DNA of 64,000 nucleotides, from positions 62,001-126,000 of the forward strand of contig JAFGSB010000070.1 in NCBI GenBank assembly GCA_016934825.1. Reading direction: 5' to 3'. Shown here piece by piece: positions 1-64,000 of the stretch; the first letter of the stretch is position 1, and every line of letters starts with the position of its first letter. Under the pieces are notes generated by a model. It had not been told where the DNA came from, did not search any database, and saw nothing but the letters and a program-made list of their open reading frames with translations. Source of the stretch: Candidatus Zhuqueibacterota bacterium (GTDB taxonomy: Bacteria; Zhuqueibacterota; Zhuqueibacteria; Residuimicrobiales; Krinioviventaceae). The position numbers and the translations under genes were made by a program.

Positions 1-427
1 TTTTTTCCTTGGGCAAATTCAGCTTTTTGATCACATCGTTTATAAGAGAAACCGTTATTTTGGCGGTTTTATCACCTTTTAAATCCTTAAAACCGACCTG
101 ATGTTCCTGATGAATGACATGACAGGCAAAATCCAGTACGGTGATCCGAAATTCGTTGGGTAAAATCTCAACTCCCAATATATAACCCATTTCCGGGTTC
201 AGGCTCCACAACGTGGGCGGTTTACCCGCAGACCCTACCAGATTCCCGACCCGGCTGACTTTGATAAATCCTTTCTTTTTGAGCGATCTTAAAATATAAA
301 CCAGGGTTGACGGTTGATATTTGGTTAGCCGCGAAAGCTCCGCGCCGGATACTTCTTTATAAATCCGAATGGTATTGAGTACAATACGATGACTGGGAAT
401 TTCAATATGAAATAATTCTGATAACAT
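1..427 (-). CDS. ROK-family transcriptional regulator (N-terminal part; runs off the left edge)
   Basis: The reading frame opens at the ATG complementary to 425-427 and stays open to the window edge, giving about 142 residues. Residues 13-60 form a winged helix-turn-helix, with a recognition region around AELSRLTKYQPSTLVYILRS followed by a KKKGFIKV wing. After about residue 77 the start of a ROK actin-like domain is visible (GYILGVEILP). This is the architecture of NagC/XylR-type repressors, which bind an amino sugar or sugar through the ROK domain and release DNA. It is the last gene of a minus-strand run with nagB and a ROK glucokinase, so control of amino-sugar or glucose use is likely. 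The ligand pocket lies outside the window. Confidence 0.8.
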   Translation of the reverse strand, partial: MLSELFHIEIPSHRIVLNTIRIYKEVSGAELSRLTKYQPSTLVYILRSLKKKGFIKVSRVGNLVGSAGKPPTLWSLNPEMGYILGVEILPNEFRITVLDFACHVIHQEHQVGFKDLKGDKTAKITVSLINDVIKKLNLPKEK

Positions 428-507
428 ACAGGATTTCCGAAATAATTTAACTTAAAATTTTATTACTTGACACCATAAGCATATTAAATATAATGAATTT
501 ATCCAGC

Positions 508-1899
508 CTAATACAATGATTCCAGCCGAAGCACCCGGTGAATACGCGCCCGGGTGTTTTCAAAAAATACATTCCAGACGATTTCCCGCGTGGGGCTGAC
601 TTCAATCAGATAATTTTTTGACGTTGCGATTAATATATTCCCGTTTTCCAAACGATCAACATCGCCTGCGTTGGGAGTAAAAAAGTTTTCGCCGGACAGC
701 CGGAATTCCCAAACCGGAAGAACCGATTGTCCGTTCCAGTCGAACTGATATTCTATCACCCTGGAAAATTCCACACCCGGTCTGTGATTTCCATTGTCAA
801 ACAAAAGGATGGTATCATTTTTGAGTTCAGGCGCATGCTGATGATAAAATTTATCCTCTTCCGGTAATTGAAAGTCACTGTGTATACCGCCAAACTCCCA
901 TAGAATTTGACGGGTCTGCCGGTCAATTTTTATTATTTTATTCAAATGCCGGATAGAAAATATATAACTCTGGTCACTCCCGTCAAAAATCAATTCATTG
1001 GCATGGGTCCAGTCTTTGCCTTTATCGCCATAATAAAAACTCTCGAGGCTTACCGGATCAAATTCATTTGTGTCCAGATAATCAAACGAACTCCAGTTCC
1101 ATATTATCTGTCCGGAAGGATCAATTTCTGTTATTTCGTCACCGACAAAATTGGTTCCGTTTACATCCCGGACAACGGCTTTTATATATGCGATATGACC
1201 GTCCGGCAGCACATAAAAGTCATGATGATAACCGGTAGTTTTTATATCACTGACAATCTGACCGCCCATATTCATTTCGATTATCCGCCCTTCATCGATT
1301 TGAGAATAATCGATCCCGATTATCAGGTTCCCGTTGGGTAATTTTTTTATCGGATCATAGGCCTTATATGTTCCCGGAATTTTATAATACCATACATAGC
1401 GGCCCCGCATGTCAAATGCCAGGATATAAGGGAATACATAGTTCATATTGATCCCATTTTGATATAACAGAGAATCCGACTCTGTAATATTTATCGTCGG
1501 CAGATCATCAGGCAACGATCCGGTTCGAAAAGTACAACTATTACTAAAAACCTCCCGGCCGTTTATTACCGCGGCGCATTTGAAATAATATAAAGTGTCC
1601 GGTAACAGTCCGAGTAATAATACAGTATGCCTTTTTTTCAGTTCCGCTAACTCTACCCGGGAATCATATTCGGTTGTCAGGCCGTAAACAACCATTGAAC
1701 CGGTTTCAATATCAGTTTCCCAGTCGATGTATTGACTGATTGAATTATTTTCATTCGGGCGTGCTTGGATATTCTTTAATTCAACAACGGTGTTATTGCC
1801 GGTTCCAAAATCTTTTTCACAATAAATGAACGTTCCGTAAAGTATACAAATAAAAAAATTTATTACAAATAAATATTTATTTTTTAACAGGAACATCAT
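508..1899 (-). CDS. Secreted arylsulfotransferase-like beta-propeller protein
   Basis: 463 residues. A hydrophobic leader spans residues 9-27, a fibronectin-III-like domain about 40-125, and a propeller of the arylsulfotransferase (ASST) type about 135-463. Residues matching the ASST active site can be seen: H225/H226 in YHHDFY, H299 in DWTHAN, R317 in SIRHLN (18 residues after H299, as in the characterised enzyme) and H355 in HQHAPEL, the position of the sulfo-accepting histidine. ASSTs move sulfate from an aryl sulfate to a phenol in the periplasm. Whether this one transfers sulfate is not known, since many FCB homologs are only annotated by fold. It lies 13 bp after nagB. Two consecutive ATGs (1899, 1896) could both start it, and no clear Shine-Dalgarno site precedes them. 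Confidence 0.8.
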   Translation of the reverse strand: MMFLLKNKYLFVINFFICILYGTFIYCEKDFGTGNNTVVELKNIQARPNENNSISQYIDWETDIETGSMVVYGLTTEYDSRVELAELKKRHTVLLLGLLPDTLYYFKCAAVINGREVFSNSCTFRTGSLPDDLPTINITESDSLLYQNGINMNYVFPYILAFDMRGRYVWYYKIPGTYKAYDPIKKLPNGNLIIGIDYSQIDEGRIIEMNMGGQIVSDIKTTGYHHDFYVLPDGHIAYIKAVVRDVNGTNFVGDEITEIDPSGQIIWNWSSFDYLDTNEFDPVSLESFYYGDKGKDWTHANELIFDGSDQSYIFSIRHLNKIIKIDRQTRQILWEFGGIHSDFQLPEEDKFYHQHAPELKNDTILLFDNGNHRPGVEFSRVIEYQFDWNGQSVLPVWEFRLSGENFFTPNAGDVDRLENGNILIATSKNYLIEVSPTREIVWNVFFENTRARIHRVLRLESLY

Positions 1900-1912
1900 A
1901 ACCGGGTCTGTA

Positions 1913-2689
1913 TCATTCGAGATTGGTCACAATTTCTTCATATTCATTGTCCAGCAATGATGCGGCATCCTCATCGACAATCAGGATCGCTTTTCTATGC
2001 ATTTGCACGATACTTGCAGGCACCTGAGCGGTAATCGGACCTTCAACAGTGTCCTTTATTGCTTTCGCTTTATTTTTACCGCTTGCCAGCAATAATATTT
2101 TTTTAGAGTCTAAAATAGTGCCAATCCCCATTGTTATGGCATATTTGGGAATTTTTGTTATTTCATTTTCAAAAAAACGCGCGTTATCTTGTTTAGTAGA
2201 CAAAGTAAGCGTTTTTATTCGTGTCCGTGAGCCCAGGGATGATCCCGGTTCATTAAAACCGATATGGCCATTGGCGCCTATACCCAGTATTTGCAAATCA
2301 ATACCGCCTGCTGCCGTAATCTGTTGTTCGTACCATTCACAATATTGATGAATTTTATCAAGGTCATTCATATCCACCATACCGGAAGGTATATGTATAT
2401 ATCGTTCATCAAGATTAATATGTTTGAACAAATTCTCATACATAAAATAGTGATAACTTTGCGGATGGGACGGCGGCAGACCTATATATTCATCAAGATT
2501 AAAAGTCGTTACTTTGGAAAAATCCAGTCCTTCTTTATGTAATCGGATTAATTCCTTATAAAGTCCCAAAGGGGTTCCGCCGGTAGCCATACCAAGCACG
2601 CTTGTCGGTTTTTCATAAAGTGTTTCAGACACCACACGGGCTGCAGCTTTGCTGATTTCCTCATAATTTTTTTGAATAAAGACTAACAT
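1913..2689 (-). CDS. nagB: Glucosamine-6-phosphate deaminase
   Basis: Converts glucosamine 6-phosphate to fructose 6-phosphate and ammonia in the cytosol, the step that feeds amino sugars into glycolysis. The 258 residues match the usual family length. Catalytic elements are intact: D66 in FNLDEY, and N140, H142 and E147 in GANGHIGFNEPG. The phosphate-binding loop MATGGTPLG is near residue 34. The ATG is preceded by GAGGT at proper spacing. A second, larger NagB-like protein (9812-12169) in the same run lacks the catalytic Glu, so this gene is probably the working deaminase. Confidence 0.95.
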   Translation of the reverse strand: MLVFIQKNYEEISKAAARVVSETLYEKPTSVLGMATGGTPLGLYKELIRLHKEGLDFSKVTTFNLDEYIGLPPSHPQSYHYFMYENLFKHINLDERYIHIPSGMVDMNDLDKIHQYCEWYEQQITAAGGIDLQILGIGANGHIGFNEPGSSLGSRTRIKTLTLSTKQDNARFFENEITKIPKYAITMGIGTILDSKKILLLASGKNKAKAIKDTVEGPITAQVPASIVQMHRKAILIVDEDAASLLDNEYEEIVTNLE

Positions 2690-2784
2690 AGATTACCTCA
2701 ACATTTTATACATTATCCCGAAATGAATTGATACTTTTATTCGAATAGTAATTGGTCATTGAACTTTGAACGGATTAGCATAAT

Positions 2785-4170
2785 TTAATTTTTCGCTTTA
2801 TACTGCCGGTACAATTCCGGAAAATTTATTTTCACTTGCTCCTCCAGCTCATCGTCCGAGATGGCCGTCAGCCGGCCCTCTTTATCATATTGATCCATAA
2901 CCCATCTTTGAATTTTTGCGACTTTCATAACGGTCAACTGTTCATCACCCTGTAAACCTAAAAAACTGTTGACCCATAAAGCGACGCCGTCCGTTCCCGA
3001 TTTATCGGTTATTGCCACACGGGGAGGTCGGTTCAGTAATTTTGTCGTATCGAAAATATTATAAATTTCTTCATTACGCCGCAATCCGCCGGCATGAATA
3101 CCCGCCCGTGTTGTATTAAAATTTCGGCCGACAAAAGGATAATTTGAAGGAATATGGGCGCCGATTTCTTTTTCAAAGTAATCGGTCAATTCGGTTATAA
3201 CGGATAAATCAATTCCCATAAGATCCTGCTTTAGTGATATATAATCGATTATCGAACCTTCCAGCGGGGGATTGCCGGTACGTTCCCCAAAACCAAATAG
3301 TGTGGTATTTACGGCATTAAGACCATATATCCAGGCGCATATTCCGTTAACATTCACTTTATGAAAATCGTTATGACCATGCCACTCAAGCCGGTCTTCA
3401 CTAATACCGCATTCCTCTTTCATTCTCCAGATCAGTTTGGGTATGGACCGCGGTTCGCCCACTCCCGGGAATGGAATGCCAAATCCCATTGTATCACATA
3501 AACGAATTTTGACTTTAAGATGTTCGGGTTCGTTTTCTGTCAATTTTTCCAGTCTTTGTACAAAGGGTAACACAAATCCCTTAATGTCGGCCCGTGTTAC
3601 GTCTTCCAGGTGACAACGGGGGCGAATCCCGGATTCAAGCGCCGCCTCCACAACCTCTATATACTGATCCATAGCTTCCTGGCGCGTCTGTTTTTGTTTG
3701 TGAAAAATGTGGTAATCGGAACTTGACGTCAACATTCCTGTCTCGCTTAAACCCATTTCTTTTACAAGACGAAAATCTCCCTTGTTAGCCCTGATCCACC
3801 CGGTTATCTCCGGATACTTCAGTCCCAATTCTCTACAGCCTTCGATTGTCTCCCGATCATTAATAGTATATAGGAAAAACTCTGTTTGCCGAATTACACC
3901 GTTTGGGCCGCCCAATCGGGATAACATTTCATAGATTTTTATCATTTGTTGTTTGGTATAAGGCGGCCGTGCCTGCTGACCGTCCCTGAATGTCGTATCG
4001 GTAATATGAATATCCCGTTTTTTTACCTGCCCCGGATTAAACTCGACATCAATACCATCTATTGTCTCCTTTATGTTATTCTCAAACCTGATAAAGGGAG
4101 GTAACGAATATGGGAAAATTTCTTTAATTAAATTCGGTTCGGTTACATTTGATAATGGATAAGATTTCAT
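2785..4170 (-). CDS. DRE-TIM metallolyase, citrate/homocitrate/2-isopropylmalate synthase-like
   Basis: 461 residues of the HMGL-like (DRE-TIM) superfamily, which condenses acetyl-CoA with a 2-oxo acid. The signature DTTFRDGQQ is at 58-66, the metal-binding HGHND at 264-268, and GFGERTGNPPLE at about 293-304. It has no LeuA regulatory domain: the chain ends in a short helical tail. The FRDGQQ-RPPYT variant and the roughly 40-residue N-terminal extension separate it from LeuA. Re-citrate synthases and homocitrate synthases of anaerobes are the nearest functions I can name, and I cannot decide between them from sequence alone. A strong AAGGAG site sits 8 bp before the ATG. It is followed on the same strand by nagB and preceded by an acyl carrier protein. 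Confidence 0.75.
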   Translation of the reverse strand: MKSYPLSNVTEPNLIKEIFPYSLPPFIRFENNIKETIDGIDVEFNPGQVKKRDIHITDTTFRDGQQARPPYTKQQMIKIYEMLSRLGGPNGVIRQTEFFLYTINDRETIEGCRELGLKYPEITGWIRANKGDFRLVKEMGLSETGMLTSSSDYHIFHKQKQTRQEAMDQYIEVVEAALESGIRPRCHLEDVTRADIKGFVLPFVQRLEKLTENEPEHLKVKIRLCDTMGFGIPFPGVGEPRSIPKLIWRMKEECGISEDRLEWHGHNDFHKVNVNGICAWIYGLNAVNTTLFGFGERTGNPPLEGSIIDYISLKQDLMGIDLSVITELTDYFEKEIGAHIPSNYPFVGRNFNTTRAGIHAGGLRRNEEIYNIFDTTKLLNRPPRVAITDKSGTDGVALWVNSFLGLQGDEQLTVMKVAKIQRWVMDQYDKEGRLTAISDDELEEQVKINFPELYRQYKAKN

Positions 4171-4293
4171 ATTAAAATCTCCTTGTTTGCAACCCCGTTA
4201 TTTCATTTTTAAAACTATTTTAATAATAAAAATTTATTTCAGGACTGTTTTGCGACAATCAGTCTTTATATTGTGAAATGTCCTGAAATCCGA

Positions 4294-4539
4294 TCAATCA
4301 GGCAACAGCTTGCTAAAAAAGTCAATGGCGCCGCCTACTGTTTGTACTTTTAACGCCTGCTCTTCGTCAAGATCGAGATCGAATTCTTCCTCAAATGCGG
4401 CCACCAGTTCGATTGACTTGAGAGAATCCGCACCCAAATCATATGCAAAATGATGCTCTTCCTTAATTTGATCCGTATTTTTATTTAACTCTCGTGCCGT
4501 AACGGCTATAACACTTTGTGCAATTTTTTCTCGCTCCAT
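4294..4539 (-). CDS. Acyl carrier protein
   Basis: 81 residues, the normal ACP length. The attachment site DLGADSLKSIELV carries the serine that takes 4'-phosphopantetheine. The rest is the acidic four-helix pattern (FEEEFDLDLDEEQA). GAGAGG precedes the ATG. It is not next to fatty-acid synthesis genes here. It sits between DUF4954 and the DRE-TIM enzyme, so it may be a second, dedicated ACP rather than the housekeeping AcpP. This cannot be settled without the rest of the genome. Confidence 0.9.
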   Translation of the reverse strand: MEREKIAQSVIAVTARELNKNTDQIKEEHHFAYDLGADSLKSIELVAAFEEEFDLDLDEEQALKVQTVGGAIDFFSKLLPD

Positions 4540-4607
4540 GCTTTACCTCTCATTTTATTATATTACTGAATTATTTCACACGGGAACCGTTTTTTAACCA
4601 TGCTAAC

Positions 4608-6605
4608 TTAGTTATGAATCGATTTTATCATCTCCATAAATTCCTTCGGCCGTTTTTTTATTAGCCGGTATTCCTTATTCAGGTTATTAATGGTTAAATT
4701 ATTTTCAAAATTTCCACGTACGGCATTGAAATCTCTGTCTTTAATTTCTTCGTTTTGCCCGAGGCCATAACCAATTTTTGAATTTTTGCCATATTCCATT
4801 TTCGAATCCTCAAGCATTAACGCGTTCAAAGAAACTGCGGCGGTTTCCCATCTGTTCACCAATTCGCTCATCAACTCACGATTTAGTTGGTCATAAGAAA
4901 AATTATACTCTTTTTCAAGAACCGAACAGATATATTTCCATTCATCATGATAGTACGATTCATAAGCCCGGGACAATGATCTTTGTAAATCATTCATTAA
5001 CGATATCTTTTCACTTTTTACATTTTGGACTATTTTTTCAACATTTCCGGATAATGTGAGCAACCCGGCCATATCCGTCCATTTATCGAAACAACGATGC
5101 TCAGGATCGAACTGAAACAGTTTAATAACATCCTTCCAGGTCTTCAGATTCCCGATATGATCTTCAATTTTTGTCATCACTTTACCTATCAAATATCGGT
5201 CTATAGCCAGACTATAATATTTGATCCCCTTTCGTAATATCAATCTTTTAATATTCACTCCGCCGTATTGAATCGTATCGACTTCCCGCGGTGTTTCCCG
5301 GTAAAGATGTTGTAAAATATCTCTCCCCCTCCGCATTTTCTCAACAGTAAACGGAGAAAAAACATCAAAAATAATCAGATCGCGCTTTAACGTCGCCCTG
5401 CGCTGGTCTCTGTTCGGCCATTTTCCCCCATCGCGGGCTGTGCCTACAGAAAAGAGATTTTTACCGGGTATCAAAAAAGATCCGCCGTTCTCTTCAGACA
5501 GGTACGAAAATGGTAAAAATTCAATATTGACATTTGTTTTATGTTTCCCGATTACCACACTGAACGGTGATATATGACTTTCAAGTAATAAATAGGAAAG
5601 AGATCCTGTTTTGCACCCTCTTTCAAAAACACCCTGGTGGACGGGACCGAGCTTATACATATGATTACTTAAATTTGTACCACTTCCGGCGTTATAAAAA
5701 GAAAAAAGACCGGCGATGAGCAGTGTTGATTTGTGATGAGTTACTGAATATGGCCCGGCAAAAATTGAGCATATTTCGGATTGAAAAGCCTCACAATTGG
5801 CAAACAGCAGGGAATTTTCTGCGGACAATGATTTTCCAACCCGTGATCCCTGACCGACAAAAACCTTTTCAAGTATTGAATTGTCATCAATATGAGCGCC
5901 TTCCGATACGATAAAATCCTTTAAAATAACTCCGGTGCCGATGAATGTTGGATCTTCAGGACAGCTTTGGACCGTTCCGTTATATAATTCCCTGGAACCC
6001 TTGATAACAGCATTCGGGCCGACATTAACATTCGTCAGTGCGCCGCAATCGATAATTTGAGCAAAATTACAAATTTTACCCGCTTTTGAATTTTTTGTTT
6101 TGATATGACCCTTAATCAATTTTTGTAATTTAATCTGGAAATCTTTATCATGCCTGTAAAAAGCCTGCAAATATGCAAATTGAGCATTCAAATCCTCGTA
6201 AAGTGTTACCTCGCGCCCCCCAGCTTCGTTTACCACATTTATGACAATACCGTTACCAAAATCAGCTCCTTTTTCGACGACCAATTGCGACACATTTTGA
6301 ATAATTACATTATCTTCGATATTATAATTCCGAATTGCCGAGCCGATATTTGCGATATATACATTATGTCCAATGTTACAATTTGCAATTTTAGCGTGAT
6401 AAATACCGCAGGGTATGTTCAGACCGTCAATATTTACATTATTGTTGTTATTGCCGATGGTTACTTTACCGAAAAATTCAGTAAACCGGATTCTATCAGG
6501 ATCAAAATCCCGGCCGACTTTAATTAAATTCCAATTCTCAGCATGACAATGGTTCTTTTTGAGAATTTCAATTTGATTTACGGACAGTTTTTTATAAGTA
6601 TTCAT
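4608..6605 (-). CDS. DUF4954 family protein with left-handed beta-helix repeats
   Basis: 665 residues, matching the DUF4954 proteins of Bacteroidetes in length and overall pattern. The first about 400 residues contain hexapeptide-like turns (for example IGNNNNNVNIDGLNI, IGHNVYIANIGSAI, VGPNAVIKGS, IDDNSILEKVFVG) expected for a LpxA-type left-handed beta-helix, as in acyl- and nucleotidyl-transferases of sugars. The C-terminal about 250 residues are helical and charged. There is no signal peptide, so it is cytosolic. The function of the family is unknown to me. The position between a ROK glucokinase and an ACP fits a sugar or acyl transfer role, but that is inference. The start has no clear Shine-Dalgarno site. 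Confidence 0.8.
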   Translation of the reverse strand: MNTYKKLSVNQIEILKKNHCHAENWNLIKVGRDFDPDRIRFTEFFGKVTIGNNNNNVNIDGLNIPCGIYHAKIANCNIGHNVYIANIGSAIRNYNIEDNVIIQNVSQLVVEKGADFGNGIVINVVNEAGGREVTLYEDLNAQFAYLQAFYRHDKDFQIKLQKLIKGHIKTKNSKAGKICNFAQIIDCGALTNVNVGPNAVIKGSRELYNGTVQSCPEDPTFIGTGVILKDFIVSEGAHIDDNSILEKVFVGQGSRVGKSLSAENSLLFANCEAFQSEICSIFAGPYSVTHHKSTLLIAGLFSFYNAGSGTNLSNHMYKLGPVHQGVFERGCKTGSLSYLLLESHISPFSVVIGKHKTNVNIEFLPFSYLSEENGGSFLIPGKNLFSVGTARDGGKWPNRDQRRATLKRDLIIFDVFSPFTVEKMRRGRDILQHLYRETPREVDTIQYGGVNIKRLILRKGIKYYSLAIDRYLIGKVMTKIEDHIGNLKTWKDVIKLFQFDPEHRCFDKWTDMAGLLTLSGNVEKIVQNVKSEKISLMNDLQRSLSRAYESYYHDEWKYICSVLEKEYNFSYDQLNRELMSELVNRWETAAVSLNALMLEDSKMEYGKNSKIGYGLGQNEEIKDRDFNAVRGNFENNLTINNLNKEYRLIKKRPKEFMEMIKSIHN

Positions 6606-6620
6606 AATATTTATTTTTAT

Positions 6621-7586
6621 TTAATTTAAACTCATCATTGCCAGCTTTGCGGCCCCGACGATACCGGCCCTCTCGCCCAGCTCCGCTTTTACAATTTCAA
6701 TTGATTCACGATTTGTTTTTAAGGCGTTTTCAGAAAGGACTTTACGTGCATGGTTTAAAATCAAATCTCCCGCATTTGCAATTCCGCCGCCTATCACGAT
6801 TCGTTCCAGGTTTAACAGGTTGGCAATATTTCCCAATCCAACGCCCAAACTTTCACCCACTTCTTTAAATAACCGAATTGCCGGCTTGTCTCCCTTTTCC
6901 GCGGCAAAATAAATATCTTCAGGGGTCATATTAGTCGGATTGTGGTTCTTTAAAATGGATTCCGTATCTTGCTGTAAAATTTCTTTCATCCGCCTCAATA
7001 TGGCATTTTTACCCACAAAAGCCTCAACACAGCCCCTGCTGCCGCAGGAACATAACGGCCCGTTCTGCTGAATGATGATATGACCAAATTCCCCCGCCGC
7101 GCCTTTTGATCCATGATAAATACTGCCGTTCAATATGAGACCGCTGCCGACACCGGAACCCAAAGTGACCATCAACATTTCGGTTACTCCCCGGCCGGCC
7201 CCGAAGGCATATTCGCCCAACGCCGCCAGGTTTGCATCGTTATCAATATAAATTTCCAAATTGAGCCGCTTTTCCAATTCATATCCTATTTTAATATCCC
7301 GCCAATCCGGGAAATTTGATGCCTCAACCAGTTCTTTTTTCCGGGTATCAATCAGGCCGGGTACGCCGATTCCAAAACCTTTCAGTTCATAATTTTCTCC
7401 GGCATAATCGGCAAGCGTATGTGTAAAATCCGCTACCTTGTCAAACACGTAATTTACACCACGGTGTATTTCCGTTTCACTTTTTCTTTCCAGCAGTATA
7501 TTTCCATCCGGAAGAACCAGACCAAATTTTATATTGGTCGCGCCCAAATCCACGCCAATAAAGACATTCTGTTTTTTAATCGCCAC
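6621..7586 (-). CDS. ROK-family glucokinase
   Basis: 321 residues, a standard length for ROK sugar kinases. The ATP phosphate loop GVDLGATNIKFG is at 11-22, the catalytic-base region IDNDANLAALGE near 113-124, and the ROK zinc site CSCGSRGCVEAF near 178-189. The GEFGHI segment that precedes the zinc site contacts the sugar. It should phosphorylate glucose, or possibly another hexose such as N-acetylglucosamine or mannose, at O6 using ATP. The start is GTG at 7584-7586 with GGAG six bases upstream. The 15-bp gap to DUF4954 indicates cotranscription. Confidence 0.88.
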   Translation of the reverse strand: MAIKKQNVFIGVDLGATNIKFGLVLPDGNILLERKSETEIHRGVNYVFDKVADFTHTLADYAGENYELKGFGIGVPGLIDTRKKELVEASNFPDWRDIKIGYELEKRLNLEIYIDNDANLAALGEYAFGAGRGVTEMLMVTLGSGVGSGLILNGSIYHGSKGAAGEFGHIIIQQNGPLCSCGSRGCVEAFVGKNAILRRMKEILQQDTESILKNHNPTNMTPEDIYFAAEKGDKPAIRLFKEVGESLGVGLGNIANLLNLERIVIGGGIANAGDLILNHARKVLSENALKTNRESIEIVKAELGERAGIVGAAKLAMMSLN

Positions 7587-7664
7587 GTGTACTCCGTTAG
7601 TTATTCAATTCTTTAAGATCCTGTTATGTCCTCCACAAATAAAATAATATAGCCCTGCTTTTTT

Positions 7665-9740
7665 TCACTTTATGAATGTCATTTTTCGAACTTTGATATA
7701 TTGTGGTGTTTTCATTTTATAATAATAAATTCCGGTTCCCGATGACAACCCTTTGTCTGTATTACCATCCCAAAATACCCGGTAATGACCGGCGGTATAT
7801 GGCTTGTTTACCAAACGACGTACCAATTGACCCTGTATATTGTAAATATTAAGCTCAACAGATGATTCCTCCGGCAGATCAAATTCTATATATGTTTCCG
7901 GGTTAAACGGATTGGGGTAATTTTGATATAACTTGAACGTTTCGGGTATTACATCATTTTTATCTGTAATAGAATTATCGGTTGAATAAATTGATAAATA
8001 TGACGTATCGGCCCGTTCCGGTGCATGTTCCGGGGTAACGATCATAGTAACCTGTGTCGGGTAAAGGTCGTCATATATCGTGCCGGTGAAAGACAGCGTC
8101 ACATGTTCACCGGATATTACATCCACTTTGCCGGACTCTTTAAAACCCTGGTTGTAGTCGACAATCCTGTATGAATAGGTTTCATCCAGCCAGCCCTCAT
8201 TATATAACCGGTACTGAAGTGTCGCTTCACCGGCCGGCAAAAACAGGGTCGGCTCCCTTGTTCCATGATAAAAATCAGGCATCACGACGCAAAATGCCTG
8301 CGGATATAACCCGGGAATACGTTCGGAATTATAATTGATTAACAGACCCATTCGCAGCATCCAGACCCAGTTACCGTTTTCGTCAACCTCTAAAATATGT
8401 CCGATCCTCTCGACATCCTCAATACGGCATGTAATTAATGTATTGCCGTTGGGCAGCCTGTCCGCATCGCCGTTTGAACTCGTAAATAAGCTGTCCGGTA
8501 ATTTATATTGCCAGGCAATATCGGCCTTTGGCACGGCGCCGCTCTCATCAACGGCAATTTCCAGAGCGCGTGTAACCGGAGGATCATTCATGGGGCCGTT
8601 ATCGATCATGATTATATTCCTGTTGGCTATCTGTTCAACCGCATGCTGCCGGTTGAACTTTAAATCATGACCGAACGAGACATCGCCGGACGGCATATCC
8701 CGGCCCATATTCCAGATGATTTCACCCGTTTTATGGTTTATTTTGGTTACCCGGTCCATATTACGGGTGGAAATATAGATATTATCGTCGACCGAATCGT
8801 AATAAAGGGAATTGATATGAGTCCAGTCATATTCTTTCCGGCCTGCGGCTATCGCAAAAGATGCCGAATCATAATCCGCGAAACTATAATGGTCAAAAAC
8901 ATTCCAGTTCCAAACCAGGTTGCCTGATTGATCATATTCAAGTATCTTTGAAGTTCGCCAGGTTACCGAATCCATTCCCAGACTGTCAAAATCCGCTTTC
9001 CAGGGACCATCCGGTATGGGACCCAATTGGTCGATCCTGGACAAGCCCATATAATTCCCGGTCGGAAGTTTAAGCAAAGTATACAGTTTGTCTTGTTTAC
9101 CCCCGGGATCCTGCCATATGATGTCCCCGTCGATTGTGGTTTCCCATGCCCCGCCCGGATTTTTGCCGGCGCCGTTTGCAAAAACGATATTGCCGTTAGG
9201 CAGCCAGTGTACCCGCTTGATCTCTTTATTTGTTTCCCGGTCCAGTTCCAGATGCCAGATCGCTTTGCCGTTGTAATCGACCGCCAAGAGATAGCCGTCA
9301 CTGAACGTATCGAAAACCGTAATCCCCGGTTGATATTTTACCGAATCTTTAAAAATCACCTTCATTTCCGGCAAACTTTCGGGAAATGCCGTTATGGAAA
9401 AAAAATGCACAGGGGTATCTTTTTTTATTGTGCCATTGGCAAGGACAGGATTTACCCGCCAGATATAATTATGATCCCACTCCAGTCCCTTTGTCACGAT
9501 ATGCAGCAAACTGGAATCAATCACATCAACTACCAGCAATGAATCAAAAGGATTTGCACCATCACCGATATCATTCCGGGCGATCTGCAAATTGTAACAT
9601 TTTGCATCCGCAACCTGGTCCCATTTAAACAAGACATGCAGATAATTTAAAGTGTCGCCGTCAGCCGGTTTGATTGGGGAAGCCGTAATAACACCTATGG
9701 ACAACAAAAGAATACAACAAACCCCAAATATGTTTTTCAT
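7665..9740 (-). CDS. Secreted arylsulfotransferase-like propeller protein with T9SS sorting domain
   Basis: I start this at the ATG at 9738-9740 (AGGTG five bases upstream; signal peptide MKNIFGVCCILLLSIGVITA), giving 691 residues. An upstream in-frame ATG at 9899 would overlap the next gene and bury the leader. After an about 100-residue FN3-like domain comes an ASST-type propeller (about 125-480) with H308 in DWTHIN, R326 eighteen residues later, and H366 in RQHAVEQ, matching the ASST active-site pattern. A beta domain follows, then a type A sorting domain (about 600-691) with YQNYPNPFNPETYIEF and a final IKVRKMTFIK strand. The protein should cross the outer membrane by type IX secretion and be surface-anchored or released. 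Confidence 0.85.
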   Translation of the reverse strand: MKNIFGVCCILLLSIGVITASPIKPADGDTLNYLHVLFKWDQVADAKCYNLQIARNDIGDGANPFDSLLVVDVIDSSLLHIVTKGLEWDHNYIWRVNPVLANGTIKKDTPVHFFSITAFPESLPEMKVIFKDSVKYQPGITVFDTFSDGYLLAVDYNGKAIWHLELDRETNKEIKRVHWLPNGNIVFANGAGKNPGGAWETTIDGDIIWQDPGGKQDKLYTLLKLPTGNYMGLSRIDQLGPIPDGPWKADFDSLGMDSVTWRTSKILEYDQSGNLVWNWNVFDHYSFADYDSASFAIAAGRKEYDWTHINSLYYDSVDDNIYISTRNMDRVTKINHKTGEIIWNMGRDMPSGDVSFGHDLKFNRQHAVEQIANRNIIMIDNGPMNDPPVTRALEIAVDESGAVPKADIAWQYKLPDSLFTSSNGDADRLPNGNTLITCRIEDVERIGHILEVDENGNWVWMLRMGLLINYNSERIPGLYPQAFCVVMPDFYHGTREPTLFLPAGEATLQYRLYNEGWLDETYSYRIVDYNQGFKESGKVDVISGEHVTLSFTGTIYDDLYPTQVTMIVTPEHAPERADTSYLSIYSTDNSITDKNDVIPETFKLYQNYPNPFNPETYIEFDLPEESSVELNIYNIQGQLVRRLVNKPYTAGHYRVFWDGNTDKGLSSGTGIYYYKMKTPQYIKVRKMTFIK

Positions 9741-9811
9741 AATTTCACCTGCTTGTTTGAAATTATATAAAACCCGGTAAAATAAAAATTTTAATCGTGA
9801 ACATGTATCAT

Positions 9812-12169
9812 TTAAATCTTTTCCTTTGACTCCATCTGCTTCCGCAATTCCATAGAACTCGTGTAGAATTCGGATAAACTCATCTTTTTCAGGTAACACA
9901 GTCCATGACTTGCCCTTAACCTGGGATGCGTGTTTAGATTAAAAAACTCTTCACCCAGGCACATTTTCAGAGTTTGAAACTGTTCGGCCTGAATTTTTCT
10001 GGCCAAACGGGAAAACGGCCCGTCATATTCATAACTTGGAAATGATGCGGCGCACTGAGAACCAAATGAATTTTGAAAAATGCTCTCCAAAATCGCCATA
10101 GAGTTTAACGATACCGGAACAATAACATTCACATCCGAGGGATGAAAACGATACCACACATTTCTATAGCCCCATACCTCGATATCGGAACGGCCGCTCT
10201 CTTTTTCATATATCTTTAAAGCTTCTGAAATGGTTTGCATGACCTTATAATGCGTGTCCGGTCCGCTGCCTTCTGGATCAAAGGCAACCGTTACAATGTT
10301 GGGATTTATTTTTCGCAGTAATTGCAAGACCGGTTTAATATCTCTTTCAGCCTCCGGTTCCTCGGTGAATATTTCGCCTTTGTAAAATCCCAGCCTTAAA
10401 TGGTTTACCGAACGGGAGTCAAAACCAAAATGCGCCCACAGCAGATCCGCTTCCCATTCACGTATCATACCTTTGAGCTGCTGGATATAGGCCATATCTT
10501 TTTTACCCGGATATTGGGTTTTGAAATAATCGATCAATTCATTTATCCGGTCTTTTAAATGCTGTAAACTGTCTTCTTCATATAAAAAAACCAGGTTCCT
10601 TAATAATCTGCGGGCAACGGCCTCATTTTTTACAGCTTCGTTCATTGAGGCGATACCATCAAGGTAATGAGACACATCCCTGTTCCGGACATTTTCATTA
10701 TGGGGATTAAAATAATTTTCAGCCATCAAATTTTGAAAATTCGGTGTGTCGATATATGTCAACAGGTTCCTGAGTAAATTCAGCACATAAAAATTCGTTA
10801 CGGCGGTAAATCCGCTTGTCATATAATTAAAAAAATGCCTGTTCTTTGGTGTTCGTACAAGATGATAAATATACGGCAGGTATCCCAGCATAATATCATC
10901 GTGATGCGGCGCGGTATGCATAAAGGTCATATTTTCAACCGCCGCCAGTCCCGCTTCCAACTTTTTGACCAGGTTGTCTTCTACTCCGGATATAATATTT
11001 TTATAATTCTTTCTGGTTTTCTTTAAAAGAAAGTGGGAAAACCTGTCGGTTTGGAGATCATTTTGAGTCAGTTCACGAATGCTTTTCCCTTTATTGATGG
11101 ATAAATCGATTATGACTTTTTCCATTTGGGCCTGTGAAATTGACTCACTATGGATAAAATCTTCGTATTGCCGTTCAACCAGCAGAGACGCCGCGCCATG
11201 GGTCAGATAGAACCTGGCGTTCGGGAGCTTTTGCAGGGCGGTTGCCGGATAAAGATTATTATCTGCATTTTGAATTGAATTGGTGACTATTTTGGCCTTG
11301 GCCTCACCGGCTGCTATGATAATGGCAACCGCGTTTGGGTTAAAAGTAATCGTGGCCAGTCCTATGGTGATAACCAGACGATTTTTAGCGACTTCAATTC
11401 CGCCAAGATCGGTAGCGGCGGCCGCCTGTGTTTCATAATTTGTCGCTGTTAACCGCGTGGTAGAATAATGGTCCGATCCTCTTATGTTAAAAGCGATATG
11501 TCCGTCGGGACCAATGCCCCCGAGGAAGAAACCGATTCCCCCCATATCCCTGATCTTTCTTTCATAGTCCGCGCAATATTGATCAACCGCTTCTATAACA
11601 CTCCTCTGGGTTCGTTCCATTGTATTTTGCGGATGACGGGTTCTCAGGGTCAGATCCACTTTATCGTCAGGGAATATATTTTCCAGACTCATGCCCTGGG
11701 GAATCCCTGTCTCCCAGCAATTGATCAACAGGGCTTTTTTCGGGTCCAGCTTAAATCCGTCAATATAAAATTTTTTCACATAATAATGAAAACTGTTATG
11801 CTGCTGGGGATTTATGGGGTAAAACTCATCTATCTGTATAAAATGCAGACTTTTCATGTCCGGTTTTTTCGAACCGGGCACACCGTTTTCCTCCAATTCC
11901 TTTTGAACCTGCGGCTGATCCCAGTTTTCCAAAAAATATTTGACCCATTTAATAAAATGCTCGGGTGTCTTGCCGGTGGGCAATGAAATGACCCCGCCGG
12001 GATTGTCCTGAACCCATTCCAGGAAACGAAAGGCGGTCAATTTTCCTAACGCCGGGAAATTCTCCACCTCAATAATGTTGATTTTTTCGGTCGGGGGATA
12101 AGTTTTTTTTCTTCCGGATCGTTCCAGTACTATTTGTTCAACAGGGGTGAAATTGTCACTTGTACTCAT
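9812..12169 (-). CDS. NagB-like / PIG-L deacetylase-like fusion protein
   Basis: 785 residues. The N-terminal about 345 residues are a glucosamine-6-phosphate isomerase/deaminase fold: LPTGKTPEHF near 63, D114 in QIDEFYP, and D222 and H224 in GPDGHIAF. The position of the catalytic Glu in NagB (FNEPG) is I229 here (FNIRG). The C-terminal about 370 residues look like a PIG-L/LmbE N-acetylglucosamine deacetylase, with the zinc motif PHHDD at 421-425 and a large insert. PIG-L proteins remove acetyl groups from GlcNAc derivatives, so the fusion could couple deacetylation with binding or isomerisation of the amino sugar. Similar long 'glucosamine-6-phosphate deaminases' occur in Bacteroidetes. No Shine-Dalgarno site is seen. 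Confidence 0.82.
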   Translation of the reverse strand: MSTSDNFTPVEQIVLERSGRKKTYPPTEKINIIEVENFPALGKLTAFRFLEWVQDNPGGVISLPTGKTPEHFIKWVKYFLENWDQPQVQKELEENGVPGSKKPDMKSLHFIQIDEFYPINPQQHNSFHYYVKKFYIDGFKLDPKKALLINCWETGIPQGMSLENIFPDDKVDLTLRTRHPQNTMERTQRSVIEAVDQYCADYERKIRDMGGIGFFLGGIGPDGHIAFNIRGSDHYSTTRLTATNYETQAAAATDLGGIEVAKNRLVITIGLATITFNPNAVAIIIAAGEAKAKIVTNSIQNADNNLYPATALQKLPNARFYLTHGAASLLVERQYEDFIHSESISQAQMEKVIIDLSINKGKSIRELTQNDLQTDRFSHFLLKKTRKNYKNIISGVEDNLVKKLEAGLAAVENMTFMHTAPHHDDIMLGYLPYIYHLVRTPKNRHFFNYMTSGFTAVTNFYVLNLLRNLLTYIDTPNFQNLMAENYFNPHNENVRNRDVSHYLDGIASMNEAVKNEAVARRLLRNLVFLYEEDSLQHLKDRINELIDYFKTQYPGKKDMAYIQQLKGMIREWEADLLWAHFGFDSRSVNHLRLGFYKGEIFTEEPEAERDIKPVLQLLRKINPNIVTVAFDPEGSGPDTHYKVMQTISEALKIYEKESGRSDIEVWGYRNVWYRFHPSDVNVIVPVSLNSMAILESIFQNSFGSQCAASFPSYEYDGPFSRLARKIQAEQFQTLKMCLGEEFFNLNTHPRLRASHGLCYLKKMSLSEFYTSSMELRKQMESKEKI

Positions 12170-12671
12170 AGGCTATTTTTATTTTCATATGGATTAAAAA
12201 TTGTCATTGTGATATATTGCATGAACATAATATTCAGGTTATATCAGACAATTGACGGTAATATGTTAAAATATATTTATTCAATGAATGAATATAATAT
12301 AATCTTTTCACATTGTCAACAGTTTTTAAATGATTAAAACCCTGATAAATACAAAGGATTAATTATTATCTTCAATCTTTCGGTTTCGCGGAATATCGAA
12401 CCTGCCTGGATATACAGGAATGATCATCGTACCCCGGGAAGCGGCAATTAAAGGATTATTTCTATCCCATGTCATTTTCTAACAAAAAAATGTATGCAAA
12501 ATCCCGTATTCTGTCACTCGTTTTCATTTATATTTTAAAAATTTTATATTACAAACTTTCAATTCAGGGTAGGTAAAATAAAATTGTCACTTGCGCCGTA
12601 CAGATACCGGTCACAAGTGACAAAAGATTACAATATAACTATTTTAATCAGGAGAAACTTGAAATCATGAA
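12170..12671. other. Intergenic region upstream of the NagB-PIG-L gene
   Basis: About 500 bp with no convincing gene. It must hold the promoter for the minus-strand gene at 9812-12169 (AT-rich near 12180-12330) and it contains the terminator of the membrane-protein gene (12570-12623). Nothing else was recognised. Confidence 0.5.
12570..12623 (-). terminator. Intrinsic terminator of the membrane-protein gene
   Basis: Perfect 10-bp inverted repeat TTGTCACTTG (12584-12593) and CAAGTGACAA (12614-12623). Read on the minus strand, the stem is followed directly by TTTTATTTTACC. It lies about 50 bp downstream of the stop of the minus-strand gene 12672-13592. Confidence 0.65.
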
Positions 12672-13592
12672 TTATTCCTGCACCTGCTTCATTTTCTCAA
12701 ATATCACATACTCGTCGCCGAACTGCGCCAGGAATTCCAGACTCAATGCCCTGATCGTGTAGGTTATAGGCAATGTGACTACAGAACCGATGTAAGGGAT
12801 AATCAGCAGTAAAAATCCCAGACAGCAGGTAAACAGCCCGAAAAACACGATCAGAATGATTATGGCTATCGTCAATACAAATATAAACAAACCGTATAAT
12901 ATAAAGTTTAGAAAATGCTGGGTTAACAGAGGTATAAATTTGTTCCATGCCGAAAGGACCCTGTTGTTATTTTTATACATGATCGGTACGACAAAATGAT
13001 CCAGGAACATGGAAATATAACCGAAAAAAATCAGCATCAGGATAAACAGCAAAACGACCTGTAAAACAAACATTATCGGAAATTGCGAGAACCCGGTTTC
13101 ATCATAAATTTGCGCCAGCCGGATAAACCCGATCACAAAAAATATTGAAAACAGGCCGAAGACAATGAATCCGTAACATAACCGCCAGAGAAACAGCGAA
13201 TTGCCCAGCTCTTTGAATTGTTTCCACGGTTTGACCACCTCTCCCCGGTCCTGCACAACATTGTCCAGAAACATGAACTTGCCTCTTGAACTCAGCCAGG
13301 TGAACAGGATCATGAGAAAAACAATAACAAAGGCAATAAATATAATAAACATAAACCACCAGGTATGATCGAGCAGCCATTCCCAGGCGTACCGGGGACC
13401 GTCGATAATGTCTTCCCAATCGGCATGTGATTTGTTCGATCCCGAACCGCCGCTGTTATGTCCGTCCATTAACGTTGCCAGAAAAGCCGTAAAACCCATG
13501 ACCATCCATTTGTTCAAATCAAACGGCTTGAAAAGAGCCAGTTTCATCCGGGTCCATGCCCGGGATAAAGGTTCCAGATAGACAATATTCAT
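12672..13592 (-). CDS. Polytopic membrane protein of unknown function
   Basis: 306 residues from the ATG at 13590-13592, which has AAGGTGAG just upstream; a GTG at 13601 lies inside that site and is unlikely. There is an N-terminal amphipathic stretch, a Gly/Ser-rich loop (HNSGGSGSN) near residue 48, and about five or six strongly hydrophobic segments, for example around 75-97, 130-155, 165-195 and two close together at 220-285. The layout resembles the DUF7544/DUF4013-like membrane proteins, but I cannot name a function. It stands alone on its strand with its own terminator. The REP-like copies at 13746 and 13862 lie upstream. Confidence 0.65.
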   Translation of the reverse strand: MNIVYLEPLSRAWTRMKLALFKPFDLNKWMVMGFTAFLATLMDGHNSGGSGSNKSHADWEDIIDGPRYAWEWLLDHTWWFMFIIFIAFVIVFLMILFTWLSSRGKFMFLDNVVQDRGEVVKPWKQFKELGNSLFLWRLCYGFIVFGLFSIFFVIGFIRLAQIYDETGFSQFPIMFVLQVVLLFILMLIFFGYISMFLDHFVVPIMYKNNNRVLSAWNKFIPLLTQHFLNFILYGLFIFVLTIAIIILIVFFGLFTCCLGFLLLIIPYIGSVVTLPITYTIRALSLEFLAQFGDEYVIFEKMKQVQE

Positions 13593-13745
13593 AAGACTCA
13601 CCTTTGTTTTGCGATTTTGTTATTATTTATCGGGATTAATTGTATAGTTAATTATATGAATATAATATTTTTATATCAACAAATAATATCAAAATAATAT
13701 ACGCGGGCACCTGTTTGTTGTTACAAAACGTTATCTGCAGGAGTT

Positions 13746-13773
13746 GCAACAAGGGGCTGCAGCCCCTTGTTGT
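13746..13773. repeat. Solo REP-like palindrome
   Basis: A perfect 26-bp inverted repeat: arms CAACAAGGGGCTG and CAGCCCCTTGTTG meet at the centre, with one flanking base on each side. It is the same family as the arrays beside the RAYT gene at 15321-15797. It lies between two minus-strand genes. Confidence 0.85.
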
Positions 13774-13861
13774 GTTGACATGTGTCAATAATAGTAAACC
13801 AAAGCACAGCTTTTATTCACTACTTTCGTCAAGTCCAACTTCGAACGCAGATAATTGAGTT

Positions 13862-13889
13862 ACAAAAAGGGGTAACTGCCCCTTGTTGT
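13862..13889. repeat. Degenerate solo REP-like palindrome
   Basis: ACAAAAAGGGG, a short centre, then CCCCTTGTTGT. The left arm carries mismatches to the family consensus. It ends 10 bp from the stop of the SUMF1-domain gene and could also act as part of its transcript end. Confidence 0.75.
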
Positions 13890-13899
13890 GTTTTTTCAA

Positions 13900-14715
13900 T
13901 TACTTGTTGCGGACGCAACGGAATCCGTAGCTGTCGCTCCAGTTCTCCGGATAATCCCAGTAACGACCCGTCGTGCGACAGACTTCTTCGACGACGTCCC
14001 ATGAGCCGCCGCGGATCACGCGGCCCGCTCCCTTAACTGGTCCATGCGGATTATTGTCCGGGCTGTTAGTATAAAAGCCGGCATCAAACCAGTCCGAACA
14101 CCATTCCCATACATTGCCGCTCATGTCAAACAATCCCAATTCATTGGCCTGCTTTTGTCCGACAGGATGGGTGATATTATCCGAATTAGCGTCGTACCAC
14201 CCCACTTCATCCGGGTTATTACTGCCGCTGTAAGTATATCCCATCGTTTTTTTACCGCCGCGGGCCGCCTTTTCCCACTGCGCTTCGGTGGGCAGTTGTT
14301 TACCGTAATACAAAGCGTATTCGTTCGCGCCGTACCAGGTCACACACACTACGGGACAATCCTCACAACCGCCTGCCGCACTCCATTGTCCGCCGGCTTT
14401 CTGCACACCCCTCGAGTGTTCATAAATCATTGTTTGTCCAAAGTACTCACCGGCCCTGACTTTGTCACTGCCGTAATCGTTCAAAAAGGCCGCATACTGT
14501 GCGTTGGTCACTTCGTATTTGTCAATAAAATAGGCGTCAAGATAGACCGGATGCGCCGGTTTTTCGTCGGCCTCGATATCATCCCTACCCATGGTAAACT
14601 CCCCGGCGGCGACCAGTACCATATCCTTCTTTTCCATATTCCCGTCACAGGCGAAACCGGAGATAATCAAAAAAATAATCAAAACCGCTTTGAGAATGGA
14701 TAATGTTTTTTGCAT
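13900..14715 (-). CDS. SUMF1/FGE-domain lipoprotein
   Basis: 271 residues. The leader ends in a lipobox-like LIISGFAC, so Cys23 is probably lipidated and the protein sits on a periplasm-facing membrane. The rest is one formylglycine-generating-enzyme-type domain: VAAGEFTMGRDD at the front, YEVTNAQYAAFL, LPTEAQWEKAARGG, LFDMSGNVWEWCSDW and RVIRGGSWD before a C-terminal SYGFRCVRNK. In true FGE a pair of cysteines binds copper near the C-terminus. Only the second (EEVC) is present here, and the first position is Val. I therefore read it as a non-catalytic SUMF1-fold protein. It is flanked on both sides by REP-like repeats. Confidence 0.85.
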   Translation of the reverse strand: MQKTLSILKAVLIIFLIISGFACDGNMEKKDMVLVAAGEFTMGRDDIEADEKPAHPVYLDAYFIDKYEVTNAQYAAFLNDYGSDKVRAGEYFGQTMIYEHSRGVQKAGGQWSAAGGCEDCPVVCVTWYGANEYALYYGKQLPTEAQWEKAARGGKKTMGYTYSGSNNPDEVGWYDANSDNITHPVGQKQANELGLFDMSGNVWEWCSDWFDAGFYTNSPDNNPHGPVKGAGRVIRGGSWDVVEEVCRTTGRYWDYPENWSDSYGFRCVRNK

Positions 14716-14882
14716 AAAATACCCCGCAGTTTAAATTGACTTTAGTTTATATAAAAACAGAAATTATGTAAAGTTTGTTCCTTTTGAAGGGGATAAATTT
14801 ATTTTTAAGATTGTCAATGCGATAAAAATTTGTTCCACAAGAGACATAATATTCTCTCATTCAATATGGATTAACAATCCAT

Positions 14883-15311
14883 ACAACAAGGGGTAGCTAC
14901 TACTTGTTGCATTACGGGTAGGTAATTTTTTACAACAAGGGGTGGCCACCCCTTGTTGTAATTACGGGCAGGCGGTCTTCTTGCAACAAGGGGCTGCAAT
15001 CCTATGTTGTTTGATAAGTAGGCGGTCTTCTTGCAACAAGGGGCTGCAATCCTATGTTGTTTGATGGGCAGGTGGTCCTTTTACATCAAGGGGCTGCAAT
15101 CCTATGTTGTTTGATGGGTAGGTGGTCCTTTTACAACAAGGGGCTGCAATCCTATGTTGTTTGATGGGCAGGTGGTCTTCTTGCAACAAGGGGTTGTACC
15201 CCCTTGTTGTAATTACGGGCAGGCGGTCTTCTTGCAACAAGGGGCTGCAGCCCCTTGTAGTAATAGGAGTAGGCAGTCCTGATACAATAAGGGACAGTTG
15301 CCCCTTGTTGT
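14883..15311. repeat. Tandem array of nine REP-like palindromes, 50-bp period
   Basis: Units of about 28 bp start at 14883, 14932, 14983, 15033, 15083, 15133, 15183, 15234 and 15284, so the step is 49-51 bp. The arms are variants of ACAACAAGGGG and CCCCTTGTTGT. The unit at 14932-14959 is a perfect palindrome, while units 3-6 share the same imperfect right arm (CCTATGTTGT), which indicates local duplication. Linkers of about 22 bp are also conserved and all contain (T/C)AGG, usually as GGGCAGG or GGGTAGG. That could be the short guide sequence RAYT proteins read 5' of a REP hairpin. Confidence 0.9.
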
Positions 15312-15320
15312 AAAATTATT

Positions 15321-15797
15321 TTAATAATGTATATCTTTTAATTTTATTATCATACATTCAATCAACTGTTTCAATTTTTTATCATCAGTCAATGCATGTT
15401 TTAACCGATTATATTTTACATACTCAATTGAATTCACAAGCTGTTCCTCATCTTCAATAACAGTACAACTAAATTTTTGCGCCCAAAGATGAAAAATTTC
15501 CTGAATGTTATGACGCTGTTTATATAGTTGAGTTGATTTGCCCTTCAATTTTCTTACGATATTAGATATTTCTTCTTCATGACATAACAGTATCAGATGA
15601 ATATGATCTTTACAAATATTATATGCCAATATTTGTAAATTATCTTCATTAACAATTTGTGCAATAATGGATGTGATTTCTCTTTCATCATCAGTATCAA
15701 GTATTAATGGGCTTTGTCGTTTGACTTGATACGTGATCATTCTTTGACTTGTTCTGCTGTTGTGAGTCACCCAGGTGATATGATAAAATTGTTTCAT
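15321..15797 (-). CDS. REP-associated tyrosine transposase (RAYT, Y1/HUH type)
   Basis: 158 residues of the TnpA_REP family. The HUH metal motif is DHIHLIL (H65, H67), and the catalytic tyrosine lies in the helix EYVKYNRLKHAL (Y126 or Y129), where family members usually read Y-x-x-NP. These proteins cut and join single-stranded DNA at REP hairpins and are normally present once, as a vertically kept gene. GGAGGGG precedes the ATG. The gene lies 10 bp from the last unit of the left array and 87 bp from the right array, which ties it to these repeats. Local composition is AT-rich with Ile- and Lys-rich coding, unlike the neighbours. Confidence 0.85.
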   Translation of the reverse strand: MKQFYHITWVTHNSRTSQRMITYQVKRQSPLILDTDDEREITSIIAQIVNEDNLQILAYNICKDHIHLILLCHEEEISNIVRKLKGKSTQLYKQRHNIQEIFHLWAQKFSCTVIEDEEQLVNSIEYVKYNRLKHALTDDKKLKQLIECMIIKLKDIHY

Positions 15798-15883
15798 GTC
15801 CCCTCCAAAGGTACAGAACTAATGTAAAAAAAAGTAATGGCTATCGGCCATTATAACAATTACGATTCACTCTTTCCACTTTT

Positions 15884-16009
15884 ACAACAAGGGGCAACTG
15901 CCCCTTGTTGTATGACAGTCAGGCAGTTTTTTACAACAAGGGGTGGCCACCCCTTGTTGTATGATGGGCAGGCAGTCCTCTTACATCAATGGGCTTCAGG
16001 TCCTTGTTA
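15884..16009. repeat. Three REP-like palindromes on the far side of the RAYT gene
   Basis: Units start at 15884, 15933 and 15983 with the same 49-50-bp step as the left array. The unit at 15933-15960 is identical to the one at 14932-14959. The last unit is degenerate, with ACATCAATGGG as its left arm. Linkers again contain CAGG. Confidence 0.88.
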
Positions 16010-16029
16010 CGGGATATTCTTGTATTCTC

Positions 16030-17322
16030 TCATTTGAACCGCAGCGCCAGGCACGGGCCCGGCAGCAGCATTTCAATGCCGTGATGTTCGGTGTCGGAGT
16101 ACAGCGTGAACACATTCTCGCCCGGTTTCAGATGCTTCAGGGACACCTCCGCATCCGTGAACACCACATCGTGAGTGGATTTGCCGGATGTTATGTTATA
16201 GGGAAAACCGTTCAGTTTGAACGGTTCCTTCGCCGTTCCTTCGCCTCCGTCCCAGATGCGCACAAACAGCCGCACCTCAGCCACTCGCGACAGATCATCC
16301 GGAAGCAGCAGGGTTGCTTTTTTTTCGTTTTTATCGCGTGACCAGAACGGCCGGGGCATGTCGGAACATTTGAACAGCATAACCCTGTTTCTGTTATACG
16401 GAAAGATCAGCCCGTCCCGGACCGGCGCCCGATAATACAATCCATTTTTCAGTTTCACCAGCGCTTTCACCGCCATCGGTTTGCCCTGATCGGGGATCAT
16501 GTGGGTGTCCCAGGTTACCTCGAACGGTGCGGTTTCCGACCGGCCGATATGATTGACGTATTTTCGCTTGAACGTGTAACCGTGCCAGTCATCCTCGGCA
16601 AAATTGCCGTTATCGTCATATCCCGTATAACGGCCGAAATACTCCACCGATAAAATTTTGTCCCCAAAGGATTCGGGAAAAGACAATCCGACCACCACCC
16701 TGTCCTGAAGCACCGGTCCTTCTTTCAACACGATTTCCGCCTTAAAATTCTGTAATTGATTTTGCACTAAATCGGGGTGATCGGATTTCAGGTAGCATCG
16801 CACCGCGGCATTGTCGATGATAAAATGTCCCCAGAATGCTTTGCCCCGGTCGCAGGCGAACTGAAAAACATTCAGACCATTCACCATCTGTTCGACTTTC
16901 AGCGGGACAACCGGGTATGTATAGGCACAGTTATTGTCCTTAATACCGTCATCCGGCAGATAATAAGTCTCTTTGCCGTTCAGTATAAATCGTTTGTTCT
17001 CCGTTTGCGGATGCCCGCCCCACATTTCCAGGTACAACTCCGCGCCGTCAAGTCCGAACAGGTCTTCCGGGACATCGATCAACTGCAGTCCGTTCGCCCG
17101 GGCCTCGCTCCGGTGACCGAATTCCCCGTGTTGACTCAATTGCGCGTCATTGACCCGCAGCCGTTCGCCCGCACGGGTATTGTTGTTGATCCTGCCATCG
17201 AACTCGGCCCAGTACTGCCTGAAAAATTTTTGAGCGTGGGCAGGTATATTACTAAAAATAAAGACCAGAAAAAAAAGAGAAAGCAAAATAAGCCATTTCA
17301 TATTTTTGACTTTTTTATCCAT
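16030..17322 (-). CDS. Secreted beta-sandwich protein of unknown function
   Basis: 430 residues from the ATG at 17320-17322, chosen because AAGGGG lies seven bases upstream and a clean signal peptide follows (WLILLSLFFLVFIFSNIPAHA). An ATG at 17361 lacks a site. The mature protein is rich in beta-strand pattern and aromatic residues. It seems to hold two copies of a galactose-binding-like module: near 70-165 (ELYLEMWGGH, RFILNGKETYYLPDDG) and near 340-430 (VRLFVRIWDGG, PFKLNGFPYNI), with an intervening domain containing YFGRYTGYDDNGNF. That suggests carbohydrate binding. I do not recognise a catalytic family. It follows a predicted glycosidase-like gene by 65 bp and is probably cotranscribed. 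Confidence 0.7.
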   Translation of the reverse strand: MDKKVKNMKWLILLSLFFLVFIFSNIPAHAQKFFRQYWAEFDGRINNNTRAGERLRVNDAQLSQHGEFGHRSEARANGLQLIDVPEDLFGLDGAELYLEMWGGHPQTENKRFILNGKETYYLPDDGIKDNNCAYTYPVVPLKVEQMVNGLNVFQFACDRGKAFWGHFIIDNAAVRCYLKSDHPDLVQNQLQNFKAEIVLKEGPVLQDRVVVGLSFPESFGDKILSVEYFGRYTGYDDNGNFAEDDWHGYTFKRKYVNHIGRSETAPFEVTWDTHMIPDQGKPMAVKALVKLKNGLYYRAPVRDGLIFPYNRNRVMLFKCSDMPRPFWSRDKNEKKATLLLPDDLSRVAEVRLFVRIWDGGEGTAKEPFKLNGFPYNITSGKSTHDVVFTDAEVSLKHLKPGENVFTLYSDTEHHGIEMLLPGPCLALRFK

Positions 17323-17387
17323 AATAATCCCCTTGCCGGATTTTTTGTGCATAAATAACATATTTTATTTATGATATAGTTCATATC

Positions 17388-19070
17388 CTATTTATTTATT
17401 ACGACATCCGCACCCATGTCATGCCTGACCCTCAGCACACCGCCTTTATTCAGCTTTTCCCAGGTCCACCCCTGCCTTTCAATGTTATCCTTTACTTCAT
17501 TTAATACTGAACCGTTTACTTTAACATTATCGGGTTTGGCCGTAAGGCGCAGCACGTCAACAGCGGACTTTTCAAAAGTCCGGTAACTGATCCGTTTGGG
17601 AGTGTAATCAATGGTCTGTACAACGGAAGACGAACGCAGAAAATGGTCCTCATCCGCGGGGGCCCATTCCGGTATCGCCGCAAGACCCTCCATAAAGTGG
17701 CGGATATAATCGCCGTATCCGTCGGAAAACCATGAACCGGGCCATTTTGGTCCGACGGCCACAACGCCGTTGTCGTAAGTCATATAAGTGGCGAAATTGA
17801 AAAACCGGTACGCCTGTTCTTTGTATTTTATATCCCCTGTTCGCTCGTAATATAATGCGCACACGGAAGCGTACCTGGAGGTATGGCTGCCCATGGGTTC
17901 GTAACACCAGGTCTGTTCCCTGATGGCATCCATACCCTCTGTTCCGAAAACACTGGCCACCCAGTGGATCAATGCCGGCACATTCACATCGATATCAGGG
18001 TCCAAAACGGGATTTTTTAACAGATAGCGGGCCGTTTCCATAGATGTGATCTGCACCCGGTTGGACCGTTCCGGGTCATTTGGTATATCCTCAAAATAAG
18101 CATTCCAAATGTATGTTTTCATGGGCCCGCTTTTGGAGTACAGCCATGTCCAGGCAATGTTCCTGGCCTTTTGATAAGCAGCCGCTTTCACTTCGGAAAG
18201 ATTAATTCTCTGTTTGATTCTAACCAGTTCGTCAAACAACCGGATCGGTTCAATCACGTTGGAACAATAATCATCGATCACAACGCCGGTCCGGGCGTTG
18301 ATCCGGAACGGCCAGGGGGATTTTCTGATCTCGGTTCCCGAAAAGGACTTTAGATCGCCCGGTATCTCCCGGACATGTTTTGCCAGCGCGTCCGCACAGT
18401 TGACAGCCGCTTCAATGTACGTATTGTCTTCGGTCACTTCATAGAATTTTAAATAGGCAATACCCAGTTCACCGATTTTATCCGGTTCAATACCGTGCAA
18501 ACCGTCGCCGCGCATGCCTTCATGCTCCCATTTTGTCGCGCCCCGATAGATTATTTCCCCGGGATCGGAACTGGCGTATGGGACATTCGGCCAGGGCCAG
18601 TCGGCGGGCGTCGTTCCGTGCTGTAACTGGAAATCGAGCATTTTTTTGACCACATCAATATAAGCGGCATCACCGGAATACACCCGGTAATCAAGCACCA
18701 GACTCTGCACCAGGCCCGCGAACACACAGGCCGGGTTATGCATCCAGTTTTCCCAGGTTTTCCCCGAATCAAAATCTTCCTGACCGCGGATATGCGGCCC
18801 CTGAAAACAGCAGGAAATAAAATAAAGCGGCAGCCCGGTTCCCGGATCGACGGGTGTTCCCGACTTTATAAATTCGGAGGCCAGACGTACCACATGATCG
18901 TATCCCGCGCCGGGTGTATCCGGCCTGTACCAGGCCAGTATTGTCCCATTCTCATCCAGATTTAAAACATGACTGCAGATCGTATCCGGAGTTGTTATTC
19001 CTATTGTCCTGGCGGACGTCACGCCAAATAAAACATAAAAAACTGTCCAAATTAAATAAACCTGCTTCAT
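17388..19070 (-). CDS. Secreted (alpha/alpha)6-barrel glycosidase-like protein
   Basis: 560 residues with signal peptide (about 1-20, cleavage after TSA). The body is a run of helical hairpins with aromatic and acidic residues at loop ends (WENWMHNPACVFAGL, WEHEGMRGDGLHGIEP, YLKFYEVTEDNTYIEAA, WCYEPMGSHTSRYASV, PGSWFSDGYGDYIRHF). This is the pattern of six-hairpin glycosidases and related lyases or epimerases. A small beta domain ends the chain. I cannot assign a GH or PL family. The first gene of the minus-strand pair, it faces the Gfo/Idh/MocA cluster across a 464-bp divergent promoter region, so it may act on the same glycan. Confidence 0.7.
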   Translation of the reverse strand: MKQVYLIWTVFYVLFGVTSARTIGITTPDTICSHVLNLDENGTILAWYRPDTPGAGYDHVVRLASEFIKSGTPVDPGTGLPLYFISCCFQGPHIRGQEDFDSGKTWENWMHNPACVFAGLVQSLVLDYRVYSGDAAYIDVVKKMLDFQLQHGTTPADWPWPNVPYASSDPGEIIYRGATKWEHEGMRGDGLHGIEPDKIGELGIAYLKFYEVTEDNTYIEAAVNCADALAKHVREIPGDLKSFSGTEIRKSPWPFRINARTGVVIDDYCSNVIEPIRLFDELVRIKQRINLSEVKAAAYQKARNIAWTWLYSKSGPMKTYIWNAYFEDIPNDPERSNRVQITSMETARYLLKNPVLDPDIDVNVPALIHWVASVFGTEGMDAIREQTWCYEPMGSHTSRYASVCALYYERTGDIKYKEQAYRFFNFATYMTYDNGVVAVGPKWPGSWFSDGYGDYIRHFMEGLAAIPEWAPADEDHFLRSSSVVQTIDYTPKRISYRTFEKSAVDVLRLTAKPDNVKVNGSVLNEVKDNIERQGWTWEKLNKGGVLRVRHDMGADVVINK

Positions 19071-19534
19071 AGTTAACGCCCTCTGTTACTGACGATTATA
19101 TTTTTAAAACAGTACATTTAATTTATTGTAATATCGCATCAGCTTGCCGGTTTATTCGCACGTTTATTATTAATCTATATTTTTTGATTATAAAAACAAC
19201 AAGATAAATATAATTTCCCAAAATCATTTTTCACATTACAAAATAACATGATAACAAAATTTTATCAACGAGATAAATTCTCTTTTATTTTAATAAAATA
19301 TTACTAATTTAAAACACAGACTTTTTTATGAATGACAATCACAATGAACAAAACAGTCATTTCCTCTAAAAAAACTTTCTTTTCACATAAATAAAATTCA
19401 AATTACGGAAAATGAATGAAGATAAAAATTCCCGAATAAAGAATTCCTGATAGATTCACCTTGGTTGAAAAATTTATATAAATTGATATTTTCAAAATCA
19501 ACCACTGGAAATTATTAAATTGAGAGGAATACTA
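19071..19534. other. Divergent promoter region
   Basis: 464 bp, very AT-rich, no gene seen. It must carry the promoters of the minus-strand pair (17388-19070, 16030-17322) and of the plus-strand oxidoreductase cluster. GAGAGGAAT at 19522-19530 is the ribosome-binding site of the first plus-strand gene. I see no clear operator palindrome. Confidence 0.5.
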
Positions 19535-21289
19535 ATGGGACGGAGATATTTTATAAATGTAGTATTATACTTAATCATTATCATTTGTTATCTGCCTCTC
19601 CCCCTTATATCTAATGGAAAATCAATTTCCACTGATTTATCTCCCACGGCTTTATTTACTCAGAAAATTTCCCATAACATTTCCCCTGAAGAACAACAAA
19701 AAATCGACTCTGCCGTCCCGGTGAAAGCATCTGTCAAACCAAAACAAAAACGAAAATTATTGGTCGTAACTCTGAATGTACGTGACGGAAAAGTCACAAA
19801 GGGACACAACTCCATTCCCTATGCGAATTACGCTATCAAATTGATGGGAGATAAAACCGGCGCTTATGAAACTTTTTTCAGCAACGACACGATGATCTTC
19901 AAACCGGAAAATTTGAATCAGTTTGACGCGGTCTGTTTTAATAATACGGTCGGTGTGCTGTTTGGTGATCCTGCGCTCAGGCAAAGTTTACTCGACTATG
20001 TTTACAGCGGCAAAGGATTCATCGGCATTCATGCCGCCGGGGCCACGTTTGTTCAATGGCCGGTATACGACCAATGGCCGGAATTCGGAGAAATGCTCGG
20101 CGGTTACGAAAACGGCGGTCACCCCTGGAAACCACACGAAACGATTACGCTCAGGGTGGATGAACCGGACCACCCCATAAATGCCGCCTTTAACGGCCAG
20201 GGATTTGATGTCAGCGACGAAGTCTTCCAGTTTCAGGAACCTTATTCCCGGGACAAGCTACGAATTCTGTTGACCATCGACACCGATAAAACCGATATGA
20301 GTGAACAGAGATACATTTTGCCCGAGCGGCGGAAGGACAAAGACCTTGCAATAAGCTGGATCCGGAATTACGGCAGGGGCAGGGTATTTTATTCTTCCCT
20401 CGGTCACAATCCCCATGTCAACTGGGACCCGAAAATATTACGGCATTACTTGGACGGTTTTCAGTTTGCCCTGGGTGATCTACAGGCGCCGGCCGCGCCA
20501 AGCAATAAACTGACGCCGGCTGTAAAAGCACGGGAAAAATTGAAATGGAAATTTGGATTTAATCCGCTAAACACGGGAAATTTCTCCTTTTTTGAAACCG
20601 TGAATAATACCGCCGCTCTGGGACTGCTTTATACCAGCGCGACGGCTGAACAGCGGGTGAGTGAAAGTATCCCTAAAAAATTTGACTATAACCTGTCTGC
20701 CGGGGAGATAAAACAGGTCAAAAAAAAGTTGGATTCGGCGGGTATCAGACTGCTGTCTTATTATATCAAAAATTTCCCGGATGATCCTGCGGAAAACCGG
20801 AAAATCTTTGAGTTCGGCCGCAGGATGGGCATCGAAATCCTTATTACGGATCCCCATCCGAATTTAACGGATGCACTTGGAAAACTCTGCAATGAATTCG
20901 ACATAAAACTGGCGTATCGAAACAGGAACAAGGACGAAAATCCGGATTACTGGAACATGAAACAGTTAAATAATCTCTGTGATAATAAAAGCGAAAAGAT
21001 CGGCATGTGTCTTGATCTGGGCGAATGGATGCTTTCCGGTTTAACATCCGTTGACGCGTTAAAAACGCTGAAAGACCGGCTGTTTATCATTCAGCTTTAT
21101 GACCGGGAAAAATCAACGGACAGCGGTGACGCTCAACTAACAAAATTTATACAGCAGGTCAGTAAAACCGTTTATCGTCCGGTATTTTTCGGAATGGAAA
21201 ATTCACCGGGGGGTGAATTCGATTTAGCCGGCATGAAAGAAAACAAACGATTTTTTGATGAATTGACAGTAGAAATAAATAAAAAATAA
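19535..21289 (+). CDS. ThuA-like domain fused to a degenerate sugar-isomerase TIM barrel
   Basis: 584 residues from ATG 19535, which has GAGAGGA upstream; a TTG at 19520 precedes that site. A signal peptide covers about 6-26. A ThuA-like domain (glutamine-amidotransferase fold, trehalose-utilisation family) spans about 73-320, with FIGIHAAGATF, GGYENGGHPWKPHE and YSSLGHNPHVNW. The second domain (about 345-584) is homologous to the TIM barrel of the gene at 33136-34593, as GIRLLSYYIKNFPDD shows against GIKLINYGVVGLPND. Its metal ligands are altered, however: E148, H171, H173, H204 and H227 of that protein correspond to D439, R462, R464, E497 and Q520. The barrel is therefore probably not a working isomerase. 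It opens the oxidoreductase cluster. Confidence 0.8.
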   Translation: MGRRYFINVVLYLIIIICYLPLPLISNGKSISTDLSPTALFTQKISHNISPEEQQKIDSAVPVKASVKPKQKRKLLVVTLNVRDGKVTKGHNSIPYANYAIKLMGDKTGAYETFFSNDTMIFKPENLNQFDAVCFNNTVGVLFGDPALRQSLLDYVYSGKGFIGIHAAGATFVQWPVYDQWPEFGEMLGGYENGGHPWKPHETITLRVDEPDHPINAAFNGQGFDVSDEVFQFQEPYSRDKLRILLTIDTDKTDMSEQRYILPERRKDKDLAISWIRNYGRGRVFYSSLGHNPHVNWDPKILRHYLDGFQFALGDLQAPAAPSNKLTPAVKAREKLKWKFGFNPLNTGNFSFFETVNNTAALGLLYTSATAEQRVSESIPKKFDYNLSAGEIKQVKKKLDSAGIRLLSYYIKNFPDDPAENRKIFEFGRRMGIEILITDPHPNLTDALGKLCNEFDIKLAYRNRNKDENPDYWNMKQLNNLCDNKSEKIGMCLDLGEWMLSGLTSVDALKTLKDRLFIIQLYDREKSTDSGDAQLTKFIQQVSKTVYRPVFFGMENSPGGEFDLAGMKENKRFFDELTVEINKK

Positions 21290-21332
21290 TATACTTTTCC
21301 TTATTTCTGTTTCGCAAATTGGGAAAATTTAT

Positions 21333-22658
21333 ATGAAACAAAAAATAAACAGACGTCAATTTGTTAACAGCGTGGGGCGATCAGTGCCTGCCGTTCTCGG
21401 TTTCCCGTATATAATCCCTTCCTCCGTGCGGGGGTACAACGACGCAACGCCGCCGAGCGACCGGATCGTCATGGGCTGTATCGGGGTGGGCAATATGGGA
21501 ACCGGGCATGTGCGCTCATTTTTAAGTTATGATGACGTACACATCACGGCTATCTGTGACGTTCGAAAGAGTCATCGAGACAGGGCAAAGGATATGGTAA
21601 ATAATCACTACGGAAACAAGGATTGCGCGACCTGCAACGACTTTCGGGAAATCCTCGCCCGCAAAGACATAGACGCGGTCTTGATAGCCGTCCCTGACCA
21701 CTGGCACGCGCTGATAGGCCTGGAAGCGGCCCGTAACGGAAAACATATGTATTATGAAAAACCGATGAGTATGAGTATTGCCGAAAGCAAAGCCGTCCGG
21801 GAAGCGGTCAAACGTTACAACGTTGTGTTCCAGTTCGGCACCCAGCAAAGGTCGGACGACCGGTTCCGTCTGGCCTGTGAACTGGTACGTAACGAAAAAA
21901 TCGGTAAACTGGAAACCATCATGATCGGTTCGGCAAATTACAAACCCATACCCGACCAGCCGGAACAACCGGTACCGGAAGGTTTTGATTACGAAATGTG
22001 GCTCGGTCCCGCGCCTGTTGCACCTTACACCTTTGAACGATGCACCCGAAACTGGACGCTGATACGCGATTATTCCCTGGGCTGCGTGAGTGGGGCATGG
22101 GGCATACATCATGTGGATATCGCGCAGTGGGCCAATAATTCGGATGATACCGGGCCAATTGAAACGGAAGGTTACGGCGTATTCCCGGACAGGGGTCTTT
22201 ACGATACGGCAATCGTTTGGGAAGTGGAGCACATGTACGCCAACGGAGTAAAGCTGGTGCATATGGACATGCCCACGGCGTTAAAACGGGCGGAGCAATT
22301 CAACATACACTGGATGGGTATTTTATTCCTGGGCAGCGAAGGCTGGGTATATGTGTGCCGTGAACTCATAAAAACCGGTCCAGAATCGCTGGTCAAAATA
22401 AAATTCAATTCAACGGACGAACGCCTGCCGAGATCTGTCGACCACCGCCGCAATTTTTTAGATGCGGTGAAAAACAGGCGGCAAACGATAAGTCCGATTG
22501 ATGCGGCGGCGCGTTCGGATATGATCTGTCACCACGCGGATATTGCCATGCGGCTGGGCCGCAAATTATTCTGGGACCCGGTAAAGGAGGAATTTGTGAA
22601 CGACGCCGAGGCCAACCGCCTGTTCTGTCGCCCGATGCGCAGCCCGTGGCATTTGTAA
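21333..22658 (+). CDS. Exported Gfo/Idh/MocA oxidoreductase 1
   Basis: 441 residues. The N-terminus has a Tat-like leader (INRRQFVNSVGRSVPAVLGF), then a Rossmann start MGCIGVGNMGTGH, the sugar-site Lys in YYEKPMS, and the active-site stretch GIHHVDIAQW. It ends NDAEANRLFCRPMRSPWHL. NAD(P)-dependent sugar dehydrogenases of this superfamily oxidise or reduce a ring hydroxyl. A Tat leader implies export folded with the cofactor bound, as known for Zymomonas glucose-fructose oxidoreductase. Substrate unknown. The acceptor may be another sugar rather than free NAD. The gene follows the ThuA fusion by 43 bp. Confidence 0.9.
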   Translation: MKQKINRRQFVNSVGRSVPAVLGFPYIIPSSVRGYNDATPPSDRIVMGCIGVGNMGTGHVRSFLSYDDVHITAICDVRKSHRDRAKDMVNNHYGNKDCATCNDFREILARKDIDAVLIAVPDHWHALIGLEAARNGKHMYYEKPMSMSIAESKAVREAVKRYNVVFQFGTQQRSDDRFRLACELVRNEKIGKLETIMIGSANYKPIPDQPEQPVPEGFDYEMWLGPAPVAPYTFERCTRNWTLIRDYSLGCVSGAWGIHHVDIAQWANNSDDTGPIETEGYGVFPDRGLYDTAIVWEVEHMYANGVKLVHMDMPTALKRAEQFNIHWMGILFLGSEGWVYVCRELIKTGPESLVKIKFNSTDERLPRSVDHRRNFLDAVKNRRQTISPIDAAARSDMICHHADIAMRLGRKLFWDPVKEEFVNDAEANRLFCRPMRSPWHL

Positions 22659-22891
22659 ACCAAAATCCACGTTGTGTCTGTTTTTGGTTATATTATTAAT
22701 GTTTTTACCGGACACTGTTATTTTAAAATTTATATTCATACAAAAAAGGCCCGATTACTCATCGCGGGTCCATCCTGATTTTAAACAGCTTCAACCGGAT
22801 AAACCCGCGGTCCGAGCTATAAAAGTTACACTCAAAAAATAAAACTATTTTACTTCATCTTGAATTAAAACTTAAAACCCGGAGGTTGGTT

Positions 22892-24130
22892 ATGACGGTT
22901 ATACAAAAAAATTCAAAAAATCAACACGGTTTAATAAACCGGCGCCGGTTTTTAACGAGCGCTGGAACCGCAGCACTTTCCTTTTCAATCGTCAAACCGG
23001 AACTCGTGAGGGGATCGGACGCCAATTCGAAACTGGAAATTGGTTTAATCGGCTGCGGCGGCCGTGGGACCTGGATCGCGGATCTGTTTCAAAAACACGG
23101 AGGTTTTAAATTTGTCGCGGCTGCGGATTATTTCCCGGACCGGGTCGACGCGTTCGGAGAAAAATTCAATATCGACAAAACCCGCCGATATACCGGTCTG
23201 TCGGGTTATAAAAAACTTTTGGCAGGAAAAGTTGACGCCATCGTTATTGAAACGCCCCCCTATTTTCATGTTGAACAGGCGGCCGCCGGTGTGGATGCCG
23301 GGGTGCATGTTTACCTTGCCAAACCGATTGCCGTAGACGTACCGGGCTGTCTTACAATAGATGATTGCGGTAAAAAGGCCGCCGATAACAACCTGTGTTT
23401 TCTGGTCGATTTTCAAACCCGCACCCATGAGTATTACCGGGAAGCGGTCAAACGTGTACAGTATGGCGAAATCGGCCGTGTTATTAACGGCGAGGCCAGC
23501 TATTTTTGCGGCCCGACCTGGGACCGGATGTACAAATTTTATGAAAACGGTTCCATCACTCCGGAGAATCGTTTGCGCGCCTGGGGACTGGAACGGGAGC
23601 TTTCCGGTGATGTTATCACCGAACAAAATATTCACGCTCTCGATGTGGCTTCCTGGATTCTGGATGCAAATCCGTTGTTTGCAACCGGAACCGGCGGCCA
23701 GTATCGTAACGCGGGAAATTGCTGGGATTATTTTTCGGTCATTTTTACATTTCCGAACAACGTGATTGTCACTTTTAACTCAAAACAGTTCGGCAAGGGT
23801 TATGATGATATCCTGTGTCGGATGTACGGCGAAACCGGTATGGTCGACACTCACTATTTCGGTTCGGTCAGCATCAGCGGCGATAAACCGTATAAAGGCG
23901 GGAGTGTCGGTAATCTGTACACTGATGGGGCGGTTTCAAATATTGCGGACTTTTATACCAATATAACCAAAAAACGATTCGCCAATTCAACTGTAAAACC
24001 AAGTGTGAGAAGTAATTTAACCACAATTCTCGGCCGTATGGCGGCTTACAGGCACGGCCAGGTAAGCTGGGACGATATGATGAAAGCGAACGAAAAATTC
24101 ACTCCCGATCTTACCGGTCTTGAATCGTAA
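22892..24130 (+). CDS. Exported Gfo/Idh/MocA oxidoreductase 2 (AKP variant)
   Basis: 412 residues from ATG 22892, with GGAGGT at 22881-22886 upstream. Tat-like leader INRRRFLTSAGTAALSFSIV, nucleotide-binding IGLIGCGGRGTW, and NIHALDVASW at the active-site helix. The conserved EKP segment reads YLAKPIA, so the Lys is kept and the Glu lost. The C-terminus lacks the RSPW ending of its neighbours, and it appears to belong to a different subfamily (RGSDANSKLEIGLIGCGGRG is typical of planctomycete-like secreted members). The 233-bp gap before it may contain a promoter. It is followed by a SUMF1 gene at 9 bp. Confidence 0.88.
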   Translation: MTVIQKNSKNQHGLINRRRFLTSAGTAALSFSIVKPELVRGSDANSKLEIGLIGCGGRGTWIADLFQKHGGFKFVAAADYFPDRVDAFGEKFNIDKTRRYTGLSGYKKLLAGKVDAIVIETPPYFHVEQAAAGVDAGVHVYLAKPIAVDVPGCLTIDDCGKKAADNNLCFLVDFQTRTHEYYREAVKRVQYGEIGRVINGEASYFCGPTWDRMYKFYENGSITPENRLRAWGLERELSGDVITEQNIHALDVASWILDANPLFATGTGGQYRNAGNCWDYFSVIFTFPNNVIVTFNSKQFGKGYDDILCRMYGETGMVDTHYFGSVSISGDKPYKGGSVGNLYTDGAVSNIADFYTNITKKRFANSTVKPSVRSNLTTILGRMAAYRHGQVSWDDMMKANEKFTPDLTGLES

Positions 24131-24139
24131 GGGATTCTG

Positions 24140-24913
24140 ATGTTAACCATAAAACATTCTTATATTATCATATTGCTCTTTTTGTATATATTCGGTTCCT
24201 GTCTCTTAAACGCCGGAGAAAAAATCGGCAACAGGATAACAAATTCAATAAATATTCAACTTGTTTTTATACCGGCAGGCTCATTCCTGATGGGAAGCCC
24301 GTATGATGAACCGGGCCGCCAGGGTGATGAATTTCAGCATAATGTGACAATCTCCCGCCCTTTTTATATCAGCGTTACCGAAATTACCCAGGCACAATGG
24401 ATGTCCATAATGGAATACAACCGGAGTCAGTTCAGGGGTGACAATTTACCGGTGGAAAAAATAAGCTGGAAAGAAGCCGTATTGTTTTGTCAAAAGCTCT
24501 CGGAAAAAGAAGACCGTTTATACCGTCTGCCGACCGAAGCCGAATGGGAATATGCCTGCTGTTCAGGCGGTACAACCCGGTTTGTCAGTTCCGAAGATTT
24601 TGAAAATATTGCATGGTACGCGAACAACAGTCAAAAACAAACCCATCCTGTCGGCATAAAACAGCCGAATGTTTGGGGACTTTATGATATGATCGGTAAT
24701 GTATCGGAATGGTGTTCAGATTATTATGTGCCGGATTATCCGGAACAGGAGGTGTCGGACCCGGGCGGTCCCGTAGAAGGCAGAACCCATGTCATTCGCG
24801 GCGGCGCCTGGGATTCATTCCTGCCGGGCTGCCGCTGCACAGCCCGCAGCAGTGCCCCTGCCTCATATCAGTTCAAACAAACAGGATTCAGGATCGTTCT
24901 GAAACCGGAATAA
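24140..24913 (+). CDS. Secreted SUMF1/FGE-domain protein
   Basis: 257 residues with a hydrophobic leader (about 8-25). The FGE-type domain shows VFIPAGSFLMGSPYDEPGR, ITQAQWMSIM, LPTEAEWEYACCSGG, LYDMIGNVSEWCSDYY and VIRGGAWDS. The first of the two copper-binding cysteines of FGE is Ser here (RGGAWDS), while a Cys is present five residues on (LPGCRC). Such proteins act in several exported oxidation or binding roles. A formylglycine function for sulfatases is unlikely, and no sulfatase gene is present in the window. It starts 9 bp after the preceding oxidoreductase and is surely cotranscribed. Confidence 0.85.
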   Translation: MLTIKHSYIIILLFLYIFGSCLLNAGEKIGNRITNSINIQLVFIPAGSFLMGSPYDEPGRQGDEFQHNVTISRPFYISVTEITQAQWMSIMEYNRSQFRGDNLPVEKISWKEAVLFCQKLSEKEDRLYRLPTEAEWEYACCSGGTTRFVSSEDFENIAWYANNSQKQTHPVGIKQPNVWGLYDMIGNVSEWCSDYYVPDYPEQEVSDPGGPVEGRTHVIRGGAWDSFLPGCRCTARSSAPASYQFKQTGFRIVLKPE

Positions 24914-25018
24914 AAAAACATTTTTTTTTACCGGATAATCTTTAAATATTAAGTATTGTATTAATCTGTTCTAAAGATTATATTCTACATTATGATTAAA
25001 AACTTGAGGATTCGTTTT

Positions 25019-26335
25019 ATGAAAAAAGCGGATAATTTAAATCGACGTCATTTTTTAAAAAAGACTTTGGGTATCACTGCCGCAGCATCCGTATTCCCTT
25101 CCATAATACCCTCAACCGCATGGAGCGCCGCGGATAATGTGCTTCCGGCAAACCGGATCACACTGGGATTCATCGGTGTGGGTAAACAGGGCGGCGGTTT
25201 ACTAAGGGGTTTCTTAAATACGCCGGGATTTCATGTTGTTGCCGTCTGTGATGTGGATGACCTCAAACTCAAGGGGGCCAAAGACCGCGTGGAAAATTTC
25301 TATACCGGAAAACGGTCCGAAGGCTCTTATACTGGCTGTGCCGCTTACAATGATTTCCGTGAACTTTTGGCGCGAAAAGATATTGATGCGGTTGTCATCG
25401 CGACGCCGGACCACTGGCACGCAATCCCGGTCATTATGGCGGCCAGGGCGGGTAAAGACATCTACTGTGAAAAACCGTTGTCGTTAACCATAGCCGAGGC
25501 GCGGGCCATGGTCAATGAAGTGAGACGCTACGAAAGAGTTTTCCAAACCGGCAGTATGCAGCGTTCGGATAGTAAATTCAGGCTGGCTTGTGAACTGGTT
25601 CAAAACGGTTATATCGGGGAATTGAAGAACGTGCGAGTCGGCATACAAACCGGATTTATCCCCCACCCTGTTGTTTGCGATTTGCCGGGTGAAGAAAAAC
25701 CCCTGGAACTTGATTGGGATATGTGGCTGGGTCCCGCTCCCGAGAGACCGTACAATTCGATCCTGGCTCCGCCTGTCAGTTATAACGGCTGGCCGCACTG
25801 GAGAGATTATATTGATTATTCCGGCGGCGGCATGACGGATTGGGGCGCGCACCACTTTGACATTGCCCAGTGGGGTATGGGAATGGATCACAGCGGACCG
25901 GTAGAAATTTTACCACCCGACGGGAAAGAGATTGTACTATTAACCTATCGTTATGCGAGTGGCGTAATTTTAACGACCGATTTTGATAGTAATCACATTC
26001 TATTCACCGGCAGTAAAGGAACCGTGGACGTCAACCGCCAATATATACGCACAACACCGGAGAAACTGGTCACGCAAAAAATCGGGGCAAATGAAATTCA
26101 TCTATATGAAAGCAACAATCATACACTGGACTGGCTGCAAGCCATCTACAACCGCAGCAAACCGGTTTCCGATGTGGAGATCGGCTGTCGTTCCGTAACG
26201 GTTTGCCATCTGGGAAATATTGCCGTTCAATTGGACCGACCTTTAAAATGGGATCCGTTGAAAGAGGAATTTAAAAATGATGAAGAGGCCAACCGTTTGT
26301 TATCACGGTACAAACGGAGCCCCTGGCGCATATAA
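25019..26335 (+). CDS. Exported Gfo/Idh/MocA oxidoreductase 3
   Basis: 438 residues from ATG 25019 (TGAGGA upstream), giving a compact Tat-like leader LNRRHFLKKTLGITAAASVF; an ATG at 24992 would add nine residues without a site. ITLGFIGVGKQGGG binds the nucleotide, YCEKPLS carries the sugar-site Lys, and GAHHFDIAQW marks the active site. WDPLKEEFKNDEEANRLLS-RYKRSPWRI closes the chain. It contains the segment WLGPAPERPYNSI shared by its paralogs. The role is as for oxidoreductase 1, with a different, unknown substrate face. Confidence 0.9.
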   Translation: MKKADNLNRRHFLKKTLGITAAASVFPSIIPSTAWSAADNVLPANRITLGFIGVGKQGGGLLRGFLNTPGFHVVAVCDVDDLKLKGAKDRVENFYTGKRSEGSYTGCAAYNDFRELLARKDIDAVVIATPDHWHAIPVIMAARAGKDIYCEKPLSLTIAEARAMVNEVRRYERVFQTGSMQRSDSKFRLACELVQNGYIGELKNVRVGIQTGFIPHPVVCDLPGEEKPLELDWDMWLGPAPERPYNSILAPPVSYNGWPHWRDYIDYSGGGMTDWGAHHFDIAQWGMGMDHSGPVEILPPDGKEIVLLTYRYASGVILTTDFDSNHILFTGSKGTVDVNRQYIRTTPEKLVTQKIGANEIHLYESNNHTLDWLQAIYNRSKPVSDVEIGCRSVTVCHLGNIAVQLDRPLKWDPLKEEFKNDEEANRLLSRYKRSPWRI

Positions 26336-26366
26336 TATATTGATGAATTGAAAAAGGAGATTTGTG

Positions 26367-27683
26367 ATGCCATCGAAAACGAATATAAATCGACGTCGTT
26401 TTTTAAAGGATGCAACCGGGGCCGCGATCTGCGCTTTGGGGTTTCCCTATATTGTGCCCGCTGCTGTGCTGGGTAAATCCGGTAATATAGCTCCCAGTGA
26501 CAAAATTACAATGGGCTGTATCGGGGTTGGATGGCAGGGCACAAGTAATATGGAAAACTTTTTGGAAGAACCGGATGCCCACATCATTGCCGTATGTGAT
26601 ATTGATAAAAATCATCTTCAAAATGCCAAAACAATTGTCGATAAAAAATATGGCAATCAGGATTGTCTCACCTACCATTTTTTTGAGGAACTGATCGCAC
26701 GGGATGATATCGATGTCATATCGCTGGGTCTTCCGGATCACTGGCATTCTATTCCCGCCATTGCCGCGGCAAAAGCGGGTAAGGATATTTACGGTGAAAA
26801 ACCGCTTGCTCACAGCATTACCGAAGGACGCGCCATGTGTAATACCGTTAAAAGGTATAACCGTATCTGGCAAACCGGGAGTTGGCAGCGGTCGCAGGCC
26901 AATTTCCGTTTTGCCTGTGAACTGGTGCTCAACGGCCGGATCGGAAAAGTGCATACCGTCGAGGTCGGGTTGCCTTCGGGGCATACGGATTTCGCCGGCA
27001 CAAAAGGACAGGAAGCTATTACCGCCCCACCGCCTGAACTGGATTATGACAGGTGGCTCGGTCCCGCGCCCTACGCGCCCTATGCGGTCGCACGGGTGCA
27101 TAAAAACTGGCGCTGGAATCTCGACTATGGCGGCGGCCAGATAACGGACTGGGTCGGTCACCACCTCGATATCGCTCACTGGGGTCTGGGACTTGAGCAT
27201 ACCGGTCCGGTTGAAATTGACGGTACGGGCGAATATCCGAAAACCGGTTTGTGGAATACCGCGACAAAATACCGGGTCAATACAAAATATGCCAACGGCA
27301 TAAAAATTATCCTGGCCGGCGGCTATCCGGATATCCGTTCAGGCACAAAATGGATCGGTGAACACGGCTGGGTCTGGGTAGACCGGGGCGGTCTTGATGC
27401 CAATCCCAAATCCTTATTGCACGAAATTTTTGCTCCCGATGAAATTCATCTTTTGCAGTCCAAAGGCCATTTTCGTAACTTTCTGGACTGCGTCAGAACC
27501 CGGAGCGCCACATTGGCTCCCTGTGAAGTCGCCCATCGTTCCGCTACACCGGGGCACCTGGGACAAATTTCCATGCTGCTGGGGAGAAAGATACGTTTTA
27601 ATCCAGATACCGAAGAAATAATTAATGATCCGACTGCCTCTCGTATGCTTGGTAATTCTATGCGCAGTCCGTGGCATATATAA
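26367..27683 (+). CDS. Exported Gfo/Idh/MocA oxidoreductase 4
   Basis: 438 residues from ATG 26367, with AAGGAG at 26354-26359; a GTG at 26364 is too close to it. Tat-like leader INRRRFLKDATGAAICALGF, ITMGCIGVGWQGTSN at the nucleotide site, YGEKPLA with the Lys, and GHHLDIAHWG at the active site. It ends MRSPWHI. It lies 31 bp after the previous gene and 25 bp before the next, so genes 3-5 form a tight tandem set of paralogs. Confidence 0.9.
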   Translation: MPSKTNINRRRFLKDATGAAICALGFPYIVPAAVLGKSGNIAPSDKITMGCIGVGWQGTSNMENFLEEPDAHIIAVCDIDKNHLQNAKTIVDKKYGNQDCLTYHFFEELIARDDIDVISLGLPDHWHSIPAIAAAKAGKDIYGEKPLAHSITEGRAMCNTVKRYNRIWQTGSWQRSQANFRFACELVLNGRIGKVHTVEVGLPSGHTDFAGTKGQEAITAPPPELDYDRWLGPAPYAPYAVARVHKNWRWNLDYGGGQITDWVGHHLDIAHWGLGLEHTGPVEIDGTGEYPKTGLWNTATKYRVNTKYANGIKIILAGGYPDIRSGTKWIGEHGWVWVDRGGLDANPKSLLHEIFAPDEIHLLQSKGHFRNFLDCVRTRSATLAPCEVAHRSATPGHLGQISMLLGRKIRFNPDTEEIINDPTASRMLGNSMRSPWHI

Positions 27684-27708
27684 ATTAATATTAATGTGAG
27701 GTAATCTC

Positions 27709-29085
27709 ATGCACAAACAAAAAAAATTAAACAGACGAGATTTCTTAAAAAATACAGCCGGAAGTACGGCGGCGGCCCTGCTTGGGTTCCCCTATATTAT
27801 CTCCTCTTCAGCGCTTGGGAACGAAAACCGTCCGGCCCCAAGTGACCGGATAGTAATGGGCTGTATCGGCCTGGGCGGCCAGGGGACTTTTAACCTGCGG
27901 GCTTTTTTAAACCAACCCGATGTTCAGGTCGTCGCGCTTTGTGATGTAAATGAGGGCAGTGACGATTATGACATGCTGTACCAGTTCAAAGGAACTACTG
28001 CGGGCCTGAAACCGGCACTGGAAAGAGTTGAAACTTTTTACGCGGAACAAACGACATCCGGGTCTTATAAGGGCTGTGACACTTATCATGATTTCCGGGA
28101 TCTGCTGGCCCGGAAAGACATTGACGCGGTTACGGTATGTACTCCCGACCACTGGCATGGCCTGATCTCGATAGCCGCGGCAAAAGCCGGTAAAGATATA
28201 TATTGTGAAAAACCGTTAACAAATACCATAGTAGAAGGCCGGGCGGTCAGCGACGCCGTAAAACGATATGAACGCATCCTGCAAACCGGCAGTCATGAAC
28301 GTTCCAATCACAGTGTGCGTTACGCCGCGGAATTGATCCAAAACGGCCGTATCGGCAAACTGCATACAATTCGTGTTAATATGCCGATTGACAATGACGT
28401 CGCTATTCCGCCTCAACCCATAATGCCCGTACCCCCCGGTCTCGATTATGATTTCTGGCTGGGGCCGACACCCTGGGCGTCGTATACCAAAAAACGGTCT
28501 CATTTCTGGTGGCGATATATTTTAAGCTACGGCGGCGGTGAAATGACCGACCGCGGCGCTCATATCCTGGACCTGGCCCAACTGGTGATGGGAACGGATG
28601 AAACTGGTCCGGTTGAATTCTCCGGGATCGGTGAAGCTCCCAGGGACGGACTTTTTAACACATTTATCAACTATAATTACCAATGCCGCTACGCAAACGG
28701 CGTCCAGTTGATCGGCAAATATGACCTGCCGCGCGGCATCAAATTTGAAGGCACAGACGGCTGGATTTTTATCCATATTCACGGCGGACGCCTTGAATCG
28801 GAGCCAAAATCCATCGTCCAGGAAATCATTGAGCCTGACGAGATCCATGTCGGTCGCAGTCCCGGGCATCAACGTAATTTCCTGGATTGCGTCATCACAC
28901 GTAATAAACCGATGGCAGACGCTGAAACCGGACACAGGACGGCAACGATATGTCATTTGCTAAATATTGCCATGCTGACGGAACAAAAACTGTTATGGGA
29001 CCCGAAACTGGAACAGATTACCAACAGTCCGGAAGCAAATAAAATGATAGCTCCGCCCATGCGCAGTCCTTGGCGTTTGTCATAA
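27709..29085 (+). CDS. Exported Gfo/Idh/MocA oxidoreductase 5
   Basis: 458 residues. GAGGT precedes the ATG. Leader LNRRDFLKNTAGSTAAALLGF, nucleotide site IVMGCIGLGGQGTFN, YCEKPLT, and GAHILDLAQLVM at the active site, where the usual Trp after the His-Asp stretch is Leu. It ends PPMRSPWRLS. A roughly 15-residue insertion after the first beta-alpha-beta unit (EGSDDYDMLYQFKGTT) distinguishes it from paralogs 3 and 4. Predicted periplasmic sugar dehydrogenase, substrate unknown. Confidence 0.9.
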   Translation: MHKQKKLNRRDFLKNTAGSTAAALLGFPYIISSSALGNENRPAPSDRIVMGCIGLGGQGTFNLRAFLNQPDVQVVALCDVNEGSDDYDMLYQFKGTTAGLKPALERVETFYAEQTTSGSYKGCDTYHDFRDLLARKDIDAVTVCTPDHWHGLISIAAAKAGKDIYCEKPLTNTIVEGRAVSDAVKRYERILQTGSHERSNHSVRYAAELIQNGRIGKLHTIRVNMPIDNDVAIPPQPIMPVPPGLDYDFWLGPTPWASYTKKRSHFWWRYILSYGGGEMTDRGAHILDLAQLVMGTDETGPVEFSGIGEAPRDGLFNTFINYNYQCRYANGVQLIGKYDLPRGIKFEGTDGWIFIHIHGGRLESEPKSIVQEIIEPDEIHVGRSPGHQRNFLDCVITRNKPMADAETGHRTATICHLLNIAMLTEQKLLWDPKLEQITNSPEANKMIAPPMRSPWRLS

Positions 29086-29176
29086 TTATAATAACAGGAT
29101 AAATTATTGTATTTTAATGATTAAGTTAACACAGGTATAAACAATTTTAATTTTAACTAAAAATTTGGAGTCGAGA

Positions 29177-31261
29177 ATGAGTCATCTAAAAAAAGTGTTT
29201 TCCGTTGCCGCGCTGGCGGTCACTATCATAATGATTGCGAATTTCTCCTTTGTAAAGGCATATATGCCTGAGAACTCTAACGACGAAACCATTTCTCAAC
29301 TCATAGAACGATTAACGGAAATAAAAAATTATGATTATGGTTCAAGTCGAGAATCATTGACCCAATTGAGCGACCTGATTCGCTCGTCGCTCGATAACCC
29401 GGAACTAAAGGGCCTGATCGAAAAAGAAATGCTGAATTTTTTAAATTCGGACGCTTTATTTGCCGGTAAACAATTTGTTTGTCAACAAATCAGCATAATC
29501 GGAACGGATAAATCAGTTCCAACACTGGCAAAAATGTTGACCGACGAAAAAACCGCCGATATTGCTTTATACGCCCTGGAACGTATTCCGGGATCCTTTG
29601 CCGACGAAGCCATTTTGAAAGCTCTTGCAAAGGCAAAAGGGAAAACCAAAATCGGTATTATTAACACATTGGGACAAAAAAAAGTAGTAAAGTCTGTAAA
29701 AAATTTGGGGAAACTTGTATACGATCCCGATCCTGCCGTAGCTGAAGCGGCGATTGCCGCGCTTGGAAAAATCGGCAACGATAACGCGACGGACATTCTT
29801 GCCGGTGCAAAAGATAAAATCTCCGGGAACCTGAGGCATTATGTATTGGATGCTTATTTAAAATGTGCGGATAAACTGGCCGCCCGTGACAAAACAGCTC
29901 AGGCGAATTCAATTTTCCAGTCATTGTACAAAGGAAATGAATCGATACCCGTTCGTGCCGCCGCATTACGGGGATTGGTACAAACCAACAAACAGAATGC
30001 AGTGGATATCATACTCAACTCGCTTAAAAGCGATCCACCGGAGTTACATCCTGCGGCAATCGGTTTAATACGTGAATTATCCCAAAATACGGATTTGCAG
30101 CCGGTAATAGTCGAATTACCTAATTTATCGATCCAGGGAAAGATTCAATTGATTTCCGCATTTTCGGATCGCGGCGAGCTGTCGGCGCGAAGCGCCGTTG
30201 TCGCAGCGGTGACCGACAATGAACAACCGGTTCGTGTTGCCGCGCTAAAGGCGCTGGCAAATGTGGGTAATGATTCCGATATCGCTTTATTGACCAAAAT
30301 AGCGGCTGAGACAAAAGCAGATGAACAGGAAGCGGCGAGAGTTAGTCTCAATTTACTACACGGAGCTTCCATTGACCGTAATATCATCGCGCAAATTCCG
30401 GACGCTGAAACCGATAATAAAGTAGAATTAATTCGCAGCGTAGCGGAACGCAATATTGTAGCTGCCACAAATACCCTTTTGAAAACTGCGGCAGACCCGG
30501 AACGTTCCGTACGCCGGGAATCGTACAAATCACTGGCCGTAATAGCAGGCCCAGAATCCATAAATGATATCATTCAATTATTGATCAGGGAAGAAAACAA
30601 CACAATCCGTAATGAAGCGGAGATAACAGTTGTTGCTATAGCGCAAAAGAGTGAAGATAATCAGGCAAAGCCGGTATTGGATATTTTGCCGTCGGTTGAT
30701 AATATTGAAGCCAAAAGTTCTCTGTTGGAAGTTTTGGGTAAAATCGGCGATAAAAATTGTTTGCCGGTTTTAAAGCAAATTTTAAACAGTGACAATGCAG
30801 ATTTAAAATTGGCGGCAATTAGCGCCCTGTCTAACTGGCCAGATGCGGAACCGGCTCATGATCTTCTGAATATTGCTAAAAACTCTGTTGATGAAACCCA
30901 GCGCATTCTGGCGTTAAGAGGGTATATAGGCCTGTTAAAAATTGAAAGTGACCGTTCCGATGCCGAATCCCTGAAATTATACCAGGAAGCCATGACCCTC
31001 GCCACGGAACTAAATGAAAAAAGACTGGTATTATCGGGAATGGCAAACCTGAAATCCATGGCTGCCCTTGAGGCCACGGCTATGTATCTTGATGATCCAA
31101 ATCTTCAACCCGAAGCGGAAGTGGCCGCTGTAAGTTTGGCTGGACATATTGAAAACGGCGACACGGCGAAAATAAGGGAAATATTAATAAAAATTACAAA
31201 CATCACCGAAAATACACCACTGCGTGACCGGGTTGACAGGCTTTTAGAAAGATTGAAATAA
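29177..31261 (+). CDS. Secreted HEAT-repeat protein
   Basis: 694 residues from ATG 29177 (TTGGAG upstream). A signal peptide covers about 5-32 (VFSVAALAVTIIMIANFSFVKAY). The rest is almost wholly alpha-helical tandem repeats of about 30 residues with the HEAT pattern (for example DPDPAVAEAAIAALGKIGND, DNEQPVRVAALKALANVGND, NSDNADLKLAAISALSNWPD). Such solenoids are protein-binding scaffolds. It has no catalytic motif. Sitting in the middle of the oxidoreductase cluster, it may hold several of these exported enzymes together, which is inference. A stem-loop lies 64 bp downstream. Confidence 0.85.
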   Translation: MSHLKKVFSVAALAVTIIMIANFSFVKAYMPENSNDETISQLIERLTEIKNYDYGSSRESLTQLSDLIRSSLDNPELKGLIEKEMLNFLNSDALFAGKQFVCQQISIIGTDKSVPTLAKMLTDEKTADIALYALERIPGSFADEAILKALAKAKGKTKIGIINTLGQKKVVKSVKNLGKLVYDPDPAVAEAAIAALGKIGNDNATDILAGAKDKISGNLRHYVLDAYLKCADKLAARDKTAQANSIFQSLYKGNESIPVRAAALRGLVQTNKQNAVDIILNSLKSDPPELHPAAIGLIRELSQNTDLQPVIVELPNLSIQGKIQLISAFSDRGELSARSAVVAAVTDNEQPVRVAALKALANVGNDSDIALLTKIAAETKADEQEAARVSLNLLHGASIDRNIIAQIPDAETDNKVELIRSVAERNIVAATNTLLKTAADPERSVRRESYKSLAVIAGPESINDIIQLLIREENNTIRNEAEITVVAIAQKSEDNQAKPVLDILPSVDNIEAKSSLLEVLGKIGDKNCLPVLKQILNSDNADLKLAAISALSNWPDAEPAHDLLNIAKNSVDETQRILALRGYIGLLKIESDRSDAESLKLYQEAMTLATELNEKRLVLSGMANLKSMAALEATAMYLDDPNLQPEAEVAAVSLAGHIENGDTAKIREILIKITNITENTPLRDRVDRLLERLK

Positions 31262-31701
31262 ATTTGATAAATATAAAGCATTGAATTTGGTAATTTACTG
31301 AAAATTTGCACGCAAAGCAGGCATATCGGCACAAGTGGAAAAATTTCGCTTGTGCCGATTAATGGAAAACATATGTAATTCATAAAAACATTTTTATACA
31401 TCATATTCACTATCGACTATATTTTATTATTAATAAACATCAACCCGGTTGATTCCTGATGTAAGCACCATAAATCTGTATCGAGGCAGTTCATGGATCG
31501 ATGTTATGTCAACGATCCCGTGAATTTGAAATATAGGTATGTGAAAAGTTGGTAAAAACGTTTATTGAGAACCGGAAAATTTTATTTGAAAAACTTAAAA
31601 CAAAAAATTTTTAACCTCTGCTATTTTTATCATTGAAATGCATATAATAAATTAGTAGTTTATAATCATTAATATAAAATCAAAGATAATAGGAGGATGG
31701 C
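31262..31701. other. Intergenic region with an inverted repeat
   Basis: 440 bp without a gene. Apart from the stem-loop at 31325-31359, it holds the likely promoter of the next gene (AT-rich from 31590) and the strong AGGAGG site at 31691-31696. Confidence 0.45.
31325..31359. terminator. Stem-loop after the HEAT-repeat gene (possible terminator)
   Basis: Perfect 11-bp arms ATCGGCACAAG (31325-31335) and CTTGTGCCGAT (31349-31359) around a 13-nt loop. No long T run follows on the plus strand, so it may be a weak terminator, a transcript-stabilising hairpin or an operator. Confidence 0.4.
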
Positions 31702-33090
31702 ATGAACGATCAAAAGCAAAACAAAAACGCGGAAAAGGAAATTTCCCGGCGAAATTTTTTGGGCAGTTCCGCAATAGCAGCTGCTGCCTTCACAATTGTA
31801 CCAAGCCATGTGTTGGGAGGACCCGGGAAAAAGTCGCCGAGTGACAAACTGAATATTGCCTGTGTCGGTGTTGGCGGAAAAGGTAAAACCGATATAGATG
31901 GCGTCAGTTCCGAAAATATCGTCGCGCTCTGCGAAGTCGATCAAACCCAGTATAAAAGTTTTGAAGAAGAGCATAAAGACAAACCGGAACTAATGGCTCA
32001 ATTTGAAAAAGCAAAAAGATATCGTGATTTTCGCGTAATGCTTGATAAAGAAAAGGATATTGATGCCGTGGTAATCAGTACACCGGACCATACTCATGCC
32101 GTGATTGCCATGAAAGCAATGAAAATGGGTAAACATATCTATTGTCAGAAACCGCTGACCCATACCGTATATGAAGCCAGACTTCTTGCGGAAACCGCAA
32201 AAGAAACAGGTGTTGTGACCCAAATGGGTAATCAGGGTCATGCCAGCGAGGGCGCGCGACTGGTAAACGAATGGATTTGGGACGGCGCAATCGGCGACGT
32301 CCGGGAAGTGCACGCCTGGACAAACCGCCCGATCTGGCCGCAGGGTATTGAAAGACCCAAAGAGATTCCTTCCGTTCCGCCCACATTGGACTGGAATTTA
32401 TGGTTGGGGCCGGCCCCATGGCGTCCGTATCATCCGGCTTATTGTCCGTTCGCATGGCGGGGCTGGTTCGATTTCGGTACCGGGGCCGTCGGCGATATGG
32501 GTGCGCATATTCTGGACCATCCGTACTGGGCTCTGGGACTGGAATATCCGGAGACGATTCAATCTTCATCAACACCCATGACGGAAGATTCTTTCCCAAT
32601 GGCTTCAATTGTACATTACACATTCCCGGCCAGGGGAAACAAACCGCCCGTTAAATTATCATGGTACGACGGCGGTTTAACACCTCCGCGACCGGCAGTA
32701 CTCGAGCCAGGCCGTAAGATGGGTGACGGCGGCGGCGGTGTTATTTACATCGGCGATAAGGGCATATTAATGCATGGTACTTACGGTGATAATCCGAGGA
32801 TTATTCCCGAAACCAAAATGAAAGAATACAACCGTCCGGAGAAAACTATTCCGCGTTCACCCGGTATTTATCTCGAATGGATTGAAGCTATTAAGACAGG
32901 TAAAAAATCGACCACAGATTTCAGCTATGCCGGTCCGTTAACGGAAACCATGCTGCTTGGTAATATAGCAACCCGCATGAAAGAAAAAAATACCATCCTG
33001 GAATGGGATCCGGTCAAAATGGAAATCACCAACCTGGAAGAAGCGAACCAATATCTCAAAATGGAATATCGCGAGGGCTGGGAACTGTAA
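31702..33090 (+). CDS. Exported Gfo/Idh/MocA oxidoreductase 6 (QKP variant)
   Basis: 462 residues behind a strong AGGAGG. Tat-like leader ISRRNFLGSSAIAAAAFTIV and nucleotide site LNIACVGVGGKGKTD. The EKP segment is YCQKPLT, and GAHILDHPYW marks the active site. The sequence GNQGHASEGARLVNEWIWDGAIG and the C-terminus LEEANQYLKMEYREGWEL mark it as the widespread secreted subfamily found in Planctomycetes and Bacteroidetes sugar loci, distinct from paralogs 1 and 3-5. Its 46-bp gap to the TIM-DUF1080 gene suggests that the two enzymes act in sequence. Confidence 0.9.
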   Translation: MNDQKQNKNAEKEISRRNFLGSSAIAAAAFTIVPSHVLGGPGKKSPSDKLNIACVGVGGKGKTDIDGVSSENIVALCEVDQTQYKSFEEEHKDKPELMAQFEKAKRYRDFRVMLDKEKDIDAVVISTPDHTHAVIAMKAMKMGKHIYCQKPLTHTVYEARLLAETAKETGVVTQMGNQGHASEGARLVNEWIWDGAIGDVREVHAWTNRPIWPQGIERPKEIPSVPPTLDWNLWLGPAPWRPYHPAYCPFAWRGWFDFGTGAVGDMGAHILDHPYWALGLEYPETIQSSSTPMTEDSFPMASIVHYTFPARGNKPPVKLSWYDGGLTPPRPAVLEPGRKMGDGGGGVIYIGDKGILMHGTYGDNPRIIPETKMKEYNRPEKTIPRSPGIYLEWIEAIKTGKKSTTDFSYAGPLTETMLLGNIATRMKEKNTILEWDPVKMEITNLEEANQYLKMEYREGWEL

Positions 33091-33135
33091 TACTTTTATT
33101 TTAAATAATACATAAAAAAATAGGCAATTTAATCG

Positions 33136-34593
33136 ATGAAAATCAAATTGACTTTTTCAAATTCATTTTTATTGATCCTGTCTTTGGGGTTTCTGGTAAC
33201 GATCTGTACCGGTTCCCCAAAGCAGGAGTTGCCTGTTGACTATCATCCCGCAACCGATTCTTACGACGGATGGCGGCTGGGATCACAGGCATATACTTTT
33301 AACCGCTTTACTTTCTACGAAGCCCTGGATAAAATCGCTTCGCTCGGTCTGGATTGGGTAGAGGCTTACCCGGGACAAACATTGTCGGCAGAAAATCCGG
33401 ATGCAAAACTGATCCATTCTATGCCGGCCGATCTGCGGCAGCAGGTCAAACAGAAACTTGCATCGAACGGAATTAAACTGATAAATTACGGCGTTGTCGG
33501 CCTGCCCAATGACGAAACCGAATGCCGGAAAGTATTTGATTTTGCAAAAGATATGGGGATCGAAACAATCATATCGGAACCGCCGGAAGATGCCTTTGAT
33601 CTGATCGACAGGCTTTGCGGGGAATATCAAATCAACGTTGCTATCCATAATCATCCCAAACCATCATATTACTGGAATCCCGATAAAGTGCTGGAAGTGT
33701 GTAAAGGCCGCAGTAAACGGATCGGCGCCTGCGGCGATACCGGCCACTGGATGCGGTCCGGTGTAAATCCGATAGAGGCATTGAAAAAACTTGAAGGCCG
33801 GATTATCAGTATGCACCTGAAGGACCTGAACGAATTCGACGTCATGGAAGCCCATGATGTTATTTGGGGCACCGGCAAAGCGGATATACAGGCTGTTTTA
33901 ACGGAACTTGACAGGCAGAAATTCAAAGGTGTTTTTTCCATAGAATATGAATATAACTGGGAAAATTCCCTGCCGGAAATACGCCAGTCCGTTGCGTATT
34001 TCAATAAAATTGCCGCACAATTAAATCCTTCCGGCTGGCAAAATTTATTCGACGAAAGCCTGTCGAATTGCACTTTTAAAGAAGGAACATGGACCATGCA
34101 GGACGGTGTCCTGACCCGTCACGGCGGCGATTATATCTGGACCAATGACCGCTACGGAAACTTTATTCTTGATCTGGAATATATGGTATCGGAAGGGGCA
34201 AACAGCGGCATCTTTTTCCGAACCGGTGATCTGAAAAATTATGTTCACACCGGAATCGAAGTACAGATACACGAAACAACGGATGGCACAAAATACGGCG
34301 CCTGCGGCGCGATATACGACTGTATGTCGCCGAAAAAGAATGTCGCTAAAAAAGCCGGCGAATGGAACCATTATACAATAACCTGTCTGGATAATAAAAT
34401 TTACGTTGTCCTTAACGGCGAACAGATTATAGATATGAACCTGAATAACTGGACCGAAGCGCATAAAAATCCGGATGGCACCCCGAACAAATTCAATACC
34501 GCATATAAAGATATGCCCCGTGTCGGATATATCGGCTTTCAGGACCACGGTCAGCCGGTATGGTTCCGTAATCTGAAAATAAAACCCCTTTGA
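33136..34593 (+). CDS. Secreted sugar-isomerase TIM barrel fused to a DUF1080 (3-keto-disaccharide hydrolase-type) domain
   Basis: 485 residues. An N-terminal hydrophobic leader (about 8-27) leads into a xylose-isomerase-like barrel (about 45-295). Its expected metal ligands can be seen: E148 (SEPP), D201 and H204 (GDTGHW), H227 (HLKD) and E270 (FSIEYE), with H171/H173 (IHNHPKP) in the site. Residues about 300-485 are a DUF1080 lectin-like jellyroll (GWQNLFDES, GGDYIWTNDRYGNF, NSGIFFRTGD, GYIGFQDHGQPVWFRNLKIKPL). Proteins of these two families cleave or rearrange C3-oxidised glycosides, so the fusion would process products of the neighbouring dehydrogenases. Substrate not visible. Confidence 0.88.
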   Translation: MKIKLTFSNSFLLILSLGFLVTICTGSPKQELPVDYHPATDSYDGWRLGSQAYTFNRFTFYEALDKIASLGLDWVEAYPGQTLSAENPDAKLIHSMPADLRQQVKQKLASNGIKLINYGVVGLPNDETECRKVFDFAKDMGIETIISEPPEDAFDLIDRLCGEYQINVAIHNHPKPSYYWNPDKVLEVCKGRSKRIGACGDTGHWMRSGVNPIEALKKLEGRIISMHLKDLNEFDVMEAHDVIWGTGKADIQAVLTELDRQKFKGVFSIEYEYNWENSLPEIRQSVAYFNKIAAQLNPSGWQNLFDESLSNCTFKEGTWTMQDGVLTRHGGDYIWTNDRYGNFILDLEYMVSEGANSGIFFRTGDLKNYVHTGIEVQIHETTDGTKYGACGAIYDCMSPKKNVAKKAGEWNHYTITCLDNKIYVVLNGEQIIDMNLNNWTEAHKNPDGTPNKFNTAYKDMPRVGYIGFQDHGQPVWFRNLKIKPL

Positions 34594-34623
34594 AACATTA
34601 TTTAAACAGTATGTGGATCGGAC

Positions 34624-35967
34624 ATGAACGAGCAAAGACAGTCACAGCGTTTAGACAGGCGAAATTTTCTCACTTTATCGGTTACTGCGGGTGCAGGATT
34701 GCTGCTGTCCTCCCGGACGGAAAGTCAATCGTTGCCTGCAAAAAATGATGATATAAATGTGGCCCTGTTGGGCGTCGGCTCGCAGGGCCAGGTTTTACTG
34801 GATGCCTGCCTTAAAATACCCGGTTTGCGGTTTCGGGCTGTATGTGATATATGGACGGAATATAACCAGGCAAGGGCTGCCCGTATTTTGGATAAATATG
34901 GTCACAAGGTAAACACGTACGAAGATTACCGTGATATGCTGAACGATGAAAAAGAACTGGATGCGGTCATCATCGCGACACCGGATTTTTGGCATGCGGA
35001 TCAAACAATTGATTGTATGAATGCAGGTCTGCATGTGTATTGTGAAAAAGAGATGTCCAATTCACTGGAAAAAGCCAAACAAATGGTTCAGACGGCCCGT
35101 GAATCGGGTAAATTATTACAGATCGGGCACCAGCGCAGAAGCAATCCAAGATATATACATTGTTACGACAAATTAATTCAGGAAGCCAAAATACTTGGCC
35201 GTATAACAACCATTAACGCACAGTGGAACCGCGCCGTACAGCCTGATCTGGGATGGCCGAGAAAATATGTTTTACCGCCTGCTGTTTTGAAAAAATATGG
35301 ATACGGGTCCATGACCCGGTTCCGCAACTGGCGCTGGTATCGGAATCTTGGGGGCGGTCCCATTGTCGATCTGGGATCTCATCAGATTGATATTTTTAAC
35401 TGGTTTTTAGGGGCCAATCCTGGATCTGTCTTTGCCAGCGGCGGAACAGACTATTATGACAAAGCAACCCACCAGTGGTATGATTCGGTTATGGCTATCT
35501 TTGAGTATAAAACCAAAGAAAATATTGTACGCGCTTTTTACCAAACCCTGACAACCAACAGCAACCAGGGATATTATGAAAATTTCATGGGAGACCAGGG
35601 TACGCTATATATTTCGGAATCCGCCGGCAGGGGAGGTGTTTACCGTGAACAATCCGCTCCGGATTGGCAAAAATGGGTGAATATCGAATATATAAACAAT
35701 CCCGTCGAAGCAAAAAAACCGGAAGACAACGTTACCCTGGATGTCAGGGAAACCGTTGCTCCGCCGGAGTATGGTATCCCGGTTGAATTTAATGATCCTT
35801 ACCATAAACCCCACCTGGAAAATTTCTTTAACACGATCCGCGGTAAGGACACATTAAATTGTCCCGCCGATGCGGGCTATGAAACTGCTGTTACCGTATT
35901 AAAGGTAAACCAGGCGGTCGAGTCCGGTCTAAAGCTCAAATACGAACCAAACGAATTCTATATTTAA
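34624..35967 (+). CDS. Exported Gfo/Idh/MocA oxidoreductase 7 (EKE variant)
   Basis: 447 residues. Leader LDRRNFLTLSVTAGAGLLLSS has only a loose Tat pattern. INVALLGVGSQGQ is the nucleotide site. The usual EKP is YCEKEMS, with the Pro lost. GSHQIDIFNWFLG is at the active site. QIGHQRRSNPRYIHCYDKLI and ARDQGTLYISE-like strands place it in a further subfamily. It follows the TIM-DUF1080 gene by 30 bp and closes the cluster. Predicted exported sugar dehydrogenase or ketosugar reductase. Confidence 0.88.
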   Translation: MNEQRQSQRLDRRNFLTLSVTAGAGLLLSSRTESQSLPAKNDDINVALLGVGSQGQVLLDACLKIPGLRFRAVCDIWTEYNQARAARILDKYGHKVNTYEDYRDMLNDEKELDAVIIATPDFWHADQTIDCMNAGLHVYCEKEMSNSLEKAKQMVQTARESGKLLQIGHQRRSNPRYIHCYDKLIQEAKILGRITTINAQWNRAVQPDLGWPRKYVLPPAVLKKYGYGSMTRFRNWRWYRNLGGGPIVDLGSHQIDIFNWFLGANPGSVFASGGTDYYDKATHQWYDSVMAIFEYKTKENIVRAFYQTLTTNSNQGYYENFMGDQGTLYISESAGRGGVYREQSAPDWQKWVNIEYINNPVEAKKPEDNVTLDVRETVAPPEYGIPVEFNDPYHKPHLENFFNTIRGKDTLNCPADAGYETAVTVLKVNQAVESGLKLKYEPNEFYI

Positions 35968-36362
35968 ATCGGATTTTGGTGTCCGGTTGATTACGGACCT
36001 TAATGGAAATCAATACAATACGGAATTGGGGGGAGATATGTATTACAAAAGGTATACTGTATTGTTCTTTATTATAGCATACATATCTGCAAAAGCCGTT
36101 CGGAAATCATGAATTGTAAAATCGATTTTTATTAATCTATCAATAATTCTCATACTTGCATATACGGGTTTTTTCCTGTATATTATGCCTTGTAAATCCG
36201 GTTCGGATTTATTTTTGTCAAAGTATAATTGTTAACCGTTTTTGACCCGGATTAAACCGTTTTATAAATTCATAATGATAAAGACGTAAAGATCTGAAAC
36301 AAAAAAAGAAAAAAATAGTAAAAAATATAATTCCATACATCAGTAAAAGGAGAAATATCAAA
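35968..36362. other. Intergenic region after the oxidoreductase cluster
   Basis: 395 bp. It contains one tiny possible ORF (36038-36112) and, from 36300, an A-rich leader ending in AAGGAGA at 36347-36353 for the next gene. Nothing else was recognised. Confidence 0.4.
36038..36112 (+). CDS. Possible 24-residue membrane or leader peptide
   Basis: ATG at 36038 behind an unusually strong GGGGGGAG, encoding MYYKRYTVLFFIIAYISAKAV and three more residues, then TGA. It looks like a signal peptide cut short by a stop, so it could be a remnant of a decayed secreted-protein gene, a leader peptide or chance. Confidence 0.25.
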   Translation: MYYKRYTVLFFIIAYISAKAVRKS

Positions 36363-37064
36363 ATGTTAACCAAAAATATTTCAAAATGTATTTTAATTTT
36401 TTCCGTTTTAATGTATGTGTTTGTTTTCATTGGCCTGATACAATTAACCGGCACAGCAAACGCCCAGGATATGAAACCGATTGAGATCAAACTGCCAAAA
36501 CCCATGTTTGTCGGTACGCCGCAAAATTTACAAGTACCGAACCTGGAAAAACCGCTTGGCAAGGCCCGTCCACCGTTTCTTGCCCCGGCCGGGACTGAAA
36601 ATGTTGCCCTGGGTAAACCCATCGCCAGTACGGACGAAGAACCGATTATCGGTGAAATTGATATGATCACCGACGACGACAAAGAGGCCGCCGACGGCAG
36701 TTATGTGGAATTGGGACCATTTCTGCAGCACGTTACCATTGATCTGGAAGCCCGTTATAATATTTATGCGGTAATCGTTTGGCATTTTCACAAACAGCCG
36801 CGCATATATTTTGATGTTATTATCCAGGTATCAGACGACCCCAATTTTGTCAAAGGTGTGACAACTATTTTCAATAACGACATTGACAATTCCGCGGGCC
36901 TGGGTGTGGGTAAAGATATGCATTATGTTGAAACGGCGGAGGGTAAACTGATCGACGCCAAGGGCGTACAGGGCCGTTATGTCCGACTGTACAGTAATGG
37001 AAATAACAATAATGATCTGAATCATTATATTGAGGTAGCCGTTTACGGTACCCCGGTGAAGTGA
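36363..37064 (+). CDS. Secreted discoidin (F5/8 type C)-like protein
   Basis: 233 residues. Signal peptide about 1-38, ending in TANA. After a Pro-rich stretch (LPKPMFVGTPQNLQVPNLE), residues 85-233 have a galactose-binding-domain pattern: NVALGKPIAS, a VELGPFLQHVTIDLE strand, YAVIVWHFHKQPRIYFDV, VQGRYVRLYSN and YIEVAVYG. This fold binds glycans or lipid head groups. AAGGAGA precedes the ATG. Its stop overlaps the GTG of the next gene by four bases, so it is translationally coupled to an Agl23-type membrane protein. Confidence 0.75.
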   Translation: MLTKNISKCILIFSVLMYVFVFIGLIQLTGTANAQDMKPIEIKLPKPMFVGTPQNLQVPNLEKPLGKARPPFLAPAGTENVALGKPIASTDEEPIIGEIDMITDDDKEAADGSYVELGPFLQHVTIDLEARYNIYAVIVWHFHKQPRIYFDVIIQVSDDPNFVKGVTTIFNNDIDNSAGLGVGKDMHYVETAEGKLIDAKGVQGRYVRLYSNGNNNNDLNHYIEVAVYGTPVK

Positions 37065-38662
37065 AATATACTTTAAGTAAAATTTTCGTTTTTTTTATTA
37101 TCTTGCTGATCGCGGCGGCTCTCCGGCTGCCGCGGTTAACCATGCGTCCAATGCATACCGATGAAGCCATTCACGCCGTCAAGTTCGGAACGCTGCTTGA
37201 AAAAGGGGAATACTCATACGACAGCAATGAATATCATGGGCCCACACTCAATTACTTTACCCTGATTCCGGCCTGGTTAAAAGCTCAAAAAACATTTATT
37301 GATACGGATGAAGCCACTTTGCGTCTCATTCCGGTTGCTTTCGGGATCGGATTAATATTACTGCTTTTATTGGTGGTTGACGGGTTAAGCTGGCCGGTTA
37401 TCCTCGCGGGCGCCTTTTTTACGGCGGTTTCTCCTGCCATGGTCTTTTACAGTCGTTATTATATCATGGAAATACTGCTCGTATGTTTCAGCTTCGGCGT
37501 CATTGTTTCCGGCTATCGCTATCTGAAAAGCAAAAATATATTCTGGGCGGCTTCTGCCGGACTTTTTTTCGGACTGATGCATGCGACCAAAGAAACGTGT
37601 ATTATCGTTTATGGTGCGATGGGACTGGCGTTATTCCTCGTCTGGTTGTTCTGGTACCGGAAGGATCCTTTTCCAACCTCTTTTGACAGAAAAACCATTT
37701 TACGGCATTCGGCCGTTTTTATTTTATCCGCCGCGATCGTTTCCGCCCTGTTCTTTTCCTCTTTCGGCCGTAATCCAAAAGGCGTGCTGGATTCGATTCT
37801 CACTTTTAAATCATATTTTTTTAAAGCCGGTAATTTCAACTTTCACATTTATCCCTGGGATTATTATTTTAAGTTATTGTTATATTCCAAAAGCATGAAC
37901 GGCCCGGTATGGACCGAGGTTTTTATCCTTATTTCAGGTGCGCTGGGATTTTTTGTTGCGGTTTTGAGCCACGGCGTAAAAAAAGTTGATACCGCTTTTT
38001 TACGCTTTATTGCCCTTTATACATTTATATTGGCTGTCGTTCATTCAATAATTCCATATAAAACACCCTGGATTATGCTGGGTTTTTTGCATGGATTGAT
38101 TCTGCTGGCCGGCGCCGGGATAATTTATTTATTCAAATTGCGTTCCGGCTTTATGACCAAACTGGTACTTGGCCTTATTTTTTTTGCGGGCGGAACGCAC
38201 CTGATTTGGCAAAGTTATTTATCCAATTTTAAATATTACACCGATCCGGGAAATCCTTATGTTTACTCACACCCCGGAAAAGATATTTTCACGATCACGC
38301 AGCGTATTAAGGACCTGGCCAAAATAAACCCGGATGGATTCAACACATATATTGAAGTCATTTGTCCGGATGATGATTACTGGCCACTGCCCTGGTATTT
38401 GCGGGAATTCCCCAATATCGGCTGGTGGAATAAAGTGAATATGCAGAATCCCGCGGCCCCCATAATTCTCGCCTCGCCCCGGCTCGAACCGGATGTTATG
38501 TATAAACTTTACGAGCTCCCCCCGCCGGGTCAAAAAAATTTATATGTCCCGCTTTTTGATACATATATGGAACTACGCCCGCTGGTCGAAATACGCGGTT
38601 ATGTTAAAAAAGAACTCTGGGACCGGTATTATTATCAACAAACCCCGGATACAAATCGGTAA
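37061..38662 (+). CDS. TIGR03663/Agl23-type GT39-like membrane protein
   Basis: 533 residues starting at GTG 37061 inside a GTGA overlap. About ten transmembrane segments follow a first-loop motif RLPRLTMRPMHTDEAIHA, the acidic first-loop signature of GT39/GT-C transferases and a hallmark of TIGR03663 ('flippase activity-associated protein Agl23'). Another marker is GLMHATKETCI. Enzymes of this type transfer sugars from a lipid carrier outside the membrane, or help flip it. A soluble C-terminal domain (about 400-533) holds CPDDDYWPLPWYLREFPN. The later GT2 gene (39646-40383) is of the kind that makes the lipid-linked sugar. Substrate unknown. Confidence 0.85.
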   Translation: MKYTLSKIFVFFIILLIAAALRLPRLTMRPMHTDEAIHAVKFGTLLEKGEYSYDSNEYHGPTLNYFTLIPAWLKAQKTFIDTDEATLRLIPVAFGIGLILLLLLVVDGLSWPVILAGAFFTAVSPAMVFYSRYYIMEILLVCFSFGVIVSGYRYLKSKNIFWAASAGLFFGLMHATKETCIIVYGAMGLALFLVWLFWYRKDPFPTSFDRKTILRHSAVFILSAAIVSALFFSSFGRNPKGVLDSILTFKSYFFKAGNFNFHIYPWDYYFKLLLYSKSMNGPVWTEVFILISGALGFFVAVLSHGVKKVDTAFLRFIALYTFILAVVHSIIPYKTPWIMLGFLHGLILLAGAGIIYLFKLRSGFMTKLVLGLIFFAGGTHLIWQSYLSNFKYYTDPGNPYVYSHPGKDIFTITQRIKDLAKINPDGFNTYIEVICPDDDYWPLPWYLREFPNIGWWNKVNMQNPAAPIILASPRLEPDVMYKLYELPPPGQKNLYVPLFDTYMELRPLVEIRGYVKKELWDRYYYQQTPDTNR

Positions 38663-38677
38663 CAAAAGAAGTTGATT

Positions 38678-39643
38678 ATGAATGATATCTCGATAAACAA
38701 TATCTTACAGCAAAGCGGATTTTCCGCCCAACATAAGACCAACCGGTATTCTCATAAGGCCATGGCAACCATTTATGAAATTTTTATTTGTGACGAAGAC
38801 GCATCCTACGCGCAGCAGGCGTCATGGGAGGCCTTTCAACTACTCGATAACCTGGAAATGGACCTGAGCCGTTTCCTGGAAAACAGCGACATCGCGAGAA
38901 TTAACAATTCCGCGGCGCATGTGCCCGTCCGGATAGGCCTGGATGCATTAAATTGCTTACAGGAGTGTTCCCGTTTTTATTCGGAGACGGACGGAGCATT
39001 TGATATAACGGTAGGATCCCTGACGGAGTGCTGGCTCAATAAAGATAAAACCCTGCGGCGGCCCTCACAAAAAGAGGTCGTTTCGGCCAAAAGCTTAACG
39101 GGAATGGATCTTTTGTTGATTCATGATAGTGATTATACCGTTGAGCTGACGGATTCTCCGGTCCGTATTGATCTTGGGGGCTATGGTAAAGGTTATGCCG
39201 TAGACCGGATGGCGGAACTTTTACAGGAATGGGACATCAACAGCTTTTTGATTCACGGCGGGATGAGCTCGGTTCTGGCCCGCGGCGAATTAACGGGAGA
39301 AAAGGGCTGGCCTGTATCGATCAGCGATCCGTTCCACTCGCATAAAATGATCAGTAAATATATATTAAAAAACAGGGCAATGAGCGGCTCGGGTCTGCAA
39401 AAGGGGAGTCATATCATCGATCCGCGCACGGCCGCCCCCTTGCGGAAGAAAAGGGCCGTGTGGACGTTTGCTTCTGATGCCGCCGAATGCGACGCCCTGT
39501 CCACGGCATTTATGATTATGTCATTGATGGAAATTGAACAATATTGCGGTCAACACCCGGATATTTACAGCGTAATTCTGAACGAAAATGATGTTAATGA
39601 AAAAGAAAATAACAGAATGCACTGTTTTGGCCGGTATCAATAA
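38678..39643 (+). CDS. apbE: FAD:protein FMN transferase
   Basis: 321 residues from ATG 38678. ApbE family markers: MATIYEIFI near the start, SRFLENSDIARIN, RIDLGGYGKGYAVD, IHGGMSSVLARG and HIIDPRTAAPL, with the magnesium-site Asp and Ser/Thr in the last segment (SDAAECDALSTAFM). The enzyme attaches FMN from FAD to Ser or Thr of target flavoproteins such as RnfG or NqrC. It has no signal peptide or lipobox, unlike many exported ApbE proteins, so it is probably cytosolic or its leader is atypical. No target with an FMN-attachment motif was seen in the window. It ends 2 bp from a convergent gene. Confidence 0.88.
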   Translation: MNDISINNILQQSGFSAQHKTNRYSHKAMATIYEIFICDEDASYAQQASWEAFQLLDNLEMDLSRFLENSDIARINNSAAHVPVRIGLDALNCLQECSRFYSETDGAFDITVGSLTECWLNKDKTLRRPSQKEVVSAKSLTGMDLLLIHDSDYTVELTDSPVRIDLGGYGKGYAVDRMAELLQEWDINSFLIHGGMSSVLARGELTGEKGWPVSISDPFHSHKMISKYILKNRAMSGSGLQKGSHIIDPRTAAPLRKKRAVWTFASDAAECDALSTAFMIMSLMEIEQYCGQHPDIYSVILNENDVNEKENNRMHCFGRYQ

Positions 39644-39645
39644 AT

Positions 39646-40383
39646 TTATTTTATCCCCTTTTTCTCGATCGACAATACTTTTTTTATCCTCAACAATTCC
39701 CTGATCATATTCACCGGCACCCGGCTGAGTGATAAACGGCTGTCGGAATCTGCCGTCCAGTCTATGGGGAACTCTAAAATCCGGAATCCTGCATGCCAGG
39801 CGCGAAGAATAACCTCAATATCCAGCATAAATCCGTTAGTTATACATTTACCGTACAGGGAACGGCCGAGTTCGCCTTTATACATTTTCAGCCCGCATTG
39901 CGTGTCGGTAAGACCGGAAGGTATTTTCATAAAAAAAGTTAAAAATTTTCTGAATAAATATGAAGAAATCCGCCTGGTCCATTTATGTGGTTTTAAAATC
40001 CGGCTTTCCGGTAAATAGCGTGAACCATGGGCAATATCACAAACATCATTTCTGAGCAGTTGTAATCCCCGCAAAACATGATCATAAGACACACAATTTC
40101 CGCTGTCGATAAACATCACGATATCGCCCGACGAGCTGTTCATACCGGTACGGACGGCGTATCCTTTGCCGGTATTTTCTTTATAATAAATAACCTTCAA
40201 CCTGATCTCCGGGGGAGTTTCGGTGTTTTTTGCAGCTTCCGCCGTATTATCCCGGCTGCCGTCATCGACGACGATTATTTCCCCCTCTAAGGAATTGTTG
40301 ATAAGGAACAACGAGGCCGCTTCAATATCAATACCAATTTTTTTGCTCTCTTCAAAAACCGGAATAACAATAGAAATATCCAT
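39646..40383 (-). CDS. Family 2 glycosyltransferase, dolichyl/polyprenyl-phosphate sugar transferase-like
   Basis: 245 residues, a complete GT-A domain without C-terminal membrane segments. It shows ISIVIPVFEESKKI, EIIVVDDGSRDNT, NTGKGYAVRTGMN, MFIDSGN at the place of the DxD motif (D-S-G here) and a basic C-terminal helix (RVPVNMIRELLRIKKVL). It resembles Alg5/DPM1-type enzymes that load a sugar from a nucleotide onto a polyprenyl phosphate at the membrane face. The Agl23-type protein at 37061 on the opposite strand could be the user of such a lipid sugar. Confidence 0.85.
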   Translation of the reverse strand: MDISIVIPVFEESKKIGIDIEAASLFLINNSLEGEIIVVDDGSRDNTAEAAKNTETPPEIRLKVIYYKENTGKGYAVRTGMNSSSGDIVMFIDSGNCVSYDHVLRGLQLLRNDVCDIAHGSRYLPESRILKPHKWTRRISSYLFRKFLTFFMKIPSGLTDTQCGLKMYKGELGRSLYGKCITNGFMLDIEVILRAWHAGFRILEFPIDWTADSDSRLSLSRVPVNMIRELLRIKKVLSIEKKGIK

Positions 40384-40711
40384 TCGTCTATAATTCCTGA
40401 AAACCTGTTCATTTATAATTTTTCGCTCTTTTAACTGCCATTAATGAGATTGAAGCGGTTATCATGACTGTCCAATTCTTCTTTGTTTACTCACGTTAAA
40501 ACATAGGATCAAAAACTTGTATTATATTCCCGTTAAAGTAATATATCAAAAATAGCCTGAATAGCAAGTTTTTTCGTTGAGTTACTCGTACTGGGTACAA
40601 ATTCATTGATGAAAATCCCGGATTTTACAAATATACCGGACGCCGGTAATAAAAAAAAATATAAAAATTGCTTGCTCAATAAAAAGAATATCAATATATT
40701 ATTTACATCAA
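40384..40711. other. Intergenic DNA before the cobalamin riboswitch
   Basis: AT-rich, with no gene seen. It holds the promoter of the minus-strand GT2 gene and, on the plus strand, the promoter of the riboswitch-btuB transcript. I cannot pick exact -35/-10 elements. Confidence 0.4.
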
Positions 40712-40880
40712 AATTTTGGTTTCATTACAGAATGAAAAGGGAAGCCGGTGAAAATCCGGCGCAGCCCCGCTACTGTGACGGGTTACAATAACCGCAATTG
40801 TCATCTAAGGACAAAGCCACTGGATTTTCCGGGAAGGCGCGGTTAAAGACTTGACACCCGGAGCCAGGAGACCTGCCAAA
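40712..40880 (+). ncRNA. Cobalamin riboswitch
   Basis: The conserved core is present in order: GGGAAGCCGGTGAAAATCC near 40739, GCAGCCCCGCTACTGTGACGG near 40761, the B12-box GCCACTGG near 40816, GGGAAGGCGCGG near 40831, and CCAGGAGACCTGCC at 40864-40877. It senses adenosyl- or related cobalamin and represses the gene after it. It lies 240 bp upstream of a BtuB-like receptor gene, and no other gene intervenes. Confidence 0.95.
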
Positions 40881-40936
40881 AATTAAGAGTGAGCAGCCTT
40901 CGCGGGTGAGGCATGCCGTCCTACTTCAAGGGAATA

Positions 40937-40968
40937 TTCCGTAGTTATAATACGGAAATTTTATTATT
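40937..40968 (+). terminator. Possible expression-platform terminator of the riboswitch
   Basis: Seven-bp stem TTCCGTA (40937-40943) and TACGGAA (40951-40957), followed by ATTTTATTATT. It is positioned where a ligand-controlled terminator would be expected. The stem is GC-poor, so control of translation instead cannot be excluded. Confidence 0.45.
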
Positions 40969-41120
40969 CTCACCTGAAAGTTTGTTCACAGCATTTTTTC
41001 AATCAGACAGTTTTTTATAACGAAACGTAAAATACCGGTTTACAGTTTGTTCCGGCATTTTCACTTGCGGTAAATAAAACTGTAAATAATCAATAACCAT
41101 AGAACATTTAAGGAGCAGCC

Positions 41121-43298
41121 ATGAACAAAACAATCAGGTTATTTTTTATAGGAATTTGGATGTTACATACTTTGGCGGCAGGGCTTTTGGGTGCAACCCT
41201 GACGGGCAGGGTTGTGGATATCGTCTCAAAAATGCCCATTTCCGACGTCAATGTTTCAATAGAAAATGAAAATATCGGCTCGGCCACAAATGCCGACGGC
41301 TTTTTTCACATTAAAAATACCCCAGCGGGCGCCTGCAGGTTAATTATTTCAGCAATTGGTTATAAACACGAAGAAATAATCAACCTGAGGTTGGGCGCCG
41401 GACAACAAAAAAATATTTACGTTGAGCTGACGCCGGTCGTTATTGAGGGTCAAAGTATCATGATAACCGCGACAAGGAACCGGTCTTTGCTGCGTGATCT
41501 GCCGGTTTCCGGGGCCATCATATCCGCTGATGTCCTGGAAAATAGAAATGTTATTTCCATCGGCGAAGCGATCAAACCGGTTTCAGGCTTGTCATTAAAA
41601 ACGTATGGCAGTACGGGCGCAATGGAAACCATTTCGCTGCGCGGCTCCACCTTTGAACAGGTGCTTATTTTATGGGACGGACAGCGTATCAATTCCCCTC
41701 TCAACGGCGGAATCGATTTGAGTACCATATCACTACAATCTTTGGAGAAAATCGAAATCGTACAGGATGGTTATTCGTCCCTGTACGGCGCCGATGCGAT
41801 GGCGGGCGTTGTCAATTTGATCAGTAAATCACATTCCAATGACGGTAAACTTCATGGTTCCATGAATACGACTCTCGGTTCATTCGGTTTACGAAAAACA
41901 AATCTGTCCGTCAATCAAGGCCTGGGGCATGTCAGCTATCTGCTTGCGGCCAACCGGATAACAAGCGACGGCGATTTCGAATACGAAAACAAAAATGCCG
42001 ACAACGGCAAAACCGAAGCCCTTGTCCGTAATAATGCCGGACTGGAACAAAATTCATATTTCGGTAAAATATCCTGGGACGTGTCGCCCGCAACCAAAAT
42101 AAACGCACTGGGCGAATGGACCAAAATAGACCGGGGCGTGCCAGGTTCCCTGGTCTATCCGACTGTCGACGGGGAACAGCAGGATGAAAGCGCCCGTTAC
42201 CATTTAAAACTGGAATCAACACCGGTAAATTATCTTACTTTCAGGGTCGGTACATTTTATCATAAACACAATATTCATTATGTTGACCGGAATCCCTATT
42301 TCCCGACCGACAGCCAGAATGACGCCGAATTTTACGGCTTAAATGTTCAGGGCGACATAAAAATAACCCGGCAAATCCTGGTATTCGGTTTTTCAATACA
42401 ACAGGATAACGGCGAGGGAAGCGATGTCGGGCACCATTCCAGGGACAACACCGCATTTTTTGCTTTCGGAGAATTCAATTTATTATCTTCCGGCAGTCCG
42501 TTTTCCATTATGGTGATGCCCTCTCTCCGGTTCGATTCTTTTTCCGATTTTGGCAATGTGGTCAATCCACGGATCGGACTTCTTCTATCCAAACCGGGAC
42601 TAAAATATTTAGGCCTGCGCGGCAGTTGGGGACGCTCTTTTCGCGCCCCTTCCTTTAACGACCTGTACTGGGCGGAGGATATGTTCACGAAAGGGAATCC
42701 CGATCTGGAAGTGGAAAAATCCGATAATTATGAAATCGGTTTGCGGGCCGACCTGCCGTTGGCGGGCGGTATGAGCGCGGATATATGTTACTTTGATAAA
42801 AATGCCGACAACCTGATCAATTGGGGGCTGGATTCAAAATCCGGTAAATTTATGCCGGACAATGTAAGCGCCGCCCGTTTATGCGGACAGGAGTTAACCA
42901 TTTCCGTCAGCAAACTGGCCGGGTTCCTGTCGACAGAACTGAATATTACGCGCATGTCCGCCATAAATAAAAGCGGCATCCCCGGACTGGACGGGAAAAA
43001 ATTAACTTACCGCTCTCCCCTTTCCGCCGGTCTGTCCGCCGGGGTTGATTTGAAAGCCATTCATATTACTTTAACGGCCACACACCTGGGTAAAAGATAT
43101 ACAAATGAAATGAATGAAAACTCGCTCGATCCACATACGGTGGTCGATGCGGATCTGGCATGTCAACCTGTCATTGGCAATATTAAATTTAATTTTATTT
43201 TATCGGTTTTGAATATGTTTGATGAAAAGTATACCATTGTAGAATCTTACCCCATGCCGGGCAGGATGTACAGGTTCATGGCCGGAATTGGTTTGTAA
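41121..43298 (+). CDS. btuB: TonB-dependent receptor, BtuB-like, with N-terminal carboxypeptidase-regulatory-like domain
   Basis: 725 residues. Signal peptide about 1-24. A CarboxypepD_reg-like domain (about 26-112, TLTGRVVDIVSKMPISDVNV) comes before the plug (about 115-235, ITATRNRS, SLRGSTFEQVLILWDGQRIN, SLYGADAMAGVVNLISK). A 22-strand-type barrel ends with an aromatic residue pattern (MYRFMAGIGL). AAGGAG precedes the ATG. Control by a cobalamin riboswitch makes cobalamin or cobinamide the likely cargo, taken up across the outer membrane with TonB energy. The corrinoid methyl-transfer genes downstream would use it. No BtuCDF transporter is in the window. Confidence 0.9.
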   Translation: MNKTIRLFFIGIWMLHTLAAGLLGATLTGRVVDIVSKMPISDVNVSIENENIGSATNADGFFHIKNTPAGACRLIISAIGYKHEEIINLRLGAGQQKNIYVELTPVVIEGQSIMITATRNRSLLRDLPVSGAIISADVLENRNVISIGEAIKPVSGLSLKTYGSTGAMETISLRGSTFEQVLILWDGQRINSPLNGGIDLSTISLQSLEKIEIVQDGYSSLYGADAMAGVVNLISKSHSNDGKLHGSMNTTLGSFGLRKTNLSVNQGLGHVSYLLAANRITSDGDFEYENKNADNGKTEALVRNNAGLEQNSYFGKISWDVSPATKINALGEWTKIDRGVPGSLVYPTVDGEQQDESARYHLKLESTPVNYLTFRVGTFYHKHNIHYVDRNPYFPTDSQNDAEFYGLNVQGDIKITRQILVFGFSIQQDNGEGSDVGHHSRDNTAFFAFGEFNLLSSGSPFSIMVMPSLRFDSFSDFGNVVNPRIGLLLSKPGLKYLGLRGSWGRSFRAPSFNDLYWAEDMFTKGNPDLEVEKSDNYEIGLRADLPLAGGMSADICYFDKNADNLINWGLDSKSGKFMPDNVSAARLCGQELTISVSKLAGFLSTELNITRMSAINKSGIPGLDGKKLTYRSPLSAGLSAGVDLKAIHITLTATHLGKRYTNEMNENSLDPHTVVDADLACQPVIGNIKFNFILSVLNMFDEKYTIVESYPMPGRMYRFMAGIGL

Positions 43299-43839
43299 AG
43301 TTTACAACCTGTTTTCCATTGAAAAATTACCACACCCCGGGGGCTGACAAACTCCGGGGTGTGAATAAAATCATGTATTAGCCCCGTACTGAAAAAATCC
43401 CATTCCCCCGGCGATACCGGCATTTTATTTGTACACAGGAAGTTAACCATGATCAGTATTTACCGGTAAACCAACTCTAAAACGGGATAAGCCGGTCTAT
43501 TGAATACCGACATAAACGAATCACCCTTTTAAAATAATTCTTTATTATAAATTTACAGTTTTCTTTTGTTTTCTAAATGTGATGTGATGTGATGTATTTT
43601 TTACTTGCATTTTATTTACGACTATATTAAATTCTACTTATAAACGAATTCAAAAAAAACCGCTTACCGTATATATAAACACTACATAACTGTTATTCGA
43701 ATAAACATCAAAAACAATTATTGGACAATATATATATAATCAAACAAAAAAAACTCCGCAAGCGTTAATATATAAATTGAAAAGGTAAGAGTGCGGCCGG
43801 GCAAATGTCCGTATATTGGTAATTTTAAATAATTTTTTT
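43299..43839. other. Intergenic region between btuB and the regulator gene
   Basis: 541 bp. It contains the terminator at 43331-43363 and a short pentanucleotide repeat (GATGT three times, 43581-43595). The remainder is AT-rich DNA that must carry the promoter of the regulator. No gene was recognised. Confidence 0.45.
43331..43363 (+). terminator. Terminator after btuB
   Basis: Perfect 10-bp arms CACACCCCGG (43331-43340) and CCGGGGTGTG (43354-43363), very GC-rich, 33 bp after the btuB stop. The T run is weak on the plus strand. A TAATTTTT run follows on the minus strand, so it may work in both directions. Confidence 0.65.
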
Positions 43840-44880
43840 ATGGAAACCGAACAAAAATTTATACCCATATACCAGCAGCTTTATGATTTTTATAAACAGG
43901 CCATACTGACCCAGGAATTCCCTCCCGGTTCACGGATCGATTCCATTAACCGTATAATCGGCCGTTTTAACGTATCCCGGGAAACGGCAAAAATGGTGTT
44001 AAATAAGCTTGCCGCCGATAAACTGATTCTGCAAAAGGCGGGTAAAGGTTCCTTTGTCGCGGATCTGGGACCCAGAAAAGCCGTCTGGGGTGTCGTAGTG
44101 CCGTTTTTTTCCGCCCAGATCGACAGCCTGTTGACCTTTTTAAGGGAATTCGCTTTTACAGCCGGTAAAAAAATGGAACATTTTATTGATTATAACAACT
44201 GGCAGGAGGAAATTCGGCTTGTCGGTACAATGATACAGCAGCGCTACGAAGCGGTTATTGTTGTCCCCACGCTGGATGAAACAAAAACCGCCGATTTTTA
44301 TAAACATCTGGTGTCCGGCGGAACGGTCGTCACATTACTCGATCATACCATGGCCGGGTCCTATTTCACCTATGCCATTCAGAGTTACGACCTTGGTGTA
44401 AAGCGGGCGGTTCAGTATTTGACGGACACAAACAATGGTAATCTGACTTTTATCAAAAATGGAATCTGGGCGGGACGAAATATGGTGCAGGAATTAATGG
44501 AAGGGACATTCAAAAACTTTGTCGAACAGGAAACCCCGGACCGGAAAGCCTTTGTACTGGACAATGTGCAGACCGTTACACCGGAATTTTTAACTCAAAA
44601 CAATATAACCGGTATCTTCTGCAGCGATGATGCCGACGCGATCCGAATTATCGGTCGTCTGTTACAATGGCATTCCCGGATCCCGGATGACATTTCTGTT
44701 ATCAGCTATGGTAATACCGATCTGGCAAAATATTTCACACCCAAAATAACGTCAATCGACAGCCACTGCAGGGAATTGGCCGAAAAGACAGCCGACATAA
44801 TCCGACAGCATTTAAACGGACAGGATGTCCGCTACAGCCAGTATGTTATACAACCTGATCTGATCATTCGGGATACGTAA
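43840..44880 (+). CDS. GntR-type regulator with LacI-like sensor domain
   Basis: 346 residues from ATG 43840; a TTG at 43816 adds only a leader of no domain. Residues about 8-78 are a GntR winged helix (FIPIYQQLYDFYKQAIL, PPGSRIDSINRIIGRFNVS, KAGKGSFVADLG). The remaining about 265 residues are a periplasmic-binding-protein-like sensor of the LacI/GalR kind (WGVVVPFFSAQIDSLL, ISVISYGNTDLAKYF, ITSIDSHCRELAEKTADII). Regulators with this AraR-like architecture mostly bind sugars. It stands 51 bp before the corrinoid operon and probably controls it, so the methylated substrate may be a sugar derivative. No clear Shine-Dalgarno site was seen. Confidence 0.85.
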   Translation: METEQKFIPIYQQLYDFYKQAILTQEFPPGSRIDSINRIIGRFNVSRETAKMVLNKLAADKLILQKAGKGSFVADLGPRKAVWGVVVPFFSAQIDSLLTFLREFAFTAGKKMEHFIDYNNWQEEIRLVGTMIQQRYEAVIVVPTLDETKTADFYKHLVSGGTVVTLLDHTMAGSYFTYAIQSYDLGVKRAVQYLTDTNNGNLTFIKNGIWAGRNMVQELMEGTFKNFVEQETPDRKAFVLDNVQTVTPEFLTQNNITGIFCSDDADAIRIIGRLLQWHSRIPDDISVISYGNTDLAKYFTPKITSIDSHCRELAEKTADIIRQHLNGQDVRYSQYVIQPDLIIRDT

Positions 44881-44931
44881 TATAACATGATCGATAGTAT
44901 GATGAATCAGAACGACGTATAAGGAGATGTA

Positions 44932-46554
44932 ATGAACAGCAAAGAACTTGTTCTCTCCGCAATGAAACGGTTACCGGTACCGCGGGTTCCCTGGGTCCCG
45001 TTTGTCGGCTGCCATGGGGGCGCGTTGATCTGCGTTAACGCAATTGAGTATTTAACAAATGAGAACAATCTGTTAAACGGTATCCGTAAAGCTATTCAAC
45101 GATACAATCCGGATGGTATTCCGGTGATGTTTGATTTACAGGTGGAAGCGGAAATCCTGGGTTGTGAACTGGTCTGGTCGGATGAAAATCCCCCCGCCGT
45201 GTCAACCCATCCTCTAACGGATGGAAAAACAATCAAAGATTTACATATCCCGGCAATCACGGAAGGCCGAATTCCGCTGATTATAAAAACCGCCAAAACC
45301 ATTCGCGGGGAATTCCCGGATATCGCACTTTACGGGCTGGTTACCGGTCCCTTTACGCTTGCCATGCACCTCGCCGGGACCGATCTGTTTATGAAAATGT
45401 ATGAAGAACCGGTCTATGTTGAAAAATTACTTCAGTTTTGTCGTGATGTTTCTATCGCCATGTCCGCTTACTATATTGACGCCGGCTGCGATATTATTGC
45501 CGTTGTCGATCCCCTGACAAGTCAAATCAGTGAAGAGCAGTTCCGGCAATATATCACTGAACCGGTCAAAAAAATTTTCCCTGCCGTTAAAAATAAAGGC
45601 GCATTAACTTCTTTCTTTGTCTGCGGACAAGCCCAGCATAACATAGAAGCCATGGCCGATTGTCAACCGGATAACATATCCATCGACGAAAATATCCCGC
45701 TGGATTTCGTTCGCGATATCTGTGAACAAAAAAATATCAGTTTTGGCGGCAACATGCAGTTGACGATGACCCTGCTGCTCGGCAATGAGACGGATGCACA
45801 GCAAAACGCTATGGAATGTATACAAACGGCGGGTAATACCGGTTTTATTCTGGCTCCGGGATGCGACTTGCCTTATGCGACACCACCGGAAAATTTGGAA
45901 GCCGTAACCCGTTTGGTTCGTGATCCCTATCAGCAGCAGGTGATTTCCACCCTGGAAAAACATAAATCAACTCCCGATATACCTGACATGAGCGATTACG
46001 GCGTGTCGGATAAAGTGATAATAGATATCATTACACTTGATTCAGAATCCTGCGCGCCCTGTCAATATATGGTAGAATCGGTAAAACAGATCGCGCCGCA
46101 ATTTAAAAATATTGTCGAGTGGCGCGAACATAAAATCAAACACAAGGAATCCATTCAGTTTATGACGGCGTTGATGGTTAAAAACATACCAACAATTTGT
46201 ATTGACGGCAAGATCACATTCGTTTCCAGAATTCCCGGCAAGCAGGAACTGATTCAGGCGATCCAGAAACGGATCAATGAAAAACTCTACCATAAAATCA
46301 GGGTACGAAAGGGATCAATTTTTATTTTGGGGCGCGATGACAACGAAATTCAACAGGTTAAGCCTGTCGTTGAACAAGCGATCCGGGAGCTTGGCGCCGA
46401 TGTTCCGCTTGTTGAAATATCTGATGAAAAGGAAATTCTCTCATTCGGTATTACAAGAACCCCGGCTGTAGTTACCGCTACTTATAAAATAAAATCTGAA
46501 GAAAAAGCGCCCTCGGTACCTGTTACAAAGGAATGGATAAAGGACCTGTTATGA
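44932..46554 (+). CDS. URO-D/MtaA-family methyltransferase fused to thioredoxin-like domains
   Basis: 540 residues behind AAGGAGA. Residues 1-345 are a uroporphyrinogen-decarboxylase-family barrel of the MtaA/CmuA kind (VTGPFTLAMHLAGTDLFMK, GCDIIAVVDPLTSQIS). The zinc pattern HxC...C of MtaA is partly lost: F229-V-C231 and C311. After a linker comes a thioredoxin/glutaredoxin-like domain (about 360-450) with C374-A-P-C377 and a cis-Pro-like NIPTICIDGK. A second, Cys-less domain of similar size closes it (about 452-540, RTPAVV). The fusion suggests a redox step, such as keeping the corrinoid or zinc thiols reduced. Its stop overlaps the next gene by ATGA. Confidence 0.82.
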   Translation: MNSKELVLSAMKRLPVPRVPWVPFVGCHGGALICVNAIEYLTNENNLLNGIRKAIQRYNPDGIPVMFDLQVEAEILGCELVWSDENPPAVSTHPLTDGKTIKDLHIPAITEGRIPLIIKTAKTIRGEFPDIALYGLVTGPFTLAMHLAGTDLFMKMYEEPVYVEKLLQFCRDVSIAMSAYYIDAGCDIIAVVDPLTSQISEEQFRQYITEPVKKIFPAVKNKGALTSFFVCGQAQHNIEAMADCQPDNISIDENIPLDFVRDICEQKNISFGGNMQLTMTLLLGNETDAQQNAMECIQTAGNTGFILAPGCDLPYATPPENLEAVTRLVRDPYQQQVISTLEKHKSTPDIPDMSDYGVSDKVIIDIITLDSESCAPCQYMVESVKQIAPQFKNIVEWREHKIKHKESIQFMTALMVKNIPTICIDGKITFVSRIPGKQELIQAIQKRINEKLYHKIRVRKGSIFILGRDDNEIQQVKPVVEQAIRELGADVPLVEISDEKEILSFGITRTPAVVTATYKIKSEEKAPSVPVTKEWIKDLL

Positions 46555-47468
46555 AAAGTATTCCCTTTTTTCTTGTTACCGGTTTCTTGGGAAGCGGTAA
46601 AACCACATTACTCGAAAGATTCATCAAATTATTTGCCGACAAAAAACGTATCGCGGTCATCCAGAACGAATTCGCACCGGGGCAGGTTGCGGGTCTTGAG
46701 TTATCCAGGACCGGAAAATCCTTCGAAATCCTGGAAATTAACCGCGGTTCGGTATTTTGCGTTTGTCTTATTTCGGATTTTGTAAAACTTTTACACGAAT
46801 TAATACATACCCGGCCGGTGGATGCGATTATATTGGAAGCAACAGGACTTGCCGATCCGATTGCCGTCGGTCAACTGCTCGAAGCCCGTAATTTAAAAGA
46901 CAGGGTTCATCTTGCTCATGTCTGGTGCGTCGTTGACGTGGTCAATTTTCAAAAATTATCACAAAACATGACGCGAATTATCCACCAGGTACAGGTCGCC
47001 GATACGGTTATTATAAACAAAACGGATTTAAGCAATACGGAACTGCCCGAAATAAAAGAAAAAATTAAATCCTTGAATCCCTTTGCCAAAATTTATGAAA
47101 CTTCTTATTGCGATGTATCCTTTAAAAACAAATTCACCGAATATGATGCACAAGCTGCCTCCCGGGATTATATAAACGGTGGAAATATTCAATCCGGTCC
47201 GCGTCCAAATCTGAATTCGGTTGTTTACAGGGACACAAAATCCATAAACCGAGAAAATTTTGAAAATTTTATAAAAATCATTGAAAAAAAGGTCTATCGT
47301 TTAAAAGGATTTGTTAAATTAGAAAATAATTCGTTAATTGCCGTACAATCATGCTTTGGGATCACAATAACAGAGAACATAGAAAATATTTCCGGTCAAA
47401 CCGAATTTATCGCCATCGGTCCCGGAATCGACCATAAACAATTCAGAGATCTGCTAAATTCTAATTGA
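46551..47468 (+). CDS. G3E GTPase of the CobW/COG0523 family
   Basis: 305 residues from the ATG in the ATGA overlap at 46551, with AAAGGA upstream. P-loop GFLGSGKTTLLERF, switch region EILEINRGSVFCVC, Walker B ILEATGLADP, and the guanine-specificity motif NKTD. The metal motif CxCC of this family is reduced to CVCL. G3E members load metals or reactivate cobalamin enzymes (as MeaB-type GTPases do). Here, between a methyltransferase and a corrinoid protein, a role in corrinoid-protein assembly or repair is likely, by inference. The C-terminal CobW_C domain (from about 215) is short. Confidence 0.85.
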   Translation: MKSIPFFLVTGFLGSGKTTLLERFIKLFADKKRIAVIQNEFAPGQVAGLELSRTGKSFEILEINRGSVFCVCLISDFVKLLHELIHTRPVDAIILEATGLADPIAVGQLLEARNLKDRVHLAHVWCVVDVVNFQKLSQNMTRIIHQVQVADTVIINKTDLSNTELPEIKEKIKSLNPFAKIYETSYCDVSFKNKFTEYDAQAASRDYINGGNIQSGPRPNLNSVVYRDTKSINRENFENFIKIIEKKVYRLKGFVKLENNSLIAVQSCFGITITENIENISGQTEFIAIGPGIDHKQFRDLLNSN

Positions 47469-47489
47469 AAATACAGGAAAGGGACAATT

Positions 47490-48149
47490 ATGAATGATTT
47501 GATCGGACAAATTTCTATTTGTATAGAACGCGGAAAAGTAAACAAAGCCGCTCCGTATCCCCCGGACATGAGAGAACAGGACGGGGCAGATGAACTGACA
47601 AAGCAGGCAATCGATGACGGGATTGATCCCAACGAAATTTTACATGGCTGTATGATGGGTATGCAGAAAATCGGGGAAAAGTTTTCAAGAAATGAAGCCT
47701 TTGTTCCGGAACTGCTCATGTCGGCCAAAGCCATGACCGCTGTAATGGCGCACTTGAAACCATTTTTCCAGTCCGGGAATGTAAAAAGGAAAGGAAAGTT
47801 CGTCATCGGCACGGTCGCGGGCGATTTACACGATATCGGTAAAAAACTGGTTGCGATGGTTGTGGAAGGTAACGGTTGGGATGTTATCGATCTTGGTGTG
47901 GATGTATCAGCCGATAAATTTATTGCGGCAATTGACGAACATCCCGGTTGTATTGTGGGAATGAGCGCCTTATTGACAACCACTATGGTCAACATGGAAA
48001 AATCAATTCAGGGTATCAGGGCAAAACATCCCGGCACTAAAGTGATCGTCGGCGGCGCGCCGTTAAGTACAGAATATGCTAATAAAATACATGCGGACGG
48101 ATATGCTGCGGATCCACAGGGAGCAGTTAATCTGTTGAATGGCTTTTAA
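47490..48149 (+). CDS. Corrinoid (B12-binding) methyltransferase protein, MtaC/MtbC-like
   Basis: 219 residues, the usual size. An N-terminal helical cap (about 1-90, LTKQAIDDGIDPNEILHGCMMGMQKIG as the B12-binding-2 pattern, cited in part) and a Rossmann cobalamin domain (about 102-219) with D112-L-H114-D-I-G117, whose His takes the lower-axial position on cobalt. MSALLTTTM and IVGGAPL are the other cofactor loops. It carries a methyl group between a donor methyltransferase and an acceptor enzyme. AAAGGGACA precedes the ATG. It lies 21 bp after the GTPase gene and 11 bp before a URO-D paralog, which fits a three-component methyltransferase system. Confidence 0.92.
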   Translation: MNDLIGQISICIERGKVNKAAPYPPDMREQDGADELTKQAIDDGIDPNEILHGCMMGMQKIGEKFSRNEAFVPELLMSAKAMTAVMAHLKPFFQSGNVKRKGKFVIGTVAGDLHDIGKKLVAMVVEGNGWDVIDLGVDVSADKFIAAIDEHPGCIVGMSALLTTTMVNMEKSIQGIRAKHPGTKVIVGGAPLSTEYANKIHADGYAADPQGAVNLLNGF

Positions 48150-48160
48150 ATTTTCCCTGT

Positions 48161-49162
48161 ATGGAAAATAAAAAACCGGACATCTGCGCCGCGCTCGCGT
48201 GTGAACAGCCGAAAAATGCTGTTCCAATATGGGAGCTTGAATTTCATCTCTGGAACTGTTTCAGTCCAAAACGGGTGATACTGGGAACGGAATTCTTAAC
48301 ATTATCCTCCGGAGATCAGGAAAAAACTCTTCATGAAAATGCAGAGATTATGTTTGCCGTAAGCCGGGAATTACAATTTTCAGCATTAACGATACCCGGC
48401 GGCTACTGGGAAATCGCTCCCGGAGTACCTGCCTATTACTGGCTTCCCGATGAAGCCCGTATTGAACAGACAAAAATATTGAAACGGGTGGTTTCAGATA
48501 ACCTCATGCTTATGGCGGTTACAGGGGGCGTATTGGCCATTCCCGAAGCGAATGATTATATTTCTTTCTCCACAAAGTTGCTGGAAGCCCCGGAAGAAAT
48601 CGACGATTTAGCACAACGATGCTGGTTTCAGGGAATCGAACAGGGCAAAAAATTCAGCGATCTTGGCGTAGAGGGATTGATCACGGCATCCGATATTGCG
48701 GAAAATCGAGGTCCGTATTTCAATCCTGAACAACTGCGGCGGTTTATTTTTCCGTATTTGCACAAATGGGCGCTGGAGGTTAAATCGCTGGGTGTATTTC
48801 CGATCCTGCATACGGACGGCAATGTAGAATCCTGCCTGGATGAAATTGCCCAAAGCGGTATTTCCGCTCTGCAGGCTATTGATCCCGTAGCGGGAATGGA
48901 TATAATAAGAGTGAAAAACCGGATTGGCGACAAGGTCTGTCTGTGCGGCAACGTGGATTGCGGTCTTTTTCTGAACGGGACCCCGGAACAGATTTACAAA
49001 ACGACCACCGATGTTTTACAGGCCTGTAAAACCGGCGGCGGTTTTGTACTGGGGGCTTCCAACGTTATTCAGCCGCAGGCGCCCAAAGAGAATGTTCTTG
49101 CCATGATCGAGGCATGGCGGCATTATGGTTCTTATAAACCTGTTACTGATAAACGGTTATAA
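48161..49162 (+). CDS. URO-D-family protein with altered zinc motif
   Basis: 333 residues with a URO-D/MtaA-type TIM barrel: VEGLITASDIAENRGPYF, FPILHTDGNVESCLDEIAQ, ICLCGNVD-like VCLCGNVDCG, LGASNVIQP. The zinc pattern HxC...C reads H217-T-D219 with no Cys at the third site. It therefore probably binds substrate in another way, as in HemE-like or CmuA-unlike members. It starts 11 bp after the corrinoid gene. It may be the substrate-side methyltransferase, which usually differs most between systems. An intrinsic terminator follows at 49221. Confidence 0.82.
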   Translation: MENKKPDICAALACEQPKNAVPIWELEFHLWNCFSPKRVILGTEFLTLSSGDQEKTLHENAEIMFAVSRELQFSALTIPGGYWEIAPGVPAYYWLPDEARIEQTKILKRVVSDNLMLMAVTGGVLAIPEANDYISFSTKLLEAPEEIDDLAQRCWFQGIEQGKKFSDLGVEGLITASDIAENRGPYFNPEQLRRFIFPYLHKWALEVKSLGVFPILHTDGNVESCLDEIAQSGISALQAIDPVAGMDIIRVKNRIGDKVCLCGNVDCGLFLNGTPEQIYKTTTDVLQACKTGGGFVLGASNVIQPQAPKENVLAMIEAWRHYGSYKPVTDKRL

Positions 49163-49220
49163 TGACTGTATAACTGCTTACAGAGAATACCCGGAGTTTG
49201 ATAATAGTGGCTAAAATTCC

Positions 49221-49247
49221 TGTTCGGGAAAAACGAACACTTTTTTT
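49221..49247 (+). terminator. Intrinsic terminator after the second URO-D gene
   Basis: Six-bp stem TGTTCG (49221-49226) and CGAACA (49234-49239) with a seven-base loop. The right arm is followed by C and seven T residues. It is short, so termination may be partial and allow read-through into the homocysteine methyltransferase gene. Confidence 0.55.
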
Positions 49248-49370
49248 CAGAAACACTGTTAATCCCATGTTCAAAGGATGGGTATAAAAAAAACAATTTG
49301 TAAATTTATCTTATATTCCTTATATAATAAATAACATTGACTGTACGGACCATTTTATTCTGAAGAAATA

Positions 49371-50273
49371 ATGATGAAAAAAATAACAAAAAAATTAAAA
49401 GACAAAAAAGTACTGGTATCGGACGGCGCCTGGGGTACGTTCCTGCATCAAAAGGGTTTGCCGGCGGGTCAATGCCCGGAATCCTGGAATTTAACACACC
49501 CCGATAAAGTTTTGGATATCCCTGTCCAGTATATCAGGGCCGGGGCCGATATGGTGCTGACCAACAGCTTTGGCGCAAGTCCGTTCAAACTGAAACACTA
49601 TGGATTACAGGACAAAGTATTTGCGATCAACAAGGCGGCGGCGGAAATTTCCCGGCGTGCGGCCGGACCGGACCGTTTTGTGCTCGGCTCTATAGGGCCC
49701 ACGGGTGTTATTCTTATGATGGGCGAGGTTAGCGATCAGGAACTTTACGACGGATTCAAACAGCAGGCCAAAGCGCTTGAAGCCGGCGGTGCTGACGCCG
49801 CCTGCATTGAGACCATGTCGGCACTGGATGAAGCCGTAATAGCCGTAAAAGCCGTTAAAGAAAACACGGATATGGAGATCATTTGCACTTTTACTTTTGA
49901 AAAAACGGTCAATAATGATTACCGGACAATGATGGGTGTTTCCCCGGCGGACATGCTTGTCATGCTGAAAAAAAAAGGGGTGGATATCATCGGCACCAAT
50001 TGCGGCAACGGTTTTCAAAGAATGATCGATATCGTCAAAGAAATCCGTTCGATGGATTTATCGATACCCCTTATTGTACACGCCAATGCGGGAAAACCTG
50101 ACGTACAGGACGGTAAAACGATTTTCCCTGAAACGCCGGAAAAAATGGCGGGATTCGTTCCTGAAATCATGGCTGCAGGAGTAAATATCATCGGCGGCTG
50201 CTGCGGGACAACCCCGGAACATATTCGACACATCAAACAGGCAGTGACCTTGCAGGAAAAAAATGACAAATAA
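49371..50273 (+). CDS. Homocysteine S-methyltransferase (MetH N-terminal module-like)
   Basis: 300 residues matching the homocysteine-binding domain of cobalamin-dependent methionine synthase: VSDGAWGTFLHQKG, NSFGASPFKL, SIGPTG, and the zinc ligands C211 (GTNCG) with C277 and C278 (GGCCGTTPEHI). The spacing is nearly that of known MetH modules. It would accept a methyl group from the corrinoid protein and make methionine. It has no folate or cobalamin domain of its own. Two ATGs in a row (49371, 49374) are both possible. It overlaps the next gene by 11 bp. Confidence 0.92.
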   Translation: MMKKITKKLKDKKVLVSDGAWGTFLHQKGLPAGQCPESWNLTHPDKVLDIPVQYIRAGADMVLTNSFGASPFKLKHYGLQDKVFAINKAAAEISRRAAGPDRFVLGSIGPTGVILMMGEVSDQELYDGFKQQAKALEAGGADAACIETMSALDEAVIAVKAVKENTDMEIICTFTFEKTVNNDYRTMMGVSPADMLVMLKKKGVDIIGTNCGNGFQRMIDIVKEIRSMDLSIPLIVHANAGKPDVQDGKTIFPETPEKMAGFVPEIMAAGVNIIGGCCGTTPEHIRHIKQAVTLQEKNDK

Positions 50274-50982
50274 AAATAAAACATTAATTGATCGAGTATA
50301 CACGTTTAACCCCGACAACAGTGAACTTGTTGTCGCTCCCGAAATCATACGTATGAACATTGGTTATCCGCGTAACCATAATGATAATCATATTGATGAA
50401 ATGATAGACAAAGTCATTCGGCTCTCGAAGGAAAAGATAGATATTCAAAGCGGTTTTAAAATATATGATAATATTGAGATATATCCGAACAGGACCGGTA
50501 TGGAAATCGGCGGTAAAGAATTCCAAACTCAAAAAATAATTACCAGTCAGATGAGAAAAGCCGAATCGGCTGCGCTGTTTTTATGTACAATCGGGCCGCA
50601 AATGGAAAACTGGTCCCAGGAATTGATTCAGGAAGGTGAACTTCTCAGGGGCTATATTGTTGATGCGGTTGCGTCGGAATCCGTGGAAAAGGCCATGGAT
50701 TTGACACACGATTATCTGGAACAGCTAATGCGACAGGAAGGTCTGGGTATTACCAACCGTTTCAGTCCCGGTTACTGCAGATGGCCCGTTTCCGATCAAC
50801 ATATATTATTTTCATTATTACCGCCGGGTTTTTGCGGGATCACCCTGACCGAATCGTCGCTGATGGTTCCAGTAAAATCGGTCAGTGGTTTTATCGGCAT
50901 CGGCCCGGATGCAAAAAGACAGGATTACGCATGTAATATATGTGATGATACCACCTGTTTCAGAAAAAAAATTAAGAGTTGA
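50263..50982 (+). CDS. MetH activation-domain-like protein (reductive corrinoid reactivation)
   Basis: 239 residues like the S-adenosylmethionine-binding activation domain at the C-terminus of MetH: SELVVAPEIIRMNIGYP, FLCTIGPQMENW, YIVDAVASESVEKAMD and the key RFSPGYCRWPVSDQ. In MetH this domain remethylates cobalamin after it oxidises to Co(II). A tail with three cysteines (CNICDDTTC) may bind metal or take part in electron transfer. The 11-bp overlap with the homocysteine module shows translational coupling. Together with the corrinoid protein they make three of the four parts of MetH as separate chains. Confidence 0.88.
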   Translation: MTNKNKTLIDRVYTFNPDNSELVVAPEIIRMNIGYPRNHNDNHIDEMIDKVIRLSKEKIDIQSGFKIYDNIEIYPNRTGMEIGGKEFQTQKIITSQMRKAESAALFLCTIGPQMENWSQELIQEGELLRGYIVDAVASESVEKAMDLTHDYLEQLMRQEGLGITNRFSPGYCRWPVSDQHILFSLLPPGFCGITLTESSLMVPVKSVSGFIGIGPDAKRQDYACNICDDTTCFRKKIKS

Positions 50983-51239
50983 TAAAAAAATACTCTGCTT
51001 AAAAAAATTGCAGATTTTACCGGTATGATAAAAATATTATTACAGATTAACTCCCTGTATTTCCGACCAGAGAATATTTTGTTCCTTTATACAGTGCGGC
51101 TGCCATACTAAAACAAGCATATAAAAAATGTACTCCGGCTGACGGTTCGGGCAATCATTTACCCGATTACATCAAACAGGAATTATTATGGTTTAATAGA
51201 AACCGCGTGGATATTTATTAAAAAACGAGAAATATAAAC

Positions 51240-52256
51240 GTGAATTCATGGGAACGATTTAGGAAAAGATTAAAAGGCGAAACCGTAGACCGGCCGCCAA
51301 ACTTTGATATCATGATGACATTTGCCTGTCATTATATTAACGAGCCCCTTTGCCGTTATTATCAGGATTACCGTGTATTATGTGAAGCGAATTTAGCCGT
51401 CCTGGAGGCATTCGATCTCGACATTGTCCAGGCCATATCCGATCCGTACCGGGAAGCTGCGGACTTTGGCGCGAAAATAGAATTCCCGGAAAACGGTTTG
51501 CCAATATGTAAGGAGCCACTGATCCGGCAGGAATCCGACCTGAAAAGACTTGTCCCGGTAAATCCGGCATCCGGGAAGCGTATGAATGACCGCCTCGAAG
51601 CCGTATCATTATTTAGACAACATGTGGGTGGACAGGTGCCGGTTATGGGCTGGGTTGAAGGCGCAATGGCGGAAGCCGCGGACCTGCGCGGCGTCAGTAC
51701 TGTATTAATGGATATTTTTGAACGGCCCGAATGGCTCAAGGAACTCCTGGAGATTTGCGTTGAAACGGGAATCAATTTTGCCCGCGCCCAGATCGATGCC
51801 GGAGCCGATATTATCGGACTGGGAGATTCCGTGGTGTCCCAGGTATCCCCGCAACAGTATGAAGAATTCGCATTACCATACCAGCAGCGGATCTTTTCGG
51901 CCGTGAAGGAAATGGGGGCCGTACCCAGACTGCATATCTGCGGAAATACGTCTTTGATATTGAACCAGATGGCGCAGAGCGGGGCCGAGATCATCGATCT
52001 TGACTGGATGGTTGATTTCGGAAGCGCCGCCAGATTATACGGCGATTATCCGGTCATTTGCGGTAATTTCGATCCCGTCAAAGTGCTTTTACAGGGCACA
52101 CCGGCACTGGTCAAAATGGAAACCCTGAAATGCCTGCAAACCGGCGGACCGCGTTGTATCAATATGGCCGGCTGTGAAGTCCCATTTGAGACCCCCTATG
52201 ATAACCTTCTGGCCCAGACGAAAGCCATAAAAGAATTCGGCTCCGGATTATCATAA
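51240..52256 (+). CDS. URO-D/MtaA-family methyltransferase with intact zinc motif
   Basis: 338 residues from GTG 51240. SWERFRKRLKGETVDRPPNF is the typical family N-terminus, which supports the non-ATG start, and no in-frame ATG exists nearby. The barrel shows VMGWVEGAMAEAADLRG, GADIIGLGDSVVSQVSP and the full zinc pattern H232-I-C234 with C312 (AGCEVP), as in MtaA and MtbA. Zinc activates a thiol or thiolate acceptor of the methyl group, or the substrate. It lies 257 bp after the reactivation gene and may have its own promoter. It is the best candidate here for a working MtaA-type enzyme. Confidence 0.87.
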   Translation: MNSWERFRKRLKGETVDRPPNFDIMMTFACHYINEPLCRYYQDYRVLCEANLAVLEAFDLDIVQAISDPYREAADFGAKIEFPENGLPICKEPLIRQESDLKRLVPVNPASGKRMNDRLEAVSLFRQHVGGQVPVMGWVEGAMAEAADLRGVSTVLMDIFERPEWLKELLEICVETGINFARAQIDAGADIIGLGDSVVSQVSPQQYEEFALPYQQRIFSAVKEMGAVPRLHICGNTSLILNQMAQSGAEIIDLDWMVDFGSAARLYGDYPVICGNFDPVKVLLQGTPALVKMETLKCLQTGGPRCINMAGCEVPFETPYDNLLAQTKAIKEFGSGLS

Positions 52257-52294
52257 AAAATGATAAAATCCCCCCGGCAATGACAACTCTTTAA

Positions 52295-53404
52295 TCAATC
52301 AAATGATGTGATAAAATCAACGATCCGTTTGGCCGCTTTGCCGTCGCCGTACGGATTCACTGCTTTAGCCATTCGTTCGTACGTCTTTTGGTTCGTCAAT
52401 AATTCATGGCTGATATCAAAAATTGACTTTTGTGTGATCCCGGCGAGCACCGCGGTTCCGGCCGTAACTGCCTCCGGTCGCTCGGTTTCGGTCCGCATAA
52501 CAACAACCGGTTTCCCAAGTGCCGGAGCTTCTTCCTGTATGCCCCCGGAATCAGTGAGCACAAGGACGGATTCGTTGATCAATGAAGTCAATTCGCTGTA
52601 ATCAACCGGTTTGAGCAGGTGAATCCGTTCCTTGCCGCCAAGTATTGAATATACAGGTTCCTGAATATTGGAATTGAGATGCACAGGGTAAACAATTTCC
52701 AGATCTTTATGCCGTTCCGATAACTGCAGCAGAGCATGACAGATATTTTTGATCGGTTCGCCGAAATTCTCCCGCCGGTGCGCAGTTACCAGAACCAGTT
52801 TATTGTTTTTATTACGAATCTGTTTCGCAAAACCATTGGATGATTTATTTTTCAATATATAAAATAATGCATCAATTACCGTATTCCCGGTCACGATTAC
52901 GGACTCTGGCGCAGCTCCTTCGGACAGCAGATTCTTTTTATTACCCTCCGTTGGCGCGAAATGATAATTGCCGATGACACTGATCATTTTACGGTTTGCT
53001 TCCTCCGGATAGGGCGAATAGATATCTCCTGTCCGCAGTCCGGCTTCGACATGTCCAACCGGGATGCCCTCATAAAATCCGGCCAGCGCACCGATAAACG
53101 CTGTCGTTGTATCCCCCTGTACCAGAATAAGATCGGGACGCACTTTGGAAAAAACGTACTGGAAACCTTTCATACTTTTTTCAACAATCTGCGTCAGGGT
53201 CTGATTTTGCTGCATAATATTCAAATCAAAATCAGGTTTGATATCAAAAAGGTCCAGAACCTGTTTTAACATCTCCCTGTGCTGCGAAGTCGAAACTTTT
53301 ATGGTATCGATTCCGCGCCGCTTTTCCAGTTCCAGTATAACCGGCGCCATCTTAATCGCTTCGGGACGCGTCCCGAATACGATCATTATTTTATTATATT
53401 TCAT
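52295..53404 (-). CDS. wecB: UDP-N-acetylglucosamine 2-epimerase (non-hydrolysing)
   Basis: 369 residues, standard length. GTRPEAIKMAPVI near 11-23, QGDTTTAF near 96, HVEAGLRTGDIYSPYPEEANRK carrying both catalytic Glu residues, TAHRRENFG and TDSGGIQEEAPALGKPV at the UDP site. It interconverts UDP-GlcNAc and UDP-ManNAc, giving building blocks for surface polysaccharides. It is the last gene of the minus-strand exopolysaccharide run, 34 bp after the sorted FG-GAP gene, and it ends 38 bp from a convergent gene. Confidence 0.94.
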   Translation of the reverse strand: MKYNKIMIVFGTRPEAIKMAPVILELEKRRGIDTIKVSTSQHREMLKQVLDLFDIKPDFDLNIMQQNQTLTQIVEKSMKGFQYVFSKVRPDLILVQGDTTTAFIGALAGFYEGIPVGHVEAGLRTGDIYSPYPEEANRKMISVIGNYHFAPTEGNKKNLLSEGAAPESVIVTGNTVIDALFYILKNKSSNGFAKQIRNKNNKLVLVTAHRRENFGEPIKNICHALLQLSERHKDLEIVYPVHLNSNIQEPVYSILGGKERIHLLKPVDYSELTSLINESVLVLTDSGGIQEEAPALGKPVVVMRTETERPEAVTAGTAVLAGITQKSIFDISHELLTNQKTYERMAKAVNPYGDGKAAKRIVDFITSFD

Positions 53405-53438
53405 GTTATTTCATTCTTATCGTATTCAATAACGGGAT

Positions 53439-55247
53439 TTATTTTATCAATGTCATCTGAATCGTTTTCACTTCACCGCCGCATTTTACGGAGCACAAAT
53501 AAAGACCGCTGGACACCTCATACCCGTCCTCATTTTTTCCGTTCCATTTAATTTGATAAGAGCCTGCGGATTGCCGGCCGTTATACAAAGTGGTGATATA
53601 TTCTCCTTTGATATTAAGGATTTGTATTTCCACACGATCGTTATGAGAAATCGAATACTTGATCGTTGTGCCTGCGTTAAAAGGATTGGGATAGTTCGTA
53701 AAAAGAGCAAACTCTGCCGGAAGATTAACCATAACTTCTACCGTGTCCAGTAATGAGACGGAACCATCGGTATCGATCTGCACAAGCCGGTAATAATATT
53801 TTTGCGGTTTTAAATCCGCATCTATGTATTCATATTTTTTTCTGGATGCATTTGTGCCGTTACCCTGAATAAATTTTATTGTCTCAAAATCAATACTATT
53901 CGTGGACCGTTGCACCTGAAAGCCGAAATTGTTCGATTCGCTGGCCGTCTCCCATTTTAAGTGCACGTCGCTGCCTTTTGTTTTAGCTGTAAAATTCATC
54001 AATTCCACAGGAGTTGACGTCACATCCCCTTCGAAAACCCGAACATAGCTGTCGTTGGAACCGCCGATTGCTTCATCGGCCCTGTTGCCGTTCAGATCAC
54101 TTATAGCAGTAACAGTATTCACCTGACCGCCAAACTTTATCTGCCAGATGGTTTTCCCGGTTCCTTTTGAGGCGCCGCTTATGCAGGTCATAAAATCATC
54201 CCCGGTACCGACAATACAATCCATTTTGTTATCACCATCCAGATCGGATATAGGTGCAACCGCCCATACATCACCGCCATACAATTTTTCCCATAATTTA
54301 CTGCCGGTTCCACCGGACAAGAAATAGACTTTGTTATCCGAAGAGCCGAAAACACAATCATTTTTACCATCCCCGGTTATATCATCCAGAGTCGTAATGC
54401 AGTTAATATTGGAACCGGCCGTAAACGACCAGATCAACGAGCCGTTACTCCCGGAAATACATAACACTTTATCATTCCTACCGCCGGCGAGACAGTCATT
54501 GACGCCATCATTATTCACATCTCCAATTTTGGCAACAACACGGACATCTCCGGCAGGGTATGCCCATAACTGCCTGCTGCCCGTTACCGTTCTTTTGCCG
54601 GAAATACAGTACACATAATCATCAAAAGAAACGGCAAAGCAATCGTCAATGTCGTCGCCATTTACATCGCCAGCGTTAGCGACATCGGGTATACCGTTAT
54701 TAGCGGAAAAACTCCATAATAATTGACCGTCTCCGCTGCTCCCGCCCGAGATACAGTATACATAATTATCATAAGAAGCGGCAATACATTCTCTTATACC
54801 ATCACCATCAATATCATTAATACTCGTGATAGAATTAATTTCTCCATTTGTGGTATATGACCACAATTCTGCGCCAATTTTATCGGGATCACCCGATATA
54901 CAATAAATCGTATCATCCGCAGAACCGGCCAGGCAATCATCGATCCCATCGCCGTTAACATCATCAATTGCCTCTACGTCTCGTACATACCAGCCCAGAG
55001 TTGTTGACCAAAGTATAACGCCAGTCGTCGAACTACCACCCTCGACACAATATACTCTGGAATCGGACGCTCCAACCAGAACATCCGGTATACCGTTGTT
55101 ATTCACATCTCTAATAGGCGCGACGGAATTAACATACCAGTCGGCCGAAAATGACCATAATTCCTCTGTCAGATCATCTGAAAATGTCGTACCGGCGATA
55201 AACAGAACACTCACAATAACTAAACAAAAATAATTCAATCCTTTCAT
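53439..55247 (-). CDS. Secreted FG-GAP-like propeller protein with FN3 and T9SS sorting domain
   Basis: About 602 residues from the in-frame ATG near 55247, with AGGAG seven bases upstream and a signal peptide (LNYFCLVIVSVLFIAGTTFS). A start at 55307 would overlap the preceding gene. Eight repeats of about 47 residues each carry a calcium-loop pattern such as DVNGDGIDDC and a strand such as DDTIYCISGG, so most repeats have two cysteines at fixed places. An FN3-like domain (about 420-510, VHLKWETASESNNFGFQV) and a type A sorting domain (about 515-602, TNYPNPFNAGTTIKY) follow. It should be carried to the surface by type IX secretion. Its place in the exopolysaccharide operon suggests a matrix protein. 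Confidence 0.85.
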   Translation of the reverse strand: MKGLNYFCLVIVSVLFIAGTTFSDDLTEELWSFSADWYVNSVAPIRDVNNNGIPDVLVGASDSRVYCVEGGSSTTGVILWSTTLGWYVRDVEAIDDVNGDGIDDCLAGSADDTIYCISGDPDKIGAELWSYTTNGEINSITSINDIDGDGIRECIAASYDNYVYCISGGSSGDGQLLWSFSANNGIPDVANAGDVNGDDIDDCFAVSFDDYVYCISGKRTVTGSRQLWAYPAGDVRVVAKIGDVNNDGVNDCLAGGRNDKVLCISGSNGSLIWSFTAGSNINCITTLDDITGDGKNDCVFGSSDNKVYFLSGGTGSKLWEKLYGGDVWAVAPISDLDGDNKMDCIVGTGDDFMTCISGASKGTGKTIWQIKFGGQVNTVTAISDLNGNRADEAIGGSNDSYVRVFEGDVTSTPVELMNFTAKTKGSDVHLKWETASESNNFGFQVQRSTNSIDFETIKFIQGNGTNASRKKYEYIDADLKPQKYYYRLVQIDTDGSVSLLDTVEVMVNLPAEFALFTNYPNPFNAGTTIKYSISHNDRVEIQILNIKGEYITTLYNGRQSAGSYQIKWNGKNEDGYEVSSGLYLCSVKCGGEVKTIQMTLIK

Positions 55248-55290
55248 TTCATCACTCCTTTTCCACTTCGCTTGATTTAACTTTCCCTTT

Positions 55291-56145
55291 TCAAAATCCG
55301 AGTCCATGCCAGAATGTTAATCCGATACGTCTGTCAGTATAATTTTTATCGTATGGATTTTCATATCTTCCGTTTTTATCTATAAATGATCCGTTTAAAA
55401 ATTCAATATACAGGCTCAAGTCCAGTTCATACCAGGGTTTCGTTCGAAAGCCAATACCATATTCGATTTTATTGTTCCAGAAATCCTTGTTTTTGTCGAT
55501 GCCGAAATATGAAACCGCATAAACATCCAGGACGGTTTTGTACACTCGCGTCAGTCTTACTCCTGCCCTGATATTTGTAAATGAAATAATATTATTATCG
55601 TTCTTTTTTAAATATAGGGCGTCCGCGTATGTCTCGTTCCAGAAACTTAACGGGAAAGACTTTTTCCAGCGGTGTTTATTCTCCATGTCCATCCCCTGCC
55701 AAAAGATCAGGCCGTACCGGGTATCCTCAAAATATGATCCGTAAGGATTTGGATTTTCACTACTCGCCTCTCCTAAATATCTGCCCTGAATGTATTCATA
55801 AAAAAACGCGAAATATATTTTTTTAAAAAAACGCAGTCGGGCGCCAAGCATAAATTCCCCACGATTGTTCCAGTAATCCCGGTTGGCGTCGCTTCCATAA
55901 CGCTGCTTCATATATACATCCAGTGTACTGATATTGGGTATGGACAACTTGACACCTTCCAGTGCATGAGCGGAAGTGATTATATTGTTATCCACCCTAT
56001 GAAAATTTATGGTTTCCGAGTAAAATTCGGCAAAAAACTTTGAATTAATACCGATCCCCGCATTTACGCGGGGAACTAATAAAATCAGAATGAAAAAAAT
56101 TAAACCTGTTAGTGTATTTGATTTGTTATATAATTTTTTTATCAT
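55291..56145 (-). CDS. Outer-membrane beta-barrel protein, NfrA C-terminal-like
   Basis: 284 residues. Leader about 10-29 (LTGLIFFILILLVPRVNA). The mature part is alternating beta-strands rich in aromatics with two related halves: YGSDANRDYWNNRGEFMLG matches YFGIDKNKDFWNNKIEYGIG, and RYGLIFWQG matches RIGLTFWHG. This strand-turn pattern recalls the C-terminal barrel of NfrA, the outer-membrane partner of the NfrB glycosyltransferase. It starts three bases after the stop of the GT2 synthase gene. I infer an export channel for the polymer made by that synthase. The chain is small for a 16-strand porin. Confidence 0.68.
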   Translation of the reverse strand: MIKKLYNKSNTLTGLIFFILILLVPRVNAGIGINSKFFAEFYSETINFHRVDNNIITSAHALEGVKLSIPNISTLDVYMKQRYGSDANRDYWNNRGEFMLGARLRFFKKIYFAFFYEYIQGRYLGEASSENPNPYGSYFEDTRYGLIFWQGMDMENKHRWKKSFPLSFWNETYADALYLKKNDNNIISFTNIRAGVRLTRVYKTVLDVYAVSYFGIDKNKDFWNNKIEYGIGFRTKPWYELDLSLYIEFLNGSFIDKNGRYENPYDKNYTDRRIGLTFWHGLGF

Positions 56146-56148
56146 ACA

Positions 56149-57441
56149 TTATTTCCCAAATCTTGATATTTCCTGTTCACTTGTTTCCAACACATGAAAC
56201 CGTTCTGTTTTATCCCATACCCCGACTTTGTACCTGCGCATATCCATACTTAACGCTTTAAATACGACATACAACCATAATTGACAATATGTAAAATACA
56301 TAAAAACAGTAAAAATAATATTCGTTAACGAATCTTCCCGCTCGTAAGACAAAACAACTACAATTTCAAGCACAAACAACAAAAACGCCGACACCCACAC
56401 TCCAAAATACGGACCGGCAATATTCAAAGCCACTATCCCGAGACTGCTCATGATGAATAAAACATGCGACAGGACGATAGCAATTAAAAACAAATAATAG
56501 AGCGCAAACAGGTAAATAAATTCCATAAATAAAAATTTGCTTTTGAATTTTAAGGTTTCGGGGGCAAACTTTTTAAGTACATAGTTGTTACCCCGCACCC
56601 AGCGCGTACGCTGACGAATCCATGTGGACAATTTTTCCGGTTCCTGTTCCCAGGTAACGCTCAAAGGAACAAATTTTATTTTATAACCCAGTTGGTAAAT
56701 CCGAACGCTTATTTCGGAATCTTCCGTTATGGCTTTCTCATCCCAGCCCCCGCATTCCTCCAGCACCGATTTTTTGATGATATAATTCGTTCCCGGTAAA
56801 ATAGTCACTTTTGATGCCTGAAAACGACCGGCCTGAAGGATCCACTGAAATGCCATGGTTTCAATATTGATGAAACGGGTCAACCAGTTTTTGGATCGAT
56901 TTATGGTCCTGAATTTGCCGATCACGGCCGCAAGAGAATCGTCCCTTTGTAAATGCGAAACCAGGATTTGTATCGAATCCGGCTGCGGATTATTGTCCGC
57001 ATCATAAATGGCAACGATATCATGCGAACATTCTCTTAACCCGGCATTCAATGCATAAGCTTTACCATGCCCGGATTTTCCCGGCAGGTTCAGCAATTTA
57101 ATTCTCGGATCCTTGTCAGATCTTTGCTGAACAATTTGGGCGGTCTGGTCTGATGACGCATCGTTCACAACCACGATTTCAATTAAATGACTCGGATAAT
57201 CTAATTTTGATAATCTATCCAATGTTCTCTCAATAACCAAACCTTCATTATGAGCCGGTATCATGACCGATACCGGGACAAATTTCATTTCTGATGCTTC
57301 AATTTCTCTCTGTTCTGCTGTAATTTTGGTGCGATACCTGTAACCGGCGACCATTAAAAAAAACTGGTAAACGATCATAAGCCATGTTATTGAGACGCTG
57401 AGGAGAAATAGTATGTCGAGAATCGTATGTGAAAACGGCAA
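56149..57441 (-). CDS. Processive GT2 exopolysaccharide synthase (PgaC/BcsA-like)
   Basis: 430 residues starting at TTG 57439-57441, supported by AGGAGG seven bases upstream. One N-terminal transmembrane helix (about 10-30), a GT-A domain with VMIPAHNEGLVIERTL, IVVVNDASSDQT, the DxD-like IYDADNN, the acceptor-site TEDSE and the processivity motif QRTRWVRG, then three or four C-terminal transmembrane segments (about 290-400). This is the plan of hyaluronan, chitin and poly-GlcNAc synthases. It would polymerise a UDP-sugar and push the chain through the inner membrane. It is cotranscribed with a deacetylase/hydrolase gene and wecB, which favours an N-acetylhexosamine polymer. Confidence 0.88.
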   Translation of the reverse strand: MPFSHTILDILFLLSVSITWLMIVYQFFLMVAGYRYRTKITAEQREIEASEMKFVPVSVMIPAHNEGLVIERTLDRLSKLDYPSHLIEIVVVNDASSDQTAQIVQQRSDKDPRIKLLNLPGKSGHGKAYALNAGLRECSHDIVAIYDADNNPQPDSIQILVSHLQRDDSLAAVIGKFRTINRSKNWLTRFINIETMAFQWILQAGRFQASKVTILPGTNYIIKKSVLEECGGWDEKAITEDSEISVRIYQLGYKIKFVPLSVTWEQEPEKLSTWIRQRTRWVRGNNYVLKKFAPETLKFKSKFLFMEFIYLFALYYLFLIAIVLSHVLFIMSSLGIVALNIAGPYFGVWVSAFLLFVLEIVVVLSYEREDSLTNIIFTVFMYFTYCQLWLYVVFKALSMDMRRYKVGVWDKTERFHVLETSEQEISRFGK

Positions 57442-57462
57442 AAGTTAACCTCCTAAAACGTT

Positions 57463-60400
57463 TTAAATGGATAAATGTTTTCTTCTGATTGAGCTTCTTA
57501 AATATAATCCGGAAAGTAAAAGTCCTGCTGAAATGCCAAGGAAAACAATTAATCCGGAAATAGCAGTACTGGCATACTTGAGAGTTTGCGTACCACTGGA
57601 TAATGTATAAATAGTCGTTATATGTTGACCCGCGGGAAGCCGGACAGCATACCCAAGTTCCCCCCGGGTAACCTGAGTGTCATAGTTTTTGTCATCCAGA
57701 ATAATTTCCGTTGGTTCTTCAGATAATATGATAACATTGGGAACCAGCGATTGATACTTTATTTCAATACCTCTGGATATAATTTTTGTTGATAAAAGTT
57801 CTCCGGAAATATCGACAAGCCGGGTATTGGACTTAAATCGTTTAATAAACCGACTTGTCCTGGATACGGGTTGAATGAGATGTTTGCCAGGCGGCAGTAT
57901 TACCCGTCCCTGATAATATGCAGGCCACAATTCACCATTGACGATCACATCCTTATGAGCTTTATAATCGAGCAAAGTATTGACCGTATAGGGTGTATTA
58001 ATTTCCCACCCTTCATCAGTTATATTCTCTTTAGCCTCTATTGCCATGATATAAGGAATAATCGGGAAATCAACTTCATATAAACTGGCTTCCGAATACA
58101 TAGCCACGCGCGTATTTCCATTTCCGGCCGCTTTTGCCAGACTGTATAATTCCAGTCCCGTTGGCTGTGCGGTTGGCGCCTGGGTTATTTTCATGTCCCT
58201 GATTGGAACCACATTTATATCAAGAATAAAGGGATATTTTTCCTTTACGGATGAATATGCGTCGATCAGTTTAGTATAACGATCCGGCCCCAATGCCCAT
58301 AATGGTAACGGGTCCTCAATTTGGATAGTGAAAGGGTATTCATCCGCCAATTCTAGAATACGAAATGTATTGACACCGGTCCCCTTTCCCACCTCAGGTG
58401 AAAAGATATTATCAACAGAAGTAACTATTATTTCCCAATCCAAATCATTTTGTTCTTTAAGTTGATAGAGAAAATTAAGGAATTCATCATGCAATTTAAC
58501 AATGTGTTCTTCACGAAAATCAAAAAATTTATTGACAGCCGTTGGATTTCTTTTCCAATAATAAGGTGTATTCGGATTAAATAAAGACAATGGGTCAAAA
58601 CCATATTCAGTTCTAAATAAATTACGCATATACTCATTCAAAGGCGTAAAATTTTCAGGTTGCTCATAACCCTTGGGGGATTCATAATATAATTCGGCGA
58701 AATTGATCCCATCCCAATCATAACTTGTCAATATTTTGCGTAGTTCATCAAATACTGCCTGTTTACATTCCGGGATATCCAGAGCCATATTACTGCGCCA
58801 ATCCACCCGGGCGTCCCTGCCGGTGGCGGTTTTTTCACGCCATTCCGGATGTTCCAGCCAGAATTTTTCACTGACATGCGGCAGTTCCGTCCAGGCATAC
58901 ACCAGCATTGCATTCTGATGCGCTAACCTGATTAACCTTTCATAATCATAGGTATAGGCCTCGTAAAAATGCCAGGCGGATACATAGATTCGTCTTACGC
59001 CGTTATTTCGCCATATTTTAACCAGGTCTTCAATACTGATGTCTTCCCTGTCCCCCGGTTCAAAATATATCTCCACCGTGTTACGGCGAACCGTTGGTAC
59101 AAGGTTAAATTGCCGATTCAATAAATCAATAAAATAAGGAAATCGTCCGAATCCATATTCCGTATTAGGGTCAAATAAAGTAGCAAAGTAGAGATATTTA
59201 CCGGTGCCGTATTCACCACCGATCACGACCGGCAACTCGGATTTTTTATCATTGTAATAGGATACATATTCAATATCCAGATCAAAGGCCCGCACGGTAT
59301 CAGGTTTTTTCCAGTTTATATTCACCTGGGGGAAATATTCATCAATGACCTGGTCGGTAATCGCCACCTCCTCGCCGGGAATAATACCAATATTTTGACT
59401 TAATTCTGAATTTTTCTCCAAAATCAGATTCAATCCGTTTTGCAGGGCGTAAATCAGAAACAAATTCTGTTGAGAATTGAGGTTCCGTGCAGCAGTTTGC
59501 GGGACAATTAATAAATTGACACCTTCGGGAACCTCGATCAGATTTTTTATATCAATAGATTTGACGTCAATGCCGACACTCTCTATCGCATGAATAAAAT
59601 TATACTGATCCCGTCCGGCACGCTCTGTTACTGTGCTATCCACAAGTACGGCTGCCCTGATCGGCGTCGCGTCGGCATCCATGAGTGATTTTTCATCCGG
59701 ATTAAAAATTGTACTGGTCAATTTGGGTACGGAAGGAATGATCGAATTAAAGGTTTGTGCAAAAAAGCCCTGAGGTAAATTGTCAACTTTTTCTGCGACA
59801 TATACCCACCCGGCAGGCGTTACAATCTGTTTTTGTATACTGCCATTGATCGTGGAATCAGAATAGGTTTCATCCCGGATATGTCCTTTTTCATCATAAT
59901 AAAACTCGTGTAAATATTCATCGTTTAAATCCAGATTTATCTCATTTTCCCCACTCACCACACGAAAGCCGGGGGCGGTTACAAAATTGTCGGTATATCG
60001 CGGCGACGTAAACTGATAGCCAAGTTTTTTCAAACCCGGGATGATATCCTTTAATGCGGAGTGGTCGACAAAGGTATGAAAGAAAAAACTGGCGACGCCG
60101 TCCCGTATCGCTAAATTATTTTTTGCCGCCTGTAACATGGGGCCCGCATCGGGCCGGCTTAACGGAATGTAACCCAGATTTTCCGGGATGATTTGTCCGC
60201 CTGATGTATGATTATAGATCATATAGGGCAGCAGTTGATCCGTTCCATGCAGATCAATGGTTTGCCGCCGTTCATAAGCTGTGCTGAAAAATGAGTTCAT
60301 GATCGGATAGTCCAACTGGGAAGCGGCATAATGGGGCGTTTCCCAGCTTAACGGATATATCCCATTTTTTTTCAATTCATCGAATCCTGTGAACAGCTTT

Positions 60401-62460
60401 TGCCTGACATATTCCTTTGAATCGGCAAAAAGCGGTTTGCTCGTCATACTGTCCCAAAATTCGTAATCAGCCGTCGTTTCACCCCTGTATTGATGGGTAG
60501 TGCCGTGCATGATGATCGTGCCGCCGGAGTTCTGGATTTTTTTGATCTCTTTAACAAAATCAGGCCGGTCAGTCAATGTAGCCGCCGTATTGGATTCGGG
60601 ATCCAGATAAAATGGAACCAGTGCTACGGAAAATGGTACATTTTGTGATTTTAAATAACCCACCACTCTTTTCAGTGATTCGATATTTGTGAATGGATTG
60701 ATATCTTCTACCCGGATTAAAGCCAGTTTTTTGGCCATGTGGTCTTCACGGACAATGTCATGCAGCAGATCACTGATAACAATATGACGTCCGCCCTCGG
60801 TCACAAAAGAAGTGGGCAAATCAGCGAAATACCACAAATTGCCACTACGAACTGTATACGGTAACTGGCTTGTACCATTTGTCATCGATGCCAATTCAAC
60901 ACATTTTGTTGAATCCGTTATATTAATCTTATGATACGAGGGATCGATGCGGGGCAGGGAATAACCTTTAAATGAAACCTGTGTATATAAAGAATCCTGC
61001 AACGGTTTTTCATATTCGAAACCAAAACGGTCTTCGCCGGCAATATCCAGCAACTGTTCGATTCCGTAATTTACCCAGCATAACGTGCCATCGAATTTGT
61101 TAATTGCTTTCAAAATATCCGGTGGAATGGTAAATTTTGGATCAACACCAATATAAAATAAAGCATTTATGCTGTCCAGTTCAAAAGGACTCATTTGATA
61201 ATTATCATCAAATAATACAATTCTGACTTTGGTTTTAAAATGACTCAAAAGACTTGCTATTTGTTTCGCGTCATTTTCACCGCGCGGATCACTATAAACA
61301 ATAATATTTTTTGTGGGTACATAGGTTAATGAACTTTGAATGGTTTCCCATGCGTTCTGTGAATCCAGCAGGTGCGTATCATATATGTCGATATGTTCAA
61401 TACCCGCCTCTTTAACTATACGGATACTTTGAGCCAATAAATCAGCATCAACCTTCGATTCCCCAAAAGAAGTGATTTCCAAATGGCCGATGACCGTTGC
61501 TCGTTCATTTACCTGCCGCAAAACCTCGTGCACCGCATCTGTAAGCCATTCAGGCTTAAAAACTCTTCTGTTTTGAAAATAGTCTGCCCATTGCTGCCAC
61601 ATCAATTCGATGTTGATCCAATCCGGTTTTGTTTTGTTGTTTAATACACCTTCTAAATCGAATCCCGTTTTTGATATTTGCTCCCTGGCAGAAAAGATCC
61701 GTCCGTTATCGTGAACACTTGCCACAGTCGTAATACAGACCTTTTTGTCAATACTTTGTACCAGTTCTACTGTTTCATTTAAGGTGCGGGTTAATCCTTC
61801 CGATGTGGACAATTCGTTTTCACGGTGTTTTGAGCAATATCCGCAAAAGCATTGATGCCCGCTCCAATTTATTATAGGTTCTGCAATATCAACTCCGTCC
61901 AAATCTTTATAATTGTTCAATATATCTTTGATAAATCCAAGCCACCATTCCCGTACCTGTGGATTTGCCGGGCATAAAAAATAACTGTCCTCCGTCGGAT
62001 GATAATCGCTTCCGTCAGCTGATTTGACGCGCCATTCGGGATGCTGGTCCCAGGCCGATTTGTGTAGAAAAGCAGGTATCCACGCTATTACCCGGATTTC
62101 ATTTTGTTTGGCCGTTTTGAGAATATGCTTGAGCAGGTCAAATCGGCCATAGTCGGCCATAACATTCAAAGAATAGGATGTTTTGTATTTTGCGCCGTAT
62201 ATTGGATCATATGCCTTATAAAAAACGGTGTTAACGTTGGAACTTTTCCATTTTAATACCAGTTCCTCTGCCATTTTATCAATTTTTAAAGGTGAGTCAT
62301 AGTAATATGAAGGATCAAAACGGACGGCGTTAATCTGATTGGGTACGGGATCGAGATTTAGATAACTTTCGGCCGCCAGAGCAGAATGAACCCCACTTAT
62401 TTCCACAATAATAATAAACGATAATATCATAAGGGGTGATTTTAGATTGATATTAAACAT
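57463..62460 (-). CDS. Giant exopolysaccharide-modifying protein: two glycosidase-like TIM barrels around a DUF2334 deacetylase
   Basis: 1665 residues. Signal peptide (about 10-29), then a first GHL10/PgaB-like TIM barrel (about 35-390: VNTVFYKAYD, IRVIAWIPAFLH, DGVDIAEPIINW) and a Rossmann-like segment (about 395-500). A DUF2334-type polysaccharide deacetylase follows (about 580-850: ALIRVEDINPF, IIMHGTTHQY, LSWETPHYAAS), then a second Rossmann domain (about 980-1140) and a second barrel (about 1150-1500: VRRIYVSAWHFYEAY, LVYAWTELPH, WDGINFAELYYES). A beta domain and one C-terminal transmembrane helix with RRKH complete it. PelA and PgaB combine hydrolase and deacetylase in the same way. It should deacetylate and trim the polymer in the periplasm. 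Confidence 0.82.
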   Translation of the reverse strand: MFNINLKSPLMILSFIIIVEISGVHSALAAESYLNLDPVPNQINAVRFDPSYYYDSPLKIDKMAEELVLKWKSSNVNTVFYKAYDPIYGAKYKTSYSLNVMADYGRFDLLKHILKTAKQNEIRVIAWIPAFLHKSAWDQHPEWRVKSADGSDYHPTEDSYFLCPANPQVREWWLGFIKDILNNYKDLDGVDIAEPIINWSGHQCFCGYCSKHRENELSTSEGLTRTLNETVELVQSIDKKVCITTVASVHDNGRIFSAREQISKTGFDLEGVLNNKTKPDWINIELMWQQWADYFQNRRVFKPEWLTDAVHEVLRQVNERATVIGHLEITSFGESKVDADLLAQSIRIVKEAGIEHIDIYDTHLLDSQNAWETIQSSLTYVPTKNIIVYSDPRGENDAKQIASLLSHFKTKVRIVLFDDNYQMSPFELDSINALFYIGVDPKFTIPPDILKAINKFDGTLCWVNYGIEQLLDIAGEDRFGFEYEKPLQDSLYTQVSFKGYSLPRIDPSYHKINITDSTKCVELASMTNGTSQLPYTVRSGNLWYFADLPTSFVTEGGRHIVISDLLHDIVREDHMAKKLALIRVEDINPFTNIESLKRVVGYLKSQNVPFSVALVPFYLDPESNTAATLTDRPDFVKEIKKIQNSGGTIIMHGTTHQYRGETTADYEFWDSMTSKPLFADSKEYVRQKLFTGFDELKKNGIYPLSWETPHYAASQLDYPIMNSFFSTAYERRQTIDLHGTDQLLPYMIYNHTSGGQIIPENLGYIPLSRPDAGPMLQAAKNNLAIRDGVASFFFHTFVDHSALKDIIPGLKKLGYQFTSPRYTDNFVTAPGFRVVSGENEINLDLNDEYLHEFYYDEKGHIRDETYSDSTINGSIQKQIVTPAGWVYVAEKVDNLPQGFFAQTFNSIIPSVPKLTSTIFNPDEKSLMDADATPIRAAVLVDSTVTERAGRDQYNFIHAIESVGIDVKSIDIKNLIEVPEGVNLLIVPQTAARNLNSQQNLFLIYALQNGLNLILEKNSELSQNIGIIPGEEVAITDQVIDEYFPQVNINWKKPDTVRAFDLDIEYVSYYNDKKSELPVVIGGEYGTGKYLYFATLFDPNTEYGFGRFPYFIDLLNRQFNLVPTVRRNTVEIYFEPGDREDISIEDLVKIWRNNGVRRIYVSAWHFYEAYTYDYERLIRLAHQNAMLVYAWTELPHVSEKFWLEHPEWREKTATGRDARVDWRSNMALDIPECKQAVFDELRKILTSYDWDGINFAELYYESPKGYEQPENFTPLNEYMRNLFRTEYGFDPLSLFNPNTPYYWKRNPTAVNKFFDFREEHIVKLHDEFLNFLYQLKEQNDLDWEIIVTSVDNIFSPEVGKGTGVNTFRILELADEYPFTIQIEDPLPLWALGPDRYTKLIDAYSSVKEKYPFILDINVVPIRDMKITQAPTAQPTGLELYSLAKAAGNGNTRVAMYSEASLYEVDFPIIPYIMAIEAKENITDEGWEINTPYTVNTLLDYKAHKDVIVNGELWPAYYQGRVILPPGKHLIQPVSRTSRFIKRFKSNTRLVDISGELLSTKIISRGIEIKYQSLVPNVIILSEEPTEIILDDKNYDTQVTRGELGYAVRLPAGQHITTIYTLSSGTQTLKYASTAISGLIVFLGISAGLLLSGLYLRSSIRRKHLSI

Positions 62461-63300
62461 AATTTAACCTATATAAATATTGAATACTCATAATTTTAAT
62501 TATATCGCAATATACCTGGGTCCGGTTTAAACACGAGACATTGCCAAAATTTTTTTCATTATGGAGATTTTTTATGTGGTTTCTTGATTTGTATTAAGAA
62601 TGAAGTTTTCATAAATAATTCACTTAATAACTTGTGAGCCGGAACAGGTTGAGGTGTCAGATAACCTGAGACCGGAGATGATAATATTACAATAAAATTA
62701 ATATTTTTCTTTTTTCCCTTTAAACATGTTGATTACATTTTATCCAAACATATAAAACGTGCACATATTGAGAAAAAATTATGAATAGTGCATAATTCGT
62801 TATTAATTAAATTTTTCCTTATCTAATTGATTATATATTGCAAAAGCAATACCAGAAATTACGTGACCTGCAATAAACATGGGAATATAATCTATTGTAA
62901 ATATGTAATTTACAAACATCACAAACATAGTTTTACGTAATTTATTAGATATTTATAAATTCCTGTTTTTTGAATAACAATATTGACAAGCAATTACAAT
63001 TTTGTAATTAACGCTTATAAAAATTTTAATTTATAAATTACAATAAATTTTCGAGATTACCTAACTTAAATTCAATTGTGACTTATCCGTTTTTAATCAT
63101 TAGGCCGAACCTGTACAATTATTGAACATTATTCCGGCTCCAATTTGTATGTCAGATTATTTATTTGATTTTTTACTATTTTTCTTAGATATTATTTTCC
63201 TTTTCAAATAAGGATTTCCGCCGATGATAAAAATAAATTTGTAACTTTGAGATAAATTTATATCTTTCACATTATTGATTTAAAAATTTTCCAGAATATC
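62461..63300. other. Long AT-rich divergent intergenic region
   Basis: 840 bp with very low GC and no gene I can support. It must hold the promoters for the minus-strand exopolysaccharide operon and for the plus-strand phosphoesterase. No riboswitch, tRNA or strong hairpin was recognised. Confidence 0.5.
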
Positions 63301-64000
63301 ATGAAAAAAAATTATATTGAACAAAATCTTTCCGACCTTTTCGCAGCTACGAAGGAAATTAAACCCGACAAAAATGAAAAATTTGTCATCTTTAGTGACC
63401 TTCATCTGGGCGATGGTAGTAATAATGACGAGTTTAAAAAGAATTCCAAATTATTTAAAAAAATCCTTGGGAAATACTATCTTGAAAAAGGATACACTTT
63501 GGTTCTGAATGGAGATATTGAAGAACTACAAAAATTTTCATTGCCTAAAATTAAAACCAAATGGAAAAAGATTTATAATCTTTTAAAAAAATTTGCATTA
63601 AATCATCGACTCTATAAAATTATAGGCAACCACGACTATAACCTGTTAACTAAAAAAACAAACTCTCCTTTTAAAATAATACATGCTTTGAAACTGAACT
63701 ATAATAAAAATATAATATTTATTTTTCACGGATTTCAAGCGGATTACTTTGTTGAAAAATTTAACAAATATTTTGGTTTTGTCATTCGATACATTTTCAA
63801 ACCTTTGGGAATAAAAAACTATTCCACGGCGTACGACAGCAGAAAAAAGTTCAAAGTTGAAAAAAACGTTTATCATTTTTCAAGTATAAATAAGATCATT
63901 TCCATTATTGGTCACACCCATCGTCCTTTATTCGAATCATTATCAAAAGTGGATTCGACAAAATTCAAGATTGAACAATTATGCCGGGAGTATCCCGCGG
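63301..64000 (+). CDS. Calcineurin-like metallophosphoesterase (N-terminal part; runs off the right edge)
   Basis: 233 residues are visible from ATG 63301 to the window end without a stop. The five blocks of the family are in order: SDLHLGDG (37-44), NGDIEE near 80, GNHDY near 123, FHGFQAD near 159 and GHTHRP near 210. These bind two metal ions. No signal peptide. Members hydrolyse phosphomonoesters or diesters, and the closest type appears to be the LpxH/UDP-2,3-diacylglucosamine hydrolase-like or Ser/Thr-phosphatase-like group, which I cannot decide. Coding is AT-rich with many Lys, Asn and Ile residues, unlike the sugar clusters. No clear Shine-Dalgarno site. Confidence 0.85.
   Translation, partial: MKKNYIEQNLSDLFAATKEIKPDKNEKFVIFSDLHLGDGSNNDEFKKNSKLFKKILGKYYLEKGYTLVLNGDIEELQKFSLPKIKTKWKKIYNLLKKFALNHRLYKIIGNHDYNLLTKKTNSPFKIIHALKLNYNKNIIFIFHGFQADYFVEKFNKYFGFVIRYIFKPLGIKNYSTAYDSRKKFKVEKNVYHFSSINKIISIIGHTHRPLFESLSKVDSTKFKIEQLCREYPA

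Follow-up and report, generated by a model that had tools for sequence, protein, structure and literature searches.

A folate-free corrinoid and homocysteine methyltransferase gene cluster, apparently undescribed, in a Candidatus Zhuqueibacterota genome

Gene content of the cluster

The window analysed here is a 64,000-nucleotide stretch of a Candidatus Zhuqueibacterota genome (contig JAFGSB010000070.1, positions 62,001-126,000), and all coordinates below are positions in this window. A cobalamin riboswitch (40700..40894, on the + strand like every feature described here) scores 115.7 bits with Rfam RF00174 (gathering score 31.5) and lies ahead of a btuB-like gene (41121..43298). The product of this gene is a TonB-dependent receptor whose best NCBIfam match, TonB-B12, falls far under the equivalog cut-off; its role would be corrinoid uptake. 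Next comes a regulator (43816..44880) that combines a GntR helix-turn-helix with a LacI-type sugar-binding sensor domain and has homologues of 51-75% identity in G037, a genome of the same genus, and at loci L058 (= L194), L059, L091 and L196.

Downstream of the regulator, seven genes (44932-52256) follow one another on one strand, several of them overlapping or almost. The first (44932..46554) encodes a 540-aa protein, here called UDT, in which a URO-D methyltransferase-type domain is followed by a C-terminal Thioredoxin_3 and TIGR00412-like domain. It overlaps by 22 bp with the gene for a G3E (CobW-type) GTPase (46533..47468), probably a metallochaperone or corrinoid-loading factor, whose CxC motif is invariant in 64/64 sequences. 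A corrinoid protein (47490..48149) resembles MtgC/MtbC, scoring under the NCBIfam cut-offs, and carries the DxHxxG motif as D112-H114-G117. Then come a divergent URO-D protein, uroD2 (48161..49162), and a MetH-type homocysteine methyltransferase, HMT (49371..50273; S-methyl_trans, PF02574), with Cys211, Cys277 and Cys278 as zinc ligands. The HMT gene overlaps by 11 bp with that for a stand-alone MetH activation domain, ACT (50263..50982; Met_synt_B12, PF02965), and an MtaA-like URO-D protein, uroD3 (51240..52256), closes the series. The catalytic or characteristic motifs of the corrinoid protein, HMT, ACT and the G3E GTPase are intact. Rfam and domain searches thus recovered, each in its place, every feature that an earlier note on this DNA had named: the riboswitch and BtuB-like receptor upstream, the regulator, the three URO-D proteins, the GTPase, the corrinoid protein, HMT and ACT.

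Between ACT and uroD3, at about 51105..51204, a targeted tblastn search gave two short collinear pieces with weak E-values (0.011 and 0.21), probably what is left of the C-terminal end of a fourth URO-D, whose gene is intact at this place in G037. A 62-aa uroD2 fragment in G041 likewise looks like a remnant only. The linkage of the cluster to the riboswitch, which the earlier note had put foremost, is real in this window and appears to be local, since no btuB was found in the 20 kb around the G037 cluster and no riboswitch near it, and a search of 16 other loci found no cobalamin riboswitch; we therefore do not count the riboswitch as a conserved part of the unit.

Conservation of the unit and its coexistence with MetH

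Scanning a genome collection with an alignment of the UDT proteins from the window and from G037 produced at least 355 loci with UDT relatives, apparently an undescribed family. The best 80 of these 355 share 53-74% identity and belong to Bacteroidota (many of them Prolixibacteraceae), Planctomycetota, KSB1/Calditrichota, Lentisphaeria, Chitinivibrionales, a Spirochaetaceae MAG and others. Two named strains, Draconibacterium aestuarii Z1-6 (L088) and Mariniphaga sediminis SY21 (L095), carry homologues of the core, and a search of plasmids returned remote URO-D matches only, except for one at 41%. As L054 is the G037 locus and L058 the G014 locus (L194), the members of each pair are not independent of one another.

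In 62 of 76 loci a G3E gene is found no more than 5 kb from UDT, and among 36 Bacteroidota loci the same distance takes in a corrinoid protein 31 times and an HMT 28 times. At the 19 Planctomycetota loci the UDT-G3E pair usually stands alone: 13 have the GTPase, one has a corrinoid protein and none has HMT. The planctomycete genomes searched do encode a stand-alone PF02574 protein, located elsewhere. Each of the 25 UDT genomes checked in fact encodes such a protein, in an open frame of 293-330 aa, and a MetH-sized frame (805-1275 aa) is present besides in 22 of them; we therefore do not regard the unit as a MetH taken to pieces. Stand-alone HMT, counted across 82 genomes of the phylum, is present in 23/27 genomes with UDT and in 33/55 without (Fisher p=0.018, kinship ignored), and it co-occurs with a stand-alone corrinoid protein (p=1.7e-6, kinship ignored); the association of UDT with the stand-alone corrinoid protein is not significant in the same 82 genomes (p=0.064, kinship ignored).

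The cluster contains no pterin-binding gene (PF00809), in agreement with the claim that its folate module is missing. A search of all 5.39 Mb of the genome (95.4% complete) finds PF00809 in two proteins only, folP and MetH, both on other contigs, so that the available assembly holds no free methyl-corrinoid:folate methyltransferase and no candidate for methyl transfer to tetrahydrofolate apart from MetH itself. A pterin-binding neighbour acting as methyl donor, the finding that the earlier note had named as contrary to its proposal, is thereby absent as well. The search for a complete MetH or MetE suggested there led to this folate-dependent MetH, an 801-aa protein with homocysteine, folate and cobalamin modules and no activation domain; the same genome also codes for a homocysteine methyltransferase/MTHFR-type fusion, and the ACT of the window is its only PF02965 match. 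With a separate MetH in this genome and a MetH-sized frame in 22/25 UDT genomes, we rule out the cluster as sole methionine synthase and see no support for reading it as the cell's methionine synthase; it would instead be an extra route to methionine.

URO-D active sites and the methyl donor

For the URO-D superfamily, published work connects His-Cys-Cys sites with sulfur or selenium substrates, and sites in which a carboxylate or another residue is substituted with oxygen substrates (PMC10418091). We read the corresponding residues from an alignment of 68 URO-Ds. The uroD3 protein and its relatives from such clusters carry the sulfur-type His-Cys-Cys site. UDT likewise has a sulfur-type site, Phe229-Cys231-Cys311, and this Phe-Cys-Cys combination, His146 and the CxxC of the Thioredoxin_3 part (374/377) are invariant in 78/78 UDT sequences. 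The site of uroD2 is of the oxygen type, His217-Asp219-Asn301, and all three residues are invariant in 24 aligned sequences, other uroD2-like proteins having His at the first position, Cys or Asp at the second and His, Asp or Asn at the third. The predicted fold of uroD2 (pLDDT 88.7) finds its best PDB match in the M. mazei URO-D methyltransferase 4ay7. With a carboxylate-containing site in a URO-D fold, a feature of corrinoid O-demethylases, uroD2 is a candidate substrate O-demethylase; some known URO-D MT I members carry no metal, and the carboxylate-type site is therefore not universal (PMC13222342).

The earlier note had taken the sugar-type regulator as a hint that the donor is a methylated sugar or glycoside. 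Besides the LacI-type sensor, several neighbourhoods point the same way. Genes of the uroD2 class stand beside GH2 at L058 and a GH29 fucosidase at L161 (a 4-bp overlap in each case), GH38 at L166, together with UDT and G3E, a GH120-type gene at L100 and GH20 at L174 and L175, and also beside GxGYxYP proteins and sodium:solute symporters. The closest uroD2 orthologue outside the genus (L047, G013; 54%) sits among GH9 and apiosidase-like genes, and at L115 an aceric acid hydrolase gene precedes a cluster. Several distant uroD2-like genes adjoin a nitrilase or peptidase instead. As the annotated neighbours were hand-picked, partly by size, and come with no background rate or control, we treat the sugar reading as a lead: the hint stands as suggestive, and an O-methyl sugar or glycoside is a plausible donor.

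Its main rival is an S-methyl donor. Here uroD3 and UDT would demethylate a methyl-sulfur or methyl-selenium compound and pass the methyl group on to homocysteine, with uroD2 as an accessory. The sulfur-type sites of these two constant URO-Ds and the resemblance of uroD3 to MtaA fit such a salvage pathway, as do the operons that do without uroD2: G042, G043 and G036 have uroD3-corrinoid-HMT operons (with ACT adjacent in G042 and G043), in which uroD3, with its sulfur-type site, is the neighbouring URO-D and uroD2 is absent. The genome also has selD, above its cut-off and with an in-frame TGA, and S-/Se-methyl salvage has been proposed for type 1 mlp gene clusters (PMC10418091). However, the neighbours examined include no recognisable sulfur or selenium genes, sugar genes adjoin several clusters or uroD2-class genes, and the cluster has no Ram/RACE gene; we consider salvage possible, though doubtful.

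Demethylation of aryl methyl ethers (lignin-type), betaines or other N-methyl compounds, again with homocysteine as acceptor, appears unlikely. URO-D O-demethylases acting on methoxyaromatics are known and described as close relatives of CdmB (PMC13222342), to which uroD2 has a weak match (E 2e-7), and the best score of the corrinoid protein is to the MtgC model, under its cut-off; yet aromatic-degradation and MttB-type genes were not recognised in or beside the cluster, where the regulator's sensor and the neighbours are carbohydrate-like. That upkeep of the genome's MetH is the main task of the cluster, with ACT reactivating this enzyme and the remainder forming a minor side system, is quite improbable, for although MetH is too short here (801 aa) and in G037 (an 805-aa frame) to leave room for an activation domain and ACT is the genome's only PF02965 match, ACT also occurs in Bacteroidota clusters (13/36 UDT loci) in genomes whose MetH frames, at 1104-1275 aa, are long enough for an activation domain of their own, and the conserved corrinoid-UDT-HMT-G3E set would be left unexplained.

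Relation to known systems and proposed pathway

Several known systems resemble the cluster in part. It shares with the type 1 mlp gene clusters (Kountz and Balskus 2023, PMC10418091) several URO-Ds with a corrinoid protein and the lack of a folate methyltransferase, and its uroD3 carries the His-Cys-Cys site reported there. At least two URO-Ds and a corrinoid protein lie close together in the same direction, with no THF methylase within 20 kb, as in the definition of that type. Type 1 mlp clusters have Ram/RACE, however, whereas the cluster described here has none and possesses a MetH-type HMT and a MetH activation domain in its place; it also differs in the thioredoxin-fused, Phe-Cys-Cys-bearing UDT, the oxygen-type uroD2 and the G3E GTPase. 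Without an in-cluster Ram/RACE we do not assign it to this type. The split MetH/MtgBCDE systems of roseobacters (Phaeobacter inhibens; Ruegeria pomeroyi, PMC12478193) are alike in having separate homocysteine and cobalamin modules and, as we infer for the cluster, in methyl transfer to homocysteine via a free corrinoid protein. Their MtgD, a pterin-binding subunit, and their MtgB, of pfam06253, are both absent from the cluster, and the genome offers only folP and the three-module MetH as pterin-binding proteins.

The homocysteine, cobalamin and activation modules of canonical MetH are homologous to HMT, the corrinoid protein and ACT, but here PF02574, PF02607/PF02310 and PF02965 are found on separate proteins, there is no folate module in the cluster, and a MetH exists besides. 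MesA-MesD (PMC7857596) also methylate homocysteine without folate, a corrinoid donor being proposed for MesA-C; these core methionine synthases have a MetE-type catalytic domain, whereas HMT is MetH-type (PF02574). Finally, the URO-D corrinoid demethylases (MtvB, OdmB, VdmB and MtoB, and the chloromethane enzyme CdmB, PMC13222342) likewise pair a URO-D substrate:corrinoid methyltransferase with a small corrinoid protein. They use another kind of MT II and a separate activating enzyme, in contrast to the homocysteine methyltransferase as acceptor enzyme and the MetH activation domain as activator seen here. Since one defining feature of each of MetH, type 1 mlp, split MetH and MesA-D is lacking, we set the cluster apart from all of them. 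The arrangement, in which corrinoid methyl transfer with homocysteine as putative acceptor and no folate subunit stands beside an ordinary MetH, is real and conserved at the level of genes and apparently undescribed; it can be likened to a three-component corrinoid demethylase with the homocysteine half of MetH added to it.

On this basis we propose a modular, three-component system for corrinoid demethylation in which homocysteine, rather than tetrahydrofolate or coenzyme M, would accept the methyl group, a reading to which we assign a probability of about 0.55. An external methylated compound would supply the methyl group, which the URO-Ds would transfer to the Co(I) of the corrinoid protein, uroD2 serving as the substrate-specific, oxygen-type methyltransferase and uroD3 and UDT as constant partners. 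HMT would then move it from methyl-Co(III) to homocysteine, yielding methionine, while ACT would re-reduce the corrinoid in a SAM-dependent manner once Co(I) had been oxidised and the G3E GTPase would supply metal or cofactor. The folate-dependent MetH would run in parallel and, because it has no activation domain, probably shares ACT. The earlier idea that methyl groups go straight to homocysteine is retained in this form: the folate-free cluster and the stand-alone HMT in every UDT genome checked are consistent with it, and every reaction is a prediction.

Some observations count against the proposed demethylation system. The sister operons in G042, G043 and G036 hold uroD3 without uroD2, and in Planctomycetota UDT almost never adjoins a corrinoid protein or HMT (1/19 and 0/19). 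As a sink for methyl groups methionine is small, and demethylation in bulk would require some other outlet. The genome has a single RACo_C_ter match, an orphan RACo-type activase on contig C174, away from methyltransferase genes, which could replace ACT in its role. In its favour counts the retention of ACT in Bacteroidota despite the long MetH frames described above.

O-methylated sugars are present in plant and algal polysaccharides. A more tentative proposal, which we hold at rather less than even odds, is that anaerobic polysaccharide degraders use a widespread, undescribed O2-independent route by which the O-methyl groups of sugars would pass to a free corrinoid protein and on to homocysteine, with interchangeable URO-Ds for each methylated sugar. 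Our literature searches found nothing direct on corrinoid demethylation of O-methyl sugars or on URO-Ds in polysaccharide loci. They brought up a single route of sugar demethylation, an oxidative one in which a P450 acts on 6-O-methylgalactose and formaldehyde is released (PMC10033563). If true, an anaerobic corrinoid route into methionine would close a gap in the carbon cycle and provide the UDT family with a function; the host is an anaerobic bacterium, in which methionine would be made without folate by this route, and relatives of the cluster occur across several bacterial phyla.

Regulators and a URO-D remnant

Homologues of the GntR/LacI-type regulator encoded ahead of the cluster (window 43816-44880) were observed together with corrinoid genes in distant genomes (L058, L059, L091 and L196), with identities of 51-58%. 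In Prolixibacteraceae, an AraC-type regulator replaces the GntR/LacI-type one, and a GntP permease is often nearby. Between the stand-alone MetH activation domain gene (ACT) and the third URO-D gene (uroD3), we observed a weak, collinear match to a fourth URO-D gene that probably represents a remnant (window 50983-51239); in the same-genus genome G037, this fourth gene is intact and occupies the corresponding position between ACT and uroD3.

Other genes of the window and source genome

Elsewhere in the window, a 1665-aa protein combines a DUF2334 domain with glycosyl-hydrolase-like domains (GHL10, GHL6; 57463-62460), and an Arylsulfotransferase (ASST) homologue carries a C-terminal sorting domain (7665-9899). 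The selD gene of the source genome (G000:C113:13679-14602) scores above its cut-off and contains one in-frame TGA, suggesting selenocysteine use.

Neighbours and numbers of URO-D genes

At locus L056, the thioredoxin-fused URO-D and G3E GTPase genes are followed by a PFL-like glycyl radical enzyme (12769-15153), whose top NCBIfam equivalog match, 4-hydroxyproline dehydratase, lies under the cut-off; an MFS transporter is located in front. Members of a distant uroD2-like subfamily (L167, L170, L172, L174, L177 and L197) repeatedly lie next to a protein of ~265 aa whose N-terminus is of the nitrilase type; a CN_hydrolase domain was confirmed in this protein at L170, and at L172 an SSF symporter is a further neighbour. 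URO-D paralogues are very numerous within single genomes of the phylum; G056, for instance, has 24 matches. Such numbers suggest that the repertoire is large and uncharacterised.
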